A DNA stretch of 64,000 nucleotides, taken from positions 124,001 through 188,000 of the forward strand of contig NZ_CP084951.1 in NCBI RefSeq assembly GCF_022788655.1. The letters are read 5' to 3'. The DNA is from Sulfitobacter indolifex. Its GTDB lineage: Bacteria; Pseudomonadota; Alphaproteobacteria; Rhodobacterales; Rhodobacteraceae. Made by a program: the position numbers and the translations under genes. The notes beneath the pieces were generated by a model. The model did no database searches. It was not told the DNA's origin and worked only from the letters and a program-made list of their open reading frames with translations. Of this stretch, positions 1-64,000 are shown piece after piece (the stretch's first letter is position 1; every line of letters begins with the position of its first letter).

Positions 1-1103
1 CCGGTTGAAGACGCCTCCCCACAGACCCAGAGCCCTGCGAGGCTGGACCGTCCTTGCGCATCGGTCGCGACACCGCCCATATGGTAATGCGCAGCGGCGG
101 CCACCGGGATCGGTTGCGCCACAGGGTCAATGCCATTGCGCGCGCATGCAGCGGCGACGGCGGGATAGTCGGTCATCACCGCAGCCCCCAAGGCTGCGCG
201 GGTATCGAGCATGGGGCGCAGCCCCGCTTGCGTTTGGGCAAAGATCGCACGGGCCACGATGTCGCGCGGGGCGAGTTCGGCGAGCGGGTGCACGTCAGCC
301 ATGAACCGCGCGCCCTCGCGGTTGATCAAATGCGCCCCGGCGCCGCGCAGGGCTTCGGTAGCCAGCGGTGCCGGGTCTTCGCCGCAGTCGATGGCGGTGG
401 GGTGGAATTGCACGAACTCGGCATCGGCGATGAGCGCGCCAGCGCGGGCGGCCATGCCGATCACCTGCCCGCGAATGCGGGCCGGGTTGGTCGTCAGCGC
501 ATAAAGCCCGCCCGAGCCGCCGCCCGCCAACAACACCCCCGCGCCACGCAGCATGACGGGGGCGGAGCCTTCGGGCCGGGCCAATTCGATCTCAACGCCG
601 GTCACCTTGGTGCCATCGCTGTCCAAACCACGGGCCAGCACGCCCTCAAGCACTTGGATCGACGGCGTGTCGCGGACCCGCTCAATCAAGGCGCGCATGA
701 TCTCGGCCCCGGCCTGATCGCCCTGCACCCGCACGACACGGGCAAAGCTATGCGCCGCCTCGCGGGACATGACATAGCCGCCGTCGGCGCTGCGGTCGAA
801 GGCGGTGCCAAAGTCGGTTAGGGCCAAGATATGGGCACGGGCCTCTTCGGTCACAGTCGCGGCGACGCGAGCCTCGACCGTGCCCGCACCGGCAGCGATG
901 GTGTCTAACGCGTGGGCCTCTGGGCTATCGGCCTGCGCCATGGCGGCGGCCACACCGCCCTGCGCCCAAGCGGAACTGGCCCCCGACCCGAGCGTGTCAG
1001 GCGAGATCAGCACAACCGGACGCGGCGCAAGACAGAGCGCGGCATAGAGCGCGCCCAGCCCGGCCCCAACGATGATGATCCTGCCGGTTGTGATGTCTTG
1101 CAC
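1..1103 (-). CDS. nadB: L-aspartate oxidase NadB (3' part cut by window edge)
   Basis: FAD-dependent enzyme that oxidises L-aspartate to iminoaspartate, the first step of de novo NAD synthesis in the cytoplasm. A GTG start at 1103 opens a frame that stays open to the left edge, giving 367 residues and lacking the C-terminal part. Near the start the protein reads RIIIVGAGLGALYAAL, the dinucleotide-binding fold for FAD, then SGASSAWAQGGVAAAM, typical of NadB. At the window edge it reads HMGGVATDAQGRSSLAGLW followed by GEASSTG, the conserved FAD-contacting segment of this family. It starts 12 bases after the nadA stop, so the two are almost surely co-transcribed; their products act in sequence. 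No good ribosome site precedes the GTG, which suggests coupling to nadA translation. The name is secure; the exact start is less so. Confidence 0.93.
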   Translation of the reverse strand, partial: MQDITTGRIIIVGAGLGALYAALCLAPRPVVLISPDTLGSGASSAWAQGGVAAAMAQADSPEAHALDTIAAGAGTVEARVAATVTEEARAHILALTDFGTAFDRSADGGYVMSREAAHSFARVVRVQGDQAGAEIMRALIERVRDTPSIQVLEGVLARGLDSDGTKVTGVEIELARPEGSAPVMLRGAGVLLAGGGSGGLYALTTNPARIRGQVIGMAARAGALIADAEFVQFHPTAIDCGEDPAPLATEALRGAGAHLINREGARFMADVHPLAELAPRDIVARAIFAQTQAGLRPMLDTRAALGAAVMTDYPAVAAACARNGIDPVAQPIPVAAAAHYHMGGVATDAQGRSSLAGLWVCGEASST

Positions 1104-1115
1104 GGGGCGCGGCCC

Positions 1116-2168
1116 TTACAGGCCGAGTTCGCGGGAGAGATCGATCATCCGCTGCACCGCCACGCGCGCCTTGGCGGCCACTTCAGCCTCAACTTCAACC
1201 GCGCCGGACATGGTGTGCAGTGACCACAGCACTTTCTCCAACGTGATCTTTTTCATGTAGGGGCACATGTTGCAGGGGCCGACGAAATCGACCTCGGGGA
1301 GCTCATCGGCAATGTTCGACGCCATGGAGCATTCGGTGACCAGCATCGCTTTGGCGGGTTTTTCGCGGTGAACATAGTCGATGATCCCGCTGGTGGAGCC
1401 TGAGAAATCCGCTTCGGCCACCACATCTGGCGGGCATTCGGGATGCGCGATGATGCGGGTGTCGGGGTTCCACTCGCGGTAGTCTGCGATGTCTTTCGCG
1501 GTATAGCGTTCGTGCACGATGCAGGCGCCATCCCACCAGACGATCCGCTTTTGCGGCACCAGTTTGGCGATGTTCTGGGCGAGGTATTTGTCCGGCGTCA
1601 TGATCACCGTGTCGCTCTCCATCGCTGCAACGATCTGCGCCGCGTTCGACGATGTGCAGCAGATGTCAGACGCGGCTTTCACCTCGGCTGTGGTGTTCAC
1701 ATAGGTCACCACTGGCGCGCCGGGATATTGCGCTCGCATCTGCGCCACCCCTTCGGCGGTGATGCTTTCGGCGAGCGAGCAGCCCGCTTCCATATCGGGG
1801 ATCAACACGGTCTTCGACGGGTTCAGAATTTTCGATGTTTCGGCCATGAAATGCACGCCGCATTGCACAATCACATCGGCCTCGACCTCGGTCGCTTTGA
1901 TCGCCAGTTGCAGGCTGTCGCCGACGAAATCTGCAATGCCGTGATAGATATCAGGCGTCATGTAATTATGCGCGAGGATCACCGCGTTGCGCTCTTTTTT
2001 CAGCTTGTTGATCGCGGCGACATAGGGCGCGTGAATGGCCCAATCGGGGGGTGAAACGACGCGGTCCATCTTGGCATAGAGATCGGCCATTTCAGCGGCC
2101 AACGCAGGCGATGGCGCGAGGTCATAATGGCGCTCAAGCTCGCTGGGCGAAAAGATTTCATCACGCAT
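1116..2168 (-). CDS. nadA: Quinolinate synthase NadA
   Basis: Condenses iminoaspartate with dihydroxyacetone phosphate to quinolinate, using a [4Fe-4S] cluster. I chose the ATG at 2168 (350 aa) over the one at 2201 because GGAGGGGG lies 7 bases before it, and the extra 11 residues of the longer form are not family-like. Conserved pieces: [12 protein letters not shown] near residue 65, [12 protein letters not shown] (Cys103), [10 protein letters not shown] (Cys170/171) and [14 protein letters not shown] near 297-310. The three cysteine regions match the three cluster ligands known in NadA. Length is normal for the family. It is first in the operon with nadB. The quinolinate phosphoribosyltransferase gene nadC, often third, would lie outside the window. 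Confidence 0.96.
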
Positions 2169-2303
2169 GGTCGGTCCCCCTCCGGCCTTGGCGCGTGTCA
2201 CGGCACCGCGCTGGACACCACACCCGGCGGTTTGGCCATAGACGACTGGGGGCAGGTGGGCAAGCCGATACCCTTTATGGCAAGGGCTTTCACTCGGTGG
2301 GGA

Positions 2304-3176
2304 TCAAGTGAACTTGCGGAACAATCGGGTCTGGTCGAACATCTCTTCCAGCCGTTCTGCCCGTTCTTTGGTGTCGGCCCAATTGATGTCCTGCATGGAG
2401 GAGATCACACTCTCTACCAGCAGCAGCGTCGCTGCGGCACTGTCCCATGCCGAGGGCGCGACGATGCGGCTGGAGAAACAGATATCGGCCAGGCTGTGCA
2501 CGGGTGAGCGCCATTGATCTGTGAACAGAATGATTTTCGCCCCCCGCGCATGGGCCATTTCCGCCAGTTTCAGCGTGTTATTCTCATAGCGACGCACGTC
2601 GAAGATGACGAAGACATCGCCTTCGCCTACGTCCAACAGGTAATGCGGCCATGCGTTGGAGGTAGACTGGATATGGGTCACTTTTGGGCGGATGATCTGG
2701 GCGTGCAGGAATAGATATTCCGCCATCGTGTGCGTGATACGCCCGCCGACGATATAAAGCGGATGCTTTGTGTCCGCGATCATCGCGCAGGCGCGGTCAA
2801 AGGTGGCGGGTTCAATCTGGCCCAGCGTATGGCGGATGTTGTCGATCACCGCGTCGGTGAACCGGTTGAGCACATGGCCCGACGGCGCACCTTCGGCCCA
2901 TGTGTCATGTTTGGCGATGGGGTTCTTGGCCTTGGCCTTCAATTCCTCGCGCAGCTCGTTCTGGAACTCCGGGTAGCCCTTGAAACCCAGCTTTTGCACC
3001 ATCCGCGCCACGGTGGGAGTCGAGACATTGGCGTCCTTGGCGAGTGCGGTCAGCGGGCCGAGGCCGGAGGCGGGGTAGTTTTCGAGAATCGAATGGGCCA
3101 ACTGCCGTTCGGCGCGGGTCAAACGGTCCAGTTCTTGCTGGATGCGGTCGGAAATCGTCAGTGCCGGTTCAGCCAT
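2304..3176 (-). CDS. RpiR-family transcriptional regulator (HTH_6 + SIS)
   Basis: Predicted DNA-binding regulator of 290 aa. The N-terminal RpiR helix-turn-helix covers about residues 8-85, including LTALAKDANVSTPTVARMVQKLGF. The C-terminal SIS domain, about 125-260, contains LYIVGGRITHTMAEYLF; such domains usually bind phosphosugars or related ligands. The ATG at 3176 is preferred over the longer frame because AGAGAGG sits 6 bases upstream. It is transcribed divergently from the amidohydrolase, TRAP, ligase and dehydrogenase operon, so it is the likely local regulator (inference). An imperfect inverted repeat of TGTAAT type lies in the shared promoter region. The inducer cannot be read from the sequence. 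Confidence 0.88.
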   Translation of the reverse strand: MAEPALTISDRIQQELDRLTRAERQLAHSILENYPASGLGPLTALAKDANVSTPTVARMVQKLGFKGYPEFQNELREELKAKAKNPIAKHDTWAEGAPSGHVLNRFTDAVIDNIRHTLGQIEPATFDRACAMIADTKHPLYIVGGRITHTMAEYLFLHAQIIRPKVTHIQSTSNAWPHYLLDVGEGDVFVIFDVRRYENNTLKLAEMAHARGAKIILFTDQWRSPVHSLADICFSSRIVAPSAWDSAAATLLLVESVISSMQDINWADTKERAERLEEMFDQTRLFRKFT

Positions 3177-3220
3177 GGGCGCCTCTCTTTTGACGAGTAA
3201 TAGCACAAACTGCGCGAGGG

Positions 3221-3250
3221 TGTAATAAATCCGACATAATTTTGTTGACA
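3221..3250. promoter_or_regulatory. Candidate RpiR operator / divergent promoter region
   Basis: AT-rich segment between the divergent regulator and amidohydrolase genes. Its ends, TGTAATAAAT and TTTGTTGACA, form an imperfect inverted repeat with TGT...ACA outer bases. Known RpiR-family operators (HexR, MurR) often carry TGTAAT-like half-sites, so autoregulation and control of the operon are plausible. The assignment rests on shape and position only. Confidence 0.3.
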
Positions 3251-3316
3251 GACGCGACCGTCCGCAGGAGGTTCGATGCAACACAGGGGGATCGTGTGCC
3301 GGGGAAAAGCAACGCA

Positions 3317-4075
3317 ATGCAGGAGGCCGTTGAGGTGATCAACGCAGGCGCCAAGGCGTCAGTGGTGTTGGTCTGTGAGCATGCGTCCCGTGATATTCCT
3401 GCGCAGTTTGAAGATCTTGGCCTCGATGCCGCAGCTCGGGAAAGCCATGTCGCATGGGACCCCGGCGCGTTGAGTGTTGCGCGTCGAATGTCGGATGAAT
3501 TGGATGCCGTGCTGGTCGCAGGCCGCGTCTCGCGGTTGGTCTACGACTGCAACCGCCCGCCAGAAGCGCCCGGCGCGATGCCTGCGCAAAGCGAGATTTT
3601 CGCGATCCCCGGCAATGCGACACTCGACGAGGCAGCCCGCGCCGAACGGGTAAAGCGCTACTACGAGCCGTTCCGCGCCACGCTTGCCGCCACGATCAAG
3701 CGGGTTGATGCGCCGGTGATCGTCACCGTGCACAGTTTCACACCGATCTATCACGGTAAGCCCCGCGCGGTGGAGATTGGTATTCTGCATGACAGCGATA
3801 CCCGCTTGGCTGATGCAATGCTCGCCGTCGCAGCAGATCACACCGACCTCAAGGTCGAGCGCAACGAACCCTATGGCCCCCAAGACGGCGTGACCCATAC
3901 GCTGAAAGAACATGGTTTGGTGCATGGCCATCCGCATGTCATGTTGGAAATCCGCAATGACCTGATCACAACCGAGGCCGAGCAGCAGCAGATGGGCGAG
4001 GTGATCAGCAACTGGCTGCGCGCCGCGCTTGAGCGGCCCGAAATGAGTGACGCGATGAAGGACGCCAGACCATGA
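3317..4075 (+). CDS. N-formylglutamate amidohydrolase-family protein
   Basis: Member of the N-formylglutamate deformylase (HutG-like) family, 252 aa, which hydrolyses an amide bond to release glutamate. Family signs are SVVLVCEHASRDIP near residue 15, AWDPGAL near 50, VTVHSFTPIY near 135, and HDSD and LEIRNDL further on; the His and Glu residues in these are the expected zinc ligands. I give the ATG at 3317 because the preceding AVEVIN residues are family-like. A GTG at 3335 has a stronger ribosome site (AGGAGG, 8 bases away) and may be the real start. The stop overlaps the next gene by 4 bases (ATGA). No histidine-degradation genes are nearby, so a role in hydrolysing a gamma-glutamyl or N-acyl-glutamate intermediate of this operon is an attractive inference. 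Confidence 0.8.
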   Translation: MQEAVEVINAGAKASVVLVCEHASRDIPAQFEDLGLDAAARESHVAWDPGALSVARRMSDELDAVLVAGRVSRLVYDCNRPPEAPGAMPAQSEIFAIPGNATLDEAARAERVKRYYEPFRATLAATIKRVDAPVIVTVHSFTPIYHGKPRAVEIGILHDSDTRLADAMLAVAADHTDLKVERNEPYGPQDGVTHTLKEHGLVHGHPHVMLEIRNDLITTEAEQQQMGEVISNWLRAALERPEMSDAMKDARP

Positions 4076-4638
4076 GATTCATGCGGGGCTATATCCGGCG
4101 CATCGATGCGATGAACCGGCGGATCGGGCGGATCATGATGTATGGCATCTTTGCCCTGATGGGGGTGCTTTTGTGGTCCACCGTCAGCAAGGCGTTCTTC
4201 GTCCCGTCTCTTTGGACGCTGGAAATGGCGCAGTTTGTGATGGTGGGCTATTACATCTTGGGCGGGCCCTATTCGATCCAACTGGGATCGAACGTGCGGA
4301 TGGACCTGCTCTATGGTGATTGGTCGCTGCGCCGGAAGGCTTGGTTTGACCTCATTACCGTATTCTTCCTGATCTTCTATCTCTGCGTGCTGCTCTATGG
4401 TGCAATCAGCTCGACGGCCTATTCACTGGGATACTGGGGGACCGAGCCGTTCAGCTTCTTTAGCGGTCTGGTCACCGGCGCTGAAGAGATCGGCCATATG
4501 GAGAAATCCAGCTCCGCCTGGCGGCCCTATCTATGGCCCATCAAGGTTGTGATGATCGTCGGTATCTTTTTGATGCTGCTGCAATGTCTGTCCGAGCTGT
4601 TGAAAGACGTGCTGCGGCTCAAGGGTGAGGCCATCTGA
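4072..4638 (+). CDS. TRAP transporter small membrane subunit (DctQ family)
   Basis: Integral membrane protein of 188 aa with four predicted helices, at about residues 21-42, 58-75, 95-117 and 158-180, matching the DctQ four-helix plan. In tripartite ATP-independent periplasmic transporters this subunit pairs with the large permease and is needed for uptake driven by an ion gradient. It overlaps the upstream amidohydrolase by 4 bases and the downstream large subunit by 1 base, so all are translated together. The sequence around residues 65-80 (GPYSIQLGSNVRMDLLY) resembles the conserved DctQ motif between helices 2 and 3. The substrate is unknown. Confidence 0.88.
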   Translation: MRFMRGYIRRIDAMNRRIGRIMMYGIFALMGVLLWSTVSKAFFVPSLWTLEMAQFVMVGYYILGGPYSIQLGSNVRMDLLYGDWSLRRKAWFDLITVFFLIFYLCVLLYGAISSTAYSLGYWGTEPFSFFSGLVTGAEEIGHMEKSSSAWRPYLWPIKVVMIVGIFLMLLQCLSELLKDVLRLKGEAI

Positions 4639-5963
4639 TGTCTTATGAAATGATCGCGACATTGATGTTCTCGTCGATGATGTTGATGCTGTTAACGGGC
4701 CAGCGTGTGTTCGGGGCGATTGGCTTTATCGCTGTGGTCTCGGCGCTGCTGCTCTGGGGCGACAAGGGCGGCTATGACATCGGCTTTGCCGCCGCGATGA
4801 AGCTGATGAAATGGTATCCGCTGCTGACCCTGCCGATGTTCATTTTCATGGGCTATGTGCTGAGCGAGAGCCGCATTGCAGATGATCTTTACAAGATGTT
4901 CCACGTCTGGATGGGCGGCGTACGCGGCGGGCTGGCGATTGGGACGATCGGGTTGATGGTGCTGATCTCGGCCATGAACGGGCTAAGCGTGGCGGGTATG
5001 GCGATTGGCTCGACCATCGCGCTGCCGGAACTGCTGAAACGCGGATATGACAAAAGGATGGTGACGGGGGTGATCCAAGCGGGGTCGAGCCTTGGCATCC
5101 TGGTGCCGCCCTCGGTCGTGCTGGTGCTTTACGCGATGATCGCGCGGCAGCCGGTGGGCCAGTTGTGGTTGGCGGGCGTCATTCCGGGGCTCATGATGGC
5201 TGCGATGTTCATCGCTTATATCGTGATCCGCTGTCGTATGAACCCAGAGCTTGGCCCCGTGCTATCGGCTGAGGATCGCGACATTCCCCGCGCCGAGAAG
5301 TTGCGGCTGCTGCGGGCGGGTATCCTGCCTTTGGTGATCTTTGCCGTGATGATGGTGCCGTTTGTGCGCGGCTGGACCAGTCTCGTAGAAAGCTCTGCCA
5401 TTGGGGCAGGCGCGGCCTTCCTTGCTGCCGTGCTCAAGGGCCGTATGACGCGCGAAGTTTTCGAGAACTCGGTGCGCAATACGTTGGGCATCACCTGCAT
5501 GTTCATGTGGATCATTCTCGCAGCCCTCGCCTTTGGCGCGGTCTTTGACGGGCTGGGCGCGGTCAAGGCGATTGAGAGCCTCTTTACCGAGAAGATGAAC
5601 CTGAGCCCGTGGATGATCTTGATCATGATGCAACTCAGCTTCATCATCATGGGCACCTTCCTTGATGACACCGCGATGCTGGTCATCGTGGCGCCACTCT
5701 ATGTGCCTTTGGTCGGTGCGCTGGGCTTTGATCTGATCTGGTATGGTATCCTTTATACGATCACCACGCAGATCGCCTATATGACGCCGCCGTTTGGCTA
5801 TAACCTGTTTTTGATGCGCGCCATGGCTCCGCCAGAGATTACCCTGCGCGACATCTATGCATCGATTACGCCCTTCGTGCTGGTGATGGTCTTGGCGCTG
5901 ATACTTGTCATGGTCTTCCCACAGATCGCGACATGGCTGCCCGATTATATCTACGACAAATAA
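4638..5963 (+). CDS. TRAP transporter large permease subunit (DctM family)
   Basis: Inner-membrane permease of 441 aa, the usual DctM length, with about 11-12 hydrophobic segments. Family sequences include LTLPMFIFMGYVLSES near residue 60, SSLGILVPPSVVLVLYAMI near 150 and TQIAYMTPPFGYNLFLM near 380, the last being a typical DctM signature. It forms the translocation channel together with the DctQ-like subunit and accepts substrate from the periplasmic protein encoded next. The start ATG shares one base with the preceding stop. Operon context with a glutamine-synthetase-like ligase and two dehydrogenases suggests an amine or amino alcohol substrate (inference). Confidence 0.93.
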   Translation: MSYEMIATLMFSSMMLMLLTGQRVFGAIGFIAVVSALLLWGDKGGYDIGFAAAMKLMKWYPLLTLPMFIFMGYVLSESRIADDLYKMFHVWMGGVRGGLAIGTIGLMVLISAMNGLSVAGMAIGSTIALPELLKRGYDKRMVTGVIQAGSSLGILVPPSVVLVLYAMIARQPVGQLWLAGVIPGLMMAAMFIAYIVIRCRMNPELGPVLSAEDRDIPRAEKLRLLRAGILPLVIFAVMMVPFVRGWTSLVESSAIGAGAAFLAAVLKGRMTREVFENSVRNTLGITCMFMWIILAALAFGAVFDGLGAVKAIESLFTEKMNLSPWMILIMMQLSFIIMGTFLDDTAMLVIVAPLYVPLVGALGFDLIWYGILYTITTQIAYMTPPFGYNLFLMRAMAPPEITLRDIYASITPFVLVMVLALILVMVFPQIATWLPDYIYDK

Positions 5964-6013
5964 CAATGAGAGCCGCGAAAAGACGGCCTGATATTTCAAC
6001 AAAGGAGAGACGT

Positions 6014-7051
6014 ATGACCACTCGCAGAAAGTTTCTAAAAGGGGCCGCCGTTGCCGCCCCAGCGGCCCTCGCCGCGCCGTCCATTGTCCATGCCCAAGCG
6101 CCGATCAAATGGCGCCTGCAGACATATGCGGGCGCCGCATTGGGTGAGCAGGTGACCAAGCCTGCCGTCGACTACATCAACGCCGCCGCCAATGGCGAGA
6201 TGGAGATTGAACTGTTCTACGCCGACCAGATCGTCCCCACCGGCGAGCTGTTCCAAGCCATGCAGCGCGGCACCATCGACATGGTGCATTCCGATGATGA
6301 CAGTATGGCCTCCCCCACGCCACTGCAGCAGTTCGGCGGCTACTTCCCCTTTGCCACCAAGCACATCCTCGACGTGCCGGTGCTGTTCAATCAATATGGT
6401 CTGGCCGATATCTGGCGCGAAGAATACGCCAAGGTTGGCGTTGAGTGGCTGTCGGCTGCGGGCCAAGACCCCTGTAACTTCAACACCACCAAAGAGATCA
6501 AGTCGGTCGCCGATCTGGACGGGCTGAAGCTCTATACCTTCCCCACTGCGGGCCGCTTCTTGTCGAAGTTCGGCGTGGTGCCGGTGAACATTCCTTACGA
6601 GGACGCCGAAGTTGCCGTGCAGACAGGCGAATTGGACGGCATGGCGTGGTCCGGTATCACCGAAGACTACACCGTCGGCTGGGCCGATGTGACCGACTAC
6701 TTCCTGACCAACAACATCTCGGGCGCTTGGATCGGGTCGTTCTTCGTGAACCAGCAGCAGTGGGCCGATCTTCCGGATCACCTCAAGCAGTTGGTCATGG
6801 CGGGGATTGAGGCGGGCCACACCTACCGCAACCAGTGGTACTGGGGCGGCGAGGCGCGTCTGCGCGCACAGGGTGATAAGCTCAAGCTTAGCACCGTACC
6901 TGCCGACGAATGGGCCGAGGTCGAAGATGCGGCCAAGGAGTTCTGGACAGAGATCGCCGAAGAAGGCGAAGTGCACGCCAAGATCGTGCAGATCTTCCGC
7001 GACTATAACGACGTCATCAACAAAGCCGGTCCGCCCTATACAAACGGCTGA
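6014..7051 (+). CDS. TRAP transporter substrate-binding protein (DctP family, Tat-type signal)
   Basis: Periplasmic solute receptor of 345 aa. The start at 6014 follows AAAGGAGAGACGT, a strong ribosome site; the longer frame upstream is rejected. The N-terminus TTRRKFLKGAAVAAPAALA has a twin-arginine motif and a hydrophobic stretch ending near the VHAQA cleavage region, so Tat export is likely. The mature part has the DctP-type lobes, with LFQAMQRGTIDMVHSDDD near 75-92 and LDGLKLYTFPTAGRFLSKFG near 175. Signatures are closer to the DctP branch for mono- or dicarboxylates and related polar compounds than to the TAXI branch. It is followed by a hairpin before the ligase gene, which would let the receptor be made in excess. 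Confidence 0.92.
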   Translation: MTTRRKFLKGAAVAAPAALAAPSIVHAQAPIKWRLQTYAGAALGEQVTKPAVDYINAAANGEMEIELFYADQIVPTGELFQAMQRGTIDMVHSDDDSMASPTPLQQFGGYFPFATKHILDVPVLFNQYGLADIWREEYAKVGVEWLSAAGQDPCNFNTTKEIKSVADLDGLKLYTFPTAGRFLSKFGVVPVNIPYEDAEVAVQTGELDGMAWSGITEDYTVGWADVTDYFLTNNISGAWIGSFFVNQQQWADLPDHLKQLVMAGIEAGHTYRNQWYWGGEARLRAQGDKLKLSTVPADEWAEVEDAAKEFWTEIAEEGEVHAKIVQIFRDYNDVINKAGPPYTNG

Positions 7052-7061
7052 ACCGACAACC

Positions 7062-7084
7062 GGGGGCGCGCTGCCTGCGCCCCC
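7062..7084 (+). terminator. Intercistronic hairpin after the TRAP receptor gene
   Basis: An 8-bp perfect GC stem, GGGGGCGC (7062-7069) with GCGCCCCC (7077-7084), and a 7-base loop. It is followed by only a weak pyrimidine run. Such hairpins between a receptor gene and later genes commonly act as partial terminators or 3'-end protectors, giving more receptor than enzyme. Confidence 0.55.
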
Positions 7085-7110
7085 GCCTTACCTCTTGAAG
7101 TGGACTGAAC

Positions 7111-8475
7111 ATGCCCGGCACCCTGACATTCGATGCGCTGAAGAAAATGGTCAAAGACGGCTCGGTGGATACCGTCCTTGCCTGCCTTGTGGACATGCAG
7201 GGCCGGCTGATGGGCAAGCGTTTCCACGCCGTGAACTTCGTTGAGACCTCTTACAAAGAGACCCATTGCTGCAATTACCTGCTGGCGACGGACCTTGTGA
7301 TGTCCACGCCTGAGGGCTTTGCCTCGACCTCATGGGAAACGGGTTACGGCGACTATGTGATGCAGCCTGACCTTGAGACCATCCGCCCGGTGCCGTGGCT
7401 CGAAGGGACCGTGATGGTGCTTTGCGACGTGCTCGACCATGACACCCATTCCCCGGTGCCCCATTCCCCCCGCGCCATGCTGAAAAAGCAGATCGCCCGG
7501 CTGAAAGAGCTGGGCTTTGACGCGATGATGGCCACCGAATTGGAGTTCTTTCTGTTTGAGCAGAGCTTTGACGCGCTGCGCAAAGATGGCTACCGCAACC
7601 TCGTGCCGTTCAGCGGCTACAACGAGGATTACAACATCTTCCAGACCACCAAAGAAGAGAACGTGATGCGCCCCGTGCGCAACCACCTCTTTGCTGCAGG
7701 TCTGCCGATTGAGAATTCCAAAGGCGAGGCCGAGGCGGGGCAGGAAGAGCTTAACATCCGCTATTCCCCGGCCCTCGACTGCGCCGACTACCACACAATC
7801 GCGAAACACGCGGTCAAGGAAATCGCATGGCAACAGGGGCAGGCGGCAAGCTTCTTGCCCAAGTGGGACAAGGACCGGGTCGGCTCCTCCAGCCATGTGC
7901 ATCAGTCGCTGTGGAAAGACGGTAAGCCGATGTTCGTCGATTCCAACGATGAACTGGGCATGTCCGACCTGATGCGCCACTATATGGCCGGTCTGATCGC
8001 CTACGCGCCGGAATACACCTATTTCCTCGCGCCCTATATCAACAGCTACAAGCGTTTCGCCAAAGGCACCTTTGCACCGACCAAGACTGTTTGGTCGGTC
8101 GACAACCGCACCGCGGGTTTCCGCCTGTGCGGGGCAGGGACCAAGGGCGTGCGTGTCGAATGCCGTATTGGCGGATCGGATCTAAACCCTTATCTGGCGC
8201 AGGCGGTCATGCTGGCCGCCGGGATCAAAGGGATCGAAGACAAGATGGAGCTGGCCCCGCCCACACGCGGCGATGCCTACGGTGAAAGCAAAGCCGTCGA
8301 TATCCCCCAGACCCTGCGTGCAGCAACCGAGACCCTGCGCGGCTCGACGTTCTTGCGCGAGGTGTTGGGCGACGATGTAGTGACCCATTACACCCGCGCG
8401 GCGGAATGGGAGCAGGAAGAATATGACCGGGTGGTGACCGATTGGGAAATCGCCCGCGGCTTTGAAAGGGCCTGA
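7111..8475 (+). CDS. Glutamine synthetase-family gamma-glutamyl ligase
   Basis: Protein of 454 aa in the glutamine synthetase superfamily, close in layout to the PuuA/GlnT branch, which joins glutamate to an amine by ATP-dependent gamma-glutamylation. Active-site pieces: TELEFF (142-147), GEAEAGQEE (205-213, metal-binding glutamates), SSSHVHQS (259-266, ATP and metal histidine), NR (332-333) and ECRIGG (350-355). The adenylylation tyrosine segment of the housekeeping enzyme is absent. It lies between a transporter and two dehydrogenases, not near glnB, so it is catabolic rather than the main ammonia-assimilating enzyme (inference). The amine could be ethanolamine, another amino alcohol or a diamine; sequence alone does not decide. 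Confidence 0.88.
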   Translation: MPGTLTFDALKKMVKDGSVDTVLACLVDMQGRLMGKRFHAVNFVETSYKETHCCNYLLATDLVMSTPEGFASTSWETGYGDYVMQPDLETIRPVPWLEGTVMVLCDVLDHDTHSPVPHSPRAMLKKQIARLKELGFDAMMATELEFFLFEQSFDALRKDGYRNLVPFSGYNEDYNIFQTTKEENVMRPVRNHLFAAGLPIENSKGEAEAGQEELNIRYSPALDCADYHTIAKHAVKEIAWQQGQAASFLPKWDKDRVGSSSHVHQSLWKDGKPMFVDSNDELGMSDLMRHYMAGLIAYAPEYTYFLAPYINSYKRFAKGTFAPTKTVWSVDNRTAGFRLCGAGTKGVRVECRIGGSDLNPYLAQAVMLAAGIKGIEDKMELAPPTRGDAYGESKAVDIPQTLRAATETLRGSTFLREVLGDDVVTHYTRAAEWEQEEYDRVVTDWEIARGFERA

Positions 8476-8477
8476 GA

Positions 8478-9851
8478 ATGACGACGGTAAAATGTATCTC
8501 TCCGATTGACGGTTCGGTCTATGCGGAACGTGAAACCCTAAGCAACGATGCTGCGCTTGAGGCTGTTGCCCGCGCTCGCAACGCGCAAAAGGCATGGGCC
8601 GCGCGGCCCTTGCAGGAACGCGTTGATCTGGTGATGGGCGCGTTGAAAGAGATTGAGAATTCGACCGACCGGATGACCACCGAGCTGGCCCACCAGATGG
8701 GCCGCCCGGTGCGCTATGGCGGCGAGTTTGGTGGCTTGCAGGAACGTACCAGCCACATGGCCAAAATCGCTGCCGATGCGCTCGCGCCGACGGTGATCGA
8801 AGACAGCGCCGCCTTTAGCCGCAAAATCATGCGCGAGCCGCATGGCGTGGTCTTTGTCGTGGCGCCGTGGAACTACCCCTATATGACCGCGAACAACACC
8901 ATCGCGCCTGCGCTGATTGCAGGCAATTCGGTGATCTTAAAACACGCCTCGCAGACCATTTTGGTCGGTGAACATCTGGCCGATGCCTACCGCGCCGCTG
9001 GCGTGCCAGAAGATGTGTTCCAGAACGTTGTGCTGAGCCATGACACCACATCAGCGTTGATCGCCGACAATGCGTTCGATTTCGTCAACTTCACCGGCTC
9101 AGTCGGCGGCGGTCAGGCGATGGAGCGCGCGGCGGCTGGCACATTCACAGGCGTCGCGACCGAGCTGGGTGGCAAAGACCCGGCCTATGTCCGCGCGGAT
9201 GCCAACCTTGATGCCGCCGTCGATGGTGTGATGGACGGCGCGATGTTCAACGCGGGTCAGTGCTGCTGCGGGATCGAGCGGATCTATGTACACGAAAGCC
9301 TCTATGACGCTTTCGTTGAAAAGGCTGTGGCTTGGGTGAACAACCTCAACCTCGGCAACCCGTTGGAAGAAGCCACGACGCTCGGCCCGATGGCCAATGT
9401 CCGCTTTGCCAATGAGGTCCGCGCGCAGATTGACGAAGCGCTGGCCGATGGCGCCAAGGCCCATATCGAAAAGATGCCCGCCGATGATGGCGGTGCTTAC
9501 CTAACGCCGCAGATCCTCACGAATGTGACTCACGAGATGCGCGTCATGCGTGACGAAAGCTTTGGTCCCGTGGTTGGCATCATGCCGGTGAAGGACGACG
9601 AAGAAGCCATCGCGCTGATGAACGACTGCCAATTCGGCCTGACCGCTGCGATCTTCACCGCCGATGCCGAGGCCGCCGATGCCATCGGTCAGCGGTTGGA
9701 GACCGGCACCGTCTTCATGAACCGCGCCGACTACCTCGACCCGGCACTGTGCTGGACCGGTTGCAAGCAAACCGGGCGCGGTGCGGGACTGTCTGAACTG
9801 GGCTATCACGCGCTGACACGCCCCAAATCCTACCACCTCAAGAAAGCCTGA
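8478..9851 (+). CDS. NAD(P)-dependent aldehyde dehydrogenase
   Basis: Cytoplasmic aldehyde dehydrogenase of 457 aa, somewhat short compared with the usual 480-500. It has VVAPWNYPY with the catalytic Asn near residue 132, the general base Glu229 in ATELGGKDP, and the catalytic Cys263 in NAGQCCCGIER. The triple cysteine at 262-264 is unusual; by alignment with GQxC patterns Cys263 is the nucleophile. It starts two bases after the ligase stop and ends three bases before the alcohol dehydrogenase. It would oxidise an aldehyde, probably the product of the alcohol dehydrogenase, to a carboxylate, perhaps still linked to gamma-glutamate (inference). Confidence 0.93.
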   Translation: MTTVKCISPIDGSVYAERETLSNDAALEAVARARNAQKAWAARPLQERVDLVMGALKEIENSTDRMTTELAHQMGRPVRYGGEFGGLQERTSHMAKIAADALAPTVIEDSAAFSRKIMREPHGVVFVVAPWNYPYMTANNTIAPALIAGNSVILKHASQTILVGEHLADAYRAAGVPEDVFQNVVLSHDTTSALIADNAFDFVNFTGSVGGGQAMERAAAGTFTGVATELGGKDPAYVRADANLDAAVDGVMDGAMFNAGQCCCGIERIYVHESLYDAFVEKAVAWVNNLNLGNPLEEATTLGPMANVRFANEVRAQIDEALADGAKAHIEKMPADDGGAYLTPQILTNVTHEMRVMRDESFGPVVGIMPVKDDEEAIALMNDCQFGLTAAIFTADAEAADAIGQRLETGTVFMNRADYLDPALCWTGCKQTGRGAGLSELGYHALTRPKSYHLKKA

Positions 9852-9854
9852 GAC

Positions 9855-11000
9855 ATGTCCCTGACTGCCAATTGGTCTTACCCCACCGCCATCCGTTTCG
9901 GCGCGGGCCGCATTGCCGAAATCGCTGAGGCCTGCGCCGCCGCTGGCATCAAAAAACCGCTTCTGGTCACCGACAAGGGGCTCGCCTATCTGCCGATCAC
10001 CCAAGCCACGCTGGACCTGATGGAAGCTGCGGGCCTCGGCCGCGCGATGTTCTCAGATGTTGACCCGAACCCGACTGAAGTAAACGCCGAAGCAGGCATC
10101 AAGGTCTACCGCGACGGCGGCCATGACGGTGTGATCGCTTTCGGCGGCGGCTCGGGCCTTGATCTGGGCAAGGTCATCGCCTTCATGTCCGGCCAAACCC
10201 GCCCGCTGTGGGATTTTGAGGATATCGGCGATTGGTGGACCCGCGCCGATGCGGACGGTATCGCGCCCATCGTGGCCGTGCCGACGACAGCTGGTACGGG
10301 ATCGGAAGTGGGTCGCGCCAGCGTCATCACCAATTCCCAGACCCATGAGAAAAAGATCATCTTCCACCCGAAAATGCTGCCCGCCGTCGTGATCTGCGAC
10401 CCAGAGCTGACCGTCGGCATGCCGCCGATGATCACCGCAGGCACCGGGATGGACGCGTTCGCCCATTGTCTGGAGGCCTTCTGCTCGCCGCATTACCACC
10501 CGATGAGCCAAGGCATGGCGCTGGAAGGGATGCGTCTGGTCAAAGAATATCTGCCCCGCGCCTATGCCGATGGCAGTGACCTTGAGGCGCGCGGCCATAT
10601 GATGTCCGCCGCCGCCATGGGCGCCACGGCGTTCCAAAAGGGTCTGGGCGCGATCCATGCCATCAGCCACCCGATTGGCGCGGTGCATCACACGCACCAT
10701 GGCACCACCAATGCGGTCGTCATGCAGCCCGTCCTGCGCATGAACCGCCCCGCGATCGAAGAGCGTCTGACCAAGGCGGCGGCCTATCTTGATATCGTCG
10801 GCGGCTTTGACGGCTTCTACGATTTCGTGGGCAAGCTGAACGCAGAGTTGAACATCCCCAGCTCGCTGACGGCTCTTGGCGTGACCGATCCCAACATCGA
10901 TGCGCTGGTAGCCTCGGCCCTCCAAGACCCAAGCTGCGGCGGCAACCCGATTGAACTGACGAAAGAGAATGTCACGCAGCTGCTGCGCGACTGCCTTTAA
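9855..11000 (+). CDS. Iron-containing alcohol dehydrogenase
   Basis: Group III metal-dependent alcohol dehydrogenase, 381 aa. It shows GGGSGLD (97-103) for NAD binding and AVPTTAGTGSEV near 142-153. The metal site is Asp200 and His204 in TAGTGMDAFAHCLE, with histidines in AIHAISHP (about 268-272) and HHTHHG (about 282). It interconverts an alcohol and its aldehyde using NAD. It is the last gene of the operon and is followed by a strong terminator. With the adjacent aldehyde dehydrogenase it forms an alcohol-to-acid module, which fits a substrate carrying a hydroxyl group, such as a gamma-glutamylated amino alcohol (inference). Confidence 0.93.
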   Translation: MSLTANWSYPTAIRFGAGRIAEIAEACAAAGIKKPLLVTDKGLAYLPITQATLDLMEAAGLGRAMFSDVDPNPTEVNAEAGIKVYRDGGHDGVIAFGGGSGLDLGKVIAFMSGQTRPLWDFEDIGDWWTRADADGIAPIVAVPTTAGTGSEVGRASVITNSQTHEKKIIFHPKMLPAVVICDPELTVGMPPMITAGTGMDAFAHCLEAFCSPHYHPMSQGMALEGMRLVKEYLPRAYADGSDLEARGHMMSAAAMGATAFQKGLGAIHAISHPIGAVHHTHHGTTNAVVMQPVLRMNRPAIEERLTKAAAYLDIVGGFDGFYDFVGKLNAELNIPSSLTALGVTDPNIDALVASALQDPSCGGNPIELTKENVTQLLRDCL

Positions 11001-11007
11001 AACGCAA

Positions 11008-11040
11008 AACGGGGGGCCGGATTATCGGCCCCCCGTTCTT
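11008..11040. terminator. Bidirectional rho-independent terminator
   Basis: A 12-bp perfect stem, AACGGGGGGCCG (11008-11019) with CGGCCCCCCGTT (11026-11037), and a 6-base loop. It is followed by CTT on the plus strand and by a T-rich stretch on the minus strand. It lies between the convergent alcohol dehydrogenase and cytochrome c genes and can end both transcripts. Confidence 0.85.
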
Positions 11041-11062
11041 TAGCATTAAGTGAACTGCCAGT

Positions 11063-11536
11063 TTACTCAGTCGCTTCGGCTTTTTCCATATCCGCTTCGG
11101 TAACCTCAGGCCCGACCGACACCAGATAGGTCCAGACGTTCTTGGCGTCTTCCTCGTCTTTCAAACGGTAAGACATCTTGGATTTGGCGCGGTTTGTGTC
11201 GAGATAGCTGGCCAAAAACTTCTTCGGATCGGCGACGTAGCCGGTGAAATCCTCTTCATTCCACGCCAGACCAGCTTCGCCCGCCTCAACGATGGAATCG
11301 CCATAGCGGTAGTCTTCGACCGACCCGGCCACGCGGTTATAGATCCCATAAAGGTTCGGCCCGGTGCGGCCGCCTTTTTGGATGTCGTTGCCCTCATCAT
11401 CTTGGATCATGTGGCAGCTTTTACATTTACGAAAGACCTTTTCCCCGGCTTCGGCATCACCGGTGGCATGACCTTCCGCCCAAAGGGGCGTGGCCCCAAG
11501 GCAAATGGCAAAGATCGACGCGATACGCATATTCAT
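11063..11536 (-). CDS. cycA: Cytochrome c2-type periplasmic electron carrier
   Basis: Small secreted c-type cytochrome, 157 aa. The start at 11536 has GGAGG 8 bases upstream. Residues 1-20 form a Sec signal peptide (IASIFAICLGATPLWA). The haem-binding motif is CKSCH near residue 38-42 in the mature N-terminal part, and AKSKMSYRL supplies the likely axial Met. GGRTGPNLYGIYNRVAG is characteristic of class I cytochromes c2, which carry electrons from the bc1 complex to cytochrome oxidase or a reaction centre. The C-terminus (EVTEADMEKAEATE) is an acidic tail. It is monocistronic. The symbol reflects similarity to Rhodobacter cytochrome c2; a c-550 label would also be acceptable. Confidence 0.85.
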   Translation of the reverse strand: MNMRIASIFAICLGATPLWAEGHATGDAEAGEKVFRKCKSCHMIQDDEGNDIQKGGRTGPNLYGIYNRVAGSVEDYRYGDSIVEAGEAGLAWNEEDFTGYVADPKKFLASYLDTNRAKSKMSYRLKDEEDAKNVWTYLVSVGPEVTEADMEKAEATE

Positions 11537-11731
11537 TTTAAGTTCCTCCAGCTTTCCGATCCGAAACTAGCGTTCGGGGCGGTGGGGTAAAGGTCTAGCG
11601 CTGCGCCAAAAGGTAGCATGAACGCGCCGCGGCCCGGTTAGCGGTTGAGACTATGGGGGATTCCTCCGATAACTGCCGGTGAATTTCTGCTGGATCGAGG
11701 GTGAGATGAACACAAAGGCGAGCCGCATCTG

Positions 11732-12262
11732 ATGGCGATTATGGTCCCCGCTTGGGTGGATGGCACCCTTCAACCGGTCGAAAAACTTGCCGCGCACGCG
11801 CGCGGATTGCGGCATAAGGCGATCTCGGTCTTTGTCATCGCCGAGGGCAAACTGCTGCTGCAGCAACGCGCGCTTGGCAAATATCACACGCCGGGCCTTT
11901 GGGCGAACACCTGCTGCACGCATCCGCAATGGGACGAGCCGCCCAACGCCTGCGCCGCGCGGCGGTTGGACGAAGAATTGGGGATCACCGGATTGGACCT
12001 TCAGCATCGGGGCCAAGTCGAATACTGCGCCGATGTTGGTGGCGGGCTGATTGAGCATGAGGTGGTTGAGGTCTTTCTTGCCCATGCGGCTTCAGACCTG
12101 TCGATCACGGAAAACCGCGATGAGGTGATGGCGACGCGTTGGATCAGTCTGAGCGATCTGCACGCGGACCTTGCCCAAAACCCCGAAGACTTTACGCCTT
12201 GGCTGCGGATCTACATGGCCGAGCACGAGGGTCTGATCCTCGGCGACGGGGCGATGGAATAA
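11732..12262 (+). CDS. idi: Isopentenyl-diphosphate delta-isomerase, type I
   Basis: Nudix-fold enzyme of 176 aa that interconverts isopentenyl and dimethylallyl diphosphate for isoprenoid, quinone and carotenoid synthesis. Matches to the family are LRHKAISVFVI near residue 27, LLQQRALGKYHTPGLWANTCCTHP near 48-70 (the catalytic Cys is in the CCTHP segment), ARRLDEELGI near 82 in the Nudix position, and EHEVVEVFL near 110 with the second catalytic acid. Neither ATG (11732 or 11741) has a convincing ribosome site, so the start is uncertain by three codons. hemF follows after 18 bases, so the two may be co-transcribed. In some phototrophic Rhodobacterales idi lies in photosynthesis clusters, but no photosynthesis gene is seen here. 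Confidence 0.9.
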   Translation: MAIMVPAWVDGTLQPVEKLAAHARGLRHKAISVFVIAEGKLLLQQRALGKYHTPGLWANTCCTHPQWDEPPNACAARRLDEELGITGLDLQHRGQVEYCADVGGGLIEHEVVEVFLAHAASDLSITENRDEVMATRWISLSDLHADLAQNPEDFTPWLRIYMAEHEGLILGDGAME

Positions 12263-12280
12263 TAGAAAGGCGGGCCAGAG

Positions 12281-13162
12281 ATGACCGACAACATGCAAGA
12301 CCAAAAGACATGCGCGGCGGACTGGTTCCGCAAGCTTCGCGATGACATCGTTCAGGCGTTCCACGACATCGAAGCACGTCATGTGGGCGAGGAAGAGGCC
12401 GGGCGTTTCGTGGTCAGCAACACCACCCGCACCGCGCCCGATGGATCGGACGCAGGCGGCGGTGAGATGTCCGTGATGCGGGGCGGTCGGGTGTTTGAGA
12501 AGGTGGGCGTGAATATCTCCACCGTCTACGGCACTTTGGGTGAACGCGCGCAGGTCGCGATGGCCGCGCGCAAGGGCCTGCCGGGCATGGCCGACGATCC
12601 GCGTTTTTGGGCATCGGGCATCAGTCTGGTCGCGCATATGCAAAACCCGCATGTGCCTGCCGTTCACATGAACACCCGCATGTTCTGGACCCCCCATGCG
12701 TGGTGGTTCGGCGGTGGGGCGGATTTGAACCCATGCATTGAGTATGACGAGGACACCGCCCATTTCCATGCTGAGATGAAGGGTGCCTGTGACCCCCATG
12801 GGGCGACACTCTATGACGAGTTAAAGGCCTGGGCTGATGAGTATTTCTACATCCCGCACCGCAAGCGCGCGCGGGGTGTGGGCGGCATCTTTTATGACGA
12901 TCGCAACAGCGGCGATTGGGCCGCCGATTTCGCGCTGACCCAAGACGTGGGCCGCGCTTTCCTCCCCGCTTATGTACCACTGGTCGACAAGCGGCGCGAG
13001 ATGGACTGGGACATGGACGACAAGGACGTGCAACTGCGCCACCGTGGGCTCTATGCCGAGTATAACCTCGTTTATGATCGGGGGACGAAGTTCGGGTTGG
13101 AAACGGGCCATGACCCTGATGCGGTGCTGATGAGCCTGCCGCCGATGGCGAAATGGGCGTGA
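12281..13162 (+). CDS. hemF: Oxygen-dependent coproporphyrinogen III oxidase HemF
   Basis: Enzyme of 293 aa that decarboxylates coproporphyrinogen III to protoporphyrinogen IX with O2, a late step of haem synthesis in the cytoplasm. Strong family segments: GGGEMSVMRGGRVFEKVGVN near residue 60-80, VAHMQNPHVPAVHMNTR near 117 with the conserved histidines, WWFGGGADLNP near 140, HRKRARGVGGIFYDDR near 195 and LRHRGLYAEYNLVYDRGTKFGL near 255. The length is normal. It starts 18 bases after idi. The oxygen-dependent type shows that the organism makes haem aerobically; an oxygen-independent HemN elsewhere is common but not visible here. Confidence 0.97.
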   Translation: MTDNMQDQKTCAADWFRKLRDDIVQAFHDIEARHVGEEEAGRFVVSNTTRTAPDGSDAGGGEMSVMRGGRVFEKVGVNISTVYGTLGERAQVAMAARKGLPGMADDPRFWASGISLVAHMQNPHVPAVHMNTRMFWTPHAWWFGGGADLNPCIEYDEDTAHFHAEMKGACDPHGATLYDELKAWADEYFYIPHRKRARGVGGIFYDDRNSGDWAADFALTQDVGRAFLPAYVPLVDKRREMDWDMDDKDVQLRHRGLYAEYNLVYDRGTKFGLETGHDPDAVLMSLPPMAKWA

Positions 13163-13289
13163 TCTGAGGTTGGGCAAGAAGCAGGCAGGAGGCGCTGCAC
13201 AATCGAGAGGCAGCCTTCCGCCCTTTTTTGTTAGAGCGACAAAATAACGGCGAAGGTGCCATCTAGCCCGGAATCAAGCCGCAGGCGCC

Positions 13290-13425
13290 GGGCCATCGCC
13301 TGCCCGCCCGGACGGGTAGGCGATTGAGTGAGGCTGGGTTCGACACTGAGGGCGCACATCATTCTTGAGCGATAAAGTGGCATGAACCAGCGTCGCATCG
13401 CCCACCCGCAGGCAGGCGATGGCCC
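13290..13425. repeat. 15-bp perfect inverted repeat in the hemF-hemE gap
   Basis: GGGCCATCGCCTGCC (13290-13304) is the exact reverse complement of GGCAGGCGATGGCCC (13411-13425). The arms are 106 bases apart, in the 284-base gap between the convergent hemF and hemE genes. The left arm also takes part in a local 12-bp hairpin (13295-13324, one G-T pair), and the right arm in a 7-bp hairpin (13396-13421). The gap holds no convincing gene: a 67-codon minus-strand frame (13231-13434) lacks a ribosome site and a recognisable product. The structure may end transcription from both sides or be a remnant of a small mobile element. Confidence 0.6.
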
Positions 13426-13446
13426 TAATCGCATGGCTTTAGGGTG

Positions 13447-14487
13447 TTACCCGCGCGTCCCGCGCACCGTATCAATCATCAACTGCACATTCTCCGGATC
13501 CGCATCCGGCGTGATTCCATGCCCCAGATTGAAGATATGCGGCCCTTTCGACAGCGCATCGACAATCGCGCGCGTCTCTTGCACCAGCGCATCCCCACCC
13601 GTCACCATATGCGACGACTTCAGGTTGCCCTGCACACAGCCATTGGGTTGCACATGTTCGGCCACCCATTCGGCGCTGACGCCATCGTCGATTGCGATGC
13701 AGTCCGCTCCAGTCGCCGCATGGAGATTGGCAAACCGCGCTCCGGCACCACGCGGAAACGCAATGATCGGCACATGCGGATGGCGGGCTTTCAGCGCGCT
13801 GATGATCTGACGGAGCGGCTCTGTCGAGTACCGATCGAAATCGGTGCCTTGCAGCGACCCGGCCCAGCTATCGAAGAGCTTCACCACCTCGGCACCCGCT
13901 TGGATTTGCATGTCGAGGTATTCAATCGTTGCCAGCGTGATCCGCTCCATCAGCGCGTCGAAGACCTCAGGGTTTTCGTCCTTCAACGCATGGGCCGGAC
14001 CTTGATCCGGCGTGCCTTTGCCCGCGATCATATAGGTCGCCACCGTCCAAGGCGCGCCGGCAAAACCGATGAGCGTGGTCTCTTCGGGCAGTTCGCGCGA
14101 CAGAATGCGCACGGTCTCGTAGATCGGGGCAAGGTGGTCGTGGATGGCGTCGGCTGGTTTCAGCGCTTCCATCTCGGCCTTGGTGGTGATCGTCGACAAC
14201 CGCGGCCCTTCGCCAGTGACGAACCACAGGTCGGCACCAAGCGCTTGGGGCACCAGCAGGATGTCGGCGAACAGGATCGACCCATCAAACCCATAGCGCC
14301 GGATTGGCTGCAATGTGACTTCGGCGGCCAGTTCGGGGTTGTAGCAGAGCGACAGGAAATCCCCAGCCTTGGCCCGCGTCGCGCGGTACTCTGGCAGGTA
14401 GCGGCCAGCTTGGCGCATCATCCAGATCGGCGGGGTCGGCAGGGTTTCGCCCGCAAGGGCGCGCAGGATGGTCTTATTCTTGGTCAT
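13447..14487 (-). CDS. hemE: Uroporphyrinogen decarboxylase HemE
   Basis: Cytoplasmic enzyme of 346 aa that removes four carboxyl groups from uroporphyrinogen III to give coproporphyrinogen III, the substrate of HemF. It has [19 protein letters not shown] near residue 20-38 (the family signature), [18 protein letters not shown] near 71 with the catalytic Asp, and [14 protein letters not shown] near 140. The ATG at 14487 is preceded by AGGAG at a good distance. It is divergent from hemC across 84 bases, so the two tetrapyrrole genes probably share a control region. In many alphaproteobacteria hemE lies near the replication origin; no other origin-linked gene appears here. Confidence 0.97.
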
Positions 14488-14571
14488 TTTGGCGCTCCTA
14501 AATATGGCAAAGCCGTTGTGAAGCGAGGTACAGCAGTTGTCAGTTCATGTCGACGGGGGTAGGGATGCGGC

Positions 14572-15519
14572 ATGACGTATCAGCTCCCCACCCCGGCCCG
14601 GCCCCTCAACATCGGCACACGTGGATCGCTTCTGGCGCTTGCGCAGGCAAATGAGGTGCGCGACCGGCTCGCCGCCGCCTTTGACCTGCCGTTTGAGGCG
14701 TTCACCATTGTCGTGATCAAGACCACGGGCGACAAGATTATCGACCGCCCGCTGAAAGAGATCGGCGGCAAGGGGCTGTTCACCCGCGAGATTGAGGCCG
14801 CGCTGCTCGACGGCTCAATCGACATCGCGGTGCATTCGATGAAGGATATGCCAACGCTGCAACCCGGTGGTCTGGTGATCGACACTTATCTTCCGCGCGA
14901 AGACATGCGGGATGCGTTTATCTCACCGCATCTCAAATCCATCGCTGACCTGCCCGAGGGCGCGGTTGTAGGCACCTCCAGCCTGCGCCGCCGTGCGCAG
15001 GTCAAACTGCGGCGGCCCGATCTGGAAGTCGTTGAATTTCGCGGCAACCTGCAGACCCGGCTGAAAAAGCTGGAGGACGGTGTGGCCGAGGCGACATTCC
15101 TCGCCATGGCTGGGCTGAATCGTCTGAAAATGGACGAGGTGCCCAAGGCCGCCGTGCATACGGACGATATGCTGCCCGCGATTGCACAGGGCGCGATTGG
15201 GATCGAGCGCCGCATGGATGATACCCGCGCCGCCGACATGCTAGCCGCCATCCATGACCGCGCGACCGGCGAACAACTGGCCGCCGAGCGCGCTTTCCTC
15301 GCCACCTTGGACGGCTCCTGCGAGACACCCATCGCCGGGCTGGCCGAACTCAACGGCACCAACATGCGGCTGCGCGGCCAAGTGCTGCGGCCTGACGGAT
15401 CAGACGCCATCGGCGATGATGTCACCTGCACCATCTCCGACGGGGCCGAAGCGGGCCGCGAGATGGCCCGCAAGCTGCTGGCCGAGGCCGGTCCGGGTTT
15501 CTTTGACTGGCGCGAATGA
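14572..15519 (+). CDS. hemC: Hydroxymethylbilane synthase (porphobilinogen deaminase) HemC
   Basis: Polymerises four porphobilinogen molecules into hydroxymethylbilane. At 315 aa it is of normal length. Family segments are NIGTRGSLLALAQA near residue 13, IVVIKTTGDKI near 45, GGKGLFTREIE near 65, DIAVHSMKDMPT near 84 and VVGTSSLRRRAQ near 132. Cys250 in LDGSCETPIAG anchors the dipyrromethane cofactor. It is divergent from hemE. Its last four bases overlap the start of a LysR-type regulator, an odd coupling of a housekeeping enzyme with a regulator that seems to belong to the next cluster. Confidence 0.97.
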   Translation: MTYQLPTPARPLNIGTRGSLLALAQANEVRDRLAAAFDLPFEAFTIVVIKTTGDKIIDRPLKEIGGKGLFTREIEAALLDGSIDIAVHSMKDMPTLQPGGLVIDTYLPREDMRDAFISPHLKSIADLPEGAVVGTSSLRRRAQVKLRRPDLEVVEFRGNLQTRLKKLEDGVAEATFLAMAGLNRLKMDEVPKAAVHTDDMLPAIAQGAIGIERRMDDTRAADMLAAIHDRATGEQLAAERAFLATLDGSCETPIAGLAELNGTNMRLRGQVLRPDGSDAIGDDVTCTISDGAEAGREMARKLLAEAGPGFFDWRE

Positions 15520-16445
15520 TCGGCAATCTCTTCACGCTGAAACAGCTTGAAGCGCTGATCTGGGTCGCCGACCTTGGCAGTTTTCGCCGCGCCGCCGCGC
15601 ATCTCAATACCACGCAGCCCAATATCTCGGCCCGGATTTCGGGGCTGGAGACAACGCTGGGCGTCACCCTGATGCAGCGCGATGCCGGGTCAATTCGTCT
15701 AACCGAAAAAGGCACCGCCCTGCTTGCCCAGGCGCGGCAGGTCTTGCGGGAAGCCGAAGGGCTGGTCATGATCGCAGAACGGCCCGACCTGATCGACGAC
15801 AGCATCCGCCTCGGCGTGACCGAGGTCGTCGCCAGCACCTGGTTGCGCCCTTTTCTGCGTGCATTGGCCGAGGCCTATCCCAATCTCACGGTCGAACTCA
15901 CGGTCGATCTGTCCCGCGATTTGGATCAGGAACTTGCCGCCAATGCGCTTGATTTGACCCTGCAAACCGCACCCTTCTCTACCCCTGCCAGCGGGCAATT
16001 GGACTTGGCAACCTATGACTACGTCTGGGTCGCGGCCCCGGAACTGGCCGCGCAAATCGGTCCGTCGCCTGACCTCGCTGCGTTGGTGCGCCATCCGGTG
16101 CTTGGTCACGCCCGCCACACGCAAGCGCATCTTGATCTCATCCGCTACTTCGATGGGACCACAGCGCCGAAAGCCCGGCTTGTGCCGTCAAGCAGCCTGT
16201 CGGCAGCGATGAACATGGTGCTGGACGGGATGGGCGTTGCGGTGATGCCGCGGGTGATGGTGGCCGGGGCACTGGCCGAGGGCACGTTAAAAATCCTCTC
16301 CGCGGCATGGCACCCGCAGCCTTTGCAGGTCGCAGCGCGCTTCCACGCCGAGCGCACCCCCGGCCATGTCACCCGCGCTGCCGAACTGGCGCGAAACTGC
16401 GCCATGTCCTTCGCTCAGGATCATAAAAACCTTTCACTCCCATAG
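15516..16445 (+). CDS. LysR-family transcriptional regulator
   Basis: Regulator of 309 aa with the N-terminal winged helix-turn-helix at about residues 7-65 (FTLKQLEALIWVADLGSFRRAAAHLNTTQPNISARI) and a C-terminal substrate-binding fold from about 90. Its ATG overlaps the hemC stop by 4 bases. Downstream, on the same strand, lie hyuA, hyuB, an FAH-family hydrolase and a GST-like isomerase, which are its likely targets; LysR regulators are more often divergent from their targets. The inducer is not evident. Control of hemC by this protein is possible but less likely. Confidence 0.88.
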   Translation: MIGNLFTLKQLEALIWVADLGSFRRAAAHLNTTQPNISARISGLETTLGVTLMQRDAGSIRLTEKGTALLAQARQVLREAEGLVMIAERPDLIDDSIRLGVTEVVASTWLRPFLRALAEAYPNLTVELTVDLSRDLDQELAANALDLTLQTAPFSTPASGQLDLATYDYVWVAAPELAAQIGPSPDLAALVRHPVLGHARHTQAHLDLIRYFDGTTAPKARLVPSSSLSAAMNMVLDGMGVAVMPRVMVAGALAEGTLKILSAAWHPQPLQVAARFHAERTPGHVTRAAELARNCAMSFAQDHKNLSLP

Positions 16446-16456
16446 ATTATAATAAT
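16446..16456 (+). promoter_or_regulatory. Candidate hyuA promoter -10 / LysR-type box
   Basis: ATTATAATAAT is a near-perfect palindrome just after the LysR stop. It contains a perfect -10 sequence (TATAAT, 16448-16453) about 54 bases before the hyuA start. A convincing -35 is not seen, as expected if an activator such as the upstream LysR protein is needed. Confidence 0.4.
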
Positions 16457-16506
16457 TTGCACCGATGCTGTTCCCGCTCCTATTCTGCGCCAAACAGGAG
16501 AGAGAC

Positions 16507-18585
16507 ATGGCAGCATCGACCATCCGACTCGGCGTAGACATCGGCGGCACCTTTACCGACGTGGTGTTAGAAAAGGGCGGCGAGAGTTTCTCGACCAAGG
16601 TACTCACCACCTATGCCGCACCTGAGAATGCGATCATCGACGGGATGCATCAGGTCTGCGGCAAGGCGGGCGTGACCCCTGCCGATCTGACCCAGATCAT
16701 CCACGGCACCACGCTGGCCACCAATGCGCTGATCGAACGGCGCGGGGCCAAGACAGCGCTGATCACGACCAAAGGTTTCCGCGACGTGATCGAGATGCGA
16801 ACCGAGAGCCGGTTTGAGCAATATGACCTAAACCTCACTCTTCCCGAGCCGCTGTTGCCGCGCCAGATGCGCTATACGGTGAACGAGCGTGTCGATGCCA
16901 CCGGTGCGGTGCTGATCCCGCTGGACCGTGCCGAGGTCGAAGCGCTGGCGGACCGCATCGCCGAGGGCGGTTATACCAGCGTCGCCGTTGGGCTGATCCA
17001 TTCCTATCTCAACGATGCGCATGAGCGGATGATCCGCCACGTACTGGCCGAACGGCTGCCCGAGGTCATGGTCTCGATATCCGCCGAAGTTTCACCGCAA
17101 ATGCGCGAGTATGAGCGGTTCAATACCGTTGTCGCGAACGCCTATATCAAGCCGCTGATGAAGTCCTACCTCGGGCGGCTCGAAGGGCGGCTGCAGGACG
17201 AAGGCGTGGGCTGCAACATCTTCCTGATGCACTCCGGTGGCGGGATCATTTCGATTGAGAGTGCGGCGGAATTCCCTGTACGGCTGGTGGAATCCGGCCC
17301 CGCAGGCGGCGCGGTTTTCGCCGCGAACATCGCCGCGCGTTACGGGCTGGATAAGGTGCTCAGCTTTGACATGGGCGGCACGACGGCCAAGATTTGCTTG
17401 ATCAAAAACCAGATGCCCAAGACCAGCCGGGTGTTCGAGGTCGCGCGGACCTATCGGTTCAAGAAAGGCTCCGGCATGCCGATTTCGATCCCCGTGATCG
17501 ACATGGTAGAGATTGGCGCAGGCGGTGGGTCTTTGGCGCATGTAGACGCCATGCGGCAAATCCGTGTTGGCCCGGAAAGTGCGGGGTCTGAACCCGGCCC
17601 AGCCTGCTACGGGCGGGGCGGTGAGAAGCCTGCCGTGACCGACGCTGATCTGGTGCTGGGCAAGCTCGACCCTGACAATTTCGCGGGCGGGTCGATCAGG
17701 CTCGACACGGCAGGCTCCGAAGCAGCGCTGCAAAATGTCATCGGCAAGGAGTTGGACATGGACGCGACCACTGCTGCCTTTGGTTTGGCCGAGGTGGTGG
17801 ACGAAAACATGGCCAACGCCGCGCGGGTTCACGCGGTGGAGAACGGCGAAGACTTAAGCGAATACACGATGATCGCCTTTGGCGGTGCGGCCCCGCTGCA
17901 CGCCGGGCGGCTGTGTGAGAAGCTCGGGGTGGAGCGCCTGCTGGTGCCGCCGGGGGCTGGGGTCGGCTCTGCTATCGGCTTCTTGCGTGCGCCCTTTAGC
18001 TTCGAGGCCAACCGTTCGGTCTACATGAAACTGTCGGATTTCGACGCGCCGCGCATCAAGACGCTTCTGTCGGAGTTGCAGGAAGAGGCGACCAGCTTTG
18101 TCCGCAACTGCGATGCCAAGGCCGAGATCCTGTCGGAGTTCAAAGTTTACATGCGCTACAGTGGACAGGGCTGGGAGATCCCAATCATCCTAAGCGAAGA
18201 GGACGCGATGAGCCCCGATGCCGCCCGGTTCGAGGCATTGTTTGAAGCGGATTACGGCAAGCTCTTTGGCCGTACAGTAGAGGGGTTGGACATTGAGATC
18301 ACGGTTTGGGCCGTCAATGCCACTACCCCACCCGAAACGGTTGCCCGGACCCCGCAACAGTCGCCCGGCGATGCGGCGGATGTGGCTCTAACACGGCGGA
18401 TGTTTGACCCGGCGCTCGCCGAATACTGCGACGCCGCCGTTGTGCTGCGCGGGCAGATGGCCCCCGGCCAGACCACCCAAGGCCCAGCTGCAATCACCGA
18501 GGATGAGACCACCATCATCATCCCCGCCTCGCGCCAAGCCATTTGTCAGCCGGACGGCTGCATCGACATCACCGTGAAAGGGTAA
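16507..18585 (+). CDS. hyuA: Hydantoinase/oxoprolinase-family subunit A (HyuA-like)
   Basis: Large subunit of an ATP-dependent amide-ring hydrolase of the hydantoinase/5-oxoprolinase family, 692 aa. The start at 16507 follows CAGGAGAGAGAC. The N-terminal ASKHA-type fold shows RLGVDIGGTFTDVVLE at residues 7-22 (phosphate binding), HGTTLATNALIERRGAKTALI near 75, and VLSFDMGGTTAKICLI near 285 (second phosphate loop). These proteins act with a HyuB partner, encoded 4 bases downstream, to open rings such as N-methylhydantoin, 5-oxoproline or caprolactam, or to carboxylate acetone-type substrates. Which one applies cannot be told from sequence. The neighbouring FAH and GST-like genes suggest a multi-step degradation pathway. 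Confidence 0.88.
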   Translation: MAASTIRLGVDIGGTFTDVVLEKGGESFSTKVLTTYAAPENAIIDGMHQVCGKAGVTPADLTQIIHGTTLATNALIERRGAKTALITTKGFRDVIEMRTESRFEQYDLNLTLPEPLLPRQMRYTVNERVDATGAVLIPLDRAEVEALADRIAEGGYTSVAVGLIHSYLNDAHERMIRHVLAERLPEVMVSISAEVSPQMREYERFNTVVANAYIKPLMKSYLGRLEGRLQDEGVGCNIFLMHSGGGIISIESAAEFPVRLVESGPAGGAVFAANIAARYGLDKVLSFDMGGTTAKICLIKNQMPKTSRVFEVARTYRFKKGSGMPISIPVIDMVEIGAGGGSLAHVDAMRQIRVGPESAGSEPGPACYGRGGEKPAVTDADLVLGKLDPDNFAGGSIRLDTAGSEAALQNVIGKELDMDATTAAFGLAEVVDENMANAARVHAVENGEDLSEYTMIAFGGAAPLHAGRLCEKLGVERLLVPPGAGVGSAIGFLRAPFSFEANRSVYMKLSDFDAPRIKTLLSELQEEATSFVRNCDAKAEILSEFKVYMRYSGQGWEIPIILSEEDAMSPDAARFEALFEADYGKLFGRTVEGLDIEITVWAVNATTPPETVARTPQQSPGDAADVALTRRMFDPALAEYCDAAVVLRGQMAPGQTTQGPAAITEDETTIIIPASRQAICQPDGCIDITVKG

Positions 18586-18589
18586 CCCC

Positions 18590-20299
18590 ATGGCACAGAC
18601 ACATTCAAACGTCGCCTATCAAGTCATGTGGAACCGGCTGATCTCGGTCGTTGAGGAACAGGCGCAGGCACTGGTGCGCACGGCGTTTTCGACCTCGGTG
18701 CGCGAGGCCGGTGACCTGTCCGCTGGGGTTTATGACACCGAAGGTCGGATGTTGGCGCAGGCCGTTACCGGTACGCCGGGTCATGTCAACGCCATGGCCG
18801 ATGCCGTGGCGCATTTCATCCGCCGTATCGGGCGGCAGAACATACTTGAGGGCGATGTTTATATCACCAATGACCCGTGGGAGGGCACCGGTCACCTGCA
18901 TGACATCACCATGGTCACGCCGTCGTTCCACCGTGGCAAACTGGTCGGCTTCTTTGCCTGCACTGCGCATATCGTCGACATCGGCGGGCGCGGTTTTGGC
19001 GCGGATGCGGCGAGTGTTTACGAAGAAGGGCTGTACCTGCCGATCATGAAGTTTGCAGACGCGGGAACGGTTGATGAAACCCTCGTGCGCATCATCCGCG
19101 GCAACGTGCGCGAACCGGATCAATTGATTGGCGACATCTATGCCCTGACGACGTGTAACGAGATTGGGCATCGCCGACTGGTCGATATGATGGAGGAATT
19201 CACGCTCGATGATCTCACGGGGATCGCCAGCTTCATCCTCGACAACTCTCGCCGTGCCACCTTGGAGCGGATCAACGCGCTGCCGCGTCAGCAGGCCAGT
19301 GGCGAGATGACGATTGACGGGTTCGACACGCCGATCACGCTTAAGGTCACCGTCAGCATTGAAGAGGATCGTATCTTATCGGATTTTGCCGGCACGTCGG
19401 GTCTTGATAAGAAGGGTATTAACTGCCCGCTGGTCTATACCAAAGCTTACGCCTGCTACGCGTTGAAATGTGCCATCGCGCCGGAGATACCCAACAACGC
19501 AGCCTCGCTCGCACCCTTCCAGATCACCGCGCCTGAAAACAGCATTGTACATGCGCTGCACCCCGCGCCAGTCGCGCTGCGCCATATTGTCGGACATTTC
19601 GTGCCAGATACGGTCTATGCGGCGCTGGATCAAATCCTACCCAACATGGTGCCCGCCGAAGGCGCGGGCTGCCTGTGCAACTTCCAAGTCAGCCTGCGCC
19701 CTCGCACTGATGCCGAAGCGCCAGCAGGCGCACGCCGAGCAGAGGTGCTGACATTCAACTCCGGCGGTTCTGGCGCGCGGCCTCAGCACGATGGGTTGAA
19801 TGCCACGGCCTTCCCTTCGGGTGTGATGACCATGCCGGTTGAAGCGACGGAACATGCCGGCCCGGTGGTGATCTGGCGCAAGGAATTGCGCCCCGACAGT
19901 GGTGGCGCAGGGCGCCAGCGTGGCGGGCTGGGGCAATATATGGAGGTCAGCGCGCGCGAGGGGCATGAGTTTGACATGCAGGCGATGTTTGACCGCGTCG
20001 ATCACCCGGCGCGCGGACGGCAAGGGGGCAAGCCCGGCGCGCCTACAACCATTGCCCAAGATGACGGCACCGCGATGCGTGGCAAGGGCAAACAGTTCGT
20101 GCCGCATGGCCGCAAGGTGATGATGGCCTTCCCCGGTGGTGCGGGCTACGGCGATGCGTCTGAGCGGCCCAAAGAATTGGTCAAACGCGACCTGCTGCGC
20201 GGCTATATCTCTGCCGAGGTCGCCGCCGCAGACTATGGGCTGAGCGCCGAAGACATCAAAGAGATCCAAGAGGTGATCCGCACCGGGGGCGATGTGTGA
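18590..20299 (+). CDS. hyuB: Hydantoinase/oxoprolinase-family subunit B (HyuB-like)
   Basis: Partner subunit of 569 aa, matching the HyuB family length. Conserved parts include MWNRLISVVEEQAQALVRTAFSTSVREAGD near residue 13, GTPGHVNAMADAVAHFI near 60, ITNDPWEGTGHLHDITMVTP near 90 and ACTAHIVDIGGRGFG near 123. Histidines and aspartates in the last two segments are thought to bind metal in this family. The C-terminal part has GGAGRQRGGLGQ and FPGGAGYGD, characteristic glycine-rich ends. The gene begins four bases after hyuA and surely makes one complex with it in the cytoplasm. Confidence 0.9.
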   Translation: MAQTHSNVAYQVMWNRLISVVEEQAQALVRTAFSTSVREAGDLSAGVYDTEGRMLAQAVTGTPGHVNAMADAVAHFIRRIGRQNILEGDVYITNDPWEGTGHLHDITMVTPSFHRGKLVGFFACTAHIVDIGGRGFGADAASVYEEGLYLPIMKFADAGTVDETLVRIIRGNVREPDQLIGDIYALTTCNEIGHRRLVDMMEEFTLDDLTGIASFILDNSRRATLERINALPRQQASGEMTIDGFDTPITLKVTVSIEEDRILSDFAGTSGLDKKGINCPLVYTKAYACYALKCAIAPEIPNNAASLAPFQITAPENSIVHALHPAPVALRHIVGHFVPDTVYAALDQILPNMVPAEGAGCLCNFQVSLRPRTDAEAPAGARRAEVLTFNSGGSGARPQHDGLNATAFPSGVMTMPVEATEHAGPVVIWRKELRPDSGGAGRQRGGLGQYMEVSAREGHEFDMQAMFDRVDHPARGRQGGKPGAPTTIAQDDGTAMRGKGKQFVPHGRKVMMAFPGGAGYGDASERPKELVKRDLLRGYISAEVAAADYGLSAEDIKEIQEVIRTGGDV

Positions 20300-20362
20300 A
20301 AGACTTGCGCCCCAAGGCGTTATAACCGCGCAGGGGTCATTGACTGTTACAAAGCGTGGGTG

Positions 20363-20390
20363 TTCCTTGGCGGCAACATGCCAAGAGGAA
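20363..20390 (+). other. Possible hairpin covering the FAH-gene ribosome site
   Basis: TTGGC (20367-20371) pairs with GCCAA (20380-20384), and the flanking TTCC with GGAA (20387-20390), across a two-base bulge. The right arm includes AGAGGAA, the likely ribosome site of the FAH-family gene starting at 20398. The fold could lower or regulate translation, but a chance match is possible. Confidence 0.25.
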
Positions 20391-20397
20391 ACCAGTG

Positions 20398-21087
20398 ATG
20401 TATGTGATTGACCCCCCCAAGCAGAGCAGCCTTGCCGTGCAGGGTAGCGAAGACCGTTTTCCGGTGCGCCGTGTTTTCTGCGTGGGCCGTAACTACGAGG
20501 CACATGTGCTTGAGATGGGCAACGACATGCGCGACCCGCCGTTCTTTTTCACCAAACCTGCTGATGCCACGCTCGATACGCCCTGCACCGTACCCTATCC
20601 GCCGCTGACAGAGGATTTCCACTTTGAAATCGAGCTTGTCATCGCAATTGGCAAAGGCGGCGCAAACATCGAAGAAGCGGATGTGATGGATCACATCTGG
20701 GGGGCGTCGGCAGGGATCGATTTCACACGCCGTGATCTTCAGGCCCAAGCCAAGAAAATGGGCCGCCCGTGGGATTGGGCCAAGGCGTTTGACAATTCCG
20801 CCCCCATCGCGCCGCTTTTGCCCATCGCCGATGTGGCGTCGGTTGAGACAGGGCGCATTTGGCTCGCCGTGAACGGTGAGTTGAAACAAGAGGCTGATCT
20901 GGCGCAGATGATCTGGTCGGTACGCGAGCATACCGCGACCCTGTCACGGGCAGTCACATTGGCACCGGGCGATATCATCATGACTGGCACGCCAGCCGGG
21001 GTTGGCGCCGTGGTGCCGGGTGATGTGCTTACCGGCGGTGTTGATGGCATTGCTGAGTTTGAGGTCACCGTCGGCCCGCGCGCTTGA
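20398..21087 (+). CDS. Fumarylacetoacetate hydrolase-family protein (fumarylpyruvate hydrolase-like)
   Basis: Single-domain FAH-family hydrolase of 229 aa that should cleave a C-C bond in a beta-diketone acid. The start at 20398 has AGAGGAA 7 bases upstream. Metal-binding acids are in DFHFEIELVIAIG (Glu77, Glu79) and GIDFTRRD (Asp108). VGRNYEAHVLEMGNDMRDPPFFFTKP near residue 29-54 and IIMTGTPAGVGAV near 200 are typical of the fumarylpyruvate hydrolase (NagK) branch. The next gene, a maleylpyruvate- or maleylacetoacetate-isomerase-like protein, overlaps it by 4 bases, which is the classical pair of the lower gentisate or homogentisate pathways. No ring-cleaving dioxygenase is present in the window. 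Confidence 0.85.
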   Translation: MYVIDPPKQSSLAVQGSEDRFPVRRVFCVGRNYEAHVLEMGNDMRDPPFFFTKPADATLDTPCTVPYPPLTEDFHFEIELVIAIGKGGANIEEADVMDHIWGASAGIDFTRRDLQAQAKKMGRPWDWAKAFDNSAPIAPLLPIADVASVETGRIWLAVNGELKQEADLAQMIWSVREHTATLSRAVTLAPGDIIMTGTPAGVGAVVPGDVLTGGVDGIAEFEVTVGPRA

Positions 21088-21731
21088 GCGATCTGGCCCT
21101 GCATAATTACTTCCGCTCCTCGACCTCGGTCCGGGTGCGGGCGGCGCTGAACCTTAAGGGGTTGCGCTATGATTATGTGGGGATTTCCCTGCTGGCCGGG
21201 GAACAGCATCAGGCCGAACATCTGGCGCTGAACCCTTCGGGGGCGGTGCCGACATTGGTGACGGGGCAGGGGCCGCTGTCGCAATCTTTGGCGATCCTTG
21301 AATGGCTTGATGAGGAACACCCCGAACCGCCACTATTGCCTGCCGACGCGTGGGGCCGGGCGCGAGTGCGCTCGCTGGCCTATATCGGGGCGCAGGACGT
21401 GCACCCAGTGAACAATCTGCGGGTGTTGCAGCACCTAGAGGCCGAGTTTGGCGCTGATGTCTTCGGCAAGGCTGCGTGGTTTGCCCATTGGGCCAGCGCG
21501 GGCATGGCGGCGCTTGAGACGCGGTTGGCGCAGGAACCTGAGACGGGCGACTTTTGCCACGGCGATTGCGTCGGTCTGGCTGATCTCTGCCTCTATGCGC
21601 AGGTGCTAAACAATGCCCGTTTTGGGGTCGATATGACCCCTTACCCGATCATTCAGCGCATATATGCTAATTGCATGGACATACCGGCATTAGAGCGCGC
21701 CGCGCCTGTCAATCAGCCCGATGCGTTCTAG
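21084..21731 (+). CDS. Zeta-class glutathione S-transferase / maleylpyruvate (maleylacetoacetate) isomerase-like
   Basis: Protein of 215 aa beginning at a TTG inside TTGA, so its start overlaps the FAH-gene stop and translation is probably coupled. The N-terminal thioredoxin-like domain has LHNYFRSSTSVRVRAALNLKGL (residues 5-26), where the SST...R pattern is the zeta-class glutathione site, and NPSGAVPTLVTG with the cis-proline near 55. The C-terminal helical domain contains VHPVNNLRVL near 110 and FCHGDCVGLADLCLYAQV near 155-175. These enzymes isomerise cis maleyl acids to fumaryl acids with glutathione. The partner hydrolase is encoded just upstream. Confidence 0.87.
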   Translation: MSDLALHNYFRSSTSVRVRAALNLKGLRYDYVGISLLAGEQHQAEHLALNPSGAVPTLVTGQGPLSQSLAILEWLDEEHPEPPLLPADAWGRARVRSLAYIGAQDVHPVNNLRVLQHLEAEFGADVFGKAAWFAHWASAGMAALETRLAQEPETGDFCHGDCVGLADLCLYAQVLNNARFGVDMTPYPIIQRIYANCMDIPALERAAPVNQPDAF

Positions 21732-21734
21732 CGC

Positions 21735-23102
21735 TCAGGTGCTGGCCAGCGTCCGCTCGGCCCGGGCACGCGCTTGGGCCGCAAGGTCGGGCAGGCCGGT
21801 CTGCTCATAGACCTCGCTCAGCATCAGGTTCAGCGGCACCCCATCGGGGTCATAGGTCCGGCGCATCTCCAACACCTGCTGCGCGGCAGAGGCACGGCCA
21901 TCGCGCACCAAAGCGTCGAGGTGGATTTGCTCGAACAGATCGCGCTGCGCGTGGCTGCCGCCGCATTCTGCCATACGGGGTAGGGCCATGCCCAGTTCAC
22001 GGATCGCTGTGGCCCAATCCCCCTTGGCATGGGCGGCGATGCCGCGCGCGGCGGGCAGGGCCACCTCGGCCCATGCGGCGTGGTCATAGACCGATGTATC
22101 AGCGGCGCGGGTGTCGATTGCCGTGAGCATCTCAGCCGCCTCGGCCCGGTCGGTACGGCAAAGCGCATAGAGGTATTGCAGCGTCAGGAAGGGGCTGACC
22201 GTATCCTGCCCTCGCGCGGCGACATGGTTGGCCACATCACCCCAGCGGTCGCCTACGTCGACACCTGCGAACTCCATTCGGGCGAGTAGAGACACCGCGC
22301 CGACCTGATCTTGGGAGTAATCCTTTTCCAACCCCCAGATATGCTGGTCATAGGCGGCGCGGACATCATCGTGGCGGCCTTGAGACAGGTAGAACAGCGC
22401 CAGATGCCACCAGTTGTGGCTGCGCATGAACGAGTTCAGATCGGTCCACGTCTCGGCCACGCTTTCCATGAAGCGCGCCCCTTCGGCGACGCGGCCTTGC
22501 GTTAGCATCACATGGGCCAGCGCGTGATGGGCCCAAGGTTCATCGTGGCGTAATTCCATCGCACGGCGGGCGGCGGCCTCGGCCCGGTCCAGCAGGTGGC
22601 ACTGCTCATAGCCAAAGGCGATCATGCCGTGGGTATAGGCGATGTCTTCGGCTTCGGGCAGGGATTTCAGCGCCATGCGCAGCATTCCGGCGGCATCGCC
22701 TGCGTTGAACAGGTGGTATTGCGCCAGTTTCAGCATCGCCAGATCGCGCGGCCATTGGTCGGTGATGGCGTCGCATGCGGCGACGAGGGCGGGCACATCT
22801 CCGTCGATCCAATGGCCCACGGCGCGGATGACCTGCTGTTCGCGGGGGGTTGCATCGGGCGCGGCCTTGGCGCGCGCCAAATAGGGGCGCGCTTTTTCCG
22901 GGGCGACGGGGTGTTCAAGAAACATCCACAACAGCGCGGCATAGGCGTTGACCAGTGGGCCTTCTGGGTCGGCATCGGCAGCGGCGATGATGCCTGCGGC
23001 TTTGGGTTGGTAGGACAGAAAGCCGTGGATGAAATCGTCGATCGCCTGCTGGGTTTCCGGGCGGCTGGCGGTTGTTTCCAATCCGTATAGGTCTTGTGTC
23101 AT
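21735..23102 (-). CDS. Tetratricopeptide-like repeat protein, TTC38 family
   Basis: Soluble alpha-helical protein of 455 aa. I place the start at ATG 23102, which overlaps the upstream hydrolase stop by 4 bases, and reject the longer frame whose first 60 residues are Pro/Arg-rich noise. It opens with LYGLETTASRPETQQAIDDF, typical of the TTC38 group. It has repeat-like helices through the middle (for example AYTHGMIAFGYEQCHLLDRAEAAARRAMEL) and HNWWHLALFYLSQGRHDDVRAAYDQHIWG near 240. No enzymatic residues are recognised. The biochemical role of TTC38-type proteins is not established. It is last in a three-gene unit with a P1 peptidase and an alpha/beta hydrolase. Confidence 0.8.
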   Translation of the reverse strand: MTQDLYGLETTASRPETQQAIDDFIHGFLSYQPKAAGIIAAADADPEGPLVNAYAALLWMFLEHPVAPEKARPYLARAKAAPDATPREQQVIRAVGHWIDGDVPALVAACDAITDQWPRDLAMLKLAQYHLFNAGDAAGMLRMALKSLPEAEDIAYTHGMIAFGYEQCHLLDRAEAAARRAMELRHDEPWAHHALAHVMLTQGRVAEGARFMESVAETWTDLNSFMRSHNWWHLALFYLSQGRHDDVRAAYDQHIWGLEKDYSQDQVGAVSLLARMEFAGVDVGDRWGDVANHVAARGQDTVSPFLTLQYLYALCRTDRAEAAEMLTAIDTRAADTSVYDHAAWAEVALPAARGIAAHAKGDWATAIRELGMALPRMAECGGSHAQRDLFEQIHLDALVRDGRASAAQQVLEMRRTYDPDGVPLNLMLSEVYEQTGLPDLAAQARARAERTLAST

Positions 23103-23908
23103 CTCGGGTCTCCGGCAGTGTCGTGGAATTGGCGCAGATGTTGGGCGACGGCGGGGGCGGCGTCCCAATGGATCGAATGGCCCGCGTCGGGCAGGGTGGT
23201 CTGCACCACGTTGGGAACCTGCGCAAAGGCGTCCTCGGCGGCGGCGCGGGGGATTAGCAGGTCTTCGGCACCGTGGAGTACTTGGGTAGGGCAACTCAGA
23301 TCAGCGGGGCGCACCGTGGGGCGAAACCCGCGCAGCGCTTCCATTTGATGGGCCATAGCATCGGCGCTTTGCGTATGGGGATAGGCCAACGCGGCAGAGA
23401 GCGCGACCTCAATATTATCGGGATCAGTGAAGAAGCCGGGGGCGAAGATCCAAGGGTAAAGCGCGCGCAGCCAAAGCTGCTCCCCCTCTGGCGCGCGGCG
23501 GACGGCGAGCAGCGCGTCGAACACCGCCATCGTGCGCGGCGCGCGAACCGGGGCCGAGGCGAGGATGCTGAGCGCTAGGATGCGGTCGGGTGCCAAACCG
23601 AAAAGTTCCATTGCCATAAGTCCACCCATCGAATGCCCCACAACGTGAAACTGCGCGTGACCTAGATGATCCATCAGTGCCAACGCATCGCGGGCCATCT
23701 GCCCGACCGAAGTCTCAGCATGCCAAGGCGTCGTCCGCCCGGTGCTGCGGTTGTCGGGGCGGATGAGGGTGAAATTTGCGGTCAGTAGCGGGGCCAAAGC
23801 GCCCCAGCTTGCGCTGTCGCTCAGCATTCCAGCCAACATCAAAAGCGGCGGGCCGCTCCCGTCGATCTCATAATGCAGGGTGATGTCGGGCAGGGCGAGT
23901 TCAGGCAT
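23099..23908 (-). CDS. Alpha/beta-fold hydrolase
   Basis: Predicted cytoplasmic hydrolase of 269 aa. The likely catalytic triad is Ser93 in VVGHSMGGLM (nucleophile elbow), Asp216 in LHGAEDLLIP and His244 in LPDAGHSIHWD. The oxyanion region is near LAGMLSDSASW (residues 25-35). The fold covers many esterases, lactonases and C-C hydrolases, and the substrate is not predictable; the best general resemblance is to the 3-oxoadipate enol-lactonase/esterase branch. The start overlaps the P1 peptidase stop by 8 bases and the end overlaps the repeat-protein start by 4, so the three are translated from one message. Confidence 0.85.
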   Translation of the reverse strand: MPELALPDITLHYEIDGSGPPLLMLAGMLSDSASWGALAPLLTANFTLIRPDNRSTGRTTPWHAETSVGQMARDALALMDHLGHAQFHVVGHSMGGLMAMELFGLAPDRILALSILASAPVRAPRTMAVFDALLAVRRAPEGEQLWLRALYPWIFAPGFFTDPDNIEVALSAALAYPHTQSADAMAHQMEALRGFRPTVRPADLSCPTQVLHGAEDLLIPRAAAEDAFAQVPNVVQTTLPDAGHSIHWDAAPAVAQHLRQFHDTAGDPR

Positions 23909-24902
23909 TCAAGGTGCTCCAGCAGGGCAAGAGGTCACCCTCGGCGGGGGTGGCGGTGTAGATTGCGCGGGCAATGGCGCGCGACAGGCATAGGGCGGCG
24001 GCATGGCCGATCACCGCCACATCGCCCGCAGGGCGCGCGGCGGTCGAGAGCGAAAAGACCAGATCGCCATCATTGGGCATATGCGCAGGCACAACGGCGC
24101 GGGCGATGCCGTCATGCGCGGCCACGGCCACGCGCTGGCATTCGGCCTTGGTCAGCGTGGCATCGGTGGCGACGATGGCGATGGTGGTATTGGCACGGGC
24201 CGACATGGCGGCCATTTTGCGGCTTTCGAATGTGAGGCCCAGACCGGCTGCTGGATCTGGTCCCAGCCCGCCAAACTCTCCGTCGATCTCAAAGGGGGCG
24301 GCGTGGAAATGGCGGTCTCCGGGGGTGGTGACCGCGCCGACCGGGTTGGCCCCGACCAAAGCGCCGACCATGCTGCCATCAGGCAGTTGCAAGCTGGCGG
24401 AGCCTAGGCCACCTTTGACCATCGCGCTAAGCGCGCCCGTGCCTGCGCCGACCGAGCCAAGGGCGAAATCCTCTGCCGCCGCGTCTAGCGCCTTGCGGCC
24501 CAGATCGGCGTAGGGGTTCCGATCCCAATCCTTGTCGCCGCCGTTGAGCAGATCAAACAAGATCGCGCCGGGCACCAGCGGGATCAGCGCATCGCCCACG
24601 CGGAAACCACGACCCCGCGCGCGCAGCGCGTCCACCACGCCCGAGCAAGCATCTAGGCCATAGGCAGAGCCGCCAGAGAGCACCAGCGCGTCCACCGCCG
24701 CGACGGTCTTGTCCGGGGCCAGCAGATCAGTCTCGCGCGTGCCGGGGGCGCCGCCCATGACGTGAACGGATGCGGTGAAGGGCGCGTCGCCAATCAAAAC
24801 GGTGCTGCCGGATTTCAGCCGCGCGTCTTGTGCATTGCCGACCTTGATCCCCGTCACGTCGGTGATCAGGTTGCGGGGGCCGGGTTTCATCGGGGCGGTC
24901 AT
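23901..24902 (-). CDS. P1-family (S58, DmpA/NylC-type) autoproteolytic peptidase
   Basis: N-terminal-nucleophile hydrolase of 333 aa related to DmpA aminopeptidase and NylC nylon-oligomer hydrolase. Family parts are NLITDVTGIKVGNAQD near residue 11, VLSGGSAYGLDACSGVVDAL near 74, GSVGAGTGA near 149 and MPNDGDLVFSLST in the C-terminal third. The probable self-cleavage point is Asn238-Thr239 in ANTTIAIVATD, which would leave a threonine nucleophile as in NylC. Such enzymes cleave N-terminal D- or beta-amino acid peptides or cyclic and linear amides. It is the first gene of a minus-strand unit of three. The native substrate is unknown. Confidence 0.85.
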   Translation of the reverse strand: MTAPMKPGPRNLITDVTGIKVGNAQDARLKSGSTVLIGDAPFTASVHVMGGAPGTRETDLLAPDKTVAAVDALVLSGGSAYGLDACSGVVDALRARGRGFRVGDALIPLVPGAILFDLLNGGDKDWDRNPYADLGRKALDAAAEDFALGSVGAGTGALSAMVKGGLGSASLQLPDGSMVGALVGANPVGAVTTPGDRHFHAAPFEIDGEFGGLGPDPAAGLGLTFESRKMAAMSARANTTIAIVATDATLTKAECQRVAVAAHDGIARAVVPAHMPNDGDLVFSLSTAARPAGDVAVIGHAAALCLSRAIARAIYTATPAEGDLLPCWSTLNA

Positions 24903-24926
24903 CTACGGGGCAGGCGCTGTGACGCA

Positions 24927-24942
24927 CTATTCACGTGAAACA
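24927..24942. promoter_or_regulatory. parS-like sequence (one half perfect)
   Basis: The 16-mer CTATTCACGTGAAACA matches the widespread ParB-binding parS consensus TGTTTCACGTGAAACA at 13 of 16 positions. The right half and the CACGTG core are exact, and all three mismatches are at the left end. It lies 25 bases upstream of the P1 peptidase start. It may be a weak ParB site, an unrelated operator with a TTCACGTGAA palindrome, or chance. No parA or parB gene is in the window. Confidence 0.35.
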
Positions 24943-25083
24943 ACTGTGGGCTGATGCTGATAAGCGTAGGTCTTGTTAGGGGCATCGTCACTCCGGCTTT
25001 GGTTTCAGGCGGAGTTTGCGCGCTTCCCACGTCGATGCCAAGGCCCGCTGGTGGCAGAGAGCGGGGGGCGCAGCATGCGTCGC

Positions 25084-25116
25084 AAAAAAAAGGCGCGCAG
25101 GTTGCCCCGCGCGCCC
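25084..25116 (-). terminator. Rho-independent terminator of gabT
   Basis: Read on the minus strand: a 7-bp stem GGCGCGC (25115-25109) with GCGCGCC (25098-25092), followed directly by eight T residues (25091-25084). It lies just after the gabT stop at 25144 and is a textbook terminator. Confidence 0.88.
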
Positions 25117-25143
25117 GATCTGACCAGCCAAGACAGGCTGATT

Positions 25144-26544
25144 TTACTTTTGCTCTTCGGCCACAGCGGCGGCGACTGCTTCTTCAAAGATTGTCAGACC
25201 TTCGTCCACAATGGCATCCGACGCGGTCAGCGGCACCATGACGCGCACGGCATTGCCGTGCATGCCACAGCTCAAAAGCAGCAGGCCGCGCTTCAGGGCG
25301 TGGGCGATGACACGCTTGGTGAAGTCGGCGTCTGGTTTGGCGCTGTCGAAGTCGGTCACGAACTCAACGGCGACCATGGCCCCAAGACCGCGGATGTCCC
25401 AGAAACGGTAGGGCGCGGCACGTGCGCCGATTTCGGCAAAGCGGGTCTTGAGCGTTTCGCCCATGGCGGTGGAGCGGGCGAGCAGGCCTTCTTCTTCGAT
25501 CGCCTCGATTGCGGCGAGCGCTGCGGCACAGGCCACCGGGTTGCCGCCATAAGTGCCGCCCAGACCGCCGGGGATCATCGCATCCATCAGATCGGCGCGG
25601 CCAATCACGCCAGCCAAAGGATAACCGCCGGCCATGGATTTCGCCACGGTGATCAGGTCAGGCACCACGCCGGAATGCTCGATAGAGAACCACGTGCCGG
25701 TGCGGCCAAAGCCCGCCTGCACTTCGTCAGCGATCAGCAGGATGCCGTGCTGGTCACAGATCGCGCGCAGTTCTTGCATCATTTCGAACGGCACGGGGGT
25801 GTAGCCACCTTCGCCAAGCACCGGCTCGATGATGATCGCTGCAACACGCTCGGGCTGCGCATCGGTAAGGAACAAGTTCTTCAACCCAGTCAGCGCGTCC
25901 TGCACGGTGATCCCATCACGAACCGAAGGGAACGGCGCGCGGAAGACATCCGCCGGGAAGGGGCCCACGTCTTTTTTGTAGGGGGAGATTTTACCGGTCA
26001 TGCCCAGCGTCAGCAGGGTACGGCCATGGTAGCCGCCGGTGAAGGCGATGATGCCCGAACGGCCAGTCGCGGCGCGGGCAATTTTCACGGCATTTTCAAC
26101 AGCCTCAGCACCGGTGGTGACAAGCAGCGTCTTTTTCGGCGCGTCACCGGGGGCCAGTGCGTTCAGCTTCTCTGCCAGCTCAACATAGGGGCCGTAGGGC
26201 ACAACCTGAAAGCTGGTGTGGGTGTAGTTGTCTTCTTGAGCCTTGGCGGCTTCGATGACCTTTGGATGACGGTGCCCGGTGTTCAACACCCCAATGCCGC
26301 CGACGAAGTCGATGTAGCGGTTGCCTTCCACGTCCCACAGTTCGGCATTTTCGGCGTATTTCGCATAGATCGGCGCGGCAGAGGCCACCCCGCGCGGCAC
26401 GGCAGCATCGCGGCGTGCGACGAGATCAGCGTTGGTCTGACCATTTGACTGCGTGGCTGGGTTTGCTTCGACAACCTTCATTTGCGGTGCTGTCTTGGCC
26501 TTGTTGGCGGACTTCCGAGACGATTTTTTGACGGTGCTGGACAT
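25144..26544 (-). CDS. gabT: 4-aminobutyrate aminotransferase (class III PLP transaminase)
   Basis: Transfers the amino group of GABA (or related omega-amines) to 2-oxoglutarate. At 466 aa it is about 35-40 residues longer than E. coli GabT, owing to a Lys/Ser/Ala-rich N-terminal extension (residues 1-38, beginning MSSTVKKSSRKSANKAK). From residue 41 on it matches the family: RRDAAVPRGV, LWDVEGNRYIDFVGGIGVLNTGHRHPKV, TLLVTTGAEAVENAVKIARAATGR near 139-162, LLIADEVQAGFGRTG near 269 and the PLP lysine at about 302 in ITVAKSMAGGYPLAGV. It is divergent from an XRE-cupin regulator, as PuuR-type regulators often are from GABA and putrescine genes. A good -35/-10 pair is seen upstream. Confidence 0.92.
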   Translation of the reverse strand: MSSTVKKSSRKSANKAKTAPQMKVVEANPATQSNGQTNADLVARRDAAVPRGVASAAPIYAKYAENAELWDVEGNRYIDFVGGIGVLNTGHRHPKVIEAAKAQEDNYTHTSFQVVPYGPYVELAEKLNALAPGDAPKKTLLVTTGAEAVENAVKIARAATGRSGIIAFTGGYHGRTLLTLGMTGKISPYKKDVGPFPADVFRAPFPSVRDGITVQDALTGLKNLFLTDAQPERVAAIIIEPVLGEGGYTPVPFEMMQELRAICDQHGILLIADEVQAGFGRTGTWFSIEHSGVVPDLITVAKSMAGGYPLAGVIGRADLMDAMIPGGLGGTYGGNPVACAAALAAIEAIEEEGLLARSTAMGETLKTRFAEIGARAAPYRFWDIRGLGAMVAVEFVTDFDSAKPDADFTKRVIAHALKRGLLLLSCGMHGNAVRVMVPLTASDAIVDEGLTIFEEAVAAAVAEEQK

Positions 26545-26601
26545 GAGGCAGATACCTTATTGCGAAAGTAAGAAGGGCATTGAGATGGGTCGTTTAAAAA
26601 A

Positions 26602-26629
26602 TCCATATTCTGTTTAATATAATTGTCAA
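26602..26629 (-). promoter_or_regulatory. Candidate sigma-70-type promoter of gabT
   Basis: On the minus strand TTGACA (26629-26624) and TATGGA (26607-26602) are separated by 16 bases, in a very AT-rich stretch unlike the surrounding GC-rich DNA. The start of transcription would be near 26595, giving a leader of about 50 bases. The overlapping near-palindrome ATTGTCAAT (26622-26630) could be part of an operator for the divergent XRE-cupin regulator. Confidence 0.5.
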
Positions 26630-26690
26630 TCGCCATCGCAGCCTCTATCAGATAATTCCCATGACCATCAGTTGACCCATCGCCAAAGCC

Positions 26691-27278
26691 ATGCACAGCA
26701 CGATGGGGCCCATAAAGGACAAGTCATTGAACGTCGGCGATAAACTTAGAGCGATCCGGAAAAAGCATGGGTTGTCCCAGCGTGAGCTTGCCGCCAAGGC
26801 CGGGCTTACCAATGGCACGATATCGCTGATCGAGAAAAACCGCACCAGCCCCTCGGTCGCGTCGCTCAAGAGCCTGTTGGACGCGATTCCCATCAGTATG
26901 GCAGAGTTTTTCTCGATTTTAGAGGAGGACGACAGCGCCAAGGTGTTCTACCGCGCGCAAGAGTTGACTGAGATTTCGCCCAGCCATCAGGGGGGCGTTT
27001 CTTTGCGCCAGCTGGGCAATGCGGCGCAGCACGCGCTTCAGGTTCTGCATGAGACCTATGAGCCCGGCGCGGATACCGGGCCAGAGTTTCTGCATCATGA
27101 CGGTGAAGAAGCCGGGGTGGTCGTGCGGGGCAGTATCGAAGTGACAGTTGATGGCGCGATAAGTGTGCTGCAAACCGGGGATGGGTATTTATTCGACAGT
27201 CGCCTGCCGCATAGATTTCGTAATGTCGGGGACGAGCTGTGTGAGATCGTTAGCGCCTGCACCCCGCCGAGTTTTTGA
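26691..27278 (+). CDS. XRE-cupin transcriptional regulator (PuuR-like)
   Basis: Regulator of up to 195 aa. The N-terminal XRE helix-turn-helix (about residues 17-70) reads KLRAIRKKHGLSQRELAAKAGLTNGTISLIEKNRTSPSVASL in separate segments, and the C-terminal cupin (about 115-190) contains FLHHDGEEAGVVVRGSIEV and DSRLPHRFRN. This domain order is that of PuuR, the repressor of putrescine and GABA degradation. It is transcribed away from gabT, its likely target. The start is uncertain: ATG 26691, ATG 26703 and a TTG at 26727 (with AAAGGA 7 bases upstream) are all in frame, and only the last has a clear ribosome site. Confidence 0.87.
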   Translation: MHSTMGPIKDKSLNVGDKLRAIRKKHGLSQRELAAKAGLTNGTISLIEKNRTSPSVASLKSLLDAIPISMAEFFSILEEDDSAKVFYRAQELTEISPSHQGGVSLRQLGNAAQHALQVLHETYEPGADTGPEFLHHDGEEAGVVVRGSIEVTVDGAISVLQTGDGYLFDSRLPHRFRNVGDELCEIVSACTPPSF

Positions 27279-27297
27279 AAAAACCCACCTTACAAAG

Positions 27298-27334
27298 ATC
27301 GACCGCCCCGAGCATTCTGCTCAGGGCGGTCGAT
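27298..27334. terminator. Long hairpin between convergent genes
   Basis: ATCGACCGCCC (27298-27308) pairs perfectly with GGGCGGTCGAT (27324-27334), and the inner GAGCA (27310-27314) pairs with TGCTC (27318-27322), leaving one C-A mismatch and a 3-base loop. It sits between the XRE regulator and the small membrane protein gene, which converge. No T-run follows directly on either strand, so it may be a bidirectional terminator of weak type or an mRNA end protector. Confidence 0.6.
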
Positions 27335-27345
27335 AGGTGTCAGTT

Positions 27346-27513
27346 TCAATAGTCTGACCGATAGTTTGACCTTTGTGCCTCCGGTACTTGGTCGTCGCGC
27401 CGGGTGCGCTCATCATCCGAGTTAAGTTCCCGCCTGCCCGTGGTAAGGGCAAGTATGATGACCGCGGCTAAGGTCAGGATGGTCAGACCGCCGAGAAATA
27501 GCTCCGTGGTCAT
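27346..27513 (-). CDS. Small single-pass membrane protein, stress-promoter linked
   Basis: A 55-aa protein with one N-terminal membrane helix (about residues 4-25, LFLGGLTILTLAAVIILAL) and a charged, Arg/Asp/Glu-rich tail (GRRELNSDDERTRRDDQ). I take the ATG at 27513 because AAGGGA lies 8 bases upstream; the GTG at 27534 would put the coding start within the likely transcription start region. A GGAAC-17-GTT element just upstream fits an EcfG-type promoter. I recognise no family. It lies 139 bases beyond the stress-sensor kinase gene, on the same strand. Position and promoter suggest a role in the general stress response (inference). Confidence 0.6.
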   Translation of the reverse strand: MTTELFLGGLTILTLAAVIILALTTGRRELNSDDERTRRDDQVPEAQRSNYRSDY

Positions 27514-27550
27514 CTCCGTATTCCCTTTTCGCACTGCGTTTCAGTTGCTC

Positions 27551-27575
27551 AACCGCGCGCAGCGCAAAGGGTTCC
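27551..27575 (-). promoter_or_regulatory. EcfG-type promoter of the small membrane protein gene
   Basis: On the minus strand GGAAC (27575-27571) is followed after 17 bases by GTT (27553-27551). The EcfG consensus in alphaproteobacteria is GGAAC, 16-17 bases, CGTT; here the base before GTT is G. The predicted start of transcription lies about 30 bases before the ATG. Confidence 0.5.
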
Positions 27576-27652
27576 GACTAATTTTCGCGCATGACGAGTC
27601 TGTGGCCTGCTTGCCACGATTCCGGCAAGATTCCGCACAGCCCTTCAAGGGA

Positions 27653-29377
27653 TCAGTAGTCGTAGACCATCTTGCTGTCTGTCGGGACCGGGAAATTTAC
27701 GCGAATTTGGTAAACACCGTCCGTGGTTTCAACTTCAACCTGTCCATTAAGTTGCCGGGTGAAGGCAAGGATCAGCCGCGATCCCAGCCCCGTGCCTGAT
27801 TTAACTTCTTCAGGGTTGCCGATCGTGTTGCGCACCTCAAGCATCGCTTGTTCCGGCCCGGTATGGATGAGTTTAAGCGAAATGAAGCCTTTGCCGTGTT
27901 CAACTGTGGAGACGTATTTAAGCGCATTGGTAAGTGCTTCGGAAACCAGAAGCGTCAAAGGGGCGGCATCGTCGGCGTCAATCTCAATGGTCTCAAAAGA
28001 CTGATCAACCTTTACACCAGAGCCGGAGGCGAGCCCCACGGAAAGCAATTGCGCCACGATTTCGCGCAGCAATTCGCTCGCGTTAACCCGCACCAGATCA
28101 TCGTTTTGATAAAGGTTCTTGTGGACAGTGGCGAGGCTGAGGATCCGGTCTTGCAGGCGGCGCAGGACAAACCGTGCGTCTTCGCTTTTGGCCTGACGGA
28201 TCTGCATGTTCATGATCGATGAGATAAGCTGCAGGTTGTTTTTGACGCGGTGATGAACCTCTTTTAGCAGGATGTTCTTCTGCCGAAGGCTGTCTTCCAA
28301 CGTCGCCTCATCCCGCAGAATCGATTCCGCCATACCGACAAAGGCTGACTCCATTTCAACCAGTTCGGTAGGCACCGAAGGACCAAGCGTTCCGCGGGGC
28401 AGGGTGCGGTTCAACGCAAATCTGCGCATCTGGCGCCCAAGTTTGCGAATATGATTAATTGCCAGTCGGTTCAGCGCCCAGAATGCCACGATGAGGCTGG
28501 CCAGCCACATGACGATAGGCAAAAGTGCACTTAGCCGCGTTGAAACTCCGGTATCGAGAAACGGTGTGTCGATAGGCCAAACGCTTAACGCGAAGACCGT
28601 ATCAGGCACGATCGGAACAATCGCATAGGCGCGCTCTTCGTCATTGAGATTGTGCGACAGGAAGACATTCGGTTCCTTGGTGGTCAACAAAGAGAGGGCA
28701 ACATCGCTGGGATATTCATTTTTCGCCACCTCTAGCCCGTTTTCCGTGGTGAGGATGTGACCCATTTTATTGATCGTCATCATCGCAACACTGCTGTGTT
28801 TGCCTTTGGGTTCGCGGATTGCGTTAATGGCGTCTTCTGGAATGCTCAGCGCCATAAAGCCAATCAACTCGCGTTTTTCATAGACCGGCGCATTGATGAG
28901 CGTGACCACCTGATTGCTGACCGACCCCTGCAGCACCGGCATGGCGCGACGGACTGGCGCCTTTAGCAGCGATTGAAAGTTTTTGTCTTCGGAAAAATCA
29001 TGGTCCTGCCCTGTGGAAGAGCAGGTCATACGCCCATCAAGCCCGATGAAACCGACGAGCGAATAGATGTCAGAGGCCTGTTTGTATTCTTTAAGGAACG
29101 CCGTGCACTCTTGGGGATCATCGCGGCGAAGGCGAACGATAGAGGTCAATGCCTCTGCAGCACCAAAGGCTTCTTGGATCACCCGACGTTCGGCGGCAGA
29201 GGCTTGTTCAGTCACGGCGATCAACGACAATTCCGCGCTCTGACGGCTTTGATCCGCAATCTGCCGCGTCTGCACAACCGCAATTAACCCAATGGGCAAA
29301 AGCGCGAGTGACAGAAACAGCAGAATACGGATCGTCAGCCCACGCATCAGATCACCGCTGAAGAAGCCAGAAGTCAT
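27653..29377 (-). CDS. Membrane sensor histidine kinase, HisKA_2 type (PhyK-like)
   Basis: Kinase of 574 aa predicted to phosphorylate PhyR and thus switch on the general stress response. It has a membrane helix at 15-35, a periplasmic sensing region of about 245 residues (36-280, with a Cache-like look: GFIGLDGRMTCSS, VVTLINAPVYEKRELIGFMALSI), a second helix at 282-305, and a linker. The HisKA_2 phospho-acceptor segment LLKEVHHRVKNNLQLISS (about 371-388) and an ATPase domain with SEALTNALKY and SGTGLGSRLI follow. The HRxKN form is the subtype used by PhyR kinases. It begins two bases after the ecfG stop, so it is in the nepR-ecfG operon. The signal sensed is unknown. Confidence 0.88.
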   Translation of the reverse strand: MTSGFFSGDLMRGLTIRILLFLSLALLPIGLIAVVQTRQIADQSRQSAELSLIAVTEQASAAERRVIQEAFGAAEALTSIVRLRRDDPQECTAFLKEYKQASDIYSLVGFIGLDGRMTCSSTGQDHDFSEDKNFQSLLKAPVRRAMPVLQGSVSNQVVTLINAPVYEKRELIGFMALSIPEDAINAIREPKGKHSSVAMMTINKMGHILTTENGLEVAKNEYPSDVALSLLTTKEPNVFLSHNLNDEERAYAIVPIVPDTVFALSVWPIDTPFLDTGVSTRLSALLPIVMWLASLIVAFWALNRLAINHIRKLGRQMRRFALNRTLPRGTLGPSVPTELVEMESAFVGMAESILRDEATLEDSLRQKNILLKEVHHRVKNNLQLISSIMNMQIRQAKSEDARFVLRRLQDRILSLATVHKNLYQNDDLVRVNASELLREIVAQLLSVGLASGSGVKVDQSFETIEIDADDAAPLTLLVSEALTNALKYVSTVEHGKGFISLKLIHTGPEQAMLEVRNTIGNPEEVKSGTGLGSRLILAFTRQLNGQVEVETTDGVYQIRVNFPVPTDSKMVYDY

Positions 29378-29379
29378 AT

Positions 29380-29937
29380 TTAGAAGGAAGAAACTTTAGA
29401 GGAAGATAGAACGGACATGGTCGCGTCGTCGGTCATCTCAAGAGATTCATTGTCATGATGGCCAAGCAGTTCTGCAAGGCGCGCGCGGGCCCTGTTTGTA
29501 CGACTTTTTATGGTACCAACGGCTACACCGCACATATCCGCCGCTTCCTCGTAGGAGAAGCCAGAAGCCCCCACCAGCAACAAAGCTTCGCGTTGTTCAT
29601 CTTTCAACAGGGCAAGCGCCTTACGAAAATCGGTCATCTGCATGTGGCCATCATGGGCGGGCTTTTCAGCCAAACCTTCGGTTAGCACGCCATCAACATC
29701 AGATACTTCGCGTTTGGCTTTGCGACGAGAGGAATAATAGGTGTTACGCAGGATCGTGAACAACCAAGCACGCATGTTCGTACCAACTTGGAACTTCTCA
29801 ATGTTCGTCCAGGCTTTGACCAGAGTGTCCTGAACCATGTCGTCTGCCGTGGCACCGTTGCGGGTGAGGCTGATGGCAAAAGCCCGCATGGCCGGCAGAT
29901 GCTCTACCAGCTCGTCGCGCGGATCGGGACGGGTCAT
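29380..29937 (-). CDS. ecfG: General stress ECF sigma factor EcfG
   Basis: Extracytoplasmic-function sigma factor of 185 aa that directs RNA polymerase to general stress promoters. Region 2 spans about residues 12-80 (ADDMVQDTLVKAWTNIEKF and MRAWLFTILRNTYYSSRRK) and region 4 about 108-160 (LLKDEQREALLLVGASGFSYEEAADMCGVAVGTIKSRTNRAR). A 25-residue Ser/Asp-rich tail follows region 4. The gene overlaps nepR by one base and is followed by the kinase. NepR holds it inactive until phosphorylated PhyR removes NepR. The operon has its own EcfG-type promoter, giving positive feedback. Confidence 0.95.
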   Translation of the reverse strand: MTRPDPRDELVEHLPAMRAFAISLTRNGATADDMVQDTLVKAWTNIEKFQVGTNMRAWLFTILRNTYYSSRRKAKREVSDVDGVLTEGLAEKPAHDGHMQMTDFRKALALLKDEQREALLLVGASGFSYEEAADMCGVAVGTIKSRTNRARARLAELLGHHDNESLEMTDDATMSVLSSSKVSSF

Positions 29938-30107
29938 TATGACGTTCCTTTTTCTGAATCCTGTTGCTTTAGCTTTTGCAGCAGATCCTTGAAACGGTCA
30001 GGGATGCCTTCGTCGAGCGTCTCATCGAAGACACGCTTGAGGTTGTCGTCGATAACGCGCTCGCGCTCGTCCTTGTTTCCTGAATTCACTAGCATCACCT
30101 CTGGCAT
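29937..30107 (-). CDS. nepR: Anti-sigma factor NepR
   Basis: Small anti-sigma factor of 56 aa, close to the usual length. The core RERVIDDNLKRVFDETL with EGIPDRFKDLLQKLK after it is the NepR signature of two helices that bind either EcfG or the sigma-like part of PhyR. I place the start at ATG 30107. The longer frame, beginning at 30176, would start upstream of the promoter described below, and ATG 30095 is an alternative. The stop overlaps the ecfG start by one base, so anti-sigma and sigma are made in step. It is divergent from phyR, the usual arrangement in this group of bacteria. Confidence 0.93.
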   Translation of the reverse strand: MPEVMLVNSGNKDERERVIDDNLKRVFDETLDEGIPDRFKDLLQKLKQQDSEKGTS

Positions 30108-30140
30108 CGTCGTCTCATTTGAATAATTATGTACGCATAC

Positions 30141-30175
30141 TGGAACCAAACACAATGTCAGGGTGTTTGGTTCCA
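30141..30175. promoter_or_regulatory. Palindromic divergent EcfG promoter (nepR-ecfG-kinase / phyR)
   Basis: A perfect 13-bp inverted repeat, TGGAACCAAACAC (30141-30153) and GTGTTTGGTTCCA (30163-30175), with a 9-base centre. Each strand reads GGAAC, 17 bases, TGTT: plus GGAAC 30142-30146 and TGTT 30164-30167; minus GGAAC 30174-30170 and TGTT 30152-30149. These fit the EcfG consensus except T for C before GTT. Predicted starts lie about 27-35 bases before phyR (30202) and nepR (30107). The two promoters occupy the same DNA, so polymerase bound for one direction should exclude the other. Confidence 0.85.
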
Positions 30176-30201
30176 AGAAAAGTAAAAAAGGATTCGACTA
30201 G

Positions 30202-31011
30202 ATGAACGATGCGACACAAAAGACCAGCATCAGCGATGAACTGGGTGCCAACATCCCCTACCTTCGCCGGTTCGCGCGGGCGATGACGGGCAGCCAGACC
30301 AGTGGTGACACGTTCGCCGCGGCGGCGCTGGAAGCCATCTTGGTTGATCGCTCGGTGCTCGATGGGGTGGACACAAAGACGGGTCTTTTCAGAGTTTTGT
30401 ACGGAATTTGGGCCAGCGCAGGCGCACCCGTGGAAGAGGGCGAAAGCGGCCCTCGCGCCAAGGCGCAGCGCCACCTCTCAAGCCTGACCAACAACAGCCG
30501 TGAAGCGCTTTTGCTGCACACGATCGAGGGGTTTTCATACGGCGAGATCGCGAAAATCATCGGTGTAGATGAAGACGAAGCTGACGAGTTGATCCAGATT
30601 GCCCACCGCGAGATGGCCGACAGCACCTCGGGTTCGGTGATGATTATCGAAGACGAAGCGATCATCGCGATGGATATTGAATCAATCGTTGCAGAAATGG
30701 GCCACCGCGTCACCGGCATCGCGCGCACACGTGATGAGGCTGTGAAGCTTGGCAAGGCGGACGTACCTGACCTTATTCTTGCGGACATCCAGCTGGCCGA
30801 CAATTCATCCGGCATTGATGCGGTGAATGACCTGTTGAACGAACTTGGGATGCGCCCCGTGATCTTTATCACCGCCTTCCCCGAGCGTTTGCTGACAGGC
30901 GACAAGCCAGAGCCGGCCTTCTTGATCTCAAAGCCCTACTCGGTGGATCAGGTTGTATCGGCGGTGTCACAGGCGATGTTCTTTTCCTCCACAGAAACGC
31001 TCAACGCTTAA
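30202..31011 (+). CDS. phyR: Response regulator and anti-anti-sigma factor PhyR
   Basis: Key switch of the alphaproteobacterial general stress response, 269 aa. Residues about 12-140 form the sigma-factor-like domain (region 2-like IPYLRRFARAMTGSQTSGD; region 4-like SSLTNNSREALLLHTIEGFSYGEIAKIIGVDEDEADELI), which binds NepR when exposed. Residues about 147-265 form the receiver domain with acidic pocket IIEDEAIIAMDI, phospho-acceptor Asp in LILADIQLAD, and conserved Lys in LISKPYSV. On phosphorylation it sequesters NepR and frees EcfG. AAGGA lies 9 bases before the ATG. It is monocistronic, ended by a strong hairpin at 31026-31065. Confidence 0.96.
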   Translation: MNDATQKTSISDELGANIPYLRRFARAMTGSQTSGDTFAAAALEAILVDRSVLDGVDTKTGLFRVLYGIWASAGAPVEEGESGPRAKAQRHLSSLTNNSREALLLHTIEGFSYGEIAKIIGVDEDEADELIQIAHREMADSTSGSVMIIEDEAIIAMDIESIVAEMGHRVTGIARTRDEAVKLGKADVPDLILADIQLADNSSGIDAVNDLLNELGMRPVIFITAFPERLLTGDKPEPAFLISKPYSVDQVVSAVSQAMFFSSTETLNA

Positions 31012-31025
31012 GCTGGGTCTGAATG

Positions 31026-31065
31026 AAAGAGTTCCTTGCGCCAACATATGCGCAGGGAACTCTTT
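31026..31065 (+). terminator. Terminator hairpin after phyR
   Basis: A 16-bp stem, AAAGAGTTCCTTGCGC (31026-31041) with GCGCAGGGAACTCTTT (31050-31065), containing one G-T pair and an 8-base loop. The right arm ends in CTCTTT. It lies 15 bases after the phyR stop. Confidence 0.8.
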
Positions 31066-31116
31066 GCATTTAACGGCAGCGCTGCCTAACATCACATGAA
31101 CATTCAGGAGGCCCAC

Positions 31117-31422
31117 ATGGCCAAGACCACAACTGCTGCGGCAAAAGAGCTGACAATCGACGATCTGTCGTCGCAGATTGACCTGCTCAAAAAAGACATC
31201 GCTTCGCTGACCGAAACCTTGGGCGACTACGGCAAAGCCAAGTCGGATGAGATGCGTGACAACGCCCGCGCCGCAGCCAATGATTTTGCCGAAACGGGCC
31301 GCGCCAAGGCGATGGAAGCCCAAAAGCAGGCCGAAGAATTTTTGCAGGCTCAGCCGGGCACAGCATTGGGCATTGCGGCGGGTATTGGTTTTCTCGTCGG
31401 TATCGTGACGGCACGCCGCTAA
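31117..31422 (+). CDS. ElaB/YqjD/DUF883-type membrane-anchored protein
   Basis: Protein of 101 aa with a charged, helical, probably coiled-coil body (about residues 10-75, Lys/Glu/Asp/Ala-rich) and one C-terminal membrane helix followed by arginines (TALGIAAGIGFLVGIVTARR, 82-101). This is the layout of the ElaB/YqjD family, inner-membrane proteins that in E. coli bind ribosomes in stationary phase. The ATG at 31117 is preceded by AGGAGG 5 bases away. It is followed two bases later by a small membrane protein gene. Its place beside phyR suggests a stress or stationary-phase role, though I see no EcfG-type promoter before it. Confidence 0.75.
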   Translation: MAKTTTAAAKELTIDDLSSQIDLLKKDIASLTETLGDYGKAKSDEMRDNARAAANDFAETGRAKAMEAQKQAEEFLQAQPGTALGIAAGIGFLVGIVTARR

Positions 31423-31423
31423 G

Positions 31424-31774
31424 ATGCTTTCTTCGGTGATGCAACATCTGCGCGGGACCGTTCGCCGCGCAGCGCGTACCGCCATGCTAAGCGCGGGCGC
31501 TGCGATCTTTTTGTTGATCGGGCTTTTGTTCCTGACGCTCGCGGCATGGCTCTACCTCGTCACCGTGACCACAACCCTGACCGCCGCGCTGATCCTTGGC
31601 GCGGCCTATTTTGGCGTTGGTTTTCTGTTGCTTGCACTCGCCGGCGCAGACGGCAACGCCTCGCGTCAACCGCAGCAGCAAGAAGCGCCAGTTTCAACCG
31701 AACATGACGGGCTAAAAAATCTGGTTATGGCATTTCTTGCTGGCATAACTGCTGGTCAGAAAGCGCGGCGTTAA
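31424..31774 (+). CDS. Phage-holin-superfamily-like small membrane protein
   Basis: A 116-aa protein with two membrane helices (about residues 22-47 and 52-75) separated by a short turn, an Arg-rich N-terminus (LRGTVRRAARTA) and a soluble tail. The arrangement matches the holin-like family (Phage_holin_3_6 type) found chromosomally beside DUF883 genes; these are not phage lysis genes despite the name. It starts two bases after the previous stop. Its last 50 bases overlap, on the opposite strand, the end of the receiver-like gene, so the two coding regions converge and overlap tail to tail. Function unknown. Confidence 0.7.
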   Translation: MLSSVMQHLRGTVRRAARTAMLSAGAAIFLLIGLLFLTLAAWLYLVTVTTTLTAALILGAAYFGVGFLLLALAGADGNASRQPQQQEAPVSTEHDGLKNLVMAFLAGITAGQKARR

Positions 31775-32096
31775 CCGCACGCAGCAGCGTGTTGCTTGAA
31801 AATGGGCGCGTGATGTACCGCAGCCCCGGTTCAGGCTTCGCCAGCCGGGGCGCATCGTTCAAGATACAAATGACCGGAAACCACACCTGTAGGTTACGCA
31901 ATTCAGGTAAATACTGATGCAACTGATCTTGCCGCAACGACAGCACTGCAAGCCGCGTGTTGTTGATGTTTCCCACCAACTTGCTGAGATCGAATGCTTC
32001 CAAAATACTAATTTCCGATTGCGGAAAGGCAGCAGAAAGCGTTTCATTTATATCTGAACAGACCAACAGGTCCGGTTCGTAGATCACGATCGACAT
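31725..32096 (-). CDS. Degenerate receiver-domain protein (no phospho-acceptor Asp)
   Basis: A 123-aa single-domain protein with the alternating strand/helix pattern of a response regulator receiver: IVIYEPDLLVCSDINETL at the first strand and acidic pocket, RLAVLSLRQDQ at strand 3, VICILND at strand 4 and YITRPFSSNTLLRAV at strand 5. At strand 3 the phospho-acceptor position is Ser/Leu rather than Asp, and the conserved Lys before Pro is Arg, so phosphorylation is unlikely. The start at 32096 follows GGGGGAAAGACC. It is divergent from a Crp/Fnr-type regulator, 89 bases away, and could modulate that regulator or a kinase (inference). Confidence 0.65.
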   Translation of the reverse strand: MSIVIYEPDLLVCSDINETLSAAFPQSEISILEAFDLSKLVGNINNTRLAVLSLRQDQLHQYLPELRNLQVWFPVICILNDAPRLAKPEPGLRYITRPFSSNTLLRAVNAALSDQQLCQQEMP

Positions 32097-32185
32097 GGTC
32101 TTTCCCCCGGTGAACAAAGGCTTCGGTGTAGGGGTGGCGTTTTGAGCGCGCATTAAACTAAGACATAAGAGGGCAATTTTATCTA

Positions 32186-32914
32186 ATGACGACCCAATGC
32201 CGCTATTGCCCCCTACAACGCAAAGATGCGTTCATCCCGATGTCGAAAGAAGAGCTGAGCTTCATGGAGAAGTTCAAGTCCGGCGAACTGACCGTTGAGC
32301 CCGGCACGCCGATCCTACTGGAGGGATCGAACGCACCCCAGCTTTATACCGCCCTTACGGGTATGGGCATCCGCGACAAGACGTTGGAAAACGGCAATCG
32401 TCAGGTCATTAGTTTTGTTTTTCCCGGTGATTTCATTGGTTTGCAGGCGGGCATTATGGGTGAAATGGGCCATTCGGTTGAGGCCCGCACCCATATGCGA
32501 CTGTGCGTCTTCAACCGCAGCGAGTTTTGGAATTTCTTCAAATCCCACCCCGAACGCGCCTTTGACATCACATGGCTTGCCGCCATCGAAGAGCACTTCA
32601 TGGGCGAAGTCCTTGCCACCATCGGTCAGCGCACCGCGATACAGGCCATCGCTTGGGCGATGGTCAAGATTTTTGAACGCGGGCAATCGCTGGGCATGGT
32701 GACTCACAATCAGATGCCGTTGCCTTACTCGCAACGCGATCTGGCCGATGCCCTTGGGCTTTCAGTGGTTCATACCAACAAAACGCTCGGCGCACTGAAG
32801 GAACGGCAGTTGCTATCGTGGTCCGACAGGGTATTGCAGATTAACAACCTTGCCGCCTTGGCGAAGGTCGGTATGACCTCCCTAGAGGGCCGTCAGAAGC
32901 GACCCTTGTTGTAA
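32186..32914 (+). CDS. Crp/Fnr-family transcriptional regulator
   Basis: Regulator of 242 aa. The N-terminal cyclic-nucleotide-binding-type barrel covers about residues 20-130 (VISFVFPGDFIGLQAGIMGEM is the conserved strand-turn region). A helix-turn-helix lies at about 187-215 (YSQRDLADALGLSVVHTNKTLGALKERQLL). Only two N-terminal cysteines are present (Cys5 and Cys8, CRYCPL), plus one at about 110, so it lacks the four-cysteine cluster set of true Fnr and is probably not a classical oxygen sensor. It is divergent from the degenerate receiver gene. Its stop lies three bases from the stop of the convergent YihY-family gene. Confidence 0.87.
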   Translation: MTTQCRYCPLQRKDAFIPMSKEELSFMEKFKSGELTVEPGTPILLEGSNAPQLYTALTGMGIRDKTLENGNRQVISFVFPGDFIGLQAGIMGEMGHSVEARTHMRLCVFNRSEFWNFFKSHPERAFDITWLAAIEEHFMGEVLATIGQRTAIQAIAWAMVKIFERGQSLGMVTHNQMPLPYSQRDLADALGLSVVHTNKTLGALKERQLLSWSDRVLQINNLAALAKVGMTSLEGRQKRPLL

Positions 32915-32917
32915 CTT

Positions 32918-33847
32918 TCATTCATTCTCGACTTCAATAAAAGTGTCCGCCGCCTCTGCCCCGCGCCGCCCCCGCGGTTTGGCCGGTCCGATGGTACTGT
33001 CTGGCTTTGTACGACGTTCAACCTGCGCGTTAAGCGCGGCTCCGAACAGGATCAAAAAGCTGCTGATCCAAAGCCAAACCAGCATCGCAATGACGGCCCC
33101 GATTGAACCATAAACCTGATTGTAGTTGCCAAAATTGGCGACATAATAAGAAAACCCAATTGAAATTACTGCCCAAGACAGTACGGCCAAAATCGCCCCG
33201 CTGCTGAGCCAAGGGAGCCGCGCCGCACGCCGGTTCGGCCCAAAGCGGTAAAGCACCCCAACACCGGCGAAGAGCACCACAGTCGCCACAGTCCAACGCA
33301 GCAGATCAGCCACAGCGTTGCCAAAGGGGCCAAGGGGGATAAAAGCAAGGATGATGGGTGCGACCACCACCGCCAGCAGCGCCACGATCCCGACAGCCAC
33401 AAGGCTGACCGTTAACAGGAGCGCATGAAGGTAGTGTTTGGCCGCATTGCGGTTGCGCTCATTGTAGACAGAGTTCAGCCCAATCACCATCGCGCCGACC
33501 CCTGCGCGCGCTGACCAAAGCGCCACCAGCAGGGAAACGATACCCGCCCAGCCGAGCGTATCCGCCCGCGCGGTAACCAAACCCGTTACCTGAGTATTAA
33601 TGATGTCATAGACATCGTCAGGCAGCAGCCCGCGTACGTCTTCCAACTGGGCTATCACAACCACCGGGTCTGAGATCAGCCCCAAAAGCGCGATCAGCGC
33701 CGCTAACGCCGGGAAAAGTGACAACATCGCGAAAAACGCCACCCCGGCCGAGATCAGCGCAAGATTATCGCTCGCCGCTTGCTTCAAGCTGGCCTTAAAG
33801 GCATCCCAATAGATCGCCGGTCGGGTCGGAGGTCTGCGCAGTACCAA
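32918..33847 (-). CDS. YihY/BrkB-family inner-membrane protein
   Basis: Integral membrane protein of 309 aa with about six helices; the family was once called ribonuclease BN in error. Typical parts are ISAGVAFFAMLSLFPALAALIAL near residue 32, LWSARAGVGAMVIGLNSVYNE near 107-130 and YGSIGAVIAMLVWLWISSFLILFGAALNAQVE near 240-270. The C-terminus is Arg/Glu-rich and cytoplasmic. Members are believed to be transporters or envelope proteins; the substrate is unknown. It converges on the Crp/Fnr-type gene and lies downstream of the FNT-type channel gene on the same strand. Confidence 0.85.
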   Translation of the reverse strand: MVLRRPPTRPAIYWDAFKASLKQAASDNLALISAGVAFFAMLSLFPALAALIALLGLISDPVVVIAQLEDVRGLLPDDVYDIINTQVTGLVTARADTLGWAGIVSLLVALWSARAGVGAMVIGLNSVYNERNRNAAKHYLHALLLTVSLVAVGIVALLAVVVAPIILAFIPLGPFGNAVADLLRWTVATVVLFAGVGVLYRFGPNRRAARLPWLSSGAILAVLSWAVISIGFSYYVANFGNYNQVYGSIGAVIAMLVWLWISSFLILFGAALNAQVERRTKPDSTIGPAKPRGRRGAEAADTFIEVENE

Positions 33848-33895
33848 AGCAATTCCTTTTAGTCCGACCCCGGCGTTGGCCGGGACCCACTTGCG

Positions 33896-34741
33896 TTATG
33901 TATCCTCCACATCGTCGCGGACCTGACCCCAAGCGACAAGGGTAAAGACCAACGTGCCGCCGATGATGTTGCCAACAAGCACCGGCAGGAAGAAGCCAAA
34001 GATCGCCTGATTGATGCCCAAACCGCCATGCAAGATCAGTGTCGCCATCTCAACGGAGCCTGCGACGATATGTGTGAAGTCCCCCGCCGCGATAAGCCAT
34101 GTGAATGTTAAAATCAGAAAAAACGCCGCTTCATCTGCCTCGGGCAGCATCCAAACAATCAGCGCGACAATCACGCCCGCAGGAATCCCGCGCCAAAACC
34201 CTTCTGCTGGGGCCATGCCGGTGGCATGGTCCGACAGACTGATGATGGCGGGCAAAATCTCGGCAGGGATGGCGGGCGTATAGACAAACAGTGCCGCCGC
34301 CGCAAAAGCGCCGATCACATTGGCCCCCAAAACCACCCCCCAAAGCCGCAAAAGACTGCCAAAGATATGCCAGCTGCGTTCCTGCATCAGCGGCAAGACA
34401 GTGGTAATCGTATTTTCAGTAAATAATTGCATCCGTCCCATGATCACTGCGATGAACCCCAGCGAATAGCCAAGGTTCTCCACCAGAAACCGCCAGTTTG
34501 CATCGGGCAAATACGTCCGAAAGATCGCCTCCCCCAAAACCGAGAGGCTGATCAGCATCCCAGCAGATATTCCCGACCAGATCAGCGACCGGTTGGTGCG
34601 GTTCAATTCATCACGCCCTTCGCGCCGGATCACCTCATAGATCAGCTTAGGTGAAAGCGCCGCCGCCTCACTGACCGAACGTTCTTCAGCCTCCTCCTGT
34701 ACGGCGGAATGAGGGGGCTTGTTCTGGATCAGTGGGGCCAT
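33896..34741 (-). CDS. Formate/nitrite transporter (FNT)-superfamily channel, YfdC-like
   Basis: Membrane protein of 281 aa with six predicted helices. It has a charged N-terminal tail of about 55 residues (PPHSAVQEEAEERSVSEAAALSPKLIYEVIRREGRDEL) characteristic of the YfdC branch. Family-like segments: LGYSLGFIAVIMGRMQLFTENT near residue 88, LLRLWGVVLGANVIGAF near 127, and FTHIVAGSVE near 221, equivalent to the region that carries the pore histidine in FocA. FNT channels pass small anions such as formate, nitrite or hydrosulfide; YfdC substrates are not established. GGAAA lies 8 bases before the start. Confidence 0.85.
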   Translation of the reverse strand: MAPLIQNKPPHSAVQEEAEERSVSEAAALSPKLIYEVIRREGRDELNRTNRSLIWSGISAGMLISLSVLGEAIFRTYLPDANWRFLVENLGYSLGFIAVIMGRMQLFTENTITTVLPLMQERSWHIFGSLLRLWGVVLGANVIGAFAAAALFVYTPAIPAEILPAIISLSDHATGMAPAEGFWRGIPAGVIVALIVWMLPEADEAAFFLILTFTWLIAAGDFTHIVAGSVEMATLILHGGLGINQAIFGFFLPVLVGNIIGGTLVFTLVAWGQVRDDVEDT

Positions 34742-34925
34742 CAGCGTGTTTCCTAGAAATCATGGACATGATGAACATAGACCTCCGCGGCCCCGCGCAC
34801 AGCAAAAAGCCGACCTTATCTATTCTATGCGCCCGGTTTGCCGCCAGTATACGCTTGCCGATCGTTTCTTGACGAAGCGTCACTTGCCACTTGCCAATCC
34901 CGTGCGGGCGTTCAAACATGCAACC

Positions 34926-36206
34926 ATGAATAGCAAGACTTCCTCCGCCATTGAGGCCAAGCGCGACGACCTGATCGCCCTGACCCAAGACCTGATCCGC
35001 ATCCCGACGTTGAACCCGCCGGGGCAGGATTACCGCGCCATTTGCGAATACCTTGATCGCCGCCTGTCGGCACATGGGTTCGAGACACAGATGATCCGCG
35101 CCTTTGGTACGCCGGGCGACAGCGAAAAATACCCTCGCTGGAACATCATTGCGCGCCGCGAAGGTGTGCGGGGCGGTGATTGCGTGCACTTTAACAGCCA
35201 TACCGATGTCGTTGAAGTCGGCGCAGGCTGGACCTTCGACCCCTTCGGCGCAGAAATTTCCGACGGTAAAATCTATGGCCGTGGCACCTGTGACATGAAG
35301 GGTGGTCTGGCCGCATCGATCATCGCCGCCGAAGCCTTTATCGAAACGCACCCGGACTTCGAAGGCGCGATTGAAATTTCCGGCACCGCCGATGAGGAAT
35401 CCGGCGGCTATGGCGGTGTCGCTTATCTAGCTGAACAAGGTTTTTTTAACCCCGAAAAGGTCCAGCACGTCATCATCCCCGAACCCCTGCACAAAGACCG
35501 CATCTGCCTAGGCCACCGCGGCGGCTGGTGGGCAGAGATCGAAACCAAGGGCGAAATCGCTCACGGCTCCATGCCGTTCCTTGGGGATTGTGCCGTGCGT
35601 CACATGGGCGCGGTCCTAAACGAGTTCGAGAACAAACTTTTCCCGGCAATGGCCGCCCGCCGTACGGACATGCCTGTGGTCCCCGAAGGGGCCCGGTCCT
35701 CCACCATGAACATCAACTCGATCCACGGCGGCCAGGCCGAACAGGCCGATGACTTTGACGGGCTGCCCGCCCACTGCGTACCGGATTCCTGCCGCATCGT
35801 GATCGACCGACGGTTCCTGGCCGAAGAGCCATTGGATCAAGTGCGCAGCGAAGTGACCGACTTACTCGAAGGGCTGCGCGCCAGCCGCTTGGATTTCGAT
35901 TATGAGCTGACCGAGCTAAACGCGGTGCTGCCGTCAATGACCGACCGCGAAGCGCCAGTGGTGCAAACGGTGTCCCAAGCGATCCAAGATGTGATGGGCA
36001 AAGCGCCGGAATATGTCGCCTCGCCCGGCACTTATGACCAAAAGCACATTGACCGGATCGGCAAGCTGAAAAACTGTATCGCCTATGGCCCCGGCCTACT
36101 GGAACTGGCGCATAAACCTGACGAATACATCGGCATCGACGACATGGTGGATTCCGCCAAAGTCATGGCCGCCGCCCTGGAATCGCTCCTACTTCCCAAA
36201 GCCTAA
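34926..36206 (+). CDS. M20-family metallopeptidase (ArgE/DapE type)
   Basis: Zinc-dependent deacylase or peptidase of 426 aa. I take ATG 34926 because the preceding part of the longer frame overlaps the divergent FNT promoter region and has no family character. Metal ligands and active site: HFNSHTDVVEVG (His92, Asp94), GRGTCDMKGGLA (Asp123), GTADEESGGYG (Glu157 base, Glu158) and VIIPEPLHK near 184. This is the pattern of acetylornithine deacetylase and succinyl-diaminopimelate desuccinylase. Because true argE or dapE normally lie in other contexts, the substrate is probably another N-acyl amino acid (inference). It is monocistronic, with a hairpin after it. Confidence 0.9.
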   Translation: MNSKTSSAIEAKRDDLIALTQDLIRIPTLNPPGQDYRAICEYLDRRLSAHGFETQMIRAFGTPGDSEKYPRWNIIARREGVRGGDCVHFNSHTDVVEVGAGWTFDPFGAEISDGKIYGRGTCDMKGGLAASIIAAEAFIETHPDFEGAIEISGTADEESGGYGGVAYLAEQGFFNPEKVQHVIIPEPLHKDRICLGHRGGWWAEIETKGEIAHGSMPFLGDCAVRHMGAVLNEFENKLFPAMAARRTDMPVVPEGARSSTMNINSIHGGQAEQADDFDGLPAHCVPDSCRIVIDRRFLAEEPLDQVRSEVTDLLEGLRASRLDFDYELTELNAVLPSMTDREAPVVQTVSQAIQDVMGKAPEYVASPGTYDQKHIDRIGKLKNCIAYGPGLLELAHKPDEYIGIDDMVDSAKVMAAALESLLLPKA

Positions 36207-36214
36207 CCGAGATC

Positions 36215-36239
36215 GGGCGCCGTCAGGCCCGTGGCGCCC
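36215..36239 (+). terminator. Hairpin terminator after the M20 peptidase gene
   Basis: A 7-bp stem GGGCGCC (36215-36221) with GGCGCCC (36233-36239) and an 11-base loop, followed by the pyrimidine-rich run CTTCCATCTTTATCCTTTCTT. It begins 9 bases after the stop. Confidence 0.65.
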
Positions 36240-36292
36240 CTTCCATCTTTATCCTTTCTTAAATACCGATCCCGAACCCTCAACCGGGCGGA

Positions 36293-37555
36293 TCACCCGC
36301 GTTTGTCCCCCGCACTGCTCAGCGCCAACCCCTCGACAATCGCCGTCAACGCCGCCCCCCGGTGCAGTTCCGCCCGCGGGAAACGCGCGCGCAGGGCTGC
36401 TTCGACCACTTCCATCAGGCTCGACCCGCCAACGAAGATCAACCGATCCACCGCCGCGGCTTCAATACCTGCTTCGTACAATGTCGCCTCTGCCGCCGCA
36501 CCGATTTTTTCGGCCTGTTTGGAAAGCCGTTTGCGCATCCAATCACGCGGCAGCGGAAGCGTGGCGCGGGGTTTCAGCATCGACACGTCGATCACCGGTT
36601 CCGCGTCCCCCTCTGCACCTGCGCCATTGGCACGGATCTTACCCGCCTCGACGGCAAAGGCGAGGTCATGACCCAGCTCTTCGTCGAGCACTTTGATCAA
36701 CCGGGCCAGACGTTTGGGATGTTCGGCGAATTTATACAAATCTGCTGCGGCCTTGCGGGTGTCAGGCCCATACAAAAACGGGATCTTTGCCCAAGTTGCC
36801 AGATCGTTAAAAATTGCATTGGGCGCAAGGTGGGTGTCGCCGCCAAAAGCATGACGAATTTCGCTGCCCATGCCCAACTGAGGCATCACCCGTCCGATTG
36901 ACAGCCAGCGGTCGAAATCGGTTCCGCCAAGGCGGATACCGTGGCTGGCCAGAATGTCGATCTCATCATTGCCGCGCTGGCGGAACAGAGTGAAATCCGA
37001 GGTGCCGCCGCCGATATCGACCACCAGACCCAGATCCCCCGGTTGCAGGGCCGCACGATTGGCAAGCGCTGCGGCTTCTGGCTCGTTCATGAAGTCCACA
37101 TGGTCAAACCCGGCCCGGCCATAGGCTTCGCGCAGGTCTGTCAGGGCTTGGGCATCCCGCGCACCGTCGGCCGAGTGAAAGCGCACCGGACGACCTGAAA
37201 GCACCGCATCAAAGCGCGAACCCGTCGCCGCCTCGGCTCGTGATTTTACCGTCGCCAGAAATCGCGCGACGATGTCGATAAAATCCAGCCGTTCGCCCAA
37301 AAGCACCCGCCGTTCCCGCATAAGACGTGTGCCAAGCAGGCTTTTCAGCCCGCGCATATAGCGCCCTTCGGCCCCGGCCAGCAGCGCGTCTGAGGCGGCA
37401 GCCCCGATGCGCATTTCCTTCGCTTCGAAATCAAAAAATACCGCCGTCGGCAGCGTCTGCGCTTCGGCCTCCAGCGCGATCAGTTGCGGAACCCCATCCA
37501 CTGCAATGCCCGCGGCAGTATTGGACGTTCCAAAATCGATCCCCAACGTAGCCAT
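36293..37555 (-). CDS. Hsp70-family protein, YegD-like
   Basis: ATPase-domain-only Hsp70 homologue of 420 aa. It has phosphate loop 1 GIDFGTSNTAAGIAV (residues 5-19), NEPEAAALAN near 160, phosphate loop 2 LVVDIGGGTSDFTLF near 178-192 and the adenosine motif IFVGGSSLMEVVEAAL near 378. The substrate-binding and lid domains of DnaK are absent, as in YegD. GGAG lies 6 bases before the ATG. Function of YegD proteins is not settled; a role in protein quality control is assumed from the family. It is alone on its strand between the M20 and binding-protein genes. Confidence 0.9.
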   Translation of the reverse strand: MATLGIDFGTSNTAAGIAVDGVPQLIALEAEAQTLPTAVFFDFEAKEMRIGAAASDALLAGAEGRYMRGLKSLLGTRLMRERRVLLGERLDFIDIVARFLATVKSRAEAATGSRFDAVLSGRPVRFHSADGARDAQALTDLREAYGRAGFDHVDFMNEPEAAALANRAALQPGDLGLVVDIGGGTSDFTLFRQRGNDEIDILASHGIRLGGTDFDRWLSIGRVMPQLGMGSEIRHAFGGDTHLAPNAIFNDLATWAKIPFLYGPDTRKAAADLYKFAEHPKRLARLIKVLDEELGHDLAFAVEAGKIRANGAGAEGDAEPVIDVSMLKPRATLPLPRDWMRKRLSKQAEKIGAAAEATLYEAGIEAAAVDRLIFVGGSSLMEVVEAALRARFPRAELHRGAALTAIVEGLALSSAGDKRG

Positions 37556-37713
37556 GGCGTTCTCCTAATGCCTTTTTCACAGATGATCTGACGCGCGCCA
37601 CCTGTGCAAAGCACCCGCGATACCCTTCCCGCGCGCGCTTGGCAACGAATGCTGGCGCGCCGCGCGGGTTTTAGCTAGCCTCTGAGAAAAATACGCGAAT
37701 ATGGGAGAACTTC

Positions 37714-39198
37714 ATGAACCGTTTGAACCGCTTAATGACTGGGGTGGCCGCTGCGGCTTTGGCTGTTGCCGCCACAGGGGCGCTTGCCAAAGACGACATC
37801 ACCGTCGCCTTACAGCTAGAGCCGCCACACCTTGATCCAACCTCTGCCGCCGCCGGGGCCATCGACTCGGTGCTTTATACCAATGTTTTCGAAGGGCTGA
37901 CCCGGTTCATGGGTGATGGTTCTGTCGTACCGGGGTTGGCCGAATCTTGGGAGATTTCCGAAGACGGGCTGACCTATACCTTCAAACTGCGTGAGGGTGT
38001 GACATTCCACGACGGCACCACGATGGACGCCGAAGACGTCAAATTCACCCTTGATCGGATCAACGCCGAGGACAGCGCCAACGCGCAAAAGGCGCTCTAC
38101 GCCGCCATTTCTGAGGTCACTGTCGTCGACCCACAGACCGTTGAGGTCAAGCTGAGCGAGCCCAACGGCAACCTGCTGTTCAACTTGGCATGGGGCGACG
38201 CGGTGATCGTGGCACCCGAATCCATCGAGGCAATCAAACAAACCCCCGTCGGCACCGGCGCGTTCAAGTTCGACGAATGGCGCCAAGGCGACAAAATCAC
38301 CCTGTCGCGCTATGACGACTATTGGGGCGACGCGCCTGCGTTGGCCAGCGCGACGTTCAAATTCATCTCAGACCCGACAGCAGCTTTTGCCTCGGTCATG
38401 GCCGAAGATGTTGATGTTTTCGCCGGCTTCCCCGCACCCGAAAACATTCCTCAGTTTGAGGCAGACCCGCGCTTTCAGGTGCTTGTCGGTTCGACAGAGG
38501 GCGAAACGATCCTGTCGATCAACAACCAACGGGCGCCGTTCGATAACGTCAAAGTCCGCGAGGCTGTGGCCCATGCGATTGACCGTCAGGCGATTATAGA
38601 CGGGGCGATGTTTGGATATGGCACCCCCATTGGCACACATTTCGCCCCGCACAATCCCGACTACACCGATCTGACCGAGATGAGCGCATACGACCCGGAG
38701 AAGTCCAAAGCGCTGCTCGCCGAAGCTGGTTTTCCGGATGGGTTTGAGACGACCCTGCACCTGCCGCCCCCTTCCTATGCCCGTCGAGGAGGCGAGATCA
38801 TCGCCGCGCAACTGGCCGAAGTCGGCATCAAGGCGCAGATTACCAATGTCGAATGGGCGCAATGGTTGGAGACTGTTTTCAAAGGCAAGGATTTCGGTCT
38901 GTCGATCGTAAGCCACACCGAGCCGATGGACATCAACATCTACGCCAACCCGGATTACTACTTCCAATATGACAATGCAGAGTTCCAATCTTTGATCGCG
39001 GAGTTCAACAAAACCGCAGACCCCGCAGCGCGTAGCGAGATGCTAGCCAAGGCGCAGCAAATCATCGCGGAAGACTATGTAAATGGGTTCCTGTTCCAGC
39101 TGGCTTTCCCGACGATTGCCAAGGCGGAAGTACAGGGGCTGTGGGTGAACGCACCAACCCAAGCCACCGATCTCAGCGGTGTAAGCTGGGCCGACTAA
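37714..39198 (+). CDS. ABC transporter substrate-binding protein, peptide/opine/nickel family (SBP_bac_5)
   Basis: Periplasmic binding protein of 494 aa with a Sec signal peptide at residues 1-25 (LNRLMTGVAAAALAVAATGALA). The mature part is a large two-lobed SBP_bac_5 receptor: QLEPPHLDPTSAAAGAID near 33, VFEGLTRFMGDGSVVPGLAESWEIS near 53, TYTFKLREGVTFHDGTTMDAEDVKFTLDR near 88, and NNQRAPFDNVKVREAVAHAIDRQAI near 270. GGGAGA lies 6 bases before the ATG. Members bind di- and oligopeptides, opines or similar compounds. The matching permease and ATPase genes start 760 bases downstream, beyond an oppositely oriented gene. It ends at a strong terminator. Confidence 0.92.
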   Translation: MNRLNRLMTGVAAAALAVAATGALAKDDITVALQLEPPHLDPTSAAAGAIDSVLYTNVFEGLTRFMGDGSVVPGLAESWEISEDGLTYTFKLREGVTFHDGTTMDAEDVKFTLDRINAEDSANAQKALYAAISEVTVVDPQTVEVKLSEPNGNLLFNLAWGDAVIVAPESIEAIKQTPVGTGAFKFDEWRQGDKITLSRYDDYWGDAPALASATFKFISDPTAAFASVMAEDVDVFAGFPAPENIPQFEADPRFQVLVGSTEGETILSINNQRAPFDNVKVREAVAHAIDRQAIIDGAMFGYGTPIGTHFAPHNPDYTDLTEMSAYDPEKSKALLAEAGFPDGFETTLHLPPPSYARRGGEIIAAQLAEVGIKAQITNVEWAQWLETVFKGKDFGLSIVSHTEPMDINIYANPDYYFQYDNAEFQSLIAEFNKTADPAARSEMLAKAQQIIAEDYVNGFLFQLAFPTIAKAEVQGLWVNAPTQATDLSGVSWAD

Positions 39199-39222
39199 TG
39201 TAGGGGATACCTAAGCACGACG

Positions 39223-39252
39223 AAAAAGGGCGCGCTGTGAAGCGCGCCCTTT
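39223..39252. terminator. Bidirectional terminator between the binding-protein and HdeA-like genes
   Basis: An 11-bp perfect stem AAAGGGCGCGC (39225-39235) with GCGCGCCCTTT (39242-39252) and a 6-base loop. It is flanked by A5 on the left and TTT on the right, so it can work on both strands. The genes on either side converge on it. Confidence 0.9.
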
Positions 39253-39272
39253 CTATTCAAAACGAAGACCTA

Positions 39273-39710
39273 TCAGTCTTTGCCGCGCAAGCCAGCTGCG
39301 GCTTCGCTTACCAATGCACCTGGGTTCTGGTTACAGACGACAACGAAGTCTTCCATAGCCTGCTGCATTTCGGTGTCAGCCATTTCGTCTGCGGACTCAG
39401 AATCTTCGACAGCTTTTGTGTCGTCGATCAGGGAGTCTTCTGTCTCTTCAGCGTCTGTCGCTTCAGCGGCAGTGATGTCGCTTGGCTCGGTACCGTCACT
39501 CTTGGTTTCGGTGATCATGGAGCCACCGTGGCCGCCGTCCTCAAGCTCAGCGATTGCCATGGAAGCGACTTCCATTTTATCTTCATTGCTGAGTTCTTGA
39601 TATTGCGCGCATGTCATGGTGGCCATGTCCATGTGAGCAGCGGCGAAAGCGGGTGCAGAAACGGTGCCCAGAAGGCCGGCGATCGCAAGTGTTTTCAAAG
39701 TCGTTTTCAT
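39273..39710 (-). CDS. HdeA-like periplasmic protein with acidic insert
   Basis: Secreted protein of 145 aa. The start at 39710 has GGAG 6 bases upstream; the longer frame is rejected. Residues 1-24 form a Sec signal peptide (LKTLAIAGLLGTVSAPAFAAA). The mature protein begins with MTCAQYQELSNEDKMEVASMAIAEL and ends with VVVCNQNPGALVSEAAAGL, with cysteines at 34 and 126. This spacing from both ends resembles HdeA/HdeB acid-activated chaperones, which have one disulfide. Between them lies a strongly acidic, low-complexity stretch of about 50 residues (67-115), absent from E. coli HdeA. An EcfG-type promoter lies upstream, so it is probably induced by stress. The family assignment is tentative. 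Confidence 0.65.
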   Translation of the reverse strand: MKTTLKTLAIAGLLGTVSAPAFAAAHMDMATMTCAQYQELSNEDKMEVASMAIAELEDGGHGGSMITETKSDGTEPSDITAAEATDAEETEDSLIDDTKAVEDSESADEMADTEMQQAMEDFVVVCNQNPGALVSEAAAGLRGKD

Positions 39711-39745
39711 TTTAATCTCCAGTTTTTCTCTGTTCTCCCGAAGAC

Positions 39746-39770
39746 AACCCCGCATAGCGGATATGGTTCC
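39746..39770 (-). promoter_or_regulatory. EcfG-type promoter of the HdeA-like gene
   Basis: On the minus strand GGAAC (39770-39766) is followed by 17 bases and GTT (39748-39746), with G in place of the consensus C before GTT. Transcription would start about 30 bases before the ATG at 39710. The placement matches the other EcfG-type sites in the window. Confidence 0.55.
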
Positions 39771-39959
39771 AGCGCATAGCAAGAAACCGCGATAACCTAG
39801 CGTGCTGGGTCTCAATCCGGCTGTCCGGCATGCGTTTTTTCCCTTAACGCGCGGCTCTATCAGTACAGCCCCTCGAATTTCAGCGTTTTTCATCGTGGCC
39901 ATTGCGAAACTGCGCGCGGGCTCTGGACCCTCCCGACCGCGCCGCCTAACCTCCGCGCT

Positions 39960-40907
39960 ATGGTGCGCTATGCGTTGAAAAGATTTCTCTCCCTGCTCAT
40001 CAGCCTCGCCGTCGCGTCGCTGGTGATTTTTGTGGTTATTGAGGTCGCCCCCGGCGATCCGGCCTCCTTTATGCTGGGTCTGAATGCCCAGCCTGAGACA
40101 TTGGCCGCCCTGCGCAGCGAACTCGGCCTCGATCAATCGCGGCCCGAGCGTTACCTCGAATGGGTCGGCGGGATGCTGCAGGGGGATTTCGGCACCTCTT
40201 ACACCTATCGCACCCCAGTGACCGAAATGATCGGCGACCGGCTGTGGGTCTCGGTGCCTTTGGCGCTTTATGCGCTGACGCTTTCCGTCGTCGTGGCTTT
40301 TCCCGCGGGCATCTATGCCGCGTCACGCCGAGGGCGGGCAGGCGACATCGGGGTAATGGGCGCGACGCAATTGGGCGTGGCGGTGCCAAACTTCTGGTTC
40401 GCCATGATCCTTGTGTTGATTTTTTCGATCAACCTGCGCTGGTTCTCGGCGGGCGGCTTCGTCGGCTGGGACAAGGGGCTTTTTGCCGGGCTGCACGCGC
40501 TGACCCTTCCTGCCATTGCGCTGGCCTTGCCGCAGGCGGCGATCCTCGCGCGGGTCATGCGCTCAGCCCTGTTGGATGTAATGGGCGAAGATTTCATGCG
40601 CACCGCGCGGGCCAAAGGGCTGACCGCGCGGCAGGCCCTTTGGCGGCACGGGCTGCGCAATGCGTTGATCCCGGTACTGACGATCATCGGCTTGCAGTTC
40701 TCCTTCCTGCTGGCCGGGTCGATCATCATTGAGCAGGTTTTCTACCTACCCGGCCTTGGACGGCTGGTGTTCCAGTCAATCTCCGCGCGGGATCTGATCG
40801 TGGTCGAGTCGGTGGTGATGCTTTTGGTCTTCTCGGTGATCTTGGTGAATTTCCTCGTTGATCTGGCCTATGCCGCCGTCGACCCCCGGCTGAGGGCGCG
40901 CACATGA
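39960..40907 (+). CDS. ABC transporter permease (DppB/OppB type)
   Basis: Inner-membrane permease of 315 aa with six predicted helices. The N-terminus YALKRFLSLLISLAVASLVIFVVIEVAPGDPA is typical of DppB proteins. The cytoplasmic coupling (EAA) loop is near residue 195-225 (VMGEDFMRTARAKGLTARQALWRHGLRNALIPVLT), which contacts the ATPase. The next permease overlaps by 4 bases. No good ribosome site is seen before the ATG, and the upstream 249 bases contain the opposing HdeA-like promoter. With DppC-like and fused ATPase partners it imports peptides or similar solutes. Confidence 0.92.
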   Translation: MVRYALKRFLSLLISLAVASLVIFVVIEVAPGDPASFMLGLNAQPETLAALRSELGLDQSRPERYLEWVGGMLQGDFGTSYTYRTPVTEMIGDRLWVSVPLALYALTLSVVVAFPAGIYAASRRGRAGDIGVMGATQLGVAVPNFWFAMILVLIFSINLRWFSAGGFVGWDKGLFAGLHALTLPAIALALPQAAILARVMRSALLDVMGEDFMRTARAKGLTARQALWRHGLRNALIPVLTIIGLQFSFLLAGSIIIEQVFYLPGLGRLVFQSISARDLIVVESVVMLLVFSVILVNFLVDLAYAAVDPRLRART

Positions 40908-41719
40908 ACCGCAACTTGATCCTTGGTGCTGCGCTGACTTCGGTCTTTCTATTGGCTGCGGTGATTTCCTTTGTCTGGACGCCCTATGACTATGCCGGGC
41001 TCGACATCGCGAACAAACTGCACAGCCCCTCATTGGCGCATCCCATGGGCACCGATCATTTCGGGCGCGATATTCTGAGCATGATCATGGTCGGCGCGCG
41101 TACCTCTATCGCGGTGGCGCTGGTGGCGGTGGGCATCGGCATGGGCGCAGGCGTCCCGTTGGGGCTCTGGGCTGCCGCGCGGCGCGGCAGCCTTGTGGAT
41201 GAGGTCATCATGCGCGGCAATGATCTGGTCTTTGCCTTCCCGGCCATCGTCATCGCCATTCTGATCACAGCGGTCTTTGGTGCCGGGGCGATCAACGCAA
41301 TCATCGCCATCGGCATCTTCAACATCCCGGTTTTCGCCCGCATCACCCGTGGCGCGGCGCTGTCGCTTTGGCAGAGAGAGTTTATCCTTGCCGCGCGGGT
41401 CGCCGGCAAATCCGCCGCCCGTATCTCGGCAGAGCATATCCTGCCCAACGTCGCCAATCTGCTGATCGTGCAGGGGACCATCCAATTCTCTCTCGGCATC
41501 CTTGCCGAAGCGGGGCTGAGTTATGTCGGCCTTGGCGCACAGCCTCCGGTGCCGTCTTGGGGGCGAATGCTGGCGGATGCACAAACCATGGTCAGCATCG
41601 CGCCGCATATGGCCCTGATGCCCGGCTTTGCGATCATCCTGACGGTGCTGGGGCTGAACCTGATGGGCGACGGACTGCGGGACATGCTGGATCCGCGTCT
41701 GAGGGTGGCACGTACATGA
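40904..41719 (+). CDS. ABC transporter permease (DppC/OppC type)
   Basis: Second inner-membrane permease of the importer, 271 aa with about five to six helices. The segment SPSLAHPMGTDHFGRDILSMIMVGARTSIAVAL near residue 42-74 is the DppC signature (GTDxxGRD). The EAA loop is near 160-190 (FILAARVAGKSAARISAEHILPNVANLLIVQG). It overlaps the DppB-like gene by 4 bases and the ATPase gene by 4 bases (ATGA at both junctions), so the three are tightly coupled. It pairs with DppB to form the channel. Confidence 0.93.
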   Translation: MNRNLILGAALTSVFLLAAVISFVWTPYDYAGLDIANKLHSPSLAHPMGTDHFGRDILSMIMVGARTSIAVALVAVGIGMGAGVPLGLWAAARRGSLVDEVIMRGNDLVFAFPAIVIAILITAVFGAGAINAIIAIGIFNIPVFARITRGAALSLWQREFILAARVAGKSAARISAEHILPNVANLLIVQGTIQFSLGILAEAGLSYVGLGAQPPVPSWGRMLADAQTMVSIAPHMALMPGFAIILTVLGLNLMGDGLRDMLDPRLRVART

Positions 41720-43317
41720 CGCTTTTGAATGTCTCTAACCTTTCGCTGTCGATCCACGGGCTGCGCATCCTCGATGGGGTGACCTTCTCGGTCGCGCCGG
41801 GTGAAATCGTGGCCGTGACCGGGGAAAGCGGTTCGGGCAAGTCGATGACCGCGCTGGCGGCGATGCAACTGTTGCCCAAGGGCGCCAAGACCACCGGTCA
41901 TCTGATGCTGGGCGATGATGATCTGACCCAAATGAGCGAAGCGGCGCTGTGCGGGGTGCGCGGCAATGACATCGGCATGGTGTTCCAAGAGCCGATGACC
42001 GCGCTGAACCCGGTGCAGACCATTGGCCGCCAAGTGGCCGAAACCATCCGCGTGCATGAGCCGCGCGTGTCGCGCGCTGAGGCTGAGGCACGCGCCGCCG
42101 ATACCTTGACCCGCGTGGGCCTGCCGCAAGACCGCTTCCCCCTGTCGCGCTACCCGCATGAGCTGAGCGGTGGGCAACGCCAGCGCGTGGTGATCGCCAT
42201 CGCCATCGCCCTGCGCCCCCGTCTGCTGATCGCGGATGAGCCGACCACGGCATTGGATGTCACCACGCAGGCACAGATCCTCGCCCTGCTGACCCGTCTG
42301 GCGCGCGAAGATGGCATGGGTCTGTTGATGATCACCCATGACCTTGCTGTCGTGGCCGATATGGCCGACCGCATCATCGTCATGCGCAAGGGTCAGATCG
42401 TCGAGCAGGGAGAGACCCAGAGCCTGCTGCGCGACATGCGCCACCCCTATACCAAAATGCTTTTCGAAGCCTCCCGCCATAAGGTCGATCTGCCTGAACC
42501 GCCTGCGCCCGTGCCGCTGCTGGAGGTCAAAGGCGTGTGCCGCGATTACCATCTGCCGCGCAAAACCCTGTTCGGTGCGCCGGGCACGTTCCGCGCGGTG
42601 GACGACCTCAACTTTACCCTGCACCGGGGGGAACGTTTGGGGCTGGTAGGCGAATCCGGTTGCGGGAAATCGACCCTGACACGGGCGATTTTGGGTCTGG
42701 AGCCGGTTCAGGAGGGCAGCATTACCGTTGATGGCCAGCCCGTCTTTACCGGTACGAAACCGAACCTCGCCGTACGCCGCAAAATGCAGGTGGTGTTCCA
42801 AGATCCCTTCGGTAGTTTCAATCCGCGCCACCGGGTAGATCGTCTGGTGACAGAGCCTTTTCATCTGCTCGACACCCCGCCACAGGGGGCAGAGCGGACC
42901 CGTGCGATTGACGAGGCGCTGACCGCTGTGGGCCTGCGCCCGGCGGATGCGCGCAAATATATCCACGAGTTCTCTGGTGGTCAGCGCCAGCGTATCGCCA
43001 TCGCCCGCGCGCTGATCATCCGACCTGAGTTGATCCTTTTCGATGAAGCCGTAAGCGCATTAGATGTGTCGGTGCGCGCGCAGATCCTCGATCTGCTGGC
43101 AGAACTGTGCAGCCATTATGACCTAAGCTATCTTTTCATCTCTCACGATCTGTCGGTCGTGCGCAGCGTGACGGACCGGGTGCTGGTGATGCAGTCTGGC
43201 AAGATCGTAGAGGCGGGTGAAACCGCGCAGGTTTTTGACGCGCCGCAGCACGCTTATACCCGGTCGCTCATCGCTGCTGCGCCAGTTCTGCCCGATCTCA
43301 GCACACAGATATCCTAG
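41716..43317 (+). CDS. Fused dual ATP-binding protein of a peptide-type ABC importer (DppD-DppF fusion)
   Basis: Protein of 533 aa with two complete ABC domains in one chain. Domain 1: Walker [10 protein letters not shown] near residue 36, signature [14 protein letters not shown] near 153, Walker [13 protein letters not shown] near 173. Domain 2: Walker [10 protein letters not shown] near 312, signature [14 protein letters not shown] near 418, Walker [13 protein letters not shown] near 437. The start is the ATG at 41716, overlapping the DppC-like stop; the much longer frame upstream is an out-of-frame shadow of the permease. In E. coli these are two proteins (DppD, DppF); the fusion, as in GsiA, provides both nucleotide sites. 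It powers uptake with the two permeases. Confidence 0.95.
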
Positions 43318-43550
43318 CCAATCTTGCGCTCTTTGCAGCCTCGCCGCGGCCCCGGATTGATCAAAAACGCAATACGACCTACTCTAACCGGGGGGATTCC
43401 CGCAATAAGGGCATAACTGACGTCACGCCTTGATTGTAAAGCGGAATTTCCAAGCCCGGTCAGTTGCCTGAAGGCTGCGGCGCTCTACTTGTGCATGCAA
43501 TGGTGTCCGCCTAAAGGGTGGGCCACCAATATAACAATGGGAGACATCTT

Positions 43551-44510
43551 ATGAAAATGTTCAAAATGCTCGCGATGACCGGTGCCATGGTGGCCGGCTC
43601 TGCGGCCATGGCTCAGGAAAAGTTCATCACCATCGGCACCGGTGGCCAGACGGGCGTTTACTTCGTCGTCGGTCAGTCGATCTGCCGTCTGGTGAACCGC
43701 GGCACAGCGGATCACAACCTGAAGTGCACGGCGCCTTCGACCGGTGGGTCGATCGCCAACATCAACGCGATCAAAGCGGGCGACATGGACATGGGCGTTG
43801 CCCAGTCTGACTGGCAGTTCCACGCCTACAATGGCTCGTCGCAGTTCGAAGGCGACAAGTTCGACAACCTGCGCGCGGTCTTCTCCGTGCATGGTGAGCC
43901 GTTCAACGTGATCGCCCGTGCCGACAGCGGCATCGAGTCGTTCGACGACCTTAAAGGCAAGCGCGTCAACATCGGTAACCCCGGTTCCGGTCAGCGCGCC
44001 ACCATGGAAGTCGTGATGGACGCCAAGGGCTGGACGCTGGACGATTTCGCACTGGCCTCCGAGCTGAAGCCTGCTGAGCAAGCTGCCGCTCTGGGCGACA
44101 ACAAAGTGGATGCGATCATCTACACCGTGGGCCACCCGAACGGCTCCATCCAAGAAGCCGTGTCGACCATCGACGCCAAGCTGATCCCCGTTGACGGTGA
44201 CGCGATCCAAGGTCTGATCGACAACAACCCTTACTACGCCGAGGCCACCGTGCCGGGCGGCATGTACAAGGGCACCGACAGCGACATCAAAACTTTCGGC
44301 GTGAAAGCGACGTTCGTAACTTCCGCCGATGTGGATGACGATGTTGTCTATCAGGTCGTTAAGGCCGTGTTCGACAACTTCGACCGTTTCAAGCGCCTGC
44401 ACCCGGCGTTCGAAAACCTTACCCAAGAAGAGATGATCTCGGGCGGTCTGTCTGCTCCGCTGCACCCCGGTGCAGAGAAGTATTACAAAGAGCAAGGCTG
44501 GATCGAGTAA
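43551..44510 (+). CDS. TAXI-family TRAP transporter solute receptor
   Basis: Periplasmic receptor of 319 aa. The start at 43551 has GGGAGA 6 bases upstream. Residues 1-22 form a Sec signal peptide (FKMLAMTGAMVAGSAAMAQ). The mature protein starts EKFITIGTGGQTGVYFVVGQSICRLVNRG, the TAXI-family opening, followed by STGGSIANINAIKAGDMDMGVAQSDW near 62, which contacts ligand in the related GluBP. TAXI receptors work with fused 4TM/12TM permeases, and one is encoded 105 bases downstream. Ligands known for the family include glutamate and related acids. The 233 bases upstream hold only a TGACGTCA palindrome (43418-43425) of unknown meaning and no gene. Confidence 0.93.
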   Translation: MKMFKMLAMTGAMVAGSAAMAQEKFITIGTGGQTGVYFVVGQSICRLVNRGTADHNLKCTAPSTGGSIANINAIKAGDMDMGVAQSDWQFHAYNGSSQFEGDKFDNLRAVFSVHGEPFNVIARADSGIESFDDLKGKRVNIGNPGSGQRATMEVVMDAKGWTLDDFALASELKPAEQAAALGDNKVDAIIYTVGHPNGSIQEAVSTIDAKLIPVDGDAIQGLIDNNPYYAEATVPGGMYKGTDSDIKTFGVKATFVTSADVDDDVVYQVVKAVFDNFDRFKRLHPAFENLTQEEMISGGLSAPLHPGAEKYYKEQGWIE

Positions 44511-44614
44511 TCTTCGCGTGACATGATAGCTCTGGCGGCGGTACGCTGCCGTCAGAGACCCGAAAAATAACAAGATGCGCACCCATCCTAAGATGGGGCC
44601 GACAGGGGGACGAT

Positions 44615-47368
44615 ATGTCTGAGAAGGACCAGCAAAAGGCCGCAGCCGTTGAGACCGCTGCGACCGGTGACCGAGGCGGATTAAGCCAGTCGGAACTGGA
44701 CGAGCTTGTCGCTTCTTCTGACACGGGTGGCCGCACTGTCAGCGGGCTGATGGGCACCTTGCTGCTGCTCGTGGCGCTGGCATGGTCGCTGTTTCAGCTT
44801 TATATCGCCTCGCCCATTGGGCTTTTCAACGACACGCTGGCCCGGTCAATTCACTTAGGCTTTGCCATATTCCTTGGCATTATGGTGTTCCCGGCCACAC
44901 GTACCAGTTTTCAGGTGGCGCTTGGCGTTATCGTTCCTGCCGTTCTTGCCGCGCTCTTTATGGTCAGCACCAAAGATTCGACCGCCGTCTGGTGGATCCC
45001 GATCCCAGCGGCTTTTGTCATTGCCACAGTGCTCCTTGGCTCCCCCAAAAACCGCATTCCGATCTGGGAATGGGCATTGGCGATTGTTGGCACCTTTTGC
45101 GCGCTTTACCTCTTTATCTTCTACCGTGAAATCGCCAACCGCGTCGGCGCGCCGATCCTGCCAGACTATATTGCAGGTGTTACCGGACTGTTAATCCTGC
45201 TCGAAGCCACCCGCCGCGCCCTTGGGCCTGCGTTGATGATCGTGGCGAGCATTTTTCTCTTCTACACCGTGCTTGGCCCATCTATGCCCAGCATCATCGC
45301 GCATAAGGGCAACAGCCTGTCGGAGATCGTGAACCACCAGTGGATCACCACCGAAGGCGTCTTTGGCATCGCACTTGGGGTTTCGACCTCCTTCGTGTTC
45401 CTCTTCGTGCTGTTCGGTTCACTTTTGGACCGTGCAGGCGCGGGCAACTATTTCATTCAAGTCGCGTTTAGCCTCATGGGCCACATGCGCGGCGGCCCGG
45501 CGAAAGCGGCTGTTGTGGCATCGGCCATGACCGGCCTGATTTCCGGCTCTTCCATCGCCAATGTGGTGACCACCGGCACATTCACCATTCCGTTGATGAA
45601 GAAGGTGGGCTTTAGCTCCGAAAAAGCGGGCGCGGTCGAGGTGGCCTCCTCGGTCAACGGACAGATCATGCCGCCCGTGATGGGGGCCGCGGCCTTCCTC
45701 ATGGTTGAGTATGTCGGCATCCCCTATTTCGACGTGGTCAAACACGCCTTTCTGCCCGCGGTAATCTCCTACATCGCGCTGGTCTATATCGTGCATCTTG
45801 AGGCGATGAAGGCCGGGATGCAGGGCTTGCCGCGCGCCTATACGCCCAAGCCGCTGGTGCAGCAGCTGATCGGTATCGCCTTTGCGATCATCGCGATTTG
45901 CGCGTTGTCTTTCGCTGTGTACTACCTGATGGGCTGGATCCGTCCGACCTTCCCAGAAACTGCGGGCTATATCATCTTTGTCTTCCTTACGGCGGTCTAT
46001 GTCGGCCTGCTCTATGTGGCGAGCAAGGAAGAACCGCTGAAACTGGATGATCCCAATGCCGAAGTGACATCGCTGCCGATGCCCGGCCCGACGGCGCGGT
46101 CTGGTTTGCATTTCATCTTGCCGGTGGTCGTGCTGGTCTGGGCGCTGATGGTCGATCGCCTGTCACCGGGCCTCTCGGCCTTCTGGGCGGCGTCTTACAT
46201 GATCTTCATTCTGCTGACACAGCGCCCCTTGATGGCGATGTTCCGGGGCGAGAGCAAGTTCTTGAACGATGTGAAAGCGGGTGTTTTCGATCTGATCGAC
46301 GGTCTCGTCACCGGTGCGCGCAATATGATCGGTATCGGTATCGCCACGGCGACAGCGGGTATCATCGTGGGCGCAGTCAGCCAGACAGGCGTCGGCTCGG
46401 CGCTGGCGGATGTGGTTGAGGTGCTTTCGGGCGGCAATATCCTTGCCATCCTCTTCCTGACGGCGGTGCTGTCGCTGATCCTCGGCATGGGCTTGCCCAC
46501 CACGGCGAACTATATCGTCGTCTCGGCGCTGCTTGCACCAGTGATCGTGACATTGGGCCAGCAGAACGGGTTGATCGTGCCGCTGATCGCTGTGCACCTC
46601 TTTGTGTTCTACTTTGGCATCATGGCCGATGTGACCCCGCCGGTGGGTTTGGCGAGTTTCGCCGCCGCCGCCGTTTCGGGCGGTGATCCGATCCGCACCG
46701 GCTTGGTTGCCTTCTTCTATTCCCTGCGCACCGCGGCGCTGCCGTTCCTGTTTATCTTCAACACGGAATTGCTGTTGATTGGTGTGACATGGGGGCAGGG
46801 GCTGTTCATCTTTGTGGTGGCAACGGTGGCGATGCTGCTCTTTGCCGCTGCGACCCAAGGTTGGTTTTTGGCCCGCAACCGTTTCTACGAGTCCATCGCG
46901 CTGCTGCTGATTGCCTTTACGTTGTTCCGTCCGGGGTTCTGGATGGACATGGTCTATCCGCCCTATAGCGAAGAAGCCCCGGCTGAAATCGTGCAGGCGG
47001 CCGAGGAAACCCCTGCGGGCGAACGGCTGCGGTTGCGGGTTTCGGGCGTGAACGATCTGGGCGATCCGCTGGAATTTGTAGCGCTGCTGCCCATCGGCGC
47101 GGGCGAGACGGGGGCAGAGAAGCTGGAGGCTTCGGGCCTGATGTTCCGCGAGGATGGCGATAAGATGATCATCGACGATGTGATCTACGATAGCCCCGCC
47201 CAATCGGCTGGTCTGGACTGGGATCAAGAGGTGCTGCGCGTGCTGAAACCGGTGCCGCAGCCCAGCAAGTATTGGATGTTCATCCCTGCGCTCTTGCTGC
47301 TGGCGCTGGTTGTTTTCCTGCAACGGGGCCGTGCTGCGCGCGAAACGCGCAAGCCCGCGACAGCCTGA
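44615..47368 (+). CDS. TRAP transporter fused 4TM/12TM permease with C-terminal DUF3394/PDZ-like domain
   Basis: Large inner-membrane permease of 917 aa, in which the small (DctQ-like) and large (DctM-like) subunits are joined, as is normal in TAXI systems. It has a cytoplasmic N-terminal tail of about 45 residues, then helices to about residue 780. Signature parts are AAVVASAMTGLISGSSIANVVTTG near 300, VNGQIMPPVMGAAAFLM near 350 and LILGMGLPTTANYIVVSALLAPVI near 620. Residues about 790-890 are a soluble region containing DVIYDSPAQSAGLDWDQEVLRV, like a DUF3394/PDZ-type domain, before one last helix and an Arg-rich end. It transports the ligand delivered by the TAXI receptor. Confidence 0.93.
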   Translation: MSEKDQQKAAAVETAATGDRGGLSQSELDELVASSDTGGRTVSGLMGTLLLLVALAWSLFQLYIASPIGLFNDTLARSIHLGFAIFLGIMVFPATRTSFQVALGVIVPAVLAALFMVSTKDSTAVWWIPIPAAFVIATVLLGSPKNRIPIWEWALAIVGTFCALYLFIFYREIANRVGAPILPDYIAGVTGLLILLEATRRALGPALMIVASIFLFYTVLGPSMPSIIAHKGNSLSEIVNHQWITTEGVFGIALGVSTSFVFLFVLFGSLLDRAGAGNYFIQVAFSLMGHMRGGPAKAAVVASAMTGLISGSSIANVVTTGTFTIPLMKKVGFSSEKAGAVEVASSVNGQIMPPVMGAAAFLMVEYVGIPYFDVVKHAFLPAVISYIALVYIVHLEAMKAGMQGLPRAYTPKPLVQQLIGIAFAIIAICALSFAVYYLMGWIRPTFPETAGYIIFVFLTAVYVGLLYVASKEEPLKLDDPNAEVTSLPMPGPTARSGLHFILPVVVLVWALMVDRLSPGLSAFWAASYMIFILLTQRPLMAMFRGESKFLNDVKAGVFDLIDGLVTGARNMIGIGIATATAGIIVGAVSQTGVGSALADVVEVLSGGNILAILFLTAVLSLILGMGLPTTANYIVVSALLAPVIVTLGQQNGLIVPLIAVHLFVFYFGIMADVTPPVGLASFAAAAVSGGDPIRTGLVAFFYSLRTAALPFLFIFNTELLLIGVTWGQGLFIFVVATVAMLLFAAATQGWFLARNRFYESIALLLIAFTLFRPGFWMDMVYPPYSEEAPAEIVQAAEETPAGERLRLRVSGVNDLGDPLEFVALLPIGAGETGAEKLEASGLMFREDGDKMIIDDVIYDSPAQSAGLDWDQEVLRVLKPVPQPSKYWMFIPALLLLALVVFLQRGRAARETRKPATA

Positions 47369-47380
47369 GGAGGGCACGCC

Positions 47381-47812
47381 ATGTTTGATAATATCCTACT
47401 GACCGTTGACCTTGGCGACCCCAAGTCTTGGGAAAATGCATTGCCACAGGCGATAGACATGATCCGCTTGTCCAAGGGCACCTTGCATATCCTTTCGGTC
47501 GTGCCGGATATGGGCACGCCGCTGGTCGAGGGGTTTTTCCCTGCTGATTACGAAAAACAGGCCACAGGCCGCGCGGCCAAAGCGCTTGAAAAGCTAGTCG
47601 AGCGTGAAGTGCCTGATGACGTAAAGGTGAAGCAGCACCTTAAGTTCGGTAAGATCCACCGCGAAGCGCTGAAAACGATAAAGAAATCAAACGCCGATCT
47701 GGTTGTCATGGGGTCCGAACACCCTGACAGCCTGCGCGAGTTCCTTGTTGGGTCTAACGCAGACCGCATTGTGCGCCGTTCACCTGTTTCCGTTCTGGTC
47801 GTGAGGGCGTAA
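47381..47812 (+). CDS. UspA-family universal stress protein (TeaD-like)
   Basis: Small cytoplasmic protein of 143 aa with the universal stress fold. The N-terminus FDNILLTVDLGD and the C-terminal ATP-binding pattern VVMGSEHPDSLREFLVGSNADRIV (G-2-x-G-9-x-G-S) are clear, followed by VSVLVVRA. It begins 12 bases after the fused TRAP permease. UspA genes next to TRAP permeases are known from the ectoine transporter, where TeaD restrains uptake through ATP binding. A similar regulatory role on this TAXI transporter is likely (inference). Confidence 0.9.
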   Translation: MFDNILLTVDLGDPKSWENALPQAIDMIRLSKGTLHILSVVPDMGTPLVEGFFPADYEKQATGRAAKALEKLVEREVPDDVKVKQHLKFGKIHREALKTIKKSNADLVVMGSEHPDSLREFLVGSNADRIVRRSPVSVLVVRA

Positions 47813-47879
47813 GACAGGTGCTTCGCGGAGATAGGCAAGGAAATGGTCCATTGCGCCGCGTTGGTCGGAGTATTCACGC

Positions 47880-48962
47880 ATGACCCCTTTCGCGATTGCC
47901 GGCGTGCAGATGTACGTCAATGCCTTGCAGCCCAATGTCGACGGCATGATCCAGCGGCTCGACATCTTGATGGCGCGGTTCCCTTGGACGCAGATGGTGT
48001 TGTTCTCCGAACTGGCGCCCTTTGGCCCGCTTGACCGGTTTGCTCTGCCGCCTGAGAACGAGACGATTGAGCAGTTTCAGGCCGCTGCGCGGCGTCACCG
48101 GATCTGGCTGATCCCCGGCTCGATGTTCCTTAAGCACCCCGAAGATGGCCGGGTCTATAACACCTCCGTCGTCATCAACCCCGAGGGTGAAGTGGTGCGC
48201 CGCTATGCCAAGATGTTCCCATTCCGCCCCTATGAGGCCGGGATCGCGGCGGGCAATGAGTTCTGCATCTTCGACGTGCCGGAAGTGGGCCGCTTCGGTC
48301 TGTCGATCTGCTATGACATGTGGTTCCCCGAGACGACGCGCCAGCTGACCTCTCAGGGTGTCGAAGTGCTGTTGCACCCCGTCCTGACCGGCACCACCGA
48401 CCGCGACGCGGAGCTTGCCATTGCGCGCGCCACGGCGGCGCAGTTTCAGTGTTACATTTTCGACGTGAACGGCCTTGGCGCGGGCGGTGTGGGCAAATCA
48501 TGCGTGGTCGATCCGACCTCAATGGTTTTGCACCAGTCGGCGGGCCAAGAAGACATGTTCCCGATTGAGATTGACCTCAACATGGTGCGCCGCCAGCGCG
48601 AGACGGGCATGAAGGGCTTGGGCCAACTGCTTAAGTCCTTCCGTGATCGCCCGACAGACTTCCCGGTCTATGACCGCGAAAGCGGCGCGGATGCGTTCCT
48701 GCACACCCTCGGCCCGCTTGAGATTCCACAGCAGGGCACCCGCGCGGGGCTGCACGTCGATGTGCCGGGCCAACAGGTTCCGGCTGAAATTCCCGCTTAC
48801 AAGGGCAAGAACGGCTTCCCACCCGAGCCGCTTGCCAGCCCCACCGCCGGCACTGCGCCGGAAGTGGCCCAAGCACCGGTCCCCGCAGCACCCGCTGCGG
48901 CGATGCCCGATCCACAGACAACGCTCGAAACACCCGGGCACAACGAAAATACCAGCGGCTAG
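47880..48962 (+). CDS. Carbon-nitrogen hydrolase (nitrilase superfamily) with C-terminal tail
   Basis: Amidohydrolase of 360 aa in the nitrilase superfamily. The catalytic Glu44 (FSELAPFGP), Lys111 (YAKMFPFRPYE) and Cys144 (LSICYDMWFPE) are all present, so it should cleave an amide, nitrile or carbamoyl bond, like N-carbamoyl amine amidases. The usual domain ends near residue 270. A further 90 residues follow, the last 50 rich in Pro, Ala and Thr (SPTAGTAPEVAQAPVPAAPA), a flexible tail not normal in the family. The start at 47880 has no strong ribosome site. It heads a run of five enzymes (decarboxylase, ATP-grasp, C45, CoA racemase-like), so its substrate may be an intermediate of that pathway. 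Confidence 0.87.
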   Translation: MTPFAIAGVQMYVNALQPNVDGMIQRLDILMARFPWTQMVLFSELAPFGPLDRFALPPENETIEQFQAAARRHRIWLIPGSMFLKHPEDGRVYNTSVVINPEGEVVRRYAKMFPFRPYEAGIAAGNEFCIFDVPEVGRFGLSICYDMWFPETTRQLTSQGVEVLLHPVLTGTTDRDAELAIARATAAQFQCYIFDVNGLGAGGVGKSCVVDPTSMVLHQSAGQEDMFPIEIDLNMVRRQRETGMKGLGQLLKSFRDRPTDFPVYDRESGADAFLHTLGPLEIPQQGTRAGLHVDVPGQQVPAEIPAYKGKNGFPPEPLASPTAGTAPEVAQAPVPAAPAAAMPDPQTTLETPGHNENTSG

Positions 48963-49028
48963 GCCGGGGCGAGGTTCGCGCAAAGCGTGACCTGATGCAT
49001 CGGTCGGCCCTCCAGCAGAGGACGACTG

Positions 49029-51764
49029 ATGCATTCTATGAACGACTATTCCTCGGCCATTCAACTGCGGTCGGATCGGTGGAGCGCCCTGCGCGCCGCC
49101 GCCGCCGCCATGTCGCGCGACCCAAAGGGCAAAGGCGCGTCGCAGGGGCGCAAGGAAATCGAGGCGCTGTTCGACTCACTTGCCCTGATCGAGCCCTATT
49201 GGGCCTTTCCGGGCATGTCCGCCTTCGACCACATGCGCCGCCAGTTCGCTCATGGGAATTTCGAGGATCTGGCTTTCGCCGTAAACCGCGTGACCCGTGC
49301 GTTGACCACCGGCGCCTACCGCCGCCGCACGATCCCGCTGGAACGTGATAGTCTGGATCAAGACGAGCACGACGACGAGGCCATGCTGCCGCCCGAGGCA
49401 CGGGCGCTGGCAAAGCCCTATTTCGAAGTGCTGATCGTCGACAGTGTGAGCGAACAGCAGGAGCGCTGGCTGCGCAGCAATGTCACCCGCATGCGCCGCA
49501 CCGAAGACCCGTTCATCTATGAGGCGGTTGTGGTGCCCAGCCTTGAAGACGCGCTGATTGCGGTGATGTTCAACCACAACATTCAAGCGATCGTGGTGCG
49601 GCCCGGTCTGACCCTGAAATCCAAGGTGGATCAGCAGATTCTGACCCGCTACCTCGCCCGCGCGGGAGGGCAAGATGAGATCGACGCGCTAGAGCCTGAA
49701 AACTACGGCCCTGAGCTTTGCCGAATGATTGCCAAAGTGCGGCCCGAGTTAGACGCCTATCTGGTGACCGAACGCTCGGTTGAGGATATCGCCGGGCTTG
49801 ATCTAGGTATCTGCCGCCGGGTTTTCTACAACCAAGAAGACTTCATGGAACTGCACCTCAACATCCTGCGTGGGGTGCAGGCGCGCAACAAATCGCCCTT
49901 CTTCACCGCGCTGGTGGAGTATTCCAAACAGCCGACAGGTGTTTTCCATGCCATGCCGATCAGCCGCGGCAAGTCGATCACCCGTAGCCATTGGATTCAG
50001 GACATGGGGGCGTTTTACGGCCCTAACATCTTCCTAGCAGAGACCTCGGCCACCTCAGGCGGGCTGGATAGTTTGCTGGAACCGCACGGCCCGATCAAAG
50101 AGGCGCAGGAGCTGGCCAGCCGGGCTTTCGGCTCTAAACAGACGTTTTTCGCAACCAACGGCACTTCGACCTGTAACAAGATCGTGGTGCAGGCGCTTGT
50201 GCGGCCCGGTGACATCGTGCTGGTCGACCGCGACTGCCACAAGTCGCACCACTATGGCATGGTGCTTGCGGGCGCGCAGGTGAGCTACCTCGACAGCTAT
50301 CCGCTGAATGAATATTCGATGTATGGCGCGGTGCCGCTGCGCGAGATCAAGGAACGCCTTCTGGAGCTGAAGGCCGCCGGCAAGCTTGACCGGGTGCGGA
50401 TGCTGCTTCTGACCAACTGCACCTTTGACGGGCTGGTCTATAACGTCGAACGGGTGATGGAGGAATGTCTGGCCATTAAGCCCGATCTCATCTTCCTCTG
50501 GGACGAGGCGTGGTTCGCTTTCGCCCGGTTTAGTCCCACATATCGCCAGCGCACGGCGATGAATGCAGCCAACACCCTGCGCGAAAAGTTCAAGTCTGAC
50601 GCCCATGCTAACGCCTATGAGGCACAGCAAAAGACGCTGAAAGACGCGGACGACGAGACCCTGCTGAGCACCCGGCTGATCCCACCGCCGCAGGCGCGGG
50701 TGCGTGCCTATGCCACGCAATCGACCCACAAAACGCTGACCTCGCTGCGTCAGGGTTCGATGATCCACGTCAACGATCAGGACTTCAAAGGCGAAGTCGA
50801 GCAGAGCTTCCATGAAGCTTACATGACCCACACCTCGACCTCACCGAACTACCAGATCATTGCCTCGCTCGATGTGGGCCGCCGACAGGTCGAACTCGAA
50901 GGGTTCGAGTTTGTGCAAAGGCAGGTCGAAGCGGCCATGTCCATGCGCCGCGCGATCAGCGAACACGCCTTGCTGCGCAAGTATTTCAAGGTACTGACCG
51001 CCGGAGACATGATCCCTGAGGCGCATCGCGAAAGCGGGGTCACCAGCTATTACGATACCGAACAGGGCTGGACCGACATGTGGGATTGCTGGGAGCAGGA
51101 CGAATTCGTGCTCGATGCCACCCGCGTGACCCTCGCGGTGGGCGGCACGGGTTGGGATGGCGATACCTTCAAGACACAGATCCTGATGGATAAATACGGC
51201 ATCCAGATCAACAAAACCTCGCGCAATACCGTGTTGTTCATGACCAACATCGGCACCACGCGTTCTTCGGTGGCCTATCTGATCGAAGTGCTGGTCGAGA
51301 TCGCCAAATCGCTCGACGATCTGCTGGATGACGCCAGCCGGATGGAGCGTCTGTCGTTCGATCGACGCGTCACCAACCTGATGGAGAACTACCCGCCGCT
51401 GCCGGACTTCAGCAAATTCCACGATGCTTTTCGCGCCAATGACACGCCCGAGGGCGACATTCGCACGCCGTTCTTCCTCGCCTATGACGAGAAAAACTGT
51501 GACTACCTTGACCTGAACGGCACGCTTCAAGAGGCGATGGATGCGGGCGAGACCGTTGTCTCGGCCAGTTTCATCATCCCTTATCCGCCCGGCTTTCCGA
51601 TCCTAGTCCCCGGGCAAGTCGTCAGTCAGGAAATTCTCGCTTTCATGCGTGCGCTGGATGTCAGCGAAATCCACGGATACCGGCCTGATCTGGGCCTGCG
51701 CGTCTTTACCACCGAAGCGCTCAACCGCGTGCGCCGCAAAGACCTTTCTTCTTCACCCGTTTGA
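49029..51764 (+). CDS. Orn/Lys/Arg-type PLP decarboxylase (large form)
   Basis: Fold-type I decarboxylase of 911 aa, longer than inducible E. coli lysine or arginine decarboxylases (about 715-755). An N-terminal region of about 290 residues includes a receiver-like wing domain (YFEVLIVDSVSEQQERWL near 131). The PLP domain has FATNGTSTCNKIVVQAL near 374 and LFLWDEAWFAF-like Asp492. The PLP lysine is at about 568 in YATQSTHKTLTSLRQGSMIHV-type sequence, closely matching the lysine decarboxylase motif. The C-terminal domain follows from about 720. It should remove CO2 from a basic amino acid to give a diamine or related amine. The next gene, an ATP-grasp ligase, starts 17 bases after it. Confidence 0.88.
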   Translation: MHSMNDYSSAIQLRSDRWSALRAAAAAMSRDPKGKGASQGRKEIEALFDSLALIEPYWAFPGMSAFDHMRRQFAHGNFEDLAFAVNRVTRALTTGAYRRRTIPLERDSLDQDEHDDEAMLPPEARALAKPYFEVLIVDSVSEQQERWLRSNVTRMRRTEDPFIYEAVVVPSLEDALIAVMFNHNIQAIVVRPGLTLKSKVDQQILTRYLARAGGQDEIDALEPENYGPELCRMIAKVRPELDAYLVTERSVEDIAGLDLGICRRVFYNQEDFMELHLNILRGVQARNKSPFFTALVEYSKQPTGVFHAMPISRGKSITRSHWIQDMGAFYGPNIFLAETSATSGGLDSLLEPHGPIKEAQELASRAFGSKQTFFATNGTSTCNKIVVQALVRPGDIVLVDRDCHKSHHYGMVLAGAQVSYLDSYPLNEYSMYGAVPLREIKERLLELKAAGKLDRVRMLLLTNCTFDGLVYNVERVMEECLAIKPDLIFLWDEAWFAFARFSPTYRQRTAMNAANTLREKFKSDAHANAYEAQQKTLKDADDETLLSTRLIPPPQARVRAYATQSTHKTLTSLRQGSMIHVNDQDFKGEVEQSFHEAYMTHTSTSPNYQIIASLDVGRRQVELEGFEFVQRQVEAAMSMRRAISEHALLRKYFKVLTAGDMIPEAHRESGVTSYYDTEQGWTDMWDCWEQDEFVLDATRVTLAVGGTGWDGDTFKTQILMDKYGIQINKTSRNTVLFMTNIGTTRSSVAYLIEVLVEIAKSLDDLLDDASRMERLSFDRRVTNLMENYPPLPDFSKFHDAFRANDTPEGDIRTPFFLAYDEKNCDYLDLNGTLQEAMDAGETVVSASFIIPYPPGFPILVPGQVVSQEILAFMRALDVSEIHGYRPDLGLRVFTTEALNRVRRKDLSSSPV

Positions 51765-51781
51765 CCAAAAGGACCAACGAC

Positions 51782-53239
51782 ATGGCAACAGTACTTAAAA
51801 ATATCTCTGAAATCCGCCGGTTCTTTCACCGAAACGAAGACCCTGTTTATTTTATTTCGGCCACAAACTTTAACCTGTTGGGGTTGGATGAGTGGGTGAA
51901 GAACTTCAAATACATCTGCTACATCGACTGCTACGGCGGCAAGCATCCCAACGTCTTCTGCCCCTCGGAGCAGCCTCATGCGGAATTCCAGAGCATTGAG
52001 GACATCAACAACTATCTGCTGCAGCACAAGGAGGTCATCGACTTCATCAAGCGCCGTGGCGGCAAGCCCAAGTTTGTCTTCTTGATGTTCGACGAAGAGA
52101 CTGAGCGTCTCTCAAAAGAGCTGGGCGCAGATGTCTGGTTCCCCAAGGCCAAGCTGCGCCAATCGATGGACAACAAGATCGAAACCGTGCGTATCGGCAA
52201 CAAGGCAGGCGTGCCCTCGGTGCCGAACGTTCTGGCCGAGGTGAAGTCTTATGACGATCTGAAAAAGACCTGCGAGAAGGCCGGGATTGGCAATGATCTG
52301 GTGTTGCAATCGGCCTATGGCGACAGCGGGCACACGACGTTCTTTATCAAATCCGAAGCTGACTTCCGCCGCCATGAGAGCGAGATCATCGGCGAGGGTG
52401 AGATCAAGATCATGAAGCGCATCGATTGCCGAGGTGCGGCGATTGAGGCCTGCGCCACCAAGGAAGGCACGATTGTCGGCCCGCTGATGACTGAACTGGT
52501 CGGCTTCAAAGAACTGACCCCCTATCGCGGCGGCTGGTGCGGCAACGAGATCCTTGCCACCGCCTTCCCGCCGAAAGTCCGCGAAAAAGCGCGCGATCTG
52601 ACCTTCAAGTTTGGCGAACAGCTGCGCAAAGAAGGCTATCGCGGTTATTTCGAATTGGATTTCTTGATCGACAAGAAGACCGGCGACCTGTGGCTGGGTG
52701 AATTGAACCCACGCATCACCGGCGCATCGTCGATGACCAACCACGCGGCCTTTGCTCATGCCGATGCGCCGCTTTTCCTGTTCCACCTTCTGGAGTTCTC
52801 GAAAAAGAAATTCGATCTGGACGTGGATGAACTGAACGCCCGCTGGGCCGACCCTGAGATGATCGACGGTTGGAGCCAGATGGTGATCAAGCACACCGAC
52901 GACAGCGTCGACATCTGCACCGATGCGCCAGAGACCGGCATCTATAAGATGAAAGAAGACGGCAGCGTGGTCTTTGACCGCTTCGATTATCACCGCCGTG
53001 CGGTGGAGAGTGAGAGCGAGGCCTTCTTCCTGCGCATCTTGCAACCGGGTGATTACCGCTATGAAGGGGCCGACATTGGCATCCTTGTGACGCGGGGTCG
53101 ATCGATGACCAAGTCTTTCCAGTTGAATGAGCGCGCGAAAAAGTGGATTCACGGGATCAAACGTGCGGTGGACGGTAAACCCATCCCCTCCGCTTCTGCT
53201 GGTCCGGAGTTTTCTGACCCGGCGTTCAAGATCCTGTAA
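51782..53239 (+). CDS. Stand-alone ATP-grasp carboxylate-amine ligase-like protein
   Basis: Protein of 485 aa often labelled biotin carboxylase-like. I take ATG 51782, which has AAGGAC 7 bases upstream. The ATP-grasp core spans about residues 125-345: KIETVRIGNKAGVPSVPN near 132, LVLQSAYGDSGHTTFFIKS near 173, FELDFLIDKKTGDLWLGELNPRITGASSMTN near 290-320 with the Mg-binding Glu and Asn. No biotin-carrier or carboxyltransferase gene is nearby, and the N-terminal part differs from biotin carboxylases, so amide or peptide bond formation between a carboxylate and an amine is more likely. The amine could be the product of the upstream decarboxylase (inference). Confidence 0.8.
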   Translation: MATVLKNISEIRRFFHRNEDPVYFISATNFNLLGLDEWVKNFKYICYIDCYGGKHPNVFCPSEQPHAEFQSIEDINNYLLQHKEVIDFIKRRGGKPKFVFLMFDEETERLSKELGADVWFPKAKLRQSMDNKIETVRIGNKAGVPSVPNVLAEVKSYDDLKKTCEKAGIGNDLVLQSAYGDSGHTTFFIKSEADFRRHESEIIGEGEIKIMKRIDCRGAAIEACATKEGTIVGPLMTELVGFKELTPYRGGWCGNEILATAFPPKVREKARDLTFKFGEQLRKEGYRGYFELDFLIDKKTGDLWLGELNPRITGASSMTNHAAFAHADAPLFLFHLLEFSKKKFDLDVDELNARWADPEMIDGWSQMVIKHTDDSVDICTDAPETGIYKMKEDGSVVFDRFDYHRRAVESESEAFFLRILQPGDYRYEGADIGILVTRGRSMTKSFQLNERAKKWIHGIKRAVDGKPIPSASAGPEFSDPAFKIL

Positions 53240-53256
53240 CGAAATGAAAGGCCGCG

Positions 53257-54228
53257 ATGTACTGGCGCGCACTGTCCGAAGACCAGCCCGGCCCCAAGTG
53301 GGCCGGACTCTTCGCGGCCTATTGGCCTGACTACCATGCGTGGTGGCTGAAGGAGGGTGAGGCCGCGCGCCCCACCTACGCCCAATGCCGCCGCGCCTTG
53401 GCCAAACACATGCCGGAAATGCTGCCGCTCTATGACGAGCTTTGCACCCTTGCAGGCGGCGGCGATCACGCCGCGCGGTTCCTCAGCTTCTATTGCCCGC
53501 CACCTTATCTCTCAGCCTGCTCCCAAGCGATCTGGGCCGGGAAAGAGCCGGTCATGGTGCGCAACTACGATTATAACCCCAATGCTTTTGACGCGATGGT
53601 GCTGCGCACGGGTTGGCAAGGACGGCAGGTCATGGGCACCTCAGACGGGCTTTGGGGGCTGGTCGATGGGGTGAACGACGCAGGGCTGTCGATCTCGCTG
53701 ACCTTTGGCGGGCGGCGCGTGGTGGGCGAGGGCTTCGGCGTGCCACTGATCCTGCGCTATGTGCTGCAAACCTGCGAAACTGCGCAAGAGGCGGGCGAGG
53801 TGCTGTCGCGGGTGCCGACGCATATGAGCTATAACGTCACCGTGCTGGACCGGAAACGCAACTATCTGACTGCGATGATGGCCCCTGACCGCCCGGCGGT
53901 CATCACCCGCGCGGCGGTGGCGACGAACCATCAAGAAAGCGTTGAGTGGATCAGCCATGCACGGTTCACTGCCACTGTGGAGCGTGAACGCTATCTCTTG
54001 CAGCGTCTGCGGCTGCACCGTGACCCCGAAGAGAAGTTTATCGGCGCGTTTCTGAAGCCGCCGCTTTATTCCACGGCGTTTAATGCGGGGTTTGGCACGC
54101 TCTATACTGCTGTTTACCGACCGCGAAAGCGCCAGATGGAACTGCGTTGGCCCGGCACAACATGGGCGCTTTCCTTGAGCGATTTCACCGAAGGCGCGCG
54201 GCAGGTGCTGGTGCCGGGGGCGGCATGA
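53257..54228 (+). CDS. C45-family autoproteolytic acyltransferase/hydrolase-like protein
   Basis: Protein of 323 aa resembling the C45 family (acyl-CoA:6-aminopenicillanic acid acyltransferase type). The likely self-cleavage and nucleophile residue is Cys88 in PPYLSACSQAIW, followed by VMVRNYDYNPNAF with the conserved R-N-Y/F-D near 100. GLVDGVNDAGLSISLTFGGR near 133-152 and AVATNHQ near 222 (conserved Asn-His) are further family marks. Enzymes of this group transfer or remove acyl groups on amines after autoactivation. The start is 17 bases after the ATP-grasp stop, and the end overlaps the next gene by 4 bases. The substrate may be an N-acyl or amide product of this gene set (inference). 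Confidence 0.8.
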   Translation: MYWRALSEDQPGPKWAGLFAAYWPDYHAWWLKEGEAARPTYAQCRRALAKHMPEMLPLYDELCTLAGGGDHAARFLSFYCPPPYLSACSQAIWAGKEPVMVRNYDYNPNAFDAMVLRTGWQGRQVMGTSDGLWGLVDGVNDAGLSISLTFGGRRVVGEGFGVPLILRYVLQTCETAQEAGEVLSRVPTHMSYNVTVLDRKRNYLTAMMAPDRPAVITRAAVATNHQESVEWISHARFTATVERERYLLQRLRLHRDPEEKFIGAFLKPPLYSTAFNAGFGTLYTAVYRPRKRQMELRWPGTTWALSLSDFTEGARQVLVPGAA

Positions 54229-55328
54229 GCATGGCGGAACGTACAGGGCCGCTGGCCTCGTTAAGGGTGGTGGAGTTTTCTGGGCTGGGGCCTGCGCCGC
54301 TTGCTGGGCAGTTGCTGGCCGATCTTGGGGCGGATGTCATTACGGTCGACCGCAAAGCCGCCCCGGCGGACCCGTCGGACATTAACCGGCGCGGCAAGCG
54401 TTCGGTGGTGTTGAACCTGAAAAAATCCGAAGGCATCGCGGCGGCGCGGGCGCTGATCGCTTCCGCCGATGTGCTGATCGAGGGGTTTCGCCCCGGCGTG
54501 ATGGAGCGTTTGGGCCTCGGACCTGAGAGTTGCCCTGAGATACTGATCTATGGCCGCATGACCGGTTGGGGCCAGACTGGCCCATGGGCGCAAACGGCGG
54601 GGCATGACATCAACTATCTGGCTCTAACAGGGGCTTTACACGCCATGGGCAGCGCGGATGCGCCCCCTGTGCCGCCGCTGAATATGGTCGCAGACTACGG
54701 CGGCGGGACGATGTTTCTGCTGTTAGGCATCCTCTCGGCAGTGATCGAGCGCGGTGTGACAGGCAAAGGCCAAGTGGTCGATGCGGCCATGGTCGATGGG
54801 GTGCCGGCGATGATGGGGCTGATCCACGGCATGTTGGCTCAAAACAAGTGGACGGAAGAGCGCGCCGCAAATTGGCTGGACGGGGCCGCACCTTTCTATC
54901 GATGCTACACCTGTGCGGATGGCAAGTTTCTCGCTGTGGGCGCTTTAGAGCCTCAGTTCTACGCGATCCTTTTAGACAAGCTAGACCTGCCCGCAGAGTA
55001 TGCGACCACCCAAAACGACACCGCCACATGGCCCGCGCGGACCACTGAATTCGCCGCGATCTTTGCCACGCGCAGCCGCGACGACTGGGCTGCGCATTTC
55101 GATGGTTCCGACGCCTGTGTCGCCCCGGTGCTGCGCTTTTCCGAAGCGCCGGATCATCCCCAGATGGCGGCGCGGGGCAATGTGCTGCGCGTGGATGGCG
55201 TGCTGCAATCAGGCCACGCGCCGCGATTTGGGGCGGGGGCACCGGAAATGCCCAGCCCACCGCGTGCTATCGGCGCAGATACGGACGCGGTGTTAAAGGA
55301 ACTGGGCGTCACCTTGGACCGCGCATAA
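54225..55328 (+). CDS. CaiB/BaiF CoA-transferase family protein, alpha-methylacyl-CoA racemase-like
   Basis: Class III CoA-transferase-fold protein of 367 aa. The start at 54225 overlaps the C45 stop (ATGA); ATG 54231 is an alternative. LRVVEFSGLGPAPLAGQLLADLGADVITVDR opens the family fold. RRGKRSVVLNLKKSEG near 59 is the CoA-binding region. GRMTGWGQTGPWAQTAGHDINYLALTGALHAMG near 111-143 contains the His, and NMVADYGGGTMFLLLGIL near 155 the Asp, that act in alpha-methylacyl-CoA racemase. So racemisation of a 2-methylacyl-CoA is the closest reading; CoA transfer cannot be excluded. It is last in the five-gene run. Confidence 0.85.
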   Translation: MSMAERTGPLASLRVVEFSGLGPAPLAGQLLADLGADVITVDRKAAPADPSDINRRGKRSVVLNLKKSEGIAAARALIASADVLIEGFRPGVMERLGLGPESCPEILIYGRMTGWGQTGPWAQTAGHDINYLALTGALHAMGSADAPPVPPLNMVADYGGGTMFLLLGILSAVIERGVTGKGQVVDAAMVDGVPAMMGLIHGMLAQNKWTEERAANWLDGAAPFYRCYTCADGKFLAVGALEPQFYAILLDKLDLPAEYATTQNDTATWPARTTEFAAIFATRSRDDWAAHFDGSDACVAPVLRFSEAPDHPQMAARGNVLRVDGVLQSGHAPRFGAGAPEMPSPPRAIGADTDAVLKELGVTLDRA

Positions 55329-55352
55329 AAAACCCCGGCCAAATGACCGGGG
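55327..55352 (-). terminator. Terminator of the PfpI gene (minus strand)
   Basis: On the minus strand CCCCGG (55352-55347) pairs with CCGGGG (55338-55333), followed at once by six T residues (55332-55327). It lies after the pfpI stop at 55379 and touches the stop codon of the convergent CoA-racemase-like gene. Confidence 0.82.
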
Positions 55353-55378
55353 GTAAATCGTAAATCGTTATACGCGAC

Positions 55379-55939
55379 TTAAGCCGCCTTACGCTCATGC
55401 TTGCCTTCTTCGATCTCCTCGACGATCTTGGCCACGAATGCATCCAGATCTTCGGGCGACCGGCTGGTAACGATGCCTTGGTCAGCCACCACTTCGCTGT
55501 CTTCGTAATGCGCACCGGCGTTCTTCACGTCTGTTGCGATAGACGCATAGCAGGTTGCTTTGCGGCCCTTGATAATGCCTGCCTCAATCAGCAGCCACGG
55601 GGCATGGCAGATGGCGGCGACGGTCTTGCCGCTGTCGTGGAACTTGCGGATCAGCGCCACGGCGTCTTTGTTAGCGCGCAGCAGGTCGGGGTTGATCTGG
55701 CCGCCGGGTAGAACGATGCCGTGGTAGTCATCCACCACTACGTCTTTCAGCGCCAGATCGGCAGGGGTGGTGTCGCCCCAATCGTCTTCGTCCCAGCCCT
55801 TGATGCCATTGCCGTCGGGAGTGGCCACATGGACGGTTGCGCCGCGCGCACGAAGGTCGTTCAGGGGCTTTTCCAGTTCGGACTGCTCGAACCCGTCGGT
55901 TGCGAGGATCAGGATCTTTGCATTGTTAATGTCGGTCAT
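55379..55939 (-). CDS. DJ-1/PfpI-superfamily protein (YhbO-like)
   Basis: Cytoplasmic protein of 186 aa in the PfpI branch of the DJ-1 superfamily. The nucleophile elbow is VAAICHAPWLLIEAG (Cys111, with His112 beside it) and a conserved Glu18 lies in TDGFEQSELEKPL. GIVLPGGQINPDLLRANKDAV near 74 is typical of the YhbO/PfpI type. These proteins protect cells against carbonyl and oxidative stress, with proposed deglycase, glyoxalase or peptidase activities. AGGAG lies 6 bases upstream of the ATG. A consensus EcfG promoter precedes it, so it belongs to the general stress regulon of this organism (inference). Confidence 0.9.
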   Translation of the reverse strand: MTDINNAKILILATDGFEQSELEKPLNDLRARGATVHVATPDGNGIKGWDEDDWGDTTPADLALKDVVVDDYHGIVLPGGQINPDLLRANKDAVALIRKFHDSGKTVAAICHAPWLLIEAGIIKGRKATCYASIATDVKNAGAHYEDSEVVADQGIVTSRSPEDLDAFVAKIVEEIEEGKHERKAA

Positions 55940-55969
55940 TGCTTTCTCCTTTATGATTTCTGTTGGACC

Positions 55970-55994
55970 AACGAGGTGCGCAGCGGCCTGTTCC
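55970..55994 (-). promoter_or_regulatory. EcfG promoter of the PfpI gene (perfect consensus)
   Basis: On the minus strand GGAAC (55994-55990) is followed by exactly 16 bases and CGTT (55973-55970), a full match to the EcfG consensus. Transcription would begin about 25 bases before the ATG at 55939, a good fit with the ribosome site in between. Confidence 0.75.
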
Positions 55995-56096
55995 GCTCAC
56001 ATTCGTGAGAGCGCGATGTTCCGCCGGTGCAGATACGTCACAAGGCCTGGAATATTTGTTGATACGGCGGGGGGCGGCATCATATATCCACTCAGA

Positions 56097-56744
56097 ATGG
56101 ATCACCCCGACACACCCCTTGCCGACTTGCCGATGGACGAGCTGATCGTCTGTCCGCAATGCGATGCAATCTACAGGCTGCGGCGTCCCGCCCATGGGGA
56201 ACGTGCGGCCTGTGAGCGGTGCCATACGGCGCTGATCACACCGCGCCAAAATGCCGGTTTGCAAATCATCGCAGTCGCGGTGGCGGTTATGGTGCTAATC
56301 ATCGGCGCGGCGGTCTTTCCTTTCCTTACCATCGATGCGGCAGGCACCAGCAATGCGGTGTCGGTGCTGGATGCGGCGCTGGCTTTTTCGGGCGGGCCGA
56401 TGATCCTGCTGTCGTTGGCCACTGCGGCGCTGATCTTTTTCATACCGCTTTTGCGGGTAATGCTGACGCTTTATGTGCTGATCCCCGTGGTATTGGACCG
56501 CCCTGCAGCGCGCCATGCGGTCGCGGCCTTTCGTCTGTCAGAAGAACTGCGGCCCTGGTCGATGGCTGAAATCTTTGCGATTGGCTGTGCCGTGGCGCTG
56601 GTCAAGGTGGCCGATCTGGCCGATGTCGGCTTTGGGCCGGCCTTTTACATGTTCGGGGCGTTGGTAGTGCTTGTCATCGCGCAGGACAGATTTTTATGCA
56701 AATGGTCCGTATGGAACTCTCTGGAACATCCCAAGAAATCCTGA
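56097..56744 (+). CDS. pqiA: PqiA-family membrane protein, N-terminal half
   Basis: Inner-membrane protein of 215 aa corresponding to one half of E. coli PqiA. A zinc-ribbon-like segment near the N-terminus, ELIVCPQCDAIYRLRR and AACERCHTALI (Cys pairs at about 18/21 and 38/41), is followed by about four helices: IIAVAVAVMVLIIGAAVFPFL, a second near 100-120, a third near 130, and a fourth near the end. ATG 56097 is taken as start; the longer frame runs into the divergent pfpI promoter region. The 3' end overlaps the next PqiA-like gene by 49 bases in a different frame. PqiA works with the MCE protein PqiB to move lipids between membranes. Confidence 0.85.
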   Translation: MDHPDTPLADLPMDELIVCPQCDAIYRLRRPAHGERAACERCHTALITPRQNAGLQIIAVAVAVMVLIIGAAVFPFLTIDAAGTSNAVSVLDAALAFSGGPMILLSLATAALIFFIPLLRVMLTLYVLIPVVLDRPAARHAVAAFRLSEELRPWSMAEIFAIGCAVALVKVADLADVGFGPAFYMFGALVVLVIAQDRFLCKWSVWNSLEHPKKS

Positions 56745-57361
56745 GCGCACGGGAGCTGGGCATCGTCGCCTGCACCCGGTGTAGCAAGCCCGCGCCAATG
56801 GGCACGCCGACCTGTAGCCGTTGCGGGCACCGGCTGGTGTCGCGCGACCGTCTGAGCCTTCAACGGGTTTGGGCGTATTGGACGGTCGGGCTGATGTGCT
56901 ACATCCCCGCGAATACCTATCCGATGCTTAAGACCCGAACGCTGTTTCAGGTCGAGGAAAGCACAATCATCGGCGGGGCGGTCGAGTTGGCGCAGTATGG
57001 CAACTGGGGGATCGCGCTTATCATCCTTTTTGCATCTGTCGTCATTCCGCTCGCAAAATTCATGGCCGTGGCCTTTCTGGCGATCAGCGTTAAACGGCGT
57101 TCTGTTACGTCTCAGCGGCAGCGGCATTATTTATATGAGCTGGTCGAGTATATCGGTCGCTGGTCAATGATTGACATCTTTGTGGTTGCGATTTTGTCGT
57201 CTCTGGTGCAACTCAAGACACTGGCCGCTATTAATCCGGGAGTTGCGAGCATCTTTTTTGCCCTCTCTGTGATCTTTACCATGTTGGCAGCACAAGCGTT
57301 TGATACCCGTATGATCTGGGACGCTCAGACCAAGGACGAGGGCCCGAAAACCGATGACTAA
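56696..57361 (+). CDS. pqiA: PqiA-family membrane protein, C-terminal half
   Basis: Second PqiA-like half, 221 aa, with its own four-cysteine zinc ribbon (VACTRCSKPAP and PTCSRCGHRL, residues about 25-45). Membrane helices follow, including WAYWTVGLMCYIPANTYPML near 60, WGIALIILFASVVIPLAKFMAVAFLAI near 105-130 and ASIFFALSVIFTMLAAQAF near 185. YIGRWSMIDIFVVAILSSLV near 155 is a PqiA hallmark. The first ATG is 56696; ATG 56702 and 56711 are in frame, and all lie within the previous gene. It overlaps pqiB by 8 bases. E. coli has both halves in one protein of about 417 residues. Confidence 0.87.
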   Translation: MQMVRMELSGTSQEILSARELGIVACTRCSKPAPMGTPTCSRCGHRLVSRDRLSLQRVWAYWTVGLMCYIPANTYPMLKTRTLFQVEESTIIGGAVELAQYGNWGIALIILFASVVIPLAKFMAVAFLAISVKRRSVTSQRQRHYLYELVEYIGRWSMIDIFVVAILSSLVQLKTLAAINPGVASIFFALSVIFTMLAAQAFDTRMIWDAQTKDEGPKTDD

Positions 57362-59438
57362 AACGCCAACCGACGTGCCCATTTCGCCCACGCGCAAGAT
57401 GTTCCTCAGCGGGGCGTCGGTGATCTGGATTATCCCAATCCTTGCCTTGATCGTCGCACTTTTCGTCGCTTACCGTTCCTATGCAGAACGCGGCCCGTTG
57501 ATCGTCGTTGAATTCGAAGCGGGCGCCGGCATCTCTGCCGGAGAGACCGAATTGCGCTTTCGCGATGTAACGGTCGGGGTGGTCGAAAAAGTCGGCTTTA
57601 CCTCTGACCTTGAAAAAGTGACGGCACATATCCGCATTGACAAAGATGTGGCCCCCTACATCGACAGCGGGGCGGTTTTTTGGGTCGTACAGCCCGAAGT
57701 CACCGCGCAGGGCATCACGGGGCTAAGCACTGTGCTAAGCGGTGTCTACATCGAAGGGTCATGGGATCAGCAGGTCGGACCGCCAGCGCAACGTTTCCAA
57801 GGGTCTTCGACCCAGCCGCTGATCCGCGGTGGTCAGAATGGGCTTGAGATCGCGTTCCGCTCGACCGCCAATGGTCAGCTAACGGACAATGTGCCGATAC
57901 TTTACAAAGGTATCGAAGTCGGTCGGGTTGGCTATGCCAAAATCGCCCCGCGTGGCAACTTCGCCATCGTCGAAGCGCTGATTTTCGAGGAGCATCGCCA
58001 GCTTATCAATGAATCTACCCGTTTTTGGGATGCCTCCGGCTTTAGCGTGAATATCGGTCCTGCCGGGGCTGAGATCGATTTTTCCTCGCTGGCAACCCTT
58101 GTGGGCGGCGGCGTGACTTTTGATACCTTCGTGTCGGGTGGCGCGCAGGTGTCCGACGGCACAGTATTTGAAATCTATCCCGACAAAGAAACCGCGCGGA
58201 ATTCCGTCTTTAACGCGTCCGAAGTTGATCCGCTTAAAATGAGCGTTGTATTCGACGACAATATCTCAGGTTTGATCGTCGGGGCCCCGGTCGAGATGAG
58301 CGGGCTTGAGATCGGTGAAGTAGAAACGCTCTCGGGTCTTGTAGATTTCGAACGCTTTGGCGACAGCCGTGTTCGGTTGAACGCGATCCTGTCGATCCAG
58401 CCCGCACATCTGGGGTTGCAGGGCGATGTGACGGCTGATGCAGCGCTGGCGTTCCTCTCCGAGCGTGTTGAGGATGGCCTGCGCGCGCGGCTTGCTTCGG
58501 CCAGCCTGCTCACCGGCGGGCTGAAGGTTGAGATGGTGATGGTCGAAGACGCGCCCGAGGCGTCTCTCAATGAGACCGACAACAATCTCGCGTTGATGCC
58601 AACCACCGAAAGCGATGTCTCTGACGCCGCCGCCACGGTCGAGGGCGTATTCACACGTATCAACAGCCTGCCCATCGAAGAGCTGCTCAGCAGCGCGATT
58701 TCGTTCCTGAATTCCGCAGAGGCCTTTGTTTCTGATGAAGACCTGCGTGAAACCCCACAAGATGTGCGCGCCCTGTTGGGCGAACTGACGGGGCTTGTCT
58801 CTTCTGAAGAGGTCAAGAATGTGCCTGTGGCGCTGAACGGGACGCTGGTGCGGATCGAACAGTTGGTTGCTAAACTCGAAGAAGAGCGCGTTGTTGAACG
58901 GCTTTCCACTGCGTTGGAAAGCGCCTCGGAAGCAGCGAGTTCAGTTTCGTCCTCGGTCGAGGGCGTGCCAGAACTGGTGGAAAGCATCCAAGCAGTCGCT
59001 GCCAAGGCTGAAACGCTAGAGGTCGAAGAGCTGGTGGTCGCACTCACAGAGCTTACTGAATCTGCGGATGCCGTGATTGGCACCGACGATGCGGTTGCCC
59101 TGCCGGGCGCGCTGAAACGTGCACTGGACGAGGTGAACGCCACACTCGAAGAGCTGCGTGAAGGCGGTGCTATTGAAAACGTGAACCGCACCTTGGCGTC
59201 GGCACGCAATGCCGCCGACAATATCGCAGTCTCGGCGCGTGACCTGCCGCAGGTGGTAGCGCGTTTGACCGCGCTGTTCGCACAGGCCAGCAGCACGATC
59301 GAAGGCTATAACAAAGGTGAACAGCTTAGCCGCAGCGCCGAGCGCACCCTGCGTGACATCCAGAAAGCCGCCGAAGCACTTGCATCTTTGGCGCGGACCA
59401 TTGAACGTAACCCCAATTCTCTATTGCTGGGACGGTAA
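57354..59438 (+). CDS. pqiB: PqiB-like MCE-domain (MlaD family) lipid-transport protein
   Basis: Protein of 694 aa anchored by one N-terminal helix (about residues 22-40, VIWIIPILALIVALFVAY) with a large periplasmic part. Three MCE/MlaD repeats are visible: about 47-135 (GPLIVVEFEAGAGISAGETELRFRDVTVG), 162-260 (GLEIAFRSTANGQLTDNVPILYKGIEVG) and 296-390 (KMSVVFDDNISGLIVGAPVEMSGLEIG). From about 420 the protein is helical and Glu/Ala/Ser/Val-rich, probably a long coiled-coil needle as in PqiB. PqiB forms stacked rings with a channel for lipids between inner and outer membrane. It overlaps pqiA by 8 bases, with pqiC three bases downstream. Confidence 0.92.
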   Translation: MTKTPTDVPISPTRKMFLSGASVIWIIPILALIVALFVAYRSYAERGPLIVVEFEAGAGISAGETELRFRDVTVGVVEKVGFTSDLEKVTAHIRIDKDVAPYIDSGAVFWVVQPEVTAQGITGLSTVLSGVYIEGSWDQQVGPPAQRFQGSSTQPLIRGGQNGLEIAFRSTANGQLTDNVPILYKGIEVGRVGYAKIAPRGNFAIVEALIFEEHRQLINESTRFWDASGFSVNIGPAGAEIDFSSLATLVGGGVTFDTFVSGGAQVSDGTVFEIYPDKETARNSVFNASEVDPLKMSVVFDDNISGLIVGAPVEMSGLEIGEVETLSGLVDFERFGDSRVRLNAILSIQPAHLGLQGDVTADAALAFLSERVEDGLRARLASASLLTGGLKVEMVMVEDAPEASLNETDNNLALMPTTESDVSDAAATVEGVFTRINSLPIEELLSSAISFLNSAEAFVSDEDLRETPQDVRALLGELTGLVSSEEVKNVPVALNGTLVRIEQLVAKLEEERVVERLSTALESASEAASSVSSSVEGVPELVESIQAVAAKAETLEVEELVVALTELTESADAVIGTDDAVALPGALKRALDEVNATLEELREGGAIENVNRTLASARNAADNIAVSARDLPQVVARLTALFAQASSTIEGYNKGEQLSRSAERTLRDIQKAAEALASLARTIERNPNSLLLGR

Positions 59439-59441
59439 AGC

Positions 59442-60008
59442 ATGAACATTGCAAAACCCCTAATCACCCTCGGTCTGCTGGTCGCTTTGGCCGCATGCGG
59501 TGGCACGACCGAGCGTTTTACCGTGCGCGCCCCAGCGATAACGGAGAAAACCTCGATCGCGTTCACCTCGGTTGAAGTCCGCGATGTGTCATTGCCGACC
59601 TACGCCGCGGCCGAAGAAATCTCGCTGCAGATGGCGGATGGTAGCCTTATCAGTTCGTCGGACGTGTTGTGGGCCGATGCGCCCGAGCGCGCCGTGGCGC
59701 TTGAGTTAAGCCAGAACCTTGCACGCATGACCGGGCGCCGCGTTGCGTCTGAGCCTTGGCCGTTCGAAGCCTTCCCCGATGCCCGTCTCGAAGTACGCTT
59801 TGCAGAATTCGTGGCGACCGAAACAGGTCAGTTCCGCGCGTCGGGTCAGTACTTCGTCGCCGTCTCGGATGACCGTCGGGAGCGTTCGGGTCTGTTTGAC
59901 CTAAGCGTGCCGTTCAACGGCGAAGGGGGGATCAATGCCATCGCAACCGCACGCGGTCAGCTTGTCCTCGATCTGGCCCGCTATATTGCGCAGAACGGGC
60001 TGAAGTAA
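59442..60008 (+). CDS. pqiC: PqiC-like outer-membrane lipoprotein (ABC-type transport auxiliary)
   Basis: Lipoprotein of 188 aa with a signal peptide and lipobox LLVALAACGG (Cys at residue 19). Downstream is the PqiC/auxiliary-component fold: TSIAFTSVEVRDVSLPTYAAAEEIS near 37, SSDVLWADAPERAVALELSQNLARMTG near 72 and DARLEVRFAEFVATETGQFRASGQYFV near 112. In E. coli PqiC sits in the outer membrane and caps the PqiB needle. It starts three bases after pqiB and completes the pqiA-pqiA-pqiB-pqiC unit. No clear terminator follows before the MarR promoter. Confidence 0.88.
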   Translation: MNIAKPLITLGLLVALAACGGTTERFTVRAPAITEKTSIAFTSVEVRDVSLPTYAAAEEISLQMADGSLISSSDVLWADAPERAVALELSQNLARMTGRRVASEPWPFEAFPDARLEVRFAEFVATETGQFRASGQYFVAVSDDRRERSGLFDLSVPFNGEGGINAIATARGQLVLDLARYIAQNGLK

Positions 60009-60044
60009 GCGCTTCCACCCGAAAATGACTTAACGGCGCGCATA

Positions 60045-60070
60045 GTTCAGACTGTTCAGATAATTCTGAA
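60045..60070. promoter_or_regulatory. Candidate MarR operator upstream of the RND efflux operon
   Basis: GTTCAGA occurs twice in direct order (60045-60051 and 60054-60060), and the second copy forms an inverted repeat TTCAGA-TAAT-TCTGAA (60055-60070). It lies just upstream of a possible promoter (TTGATT 60076-60081, 16 bases, TATTTA 60098-60103) of the MarR-type gene at 60137. Autoregulation by the MarR protein is likely from the position. Confidence 0.5.
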
Positions 60071-60136
60071 TAGACTTGATTTGTGCCGAAGTCTGTCTAT
60101 TTACCGTCAACGCAGGCTGTCGTTGACGGGGAACAG

Positions 60137-60607
60137 ATGAATACCACTGAACAAATAGACCGAGTTCGTGACGACTTTATTACGCGGATGGGCGTGATCG
60201 CGATGGGCGAAGGGCTGCCCCGCATGTCGGGTCAGATATTTGCCATGCTCGTTTTCGAAGGCGAGGCGATTGCCTTTGGCGCGCTATCGCGCCGTCTGTC
60301 CGTCAGCCGTGCCACGATCAGCACTTCTATCCGCCTGCTCGAAGAGCGCGGCCTGATCCGGCGCGTCAATAAAACGGGTGACCGGCAAGATTACTTCCAA
60401 CTTGCCGATGACGCCTATGCCGCGATGACAAAATACGCACTTGCTGGCACGCGCCACGCCAAGGCCGAGATCAATGACACCATGAGCAAGCTTCCCGAAG
60501 ATGCCGATGGGGTGCGCGCGAGGCTCGATTCTTTTGCGGCGTTCTACGACACGATCAGTGAAGCGCTTGACGATGTCGCCACCCGGGTAAGCAAGCCCAA
60601 GATTTGA
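60137..60607 (+). CDS. MarR/GbsR-type transcriptional regulator
   Basis: Winged-helix regulator of 156 aa. The helix-turn-helix is at about residues 50-90 (AIAFGALSRRLSVSRATISTSIRLLEERGLIRRV), with wing NKTGDRQDYFQLADDAY after it. The preceding MGVIAMGEGLPRMSGQIFAMLVF resembles GbsR-like members. I take ATG 60137; the longer frame from 60083 would include the promoter -10 region. It lies 44 bases before the efflux adaptor gene and probably represses itself and the efflux genes through the inverted repeat upstream. Confidence 0.85.
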   Translation: MNTTEQIDRVRDDFITRMGVIAMGEGLPRMSGQIFAMLVFEGEAIAFGALSRRLSVSRATISTSIRLLEERGLIRRVNKTGDRQDYFQLADDAYAAMTKYALAGTRHAKAEINDTMSKLPEDADGVRARLDSFAAFYDTISEALDDVATRVSKPKI

Positions 60608-60651
60608 CGCGTGACCTAAAGACACATGGTTGCAGCGATGGAGTTCTACCA

Positions 60652-61893
60652 ATGAGTGACACATCCCAAGAGCGCAAGACGCTCTCCTTTGATAGCGATG
60701 CCGGCTCGAAACGGTCGAAGTTCATCGCGGGGGGCATTGCGGTGCTGATCGGCCTTTGGATGGGCAGTGGCTATATCATCCCATCCGAAGAAACCGAAGC
60801 AGCCGCACCCGCACCAATCTCACCTAAGGCGGTCACAGTTGCGGTGCGTCGTTCTCAGGCGGACAATGTGACCCAAGTTTTCGTGGCCGAAGGCCAAGCG
60901 TTGCCAGACCGCGATACGATGGTGCGTGCAGAATCCGGGGGCGAGATCGCCGAAGTGCTGGTCGCCAAAGGCGCTGTTCTGGAGGCGGGCGATTTGATTG
61001 CCCGGCTTAGCACCACGGCGCGCGACTCTGACCTGGCCCGCGCGCGGGAAGAGCTGAACCGCGCGCAACGCGAATATGACAATGCCGAAGCACTGCTGGA
61101 GCGTGGTGTCTCTACCGTTGACCGCGTCAGCCAAGCGCGCGCAACCCTGGCCTCTGCGCAGGCATCTGTCACGACTGCCGAAGAGGCGCTGAACAATACC
61201 GAAATCCGTGCACCTTTTCCGGGGCGGCTTGAGATGTTGGATATCTCTGCGGGCGAATTCGTCTCCACCGGCGATGACATTGCCCGGTTGGTGGATAACA
61301 CGCCGCTGACCATCCAAGTGCAGGTGCCCCAGCAAGCGCTGAAAGACGTCAAGGAAGGGCAGGAAGCCGACGTGACGTTTATCACCGGGGCCGAAGCACA
61401 GGGCGAAGTGCAATTCGTATCGAGCAGCGCCAGCGCCGAAACCCGGACCTTTACCGCCGAGATTAGGGTCGAGAACACCGAGGGTGCGATCCCTGCCGGT
61501 ATATCCGCCCGCGTGCGCATCCCCACGGGCGAGACCCGCGCGCATTTCGTCTCTCCGGCGATCCTGTCTTTGGACACCAATGGCACTTTGGGTGTGAAGA
61601 CGGTGAATGACGAAAACAAAGTCGTTTTCAATAAGATTGCGATTGTCCGCGCTCAAACGGATGGCATCTGGATCGGGGGCCTGCCGGATGAGGCCGAGAT
61701 CATCACCATCGGGCAGGGTTTCGTGAACGACGGCGAAACTGTCAATCCGCAGGCCGAAACCAGCACTGAAGACGCCCCCAAAGAGCAACCTATGACGGGC
61801 GTGCCAGAGATTGATGAACTGGAGGACACCGCCGCTGGTGCAGGCCAGATCACCGGCAGCGCCGAAGCCGCCCAGCCGGAGCGCGTGGAATGA
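60652..61893 (+). CDS. RND efflux periplasmic adaptor (HlyD/AcrA family)
   Basis: Membrane fusion protein of 413 aa linking an RND pump to an outer-membrane channel. ATG 60652 has GGAG 8 bases upstream. One N-terminal helix (about 22-40, FIAGGIAVLIGLWMGSGYI) anchors it. It is followed by the barrel/lipoyl half (ESGGEIAEVLVAKGAVLEAGDLIARLS near 101), a helical hairpin (about 130-185), the second lipoyl half (TEIRAPFPGRLEMLDISAGEFVSTGDDIARL near 185-215) and beta-barrel domains. The last 50 residues are acidic, with Glu/Ala/Pro, an unusual tail. It overlaps the pump gene by 4 bases. Confidence 0.9.
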   Translation: MSDTSQERKTLSFDSDAGSKRSKFIAGGIAVLIGLWMGSGYIIPSEETEAAAPAPISPKAVTVAVRRSQADNVTQVFVAEGQALPDRDTMVRAESGGEIAEVLVAKGAVLEAGDLIARLSTTARDSDLARAREELNRAQREYDNAEALLERGVSTVDRVSQARATLASAQASVTTAEEALNNTEIRAPFPGRLEMLDISAGEFVSTGDDIARLVDNTPLTIQVQVPQQALKDVKEGQEADVTFITGAEAQGEVQFVSSSASAETRTFTAEIRVENTEGAIPAGISARVRIPTGETRAHFVSPAILSLDTNGTLGVKTVNDENKVVFNKIAIVRAQTDGIWIGGLPDEAEIITIGQGFVNDGETVNPQAETSTEDAPKEQPMTGVPEIDELEDTAAGAGQITGSAEAAQPERVE

Positions 61894-64000
61894 ACGCCCT
61901 GATCGACGCCGCCTTTAGCCGCGGCCGTGTGGTAATCCTAGGTCTGGTCATGATCCTGCTCGTCGGGGCCTATGCCTATGTCGGTATTCCCAAGGAAAGC
62001 TCGCCCGAGATCCCTATTCCGACGCTCTATGTCTCCACCACGCTCGAAGGTATCTCACCCGAAGACAGTGAACGGCTGTTGGTCGAGCCGCTTGAGACAG
62101 AGCTTAGCGCGATCACCGGGCTAAAGCAGATCACCTCAAACGGGGCCGAAGGCCATGCCTCTGTGCAACTGGAGTTTGAGCCGGGGTTCGACTCTGATGA
62201 AGCGCTCGACAAGGTGCGCGAAGGCGTTGACCGGGCTAAGTCTGACCTGCCCGAAGACGCCACCGACCCGGTTGTGACCGAGATCAACACAGCGCTGTTC
62301 CCGATCCTGACCGCGATCCTGTCCGGGCCGGTGCCAGAGCGCACGCTTAACCGTATTTCCGAGGAACTGAAGGACGCGATTGAAGGGCTGTCTGGCGTGC
62401 TCGAAGTCGACGTTGGCGGAGAGCGCACAGAGCTTTTGGAGGTCTTAATCGACCCCACGGTGTTTGAGACCTACAACATCTCGTTCGAAGAGCTGATCAG
62501 TCAGATCAACCGCAACAACCGCCTGATTGCTGCAGGCGCGATTGAAAGCGGCGCGGGGCGGCTGGTGCTCAAGGTGCCGGGGCTGATCGAAGACGTCGAA
62601 GACGTCATGTCTCTGCCAATCAAGGTGCGCGGCGATACTGTGGTGACCTTCGCTGATGTCGCCACGATCCGCCGCACCTTCAAAGATCCCACCGGCTTTG
62701 CGCGCATTGATGGGCAACCGGCACTGGCGTTGGAGATCAAGAAACGCTCGGGCGCGAACATCATTGAAACGGTTGCCGCCGTGCGCGAGCTGATTGATGA
62801 AATGCGGACGGAATGGCCTGACAGCATCACCGTCAAATACACCCAAGACGAATCTGAGCAGGTCCAAAGCATGCTCAGCGATCTGGAAGCGAATGTTATT
62901 GCGGCCGTGATCCTTGTGATGATCGTGATCGTCTGGGCCTTGGGCGTCCGCTCGGCTCTGCTGGTGGGGCTGGCGATTCCGGGGGCGTTTCTGGCCGGTG
63001 TCACCGCGCTTTGGGTGATGGGCTATACGATGAACCTCGTGGTGCTTTTCTCGCTGATCCTCGTGGTGGGCATGCTGGTGGACGGCGCCATCGTAACCAC
63101 CGAACTGGCCGATCGCCGCCTGCAGGAGGGGCATTCCCCCCGTGCGGCCTATGCCCATGCGGCGAAGCGTATGTCATGGCCGATCATCGCCTCAACTGCC
63201 ACGACGTTGAGCGTGTTCTTCCCGCTGCTGTTCTGGACCGGCACAGTGGGGGAGTTCATGAAATTCCTGCCGATTACGGTTATTTTGACCCTGACGGCCT
63301 CGCTTTTCATGGCATTGGTTTTTATCCCCGTGGTTGGCGGGATCATCGGCAAACGCCCCCCGCAATCGGCCAAGGATAAGGCCACGCTTTATGCCGCTGA
63401 ACAGGGTGATCCGCGTGATCTGAAGGGCTTTACCGGCGGCTATGTCAAACTGCTGCAATTCGCCATTCTGCGGCCTTGGATGACATTGATACTAGCGATT
63501 TCTATGCTGATGGGGGGCTTTACTGCCTATGCGCAGTTCGGCAACGGCATCACCTTTTTCCCCGAAGTAGAGCCTGATTTCGCGCAGGTACAGGTCCGCG
63601 CGCGGGACAATTTCTCAATCTACGAACAAGACGAACTGGTACGGCAGGTTGAGCAGCGGTTGTTCGAGTATGATGAGATTGCCAGTGTCTATGCGCGCAC
63701 CGGCGGCGGCAACCGTGACAGCGCCGATTTGATTGGCACTGTTCAGGTGGAATTTACCGAATGGGACGAACGCCGGACCGCCGCGATGATCGGCGAGGAT
63801 ATCCGCACCGAGATGGCGGCCATTCCGGGCATCGATGTGCAGGTTCAGACGGCCTCAAACGGACCCACTGGCGGAAAGCCCGTCAATCTGCGGATCAAGG
63901 CACATGACAGTGAAGTGCAGCAGCAGGTTGTTAACCAAATCCGTGAGAAGATGTCGGATATCGGCGGTTTCACCGATGTGACGGATTCGCGCCCCCTGCC
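61890..64000 (+). CDS. RND efflux pump permease (AcrB/HAE family), 3' part cut by window edge
   Basis: Starts at ATG 61890 in a 4-base overlap and stays open to the right edge: 703 residues of a protein expected to exceed 1000. It has a first helix (VVILGLVMILLVGAYAYVGIPKE, about 14-36), the porter region (RLLVEPLETELSAITGLKQITSNG near 62) and a block of helices from about 330 to 500. The helix-4 proton-relay motif reads LVVGMLVDGAIVTTELADRR: the first Asp is present but the second Asp of AcrB-type LVDD is Gly. WPIIASTATTLSVFFPLLF near 430 is typical. It exports drugs or metabolites by proton exchange with the adaptor encoded upstream. Confidence 0.93.
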   Translation, partial: MNALIDAAFSRGRVVILGLVMILLVGAYAYVGIPKESSPEIPIPTLYVSTTLEGISPEDSERLLVEPLETELSAITGLKQITSNGAEGHASVQLEFEPGFDSDEALDKVREGVDRAKSDLPEDATDPVVTEINTALFPILTAILSGPVPERTLNRISEELKDAIEGLSGVLEVDVGGERTELLEVLIDPTVFETYNISFEELISQINRNNRLIAAGAIESGAGRLVLKVPGLIEDVEDVMSLPIKVRGDTVVTFADVATIRRTFKDPTGFARIDGQPALALEIKKRSGANIIETVAAVRELIDEMRTEWPDSITVKYTQDESEQVQSMLSDLEANVIAAVILVMIVIVWALGVRSALLVGLAIPGAFLAGVTALWVMGYTMNLVVLFSLILVVGMLVDGAIVTTELADRRLQEGHSPRAAYAHAAKRMSWPIIASTATTLSVFFPLLFWTGTVGEFMKFLPITVILTLTASLFMALVFIPVVGGIIGKRPPQSAKDKATLYAAEQGDPRDLKGFTGGYVKLLQFAILRPWMTLILAISMLMGGFTAYAQFGNGITFFPEVEPDFAQVQVRARDNFSIYEQDELVRQVEQRLFEYDEIASVYARTGGGNRDSADLIGTVQVEFTEWDERRTAAMIGEDIRTEMAAIPGIDVQVQTASNGPTGGKPVNLRIKAHDSEVQQQVVNQIREKMSDIGGFTDVTDSRPL

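What the first reader, a model, noticed from the sequence alone, without database searches (positions are those of the whole stretch)
47880..55328. Uncharacterised five-enzyme cluster: amidohydrolase, large decarboxylase, ATP-grasp, C45, AMACR-like
Seen: five genes on one strand, the last four with gaps of 17 and 17 bases and a 4-base overlap, encoding activities for making an amine (PLP decarboxylase with the STHK lysine motif), joining it to a carboxylate (ATP-grasp without biotin partners), acyl transfer or removal (C45), racemising an acyl-CoA, and cleaving an amide (nitrilase fold). Known: each family acts on amines, amides or acyl groups. Inference: together they could build or recycle an N-acylated or peptide-like amine without an NRPS. 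I know of no described pathway with this set.
Basis: partly seen in the sequence, partly recalled or inferred. Interest (0 to 1): 0.7.

Follow-up and report, generated by a model that had tools for sequence, protein, structure and literature searches.

The report
Conserved decarboxylase–ligase operon, probably glutamate-linked
A block of four enzymes that many marine bacteria keep together, usually beside a likely glutamate importer or a likely GABA-degrading enzyme, may turn glutamate into an amine and make and break amides, and it contains a decarboxylase whose family has no known substrate.

Summary
The five genes exist as described, with gaps of 17 and 17 bases and a 4-base overlap. The conserved unit differs: among 80 related loci DC-GRASP are adjacent in 80, GRASP-C45 in 79 of 79 testable and Nit-DC in 78 of 78 testable, but the racemase gene in only 10. 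In 196 genomes of the order, DC, GRASP and C45 orthologues occur in the same 40. A TAXI-TRAP importer lies upstream in 46 of 80. Its binding protein is 61% identical to the glutamate-specific VcGluP and keeps the two most important ligand residues. GabT and a PuuR-like regulator recur beside the block and are in this window at 25-27 kb. DC belongs to the Rv2531c family, of unknown activity. It lacks the amine-binding Glu of lysine and ornithine decarboxylases (Asn in 112 of 112) and has Arg where AdiA has Asp (111 of 112). Eight relatives in a separate clade sit beside aspartate-alanine antiporters. Best reading: glutamate uptake, an unusual glutamate-to-GABA decarboxylase, and ATP-driven amide formation beside two amide-cleaving enzymes. 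All substrates are inferred.

The parts
43551..44510 (+). TAXI solute-binding protein, predicted L-glutamate binder
   Evidence: TIGR02122 over cut-off; 61% identical to VcGluP 8S4J with Tyr45, Ser75, Gln93, Glu125, Gly156 and Tyr200 kept
44615..47368 (+). fused TRAP permease with C-terminal DUF3394
   Evidence: TIGR02123 over cut-off, PF11874
47381..47812 (+). universal stress protein UspA
   Evidence: PF00582; Usp adjacent to Nit in 26 of 80 loci
47880..48962 (+). Nit: nitrilase-fold amidase, Glu44-Lys111-Cys144 (triad recalled), long low-complexity tail (by eye)
   Evidence: PF00795, residue positions; adjacent to DC in 78 of 78 testable loci
49029..51764 (+). DC: large OKR-fold PLP decarboxylase of the Rv2531c type, PLP Lys568
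   Evidence: PF01276; PDB 9n0n/9n0o E about 2e-243; residues
51782..53239 (+). GRASP: ATP-grasp enzyme, possible carboxylate-amine ligase (annotated biotin carboxylase)
   Evidence: NF005096 over cut-off; no Pfam match; fold matches biotin carboxylase, PurK and PylC within one Z unit
53257..54228 (+). C45: N-terminal-nucleophile amidase/acyltransferase, Cys88
54225..55328 (+). alpha-methylacyl-CoA racemase-like CoA-transferase family III, lineage-specific add-on
   Evidence: 8rmw/1x74 E 2.4e-113; adjacent in 10 of 80 loci
55333..55352 (.). terminator-like hairpin after the racemase gene
   Evidence: listed on the - strand; the number of such sites in the region is not above shuffles
25144..26544 (-). 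GabT, 4-aminobutyrate aminotransferase type, recurrent partner gene
   Evidence: 80% identical to annotated GabT of Roseobacter ponti p1; PF00202
26691..27278 (+). HTH-cupin regulator, PuuR-like, recurrent partner gene
   Evidence: 73% identical to the R. ponti regulator; HTH_3 and Cupin_2; the R. ponti homologue best matches PuuR, below cut-off

Best explanation
An operon for glutamate uptake and glutamate-to-amine-to-amide metabolism. (1) The TAXI-TRAP transporter imports L-glutamate (strong inference from a characterised homologue). (2) DC, an OKR-fold PLP enzyme, decarboxylates an acidic amino acid, most likely L-glutamate to GABA; Asn728, Arg732 and Gln863 stand where lysine, ornithine or arginine decarboxylases have other, often acidic, residues (inferred). 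(3) GRASP spends ATP to join a carboxylate to an amine, most likely with GABA as one partner (inferred). (4) C45, self-cleaving before Cys88, and Nit split amide bonds or move the acyl group, freeing GABA and its partner (inferred). (5) GabT, or the other class-III aminotransferase found after C45 in many relatives, removes the amine (GabT family membership shown for one relative, its flux inferred). Shown: that Nit, DC, GRASP and C45 stay together in the order sampled, and who their neighbours are. Not shown: any substrate.
For: Identical set of 40 handles in draws of 196 genomes for DC, GRASP and C45 orthologues and near-perfect adjacency. TAXI 61% identical to glutamate-specific VcGluP, with the two residues whose loss costs 213- and 990-fold affinity kept. 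A Cereibacter sphaeroides TAXI-TRAP is required for sodium-dependent growth on L-glutamate (PMC12632250, passages). GabT at 75% or more identity to the reference in 30 of 80 loci, 20 of them among the 38 where my ORF caller found no TAXI; one representative is over the GabT cut-off TIGR00700. Family-wide Asn728 112 of 112, Arg732 111 of 112, Gln863 113 of 113. Eight GRASP-less DCs lie beside AspT antiporters and form one fully supported clade without other rows; one AspT tested is over TIGR03802 and its neighbour AspD over TIGR03801. No PanD and no GAD over cut-off in the genome. On a Shinella plasmid GRASP-C45, with no DC in the 25 kb held, lie in a gene set predicted to run from arginine to GABA.
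Against: No biochemical evidence. Arg732 is one of 14 columns that are basic in the family and in none of the three E. coli enzymes, and Gln863 one of three columns that lost an acid; I picked them for their place, and that they line the pocket was not measured on coordinates. It rests on alignment and on the recalled role of SpeF Glu532. Rv2531c itself has Ile at Arg732 (alignment). AspT could mean aspartate instead. My ORF caller found no TAXI in 38 of 80 loci; some are cut at contig ends. Ectoine-degradation contexts would also fit diaminobutyrate. A DC on the Roseateles plasmid lies within 10 kb of arginase and ornithine cyclodeaminase genes, which fits arginine. GRASP's best sequence and Foldseek matches in the PDB are biotin carboxylases. 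Other aspartate or glutamate decarboxylase families than PanD and TIGR01788 were not sought. Why an operon would hold both a ligase and two amide-cleaving enzymes is not explained.
Confidence: 0.4

Rival explanations
1. Same architecture, but DC converts L-aspartate to beta-alanine; GRASP makes a beta-alanyl amide and C45 cleaves it, as the C45 relative Tan cleaves beta-alanyl amines in insects (recalled).
For: Related DCs beside aspartate-alanine antiporters, with aspartate 4-decarboxylase near two of them; genome lacks PanD; ectoine degradation, next to the block in two gammaproteobacterial genomes, yields aspartate (end product recalled).
Against: GabT and PuuR-like partners and a glutamate-type TAXI fit glutamate/GABA better. 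Orthologues in only 40 of 196 genomes of the order, so not a general beta-alanine source.
Confidence: 0.17
2. DC is an arginine decarboxylase making agmatine for an arginine-to-GABA route; GRASP, C45 and Nit act on agmatine or guanidino-butyrate derivatives.
For: The Shinella locus carries an agmatinase (TIGR01230 over cut-off) and a 5-guanidino-2-oxopentanoate decarboxylase (NF005712 over cut-off) beside GRASP-C45; a DC on the Roseateles plasmid, which also carries such a GRASP-C45 locus elsewhere, is near arginase and ornithine cyclodeaminase genes; L141 has an agmatinase-like ORF upstream of the block (by eye); among solved relatives with a named substrate the best match is an arginine decarboxylase (6q6i).
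Against: No DC in the 21-25 kb held at the Shinella, Roseateles and Sinorhizobium RAC02 GRASP loci. AdiA Thr571/Asp575 correspond to Asn/Arg in DC. Deletion of the Mycobacterium homologue was not crucial for growth on arginine (section heading and passage of PMC4569260).
Confidence: 0.13
3. DC is a 2,4-diaminobutyrate decarboxylase giving 1,3-diaminopropane, tied to ectoine turnover.
For: Block inside a doeA-doeB cluster at L129 and, by similarity of order, at L131; ectB near a DC on a Sinorhizobium plasmid; doe/eut genes near an AspT-clade DC.
Against: Only these loci; the Sinorhizobium region is rich in transposases. No ectoine gene was labelled in the Rhodobacterales loci, but they were not searched for there. 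The glutamate-type importer does not fit.
Confidence: 0.1
4. A biosynthetic route to a small N-acylated or dipeptide-like amine (osmolyte, signal or siderophore part).
For: GRASP-C45 as a stable pair, also in a second copy with Nit but no DC; a copy beside nif genes on a Rhizobium plasmid and one on a pSymA.
Against: Importer upstream and GabT-, DoeA- and DadA-type partners point to uptake and breakdown.
Confidence: 0.15

Closest known systems
Rv2531c-type decarboxylase (PDB 9n0n, 9n0o, 9n0p)
   Same: Full-length match, residues 13-902, E about 2e-243, including the long N-terminal region.
   Different: Rv2531c has Ile at the Arg732 position; its activity is not known according to a review (PMC12910592, passages).
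Inducible Lys/Orn/Arg decarboxylases LdcI, SpeF, AdiA
   Same: OKR_DC_1 core, PLP lysine, Asp492, His404, PYPPG motif.
   Different: 24-26% identity; amine-binding Glu of SpeF and LdcI replaced by Asn; PGE replaced by PGQ; Arg and Lys in the PGHxGG segment.
Decarboxylase-antiporter pairs such as AspD-AspT, GadB-GadC (recalled)
   Same: Related DCs are flanked by AspT antiporters.
   Different: The window's block has a TRAP importer, GRASP, C45 and Nit instead.
VcGluP TAXI-TRAP glutamate transporter
   Same: 61% identity, most ligand residues, fused permease with C-terminal extension and a UspA neighbour.
   Different: Asp157 to Gln, Met201 to Thr, Tyr46 to Phe, Ser40 to Gly.
Puu pathway (glutamylated putrescine to GABA; recalled)
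   Same: As inferred here: ATP-driven amide formation, amide hydrolysis, GABA aminotransferase and a PuuR-like regulator.
   Different: All amide-handling enzymes come from other families; no glutamine-synthetase-type ligase among the eight genes from TAXI to the racemase.
PylC and BesA ATP-grasp amide ligases (functions recalled)
   Different: 9-12% identity; PylC is tied with biotin carboxylases and PurK, BesA two units below the best.

Membership tests
Lys/Orn/Arg (OKR) decarboxylase superfamily | OKR_DC_1 domain, PLP Lys in STHK, Asp and His for PLP | tested here: met
   PF01276 5.8e-75; Lys568, Asp492 and His404 each in 113 of 113 family members
Lysine or ornithine decarboxylase | Glu that holds the side-chain amine (SpeF Glu532, LdcI Glu526; role recalled) | tested here: not met
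   Asn728 in 112 of 112 members with a letter there; 113 rows, one gap
Biodegradative arginine decarboxylase | Thr571/Asp575 pair of AdiA (pocket role not verified) | tested here: not met
   Asn728/Arg732; Arg in 111 of 112
Canonical glutamate decarboxylase (TIGR01788) | model match of DC | tested here: not met
   not among the 7 NCBIfam families listed for DC at E 0.001; the only genome hit is elsewhere and under cut-off
Rv2531c family | full-length similarity including the N-terminal region | tested here: met
Acidic amino acid decarboxylase (function) | activity on Glu or Asp | not testable with these tools
   needs an enzyme assay
Biotin carboxylase | Biotin_carb_N and Biotin_carb_C domains | tested here: not met
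   no Pfam family at E 0.001; weak NCBIfam matches to biotin carboxylases, best of them 8.7e-07, far under their cut-offs
Biotin carboxylase | fold | tested here: inconclusive
PRK06524 / NF005096 ATP-grasp family (named biotin carboxylase) | score over curated cut-off | tested here: met
   762 bits against 684
C45 autoproteolytic acyltransferase/hydrolase | family score and Cys nucleophile position | tested here: met
   181 bits against 85; aligned ranges start at model residue 88 and chain residue 1-2 for mature acylases
C45 autoproteolytic acyltransferase/hydrolase | acyl transfer rather than hydrolysis | not testable with these tools
   needs an assay
Glutamate-specific TAXI TRAP | ligand residues Tyr45 and Gln93 of VcGluP | tested here: met
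   Tyr37 and Gln85
Glutamate-specific TAXI TRAP | glutamate binding | not testable with these tools
   needs a binding assay
Alpha-methylacyl-CoA racemase | end-to-end match to racemases with solved structures | tested here: met
   1x74 and 8rmw, E 2.4e-113, query residues 7-358 of 367

The most novel reading that the evidence does not exclude
The Rv2531c-type enzymes of proteobacteria are a new class of acidic amino acid decarboxylase built on the Lys/Orn/Arg decarboxylase fold, glutamate-to-GABA in this clade. Here the enzyme feeds a GABA amide cycle made of an ATP-grasp ligase, a C45 amidase and a nitrilase-fold amidase: a Puu-like scheme assembled from unrelated enzymes and supplied by a TAXI glutamate importer.
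Probability: 0.28. Interest if true: 0.78.

Novelty: new variant of a known kind. Interest (0 to 1): 0.6.

Why it matters
In the order sampled, DC, GRASP and C45 come and go together, yet the paper searches made here listed nothing on the set by title or abstract (of the papers listed there, only PMC7142369 was opened, in passages). The result gives an orphan decarboxylase family, one with a solved structure and no known substrate, a short and testable substrate list. It also shows that the name biotin carboxylase for PRK06524 proteins lacks support from domain content.
Full report
OBSERVATION. Family scans name them CN_hydrolase (Nit), OKR_DC_1 (DC), NF005096 ATP-grasp (GRASP; no Pfam hit), AAT/C45 (C45) and CoA_transf_3. 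The last matches alpha-methylacyl-CoA racemases over residues 7-358 of 367. Expected catalytic residues are present: Nit Glu44-Lys111-Cys144 (triad recalled), DC Lys568, C45 Cys88.

CONSERVATION. The racemase gene is adjacent in 10, 7-9 kb away in 7 and not seen in 63. The TRAP permease lies upstream of Nit in 46. In draws of 196 genomes of the order, DC at 74% identity or more occurs in 40, GRASP in 40 and C45 at 64% or more in 40. The three lists of handles are the same 40, compared by eye. At the search thresholds DC had 44 genomes (four with only a 50% paralogue or an OKR-type hit of 35-37%) and C45 had 42 (two with only 47% paralogues). One genome listed as of the window's genus, G137, has none of the three. 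In the phylum sample GRASP is in 11 of 398, in the class sample 8 of 289, one of them a partial match, and in the order of a member of another class (G555) 6 of 194. These samples overlap and include the window's genome or G555.

NEIGHBOURS. Clustering ORFs of 103 loci gave class-III aminotransferases in 53, TRAP permease in 51, TAXI in 47, a cupin-HTH regulator in 26, Usp in 25 and an FMN glutamate-synthase-like protein in 18. Among the 80 named loci, GabT at 75% or more identity to the Roseobacter ponti protein is in 30, a second aminotransferase type in 25 (within 400 bases of the C45 end in 23), the regulator in 19; of the 38 loci where the caller found no TAXI, 20 carry GabT. A representative GabT exceeds TIGR00700, a representative of the second type exceeds NF005685, and the R. 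ponti regulator's best model is PuuR, below cut-off. The window itself has GabT (80%) and the regulator (73%) at 25-27 kb. On a Shinella plasmid and two similar ones, GRASP-C45 sit, without DC in the 21-25 kb held, among agmatinase, 5-guanidino-2-oxopentanoate decarboxylase, aldehyde dehydrogenase, D-amino acid dehydrogenase and racemase genes; family models were run on the Shinella proteins only, where the racemase stays under its model's cut-off. The Roseateles plasmid has a DC elsewhere, near arginase and ornithine cyclodeaminase genes. In the G555 genome (L129), Nit-GRASP-C45-DC lie between DoeA-DoeB (over TIGR02993 and TIGR02994) plus an Lrp-type gene and an aldehyde dehydrogenase plus aminotransferase; L131 shows the same order by similarity. 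Rhizobial plasmids carry DC-GRASP-C45: beside nif genes in L154, on a pSymA in L169, and near a glutamate dehydrogenase gene in L155, L156, L169 and L170, where some C45 calls are missing from the incomplete gene tables. A second copy in one Rhodobacterales genome is GRASP-C45-Nit without DC.

TRANSPORTER. The TAXI protein is 61% identical (181 of 296 aligned residues) to VcGluP, PDB 8S4J, and keeps Tyr45, Ser75, Gln93, His123, Glu125, Gly156 and Tyr200, with Ser40Gly, Tyr46Phe, Asp157Gln and Met201Thr. In VcGluP, Y45A and Q93A cost 213- and 990-fold affinity for glutamate (PMC11574862, passages). In Cereibacter sphaeroides, deletion of a TAXI-TRAP pair removes sodium-dependent growth on L-glutamate (PMC12632250, passages). 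The same VcGluP paper notes a phthalate-transporting TAXI elsewhere, so the family as a whole is not glutamate-only.

DECARBOXYLASE. [quoted passage not shown] Aligned with E. coli AdiA, LdcI and SpeF, SpeF Glu532 and LdcI Glu526 correspond to AdiA Thr571 and DC Asn728. In 113 family members (the window's own not counted) Asn728 holds in 112 of 112 with a letter, Arg732 in 111 of 112, Gln863 in 113 of 113 where all three E. coli enzymes have Glu; Arg313 replaces a Gly of the PGHxGG segment in 112 of 113. These are chosen columns: three columns lost an acid shared by the E. coli enzymes (451, 651, 863) and 14 became basic. The exceptions at 732 are a gap (L042) and Pro (L169); Rv2531c has Ile. 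The role of SpeF Glu532 is recalled. Eight DCs without GRASP nearby are flanked by AspT antiporters, with AspD nearby in two; they form one side of a 100/100 branch, although the tree warns that this group and Rv2531c are long branches. Not every DC without GRASP has AspT: L153 and L160 do not, and the tree puts them with the rhizobial DCs. The genome has no PanD and no GAD over cut-off. A published survey likewise shows 0 for ADC and GAD in the Roseobacter, Roseovarius and Ruegeria rows that I saw complete (PMC7142369, passages).

MECHANISM. Import of glutamate, decarboxylation to GABA, ATP-driven amide formation, amide cleavage by C45 and Nit, and transamination by GabT fit these facts with the fewest assumptions. 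GABA is the metabolite shared by the predicted Rhodobacterales and Shinella contexts. The weak points are the ectoine context, the arginine contexts, the AspT context, which fits aspartate as well, and the absence of any direct evidence for GRASP substrates.

VERDICT. A real, tightly conserved module whose function was not found in the papers searched. It is a new combination of known enzyme families around an orphan decarboxylase family, and it has become testable. My confidence is about 0.97 that the block is a unit, about 0.55 that it handles glutamate-derived compounds, and about 0.4 that DC is a glutamate decarboxylase.

Noticed in passing
window 3242-11000: N-formylglutamate amidohydrolase, TRAP genes (by eye), a glutamine-synthetase-like enzyme, an aldehyde dehydrogenase and an iron alcohol dehydrogenase: another glutamate/amide-type cluster.
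   Followed up: partly
window 16465-20299: Two ORFs that look like hydantoinase/5-oxoprolinase subunits A and B (by eye only).
   Followed up: no
window 27653-31011: Sensor kinase, sigma factor and response regulator of general stress type (by eye) lie next to the GabT/PuuR pair, as annotated in Roseobacter ponti plasmid p1.
   Followed up: no
L187 8495-12972: Second GRASP-C45-Nit set without a decarboxylase, preceded by an ORF that looks like a class I glutamine amidotransferase (by eye).
   Followed up: partly
G000:C1:2118151-2119083: A C45 paralogue at 45% identity elsewhere in the window's genome.
   Followed up: no
G000:C6:51775-52956 and C6:101238-102419: Two class-III aminotransferase matches with identical scores about 49.5 kb apart on one contig: a duplication or an assembly effect.
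   Followed up: no
L154: DC-GRASP-C45 right beside nifHDKEN on a Rhizobium plasmid, hinting at a symbiosis role.
   Followed up: no
L135-L137, L158, L159, L173-L175: Rv2531c-type decarboxylases flanked by aspartate-alanine antiporters, a candidate new acid-resistance pair.
   Followed up: partly
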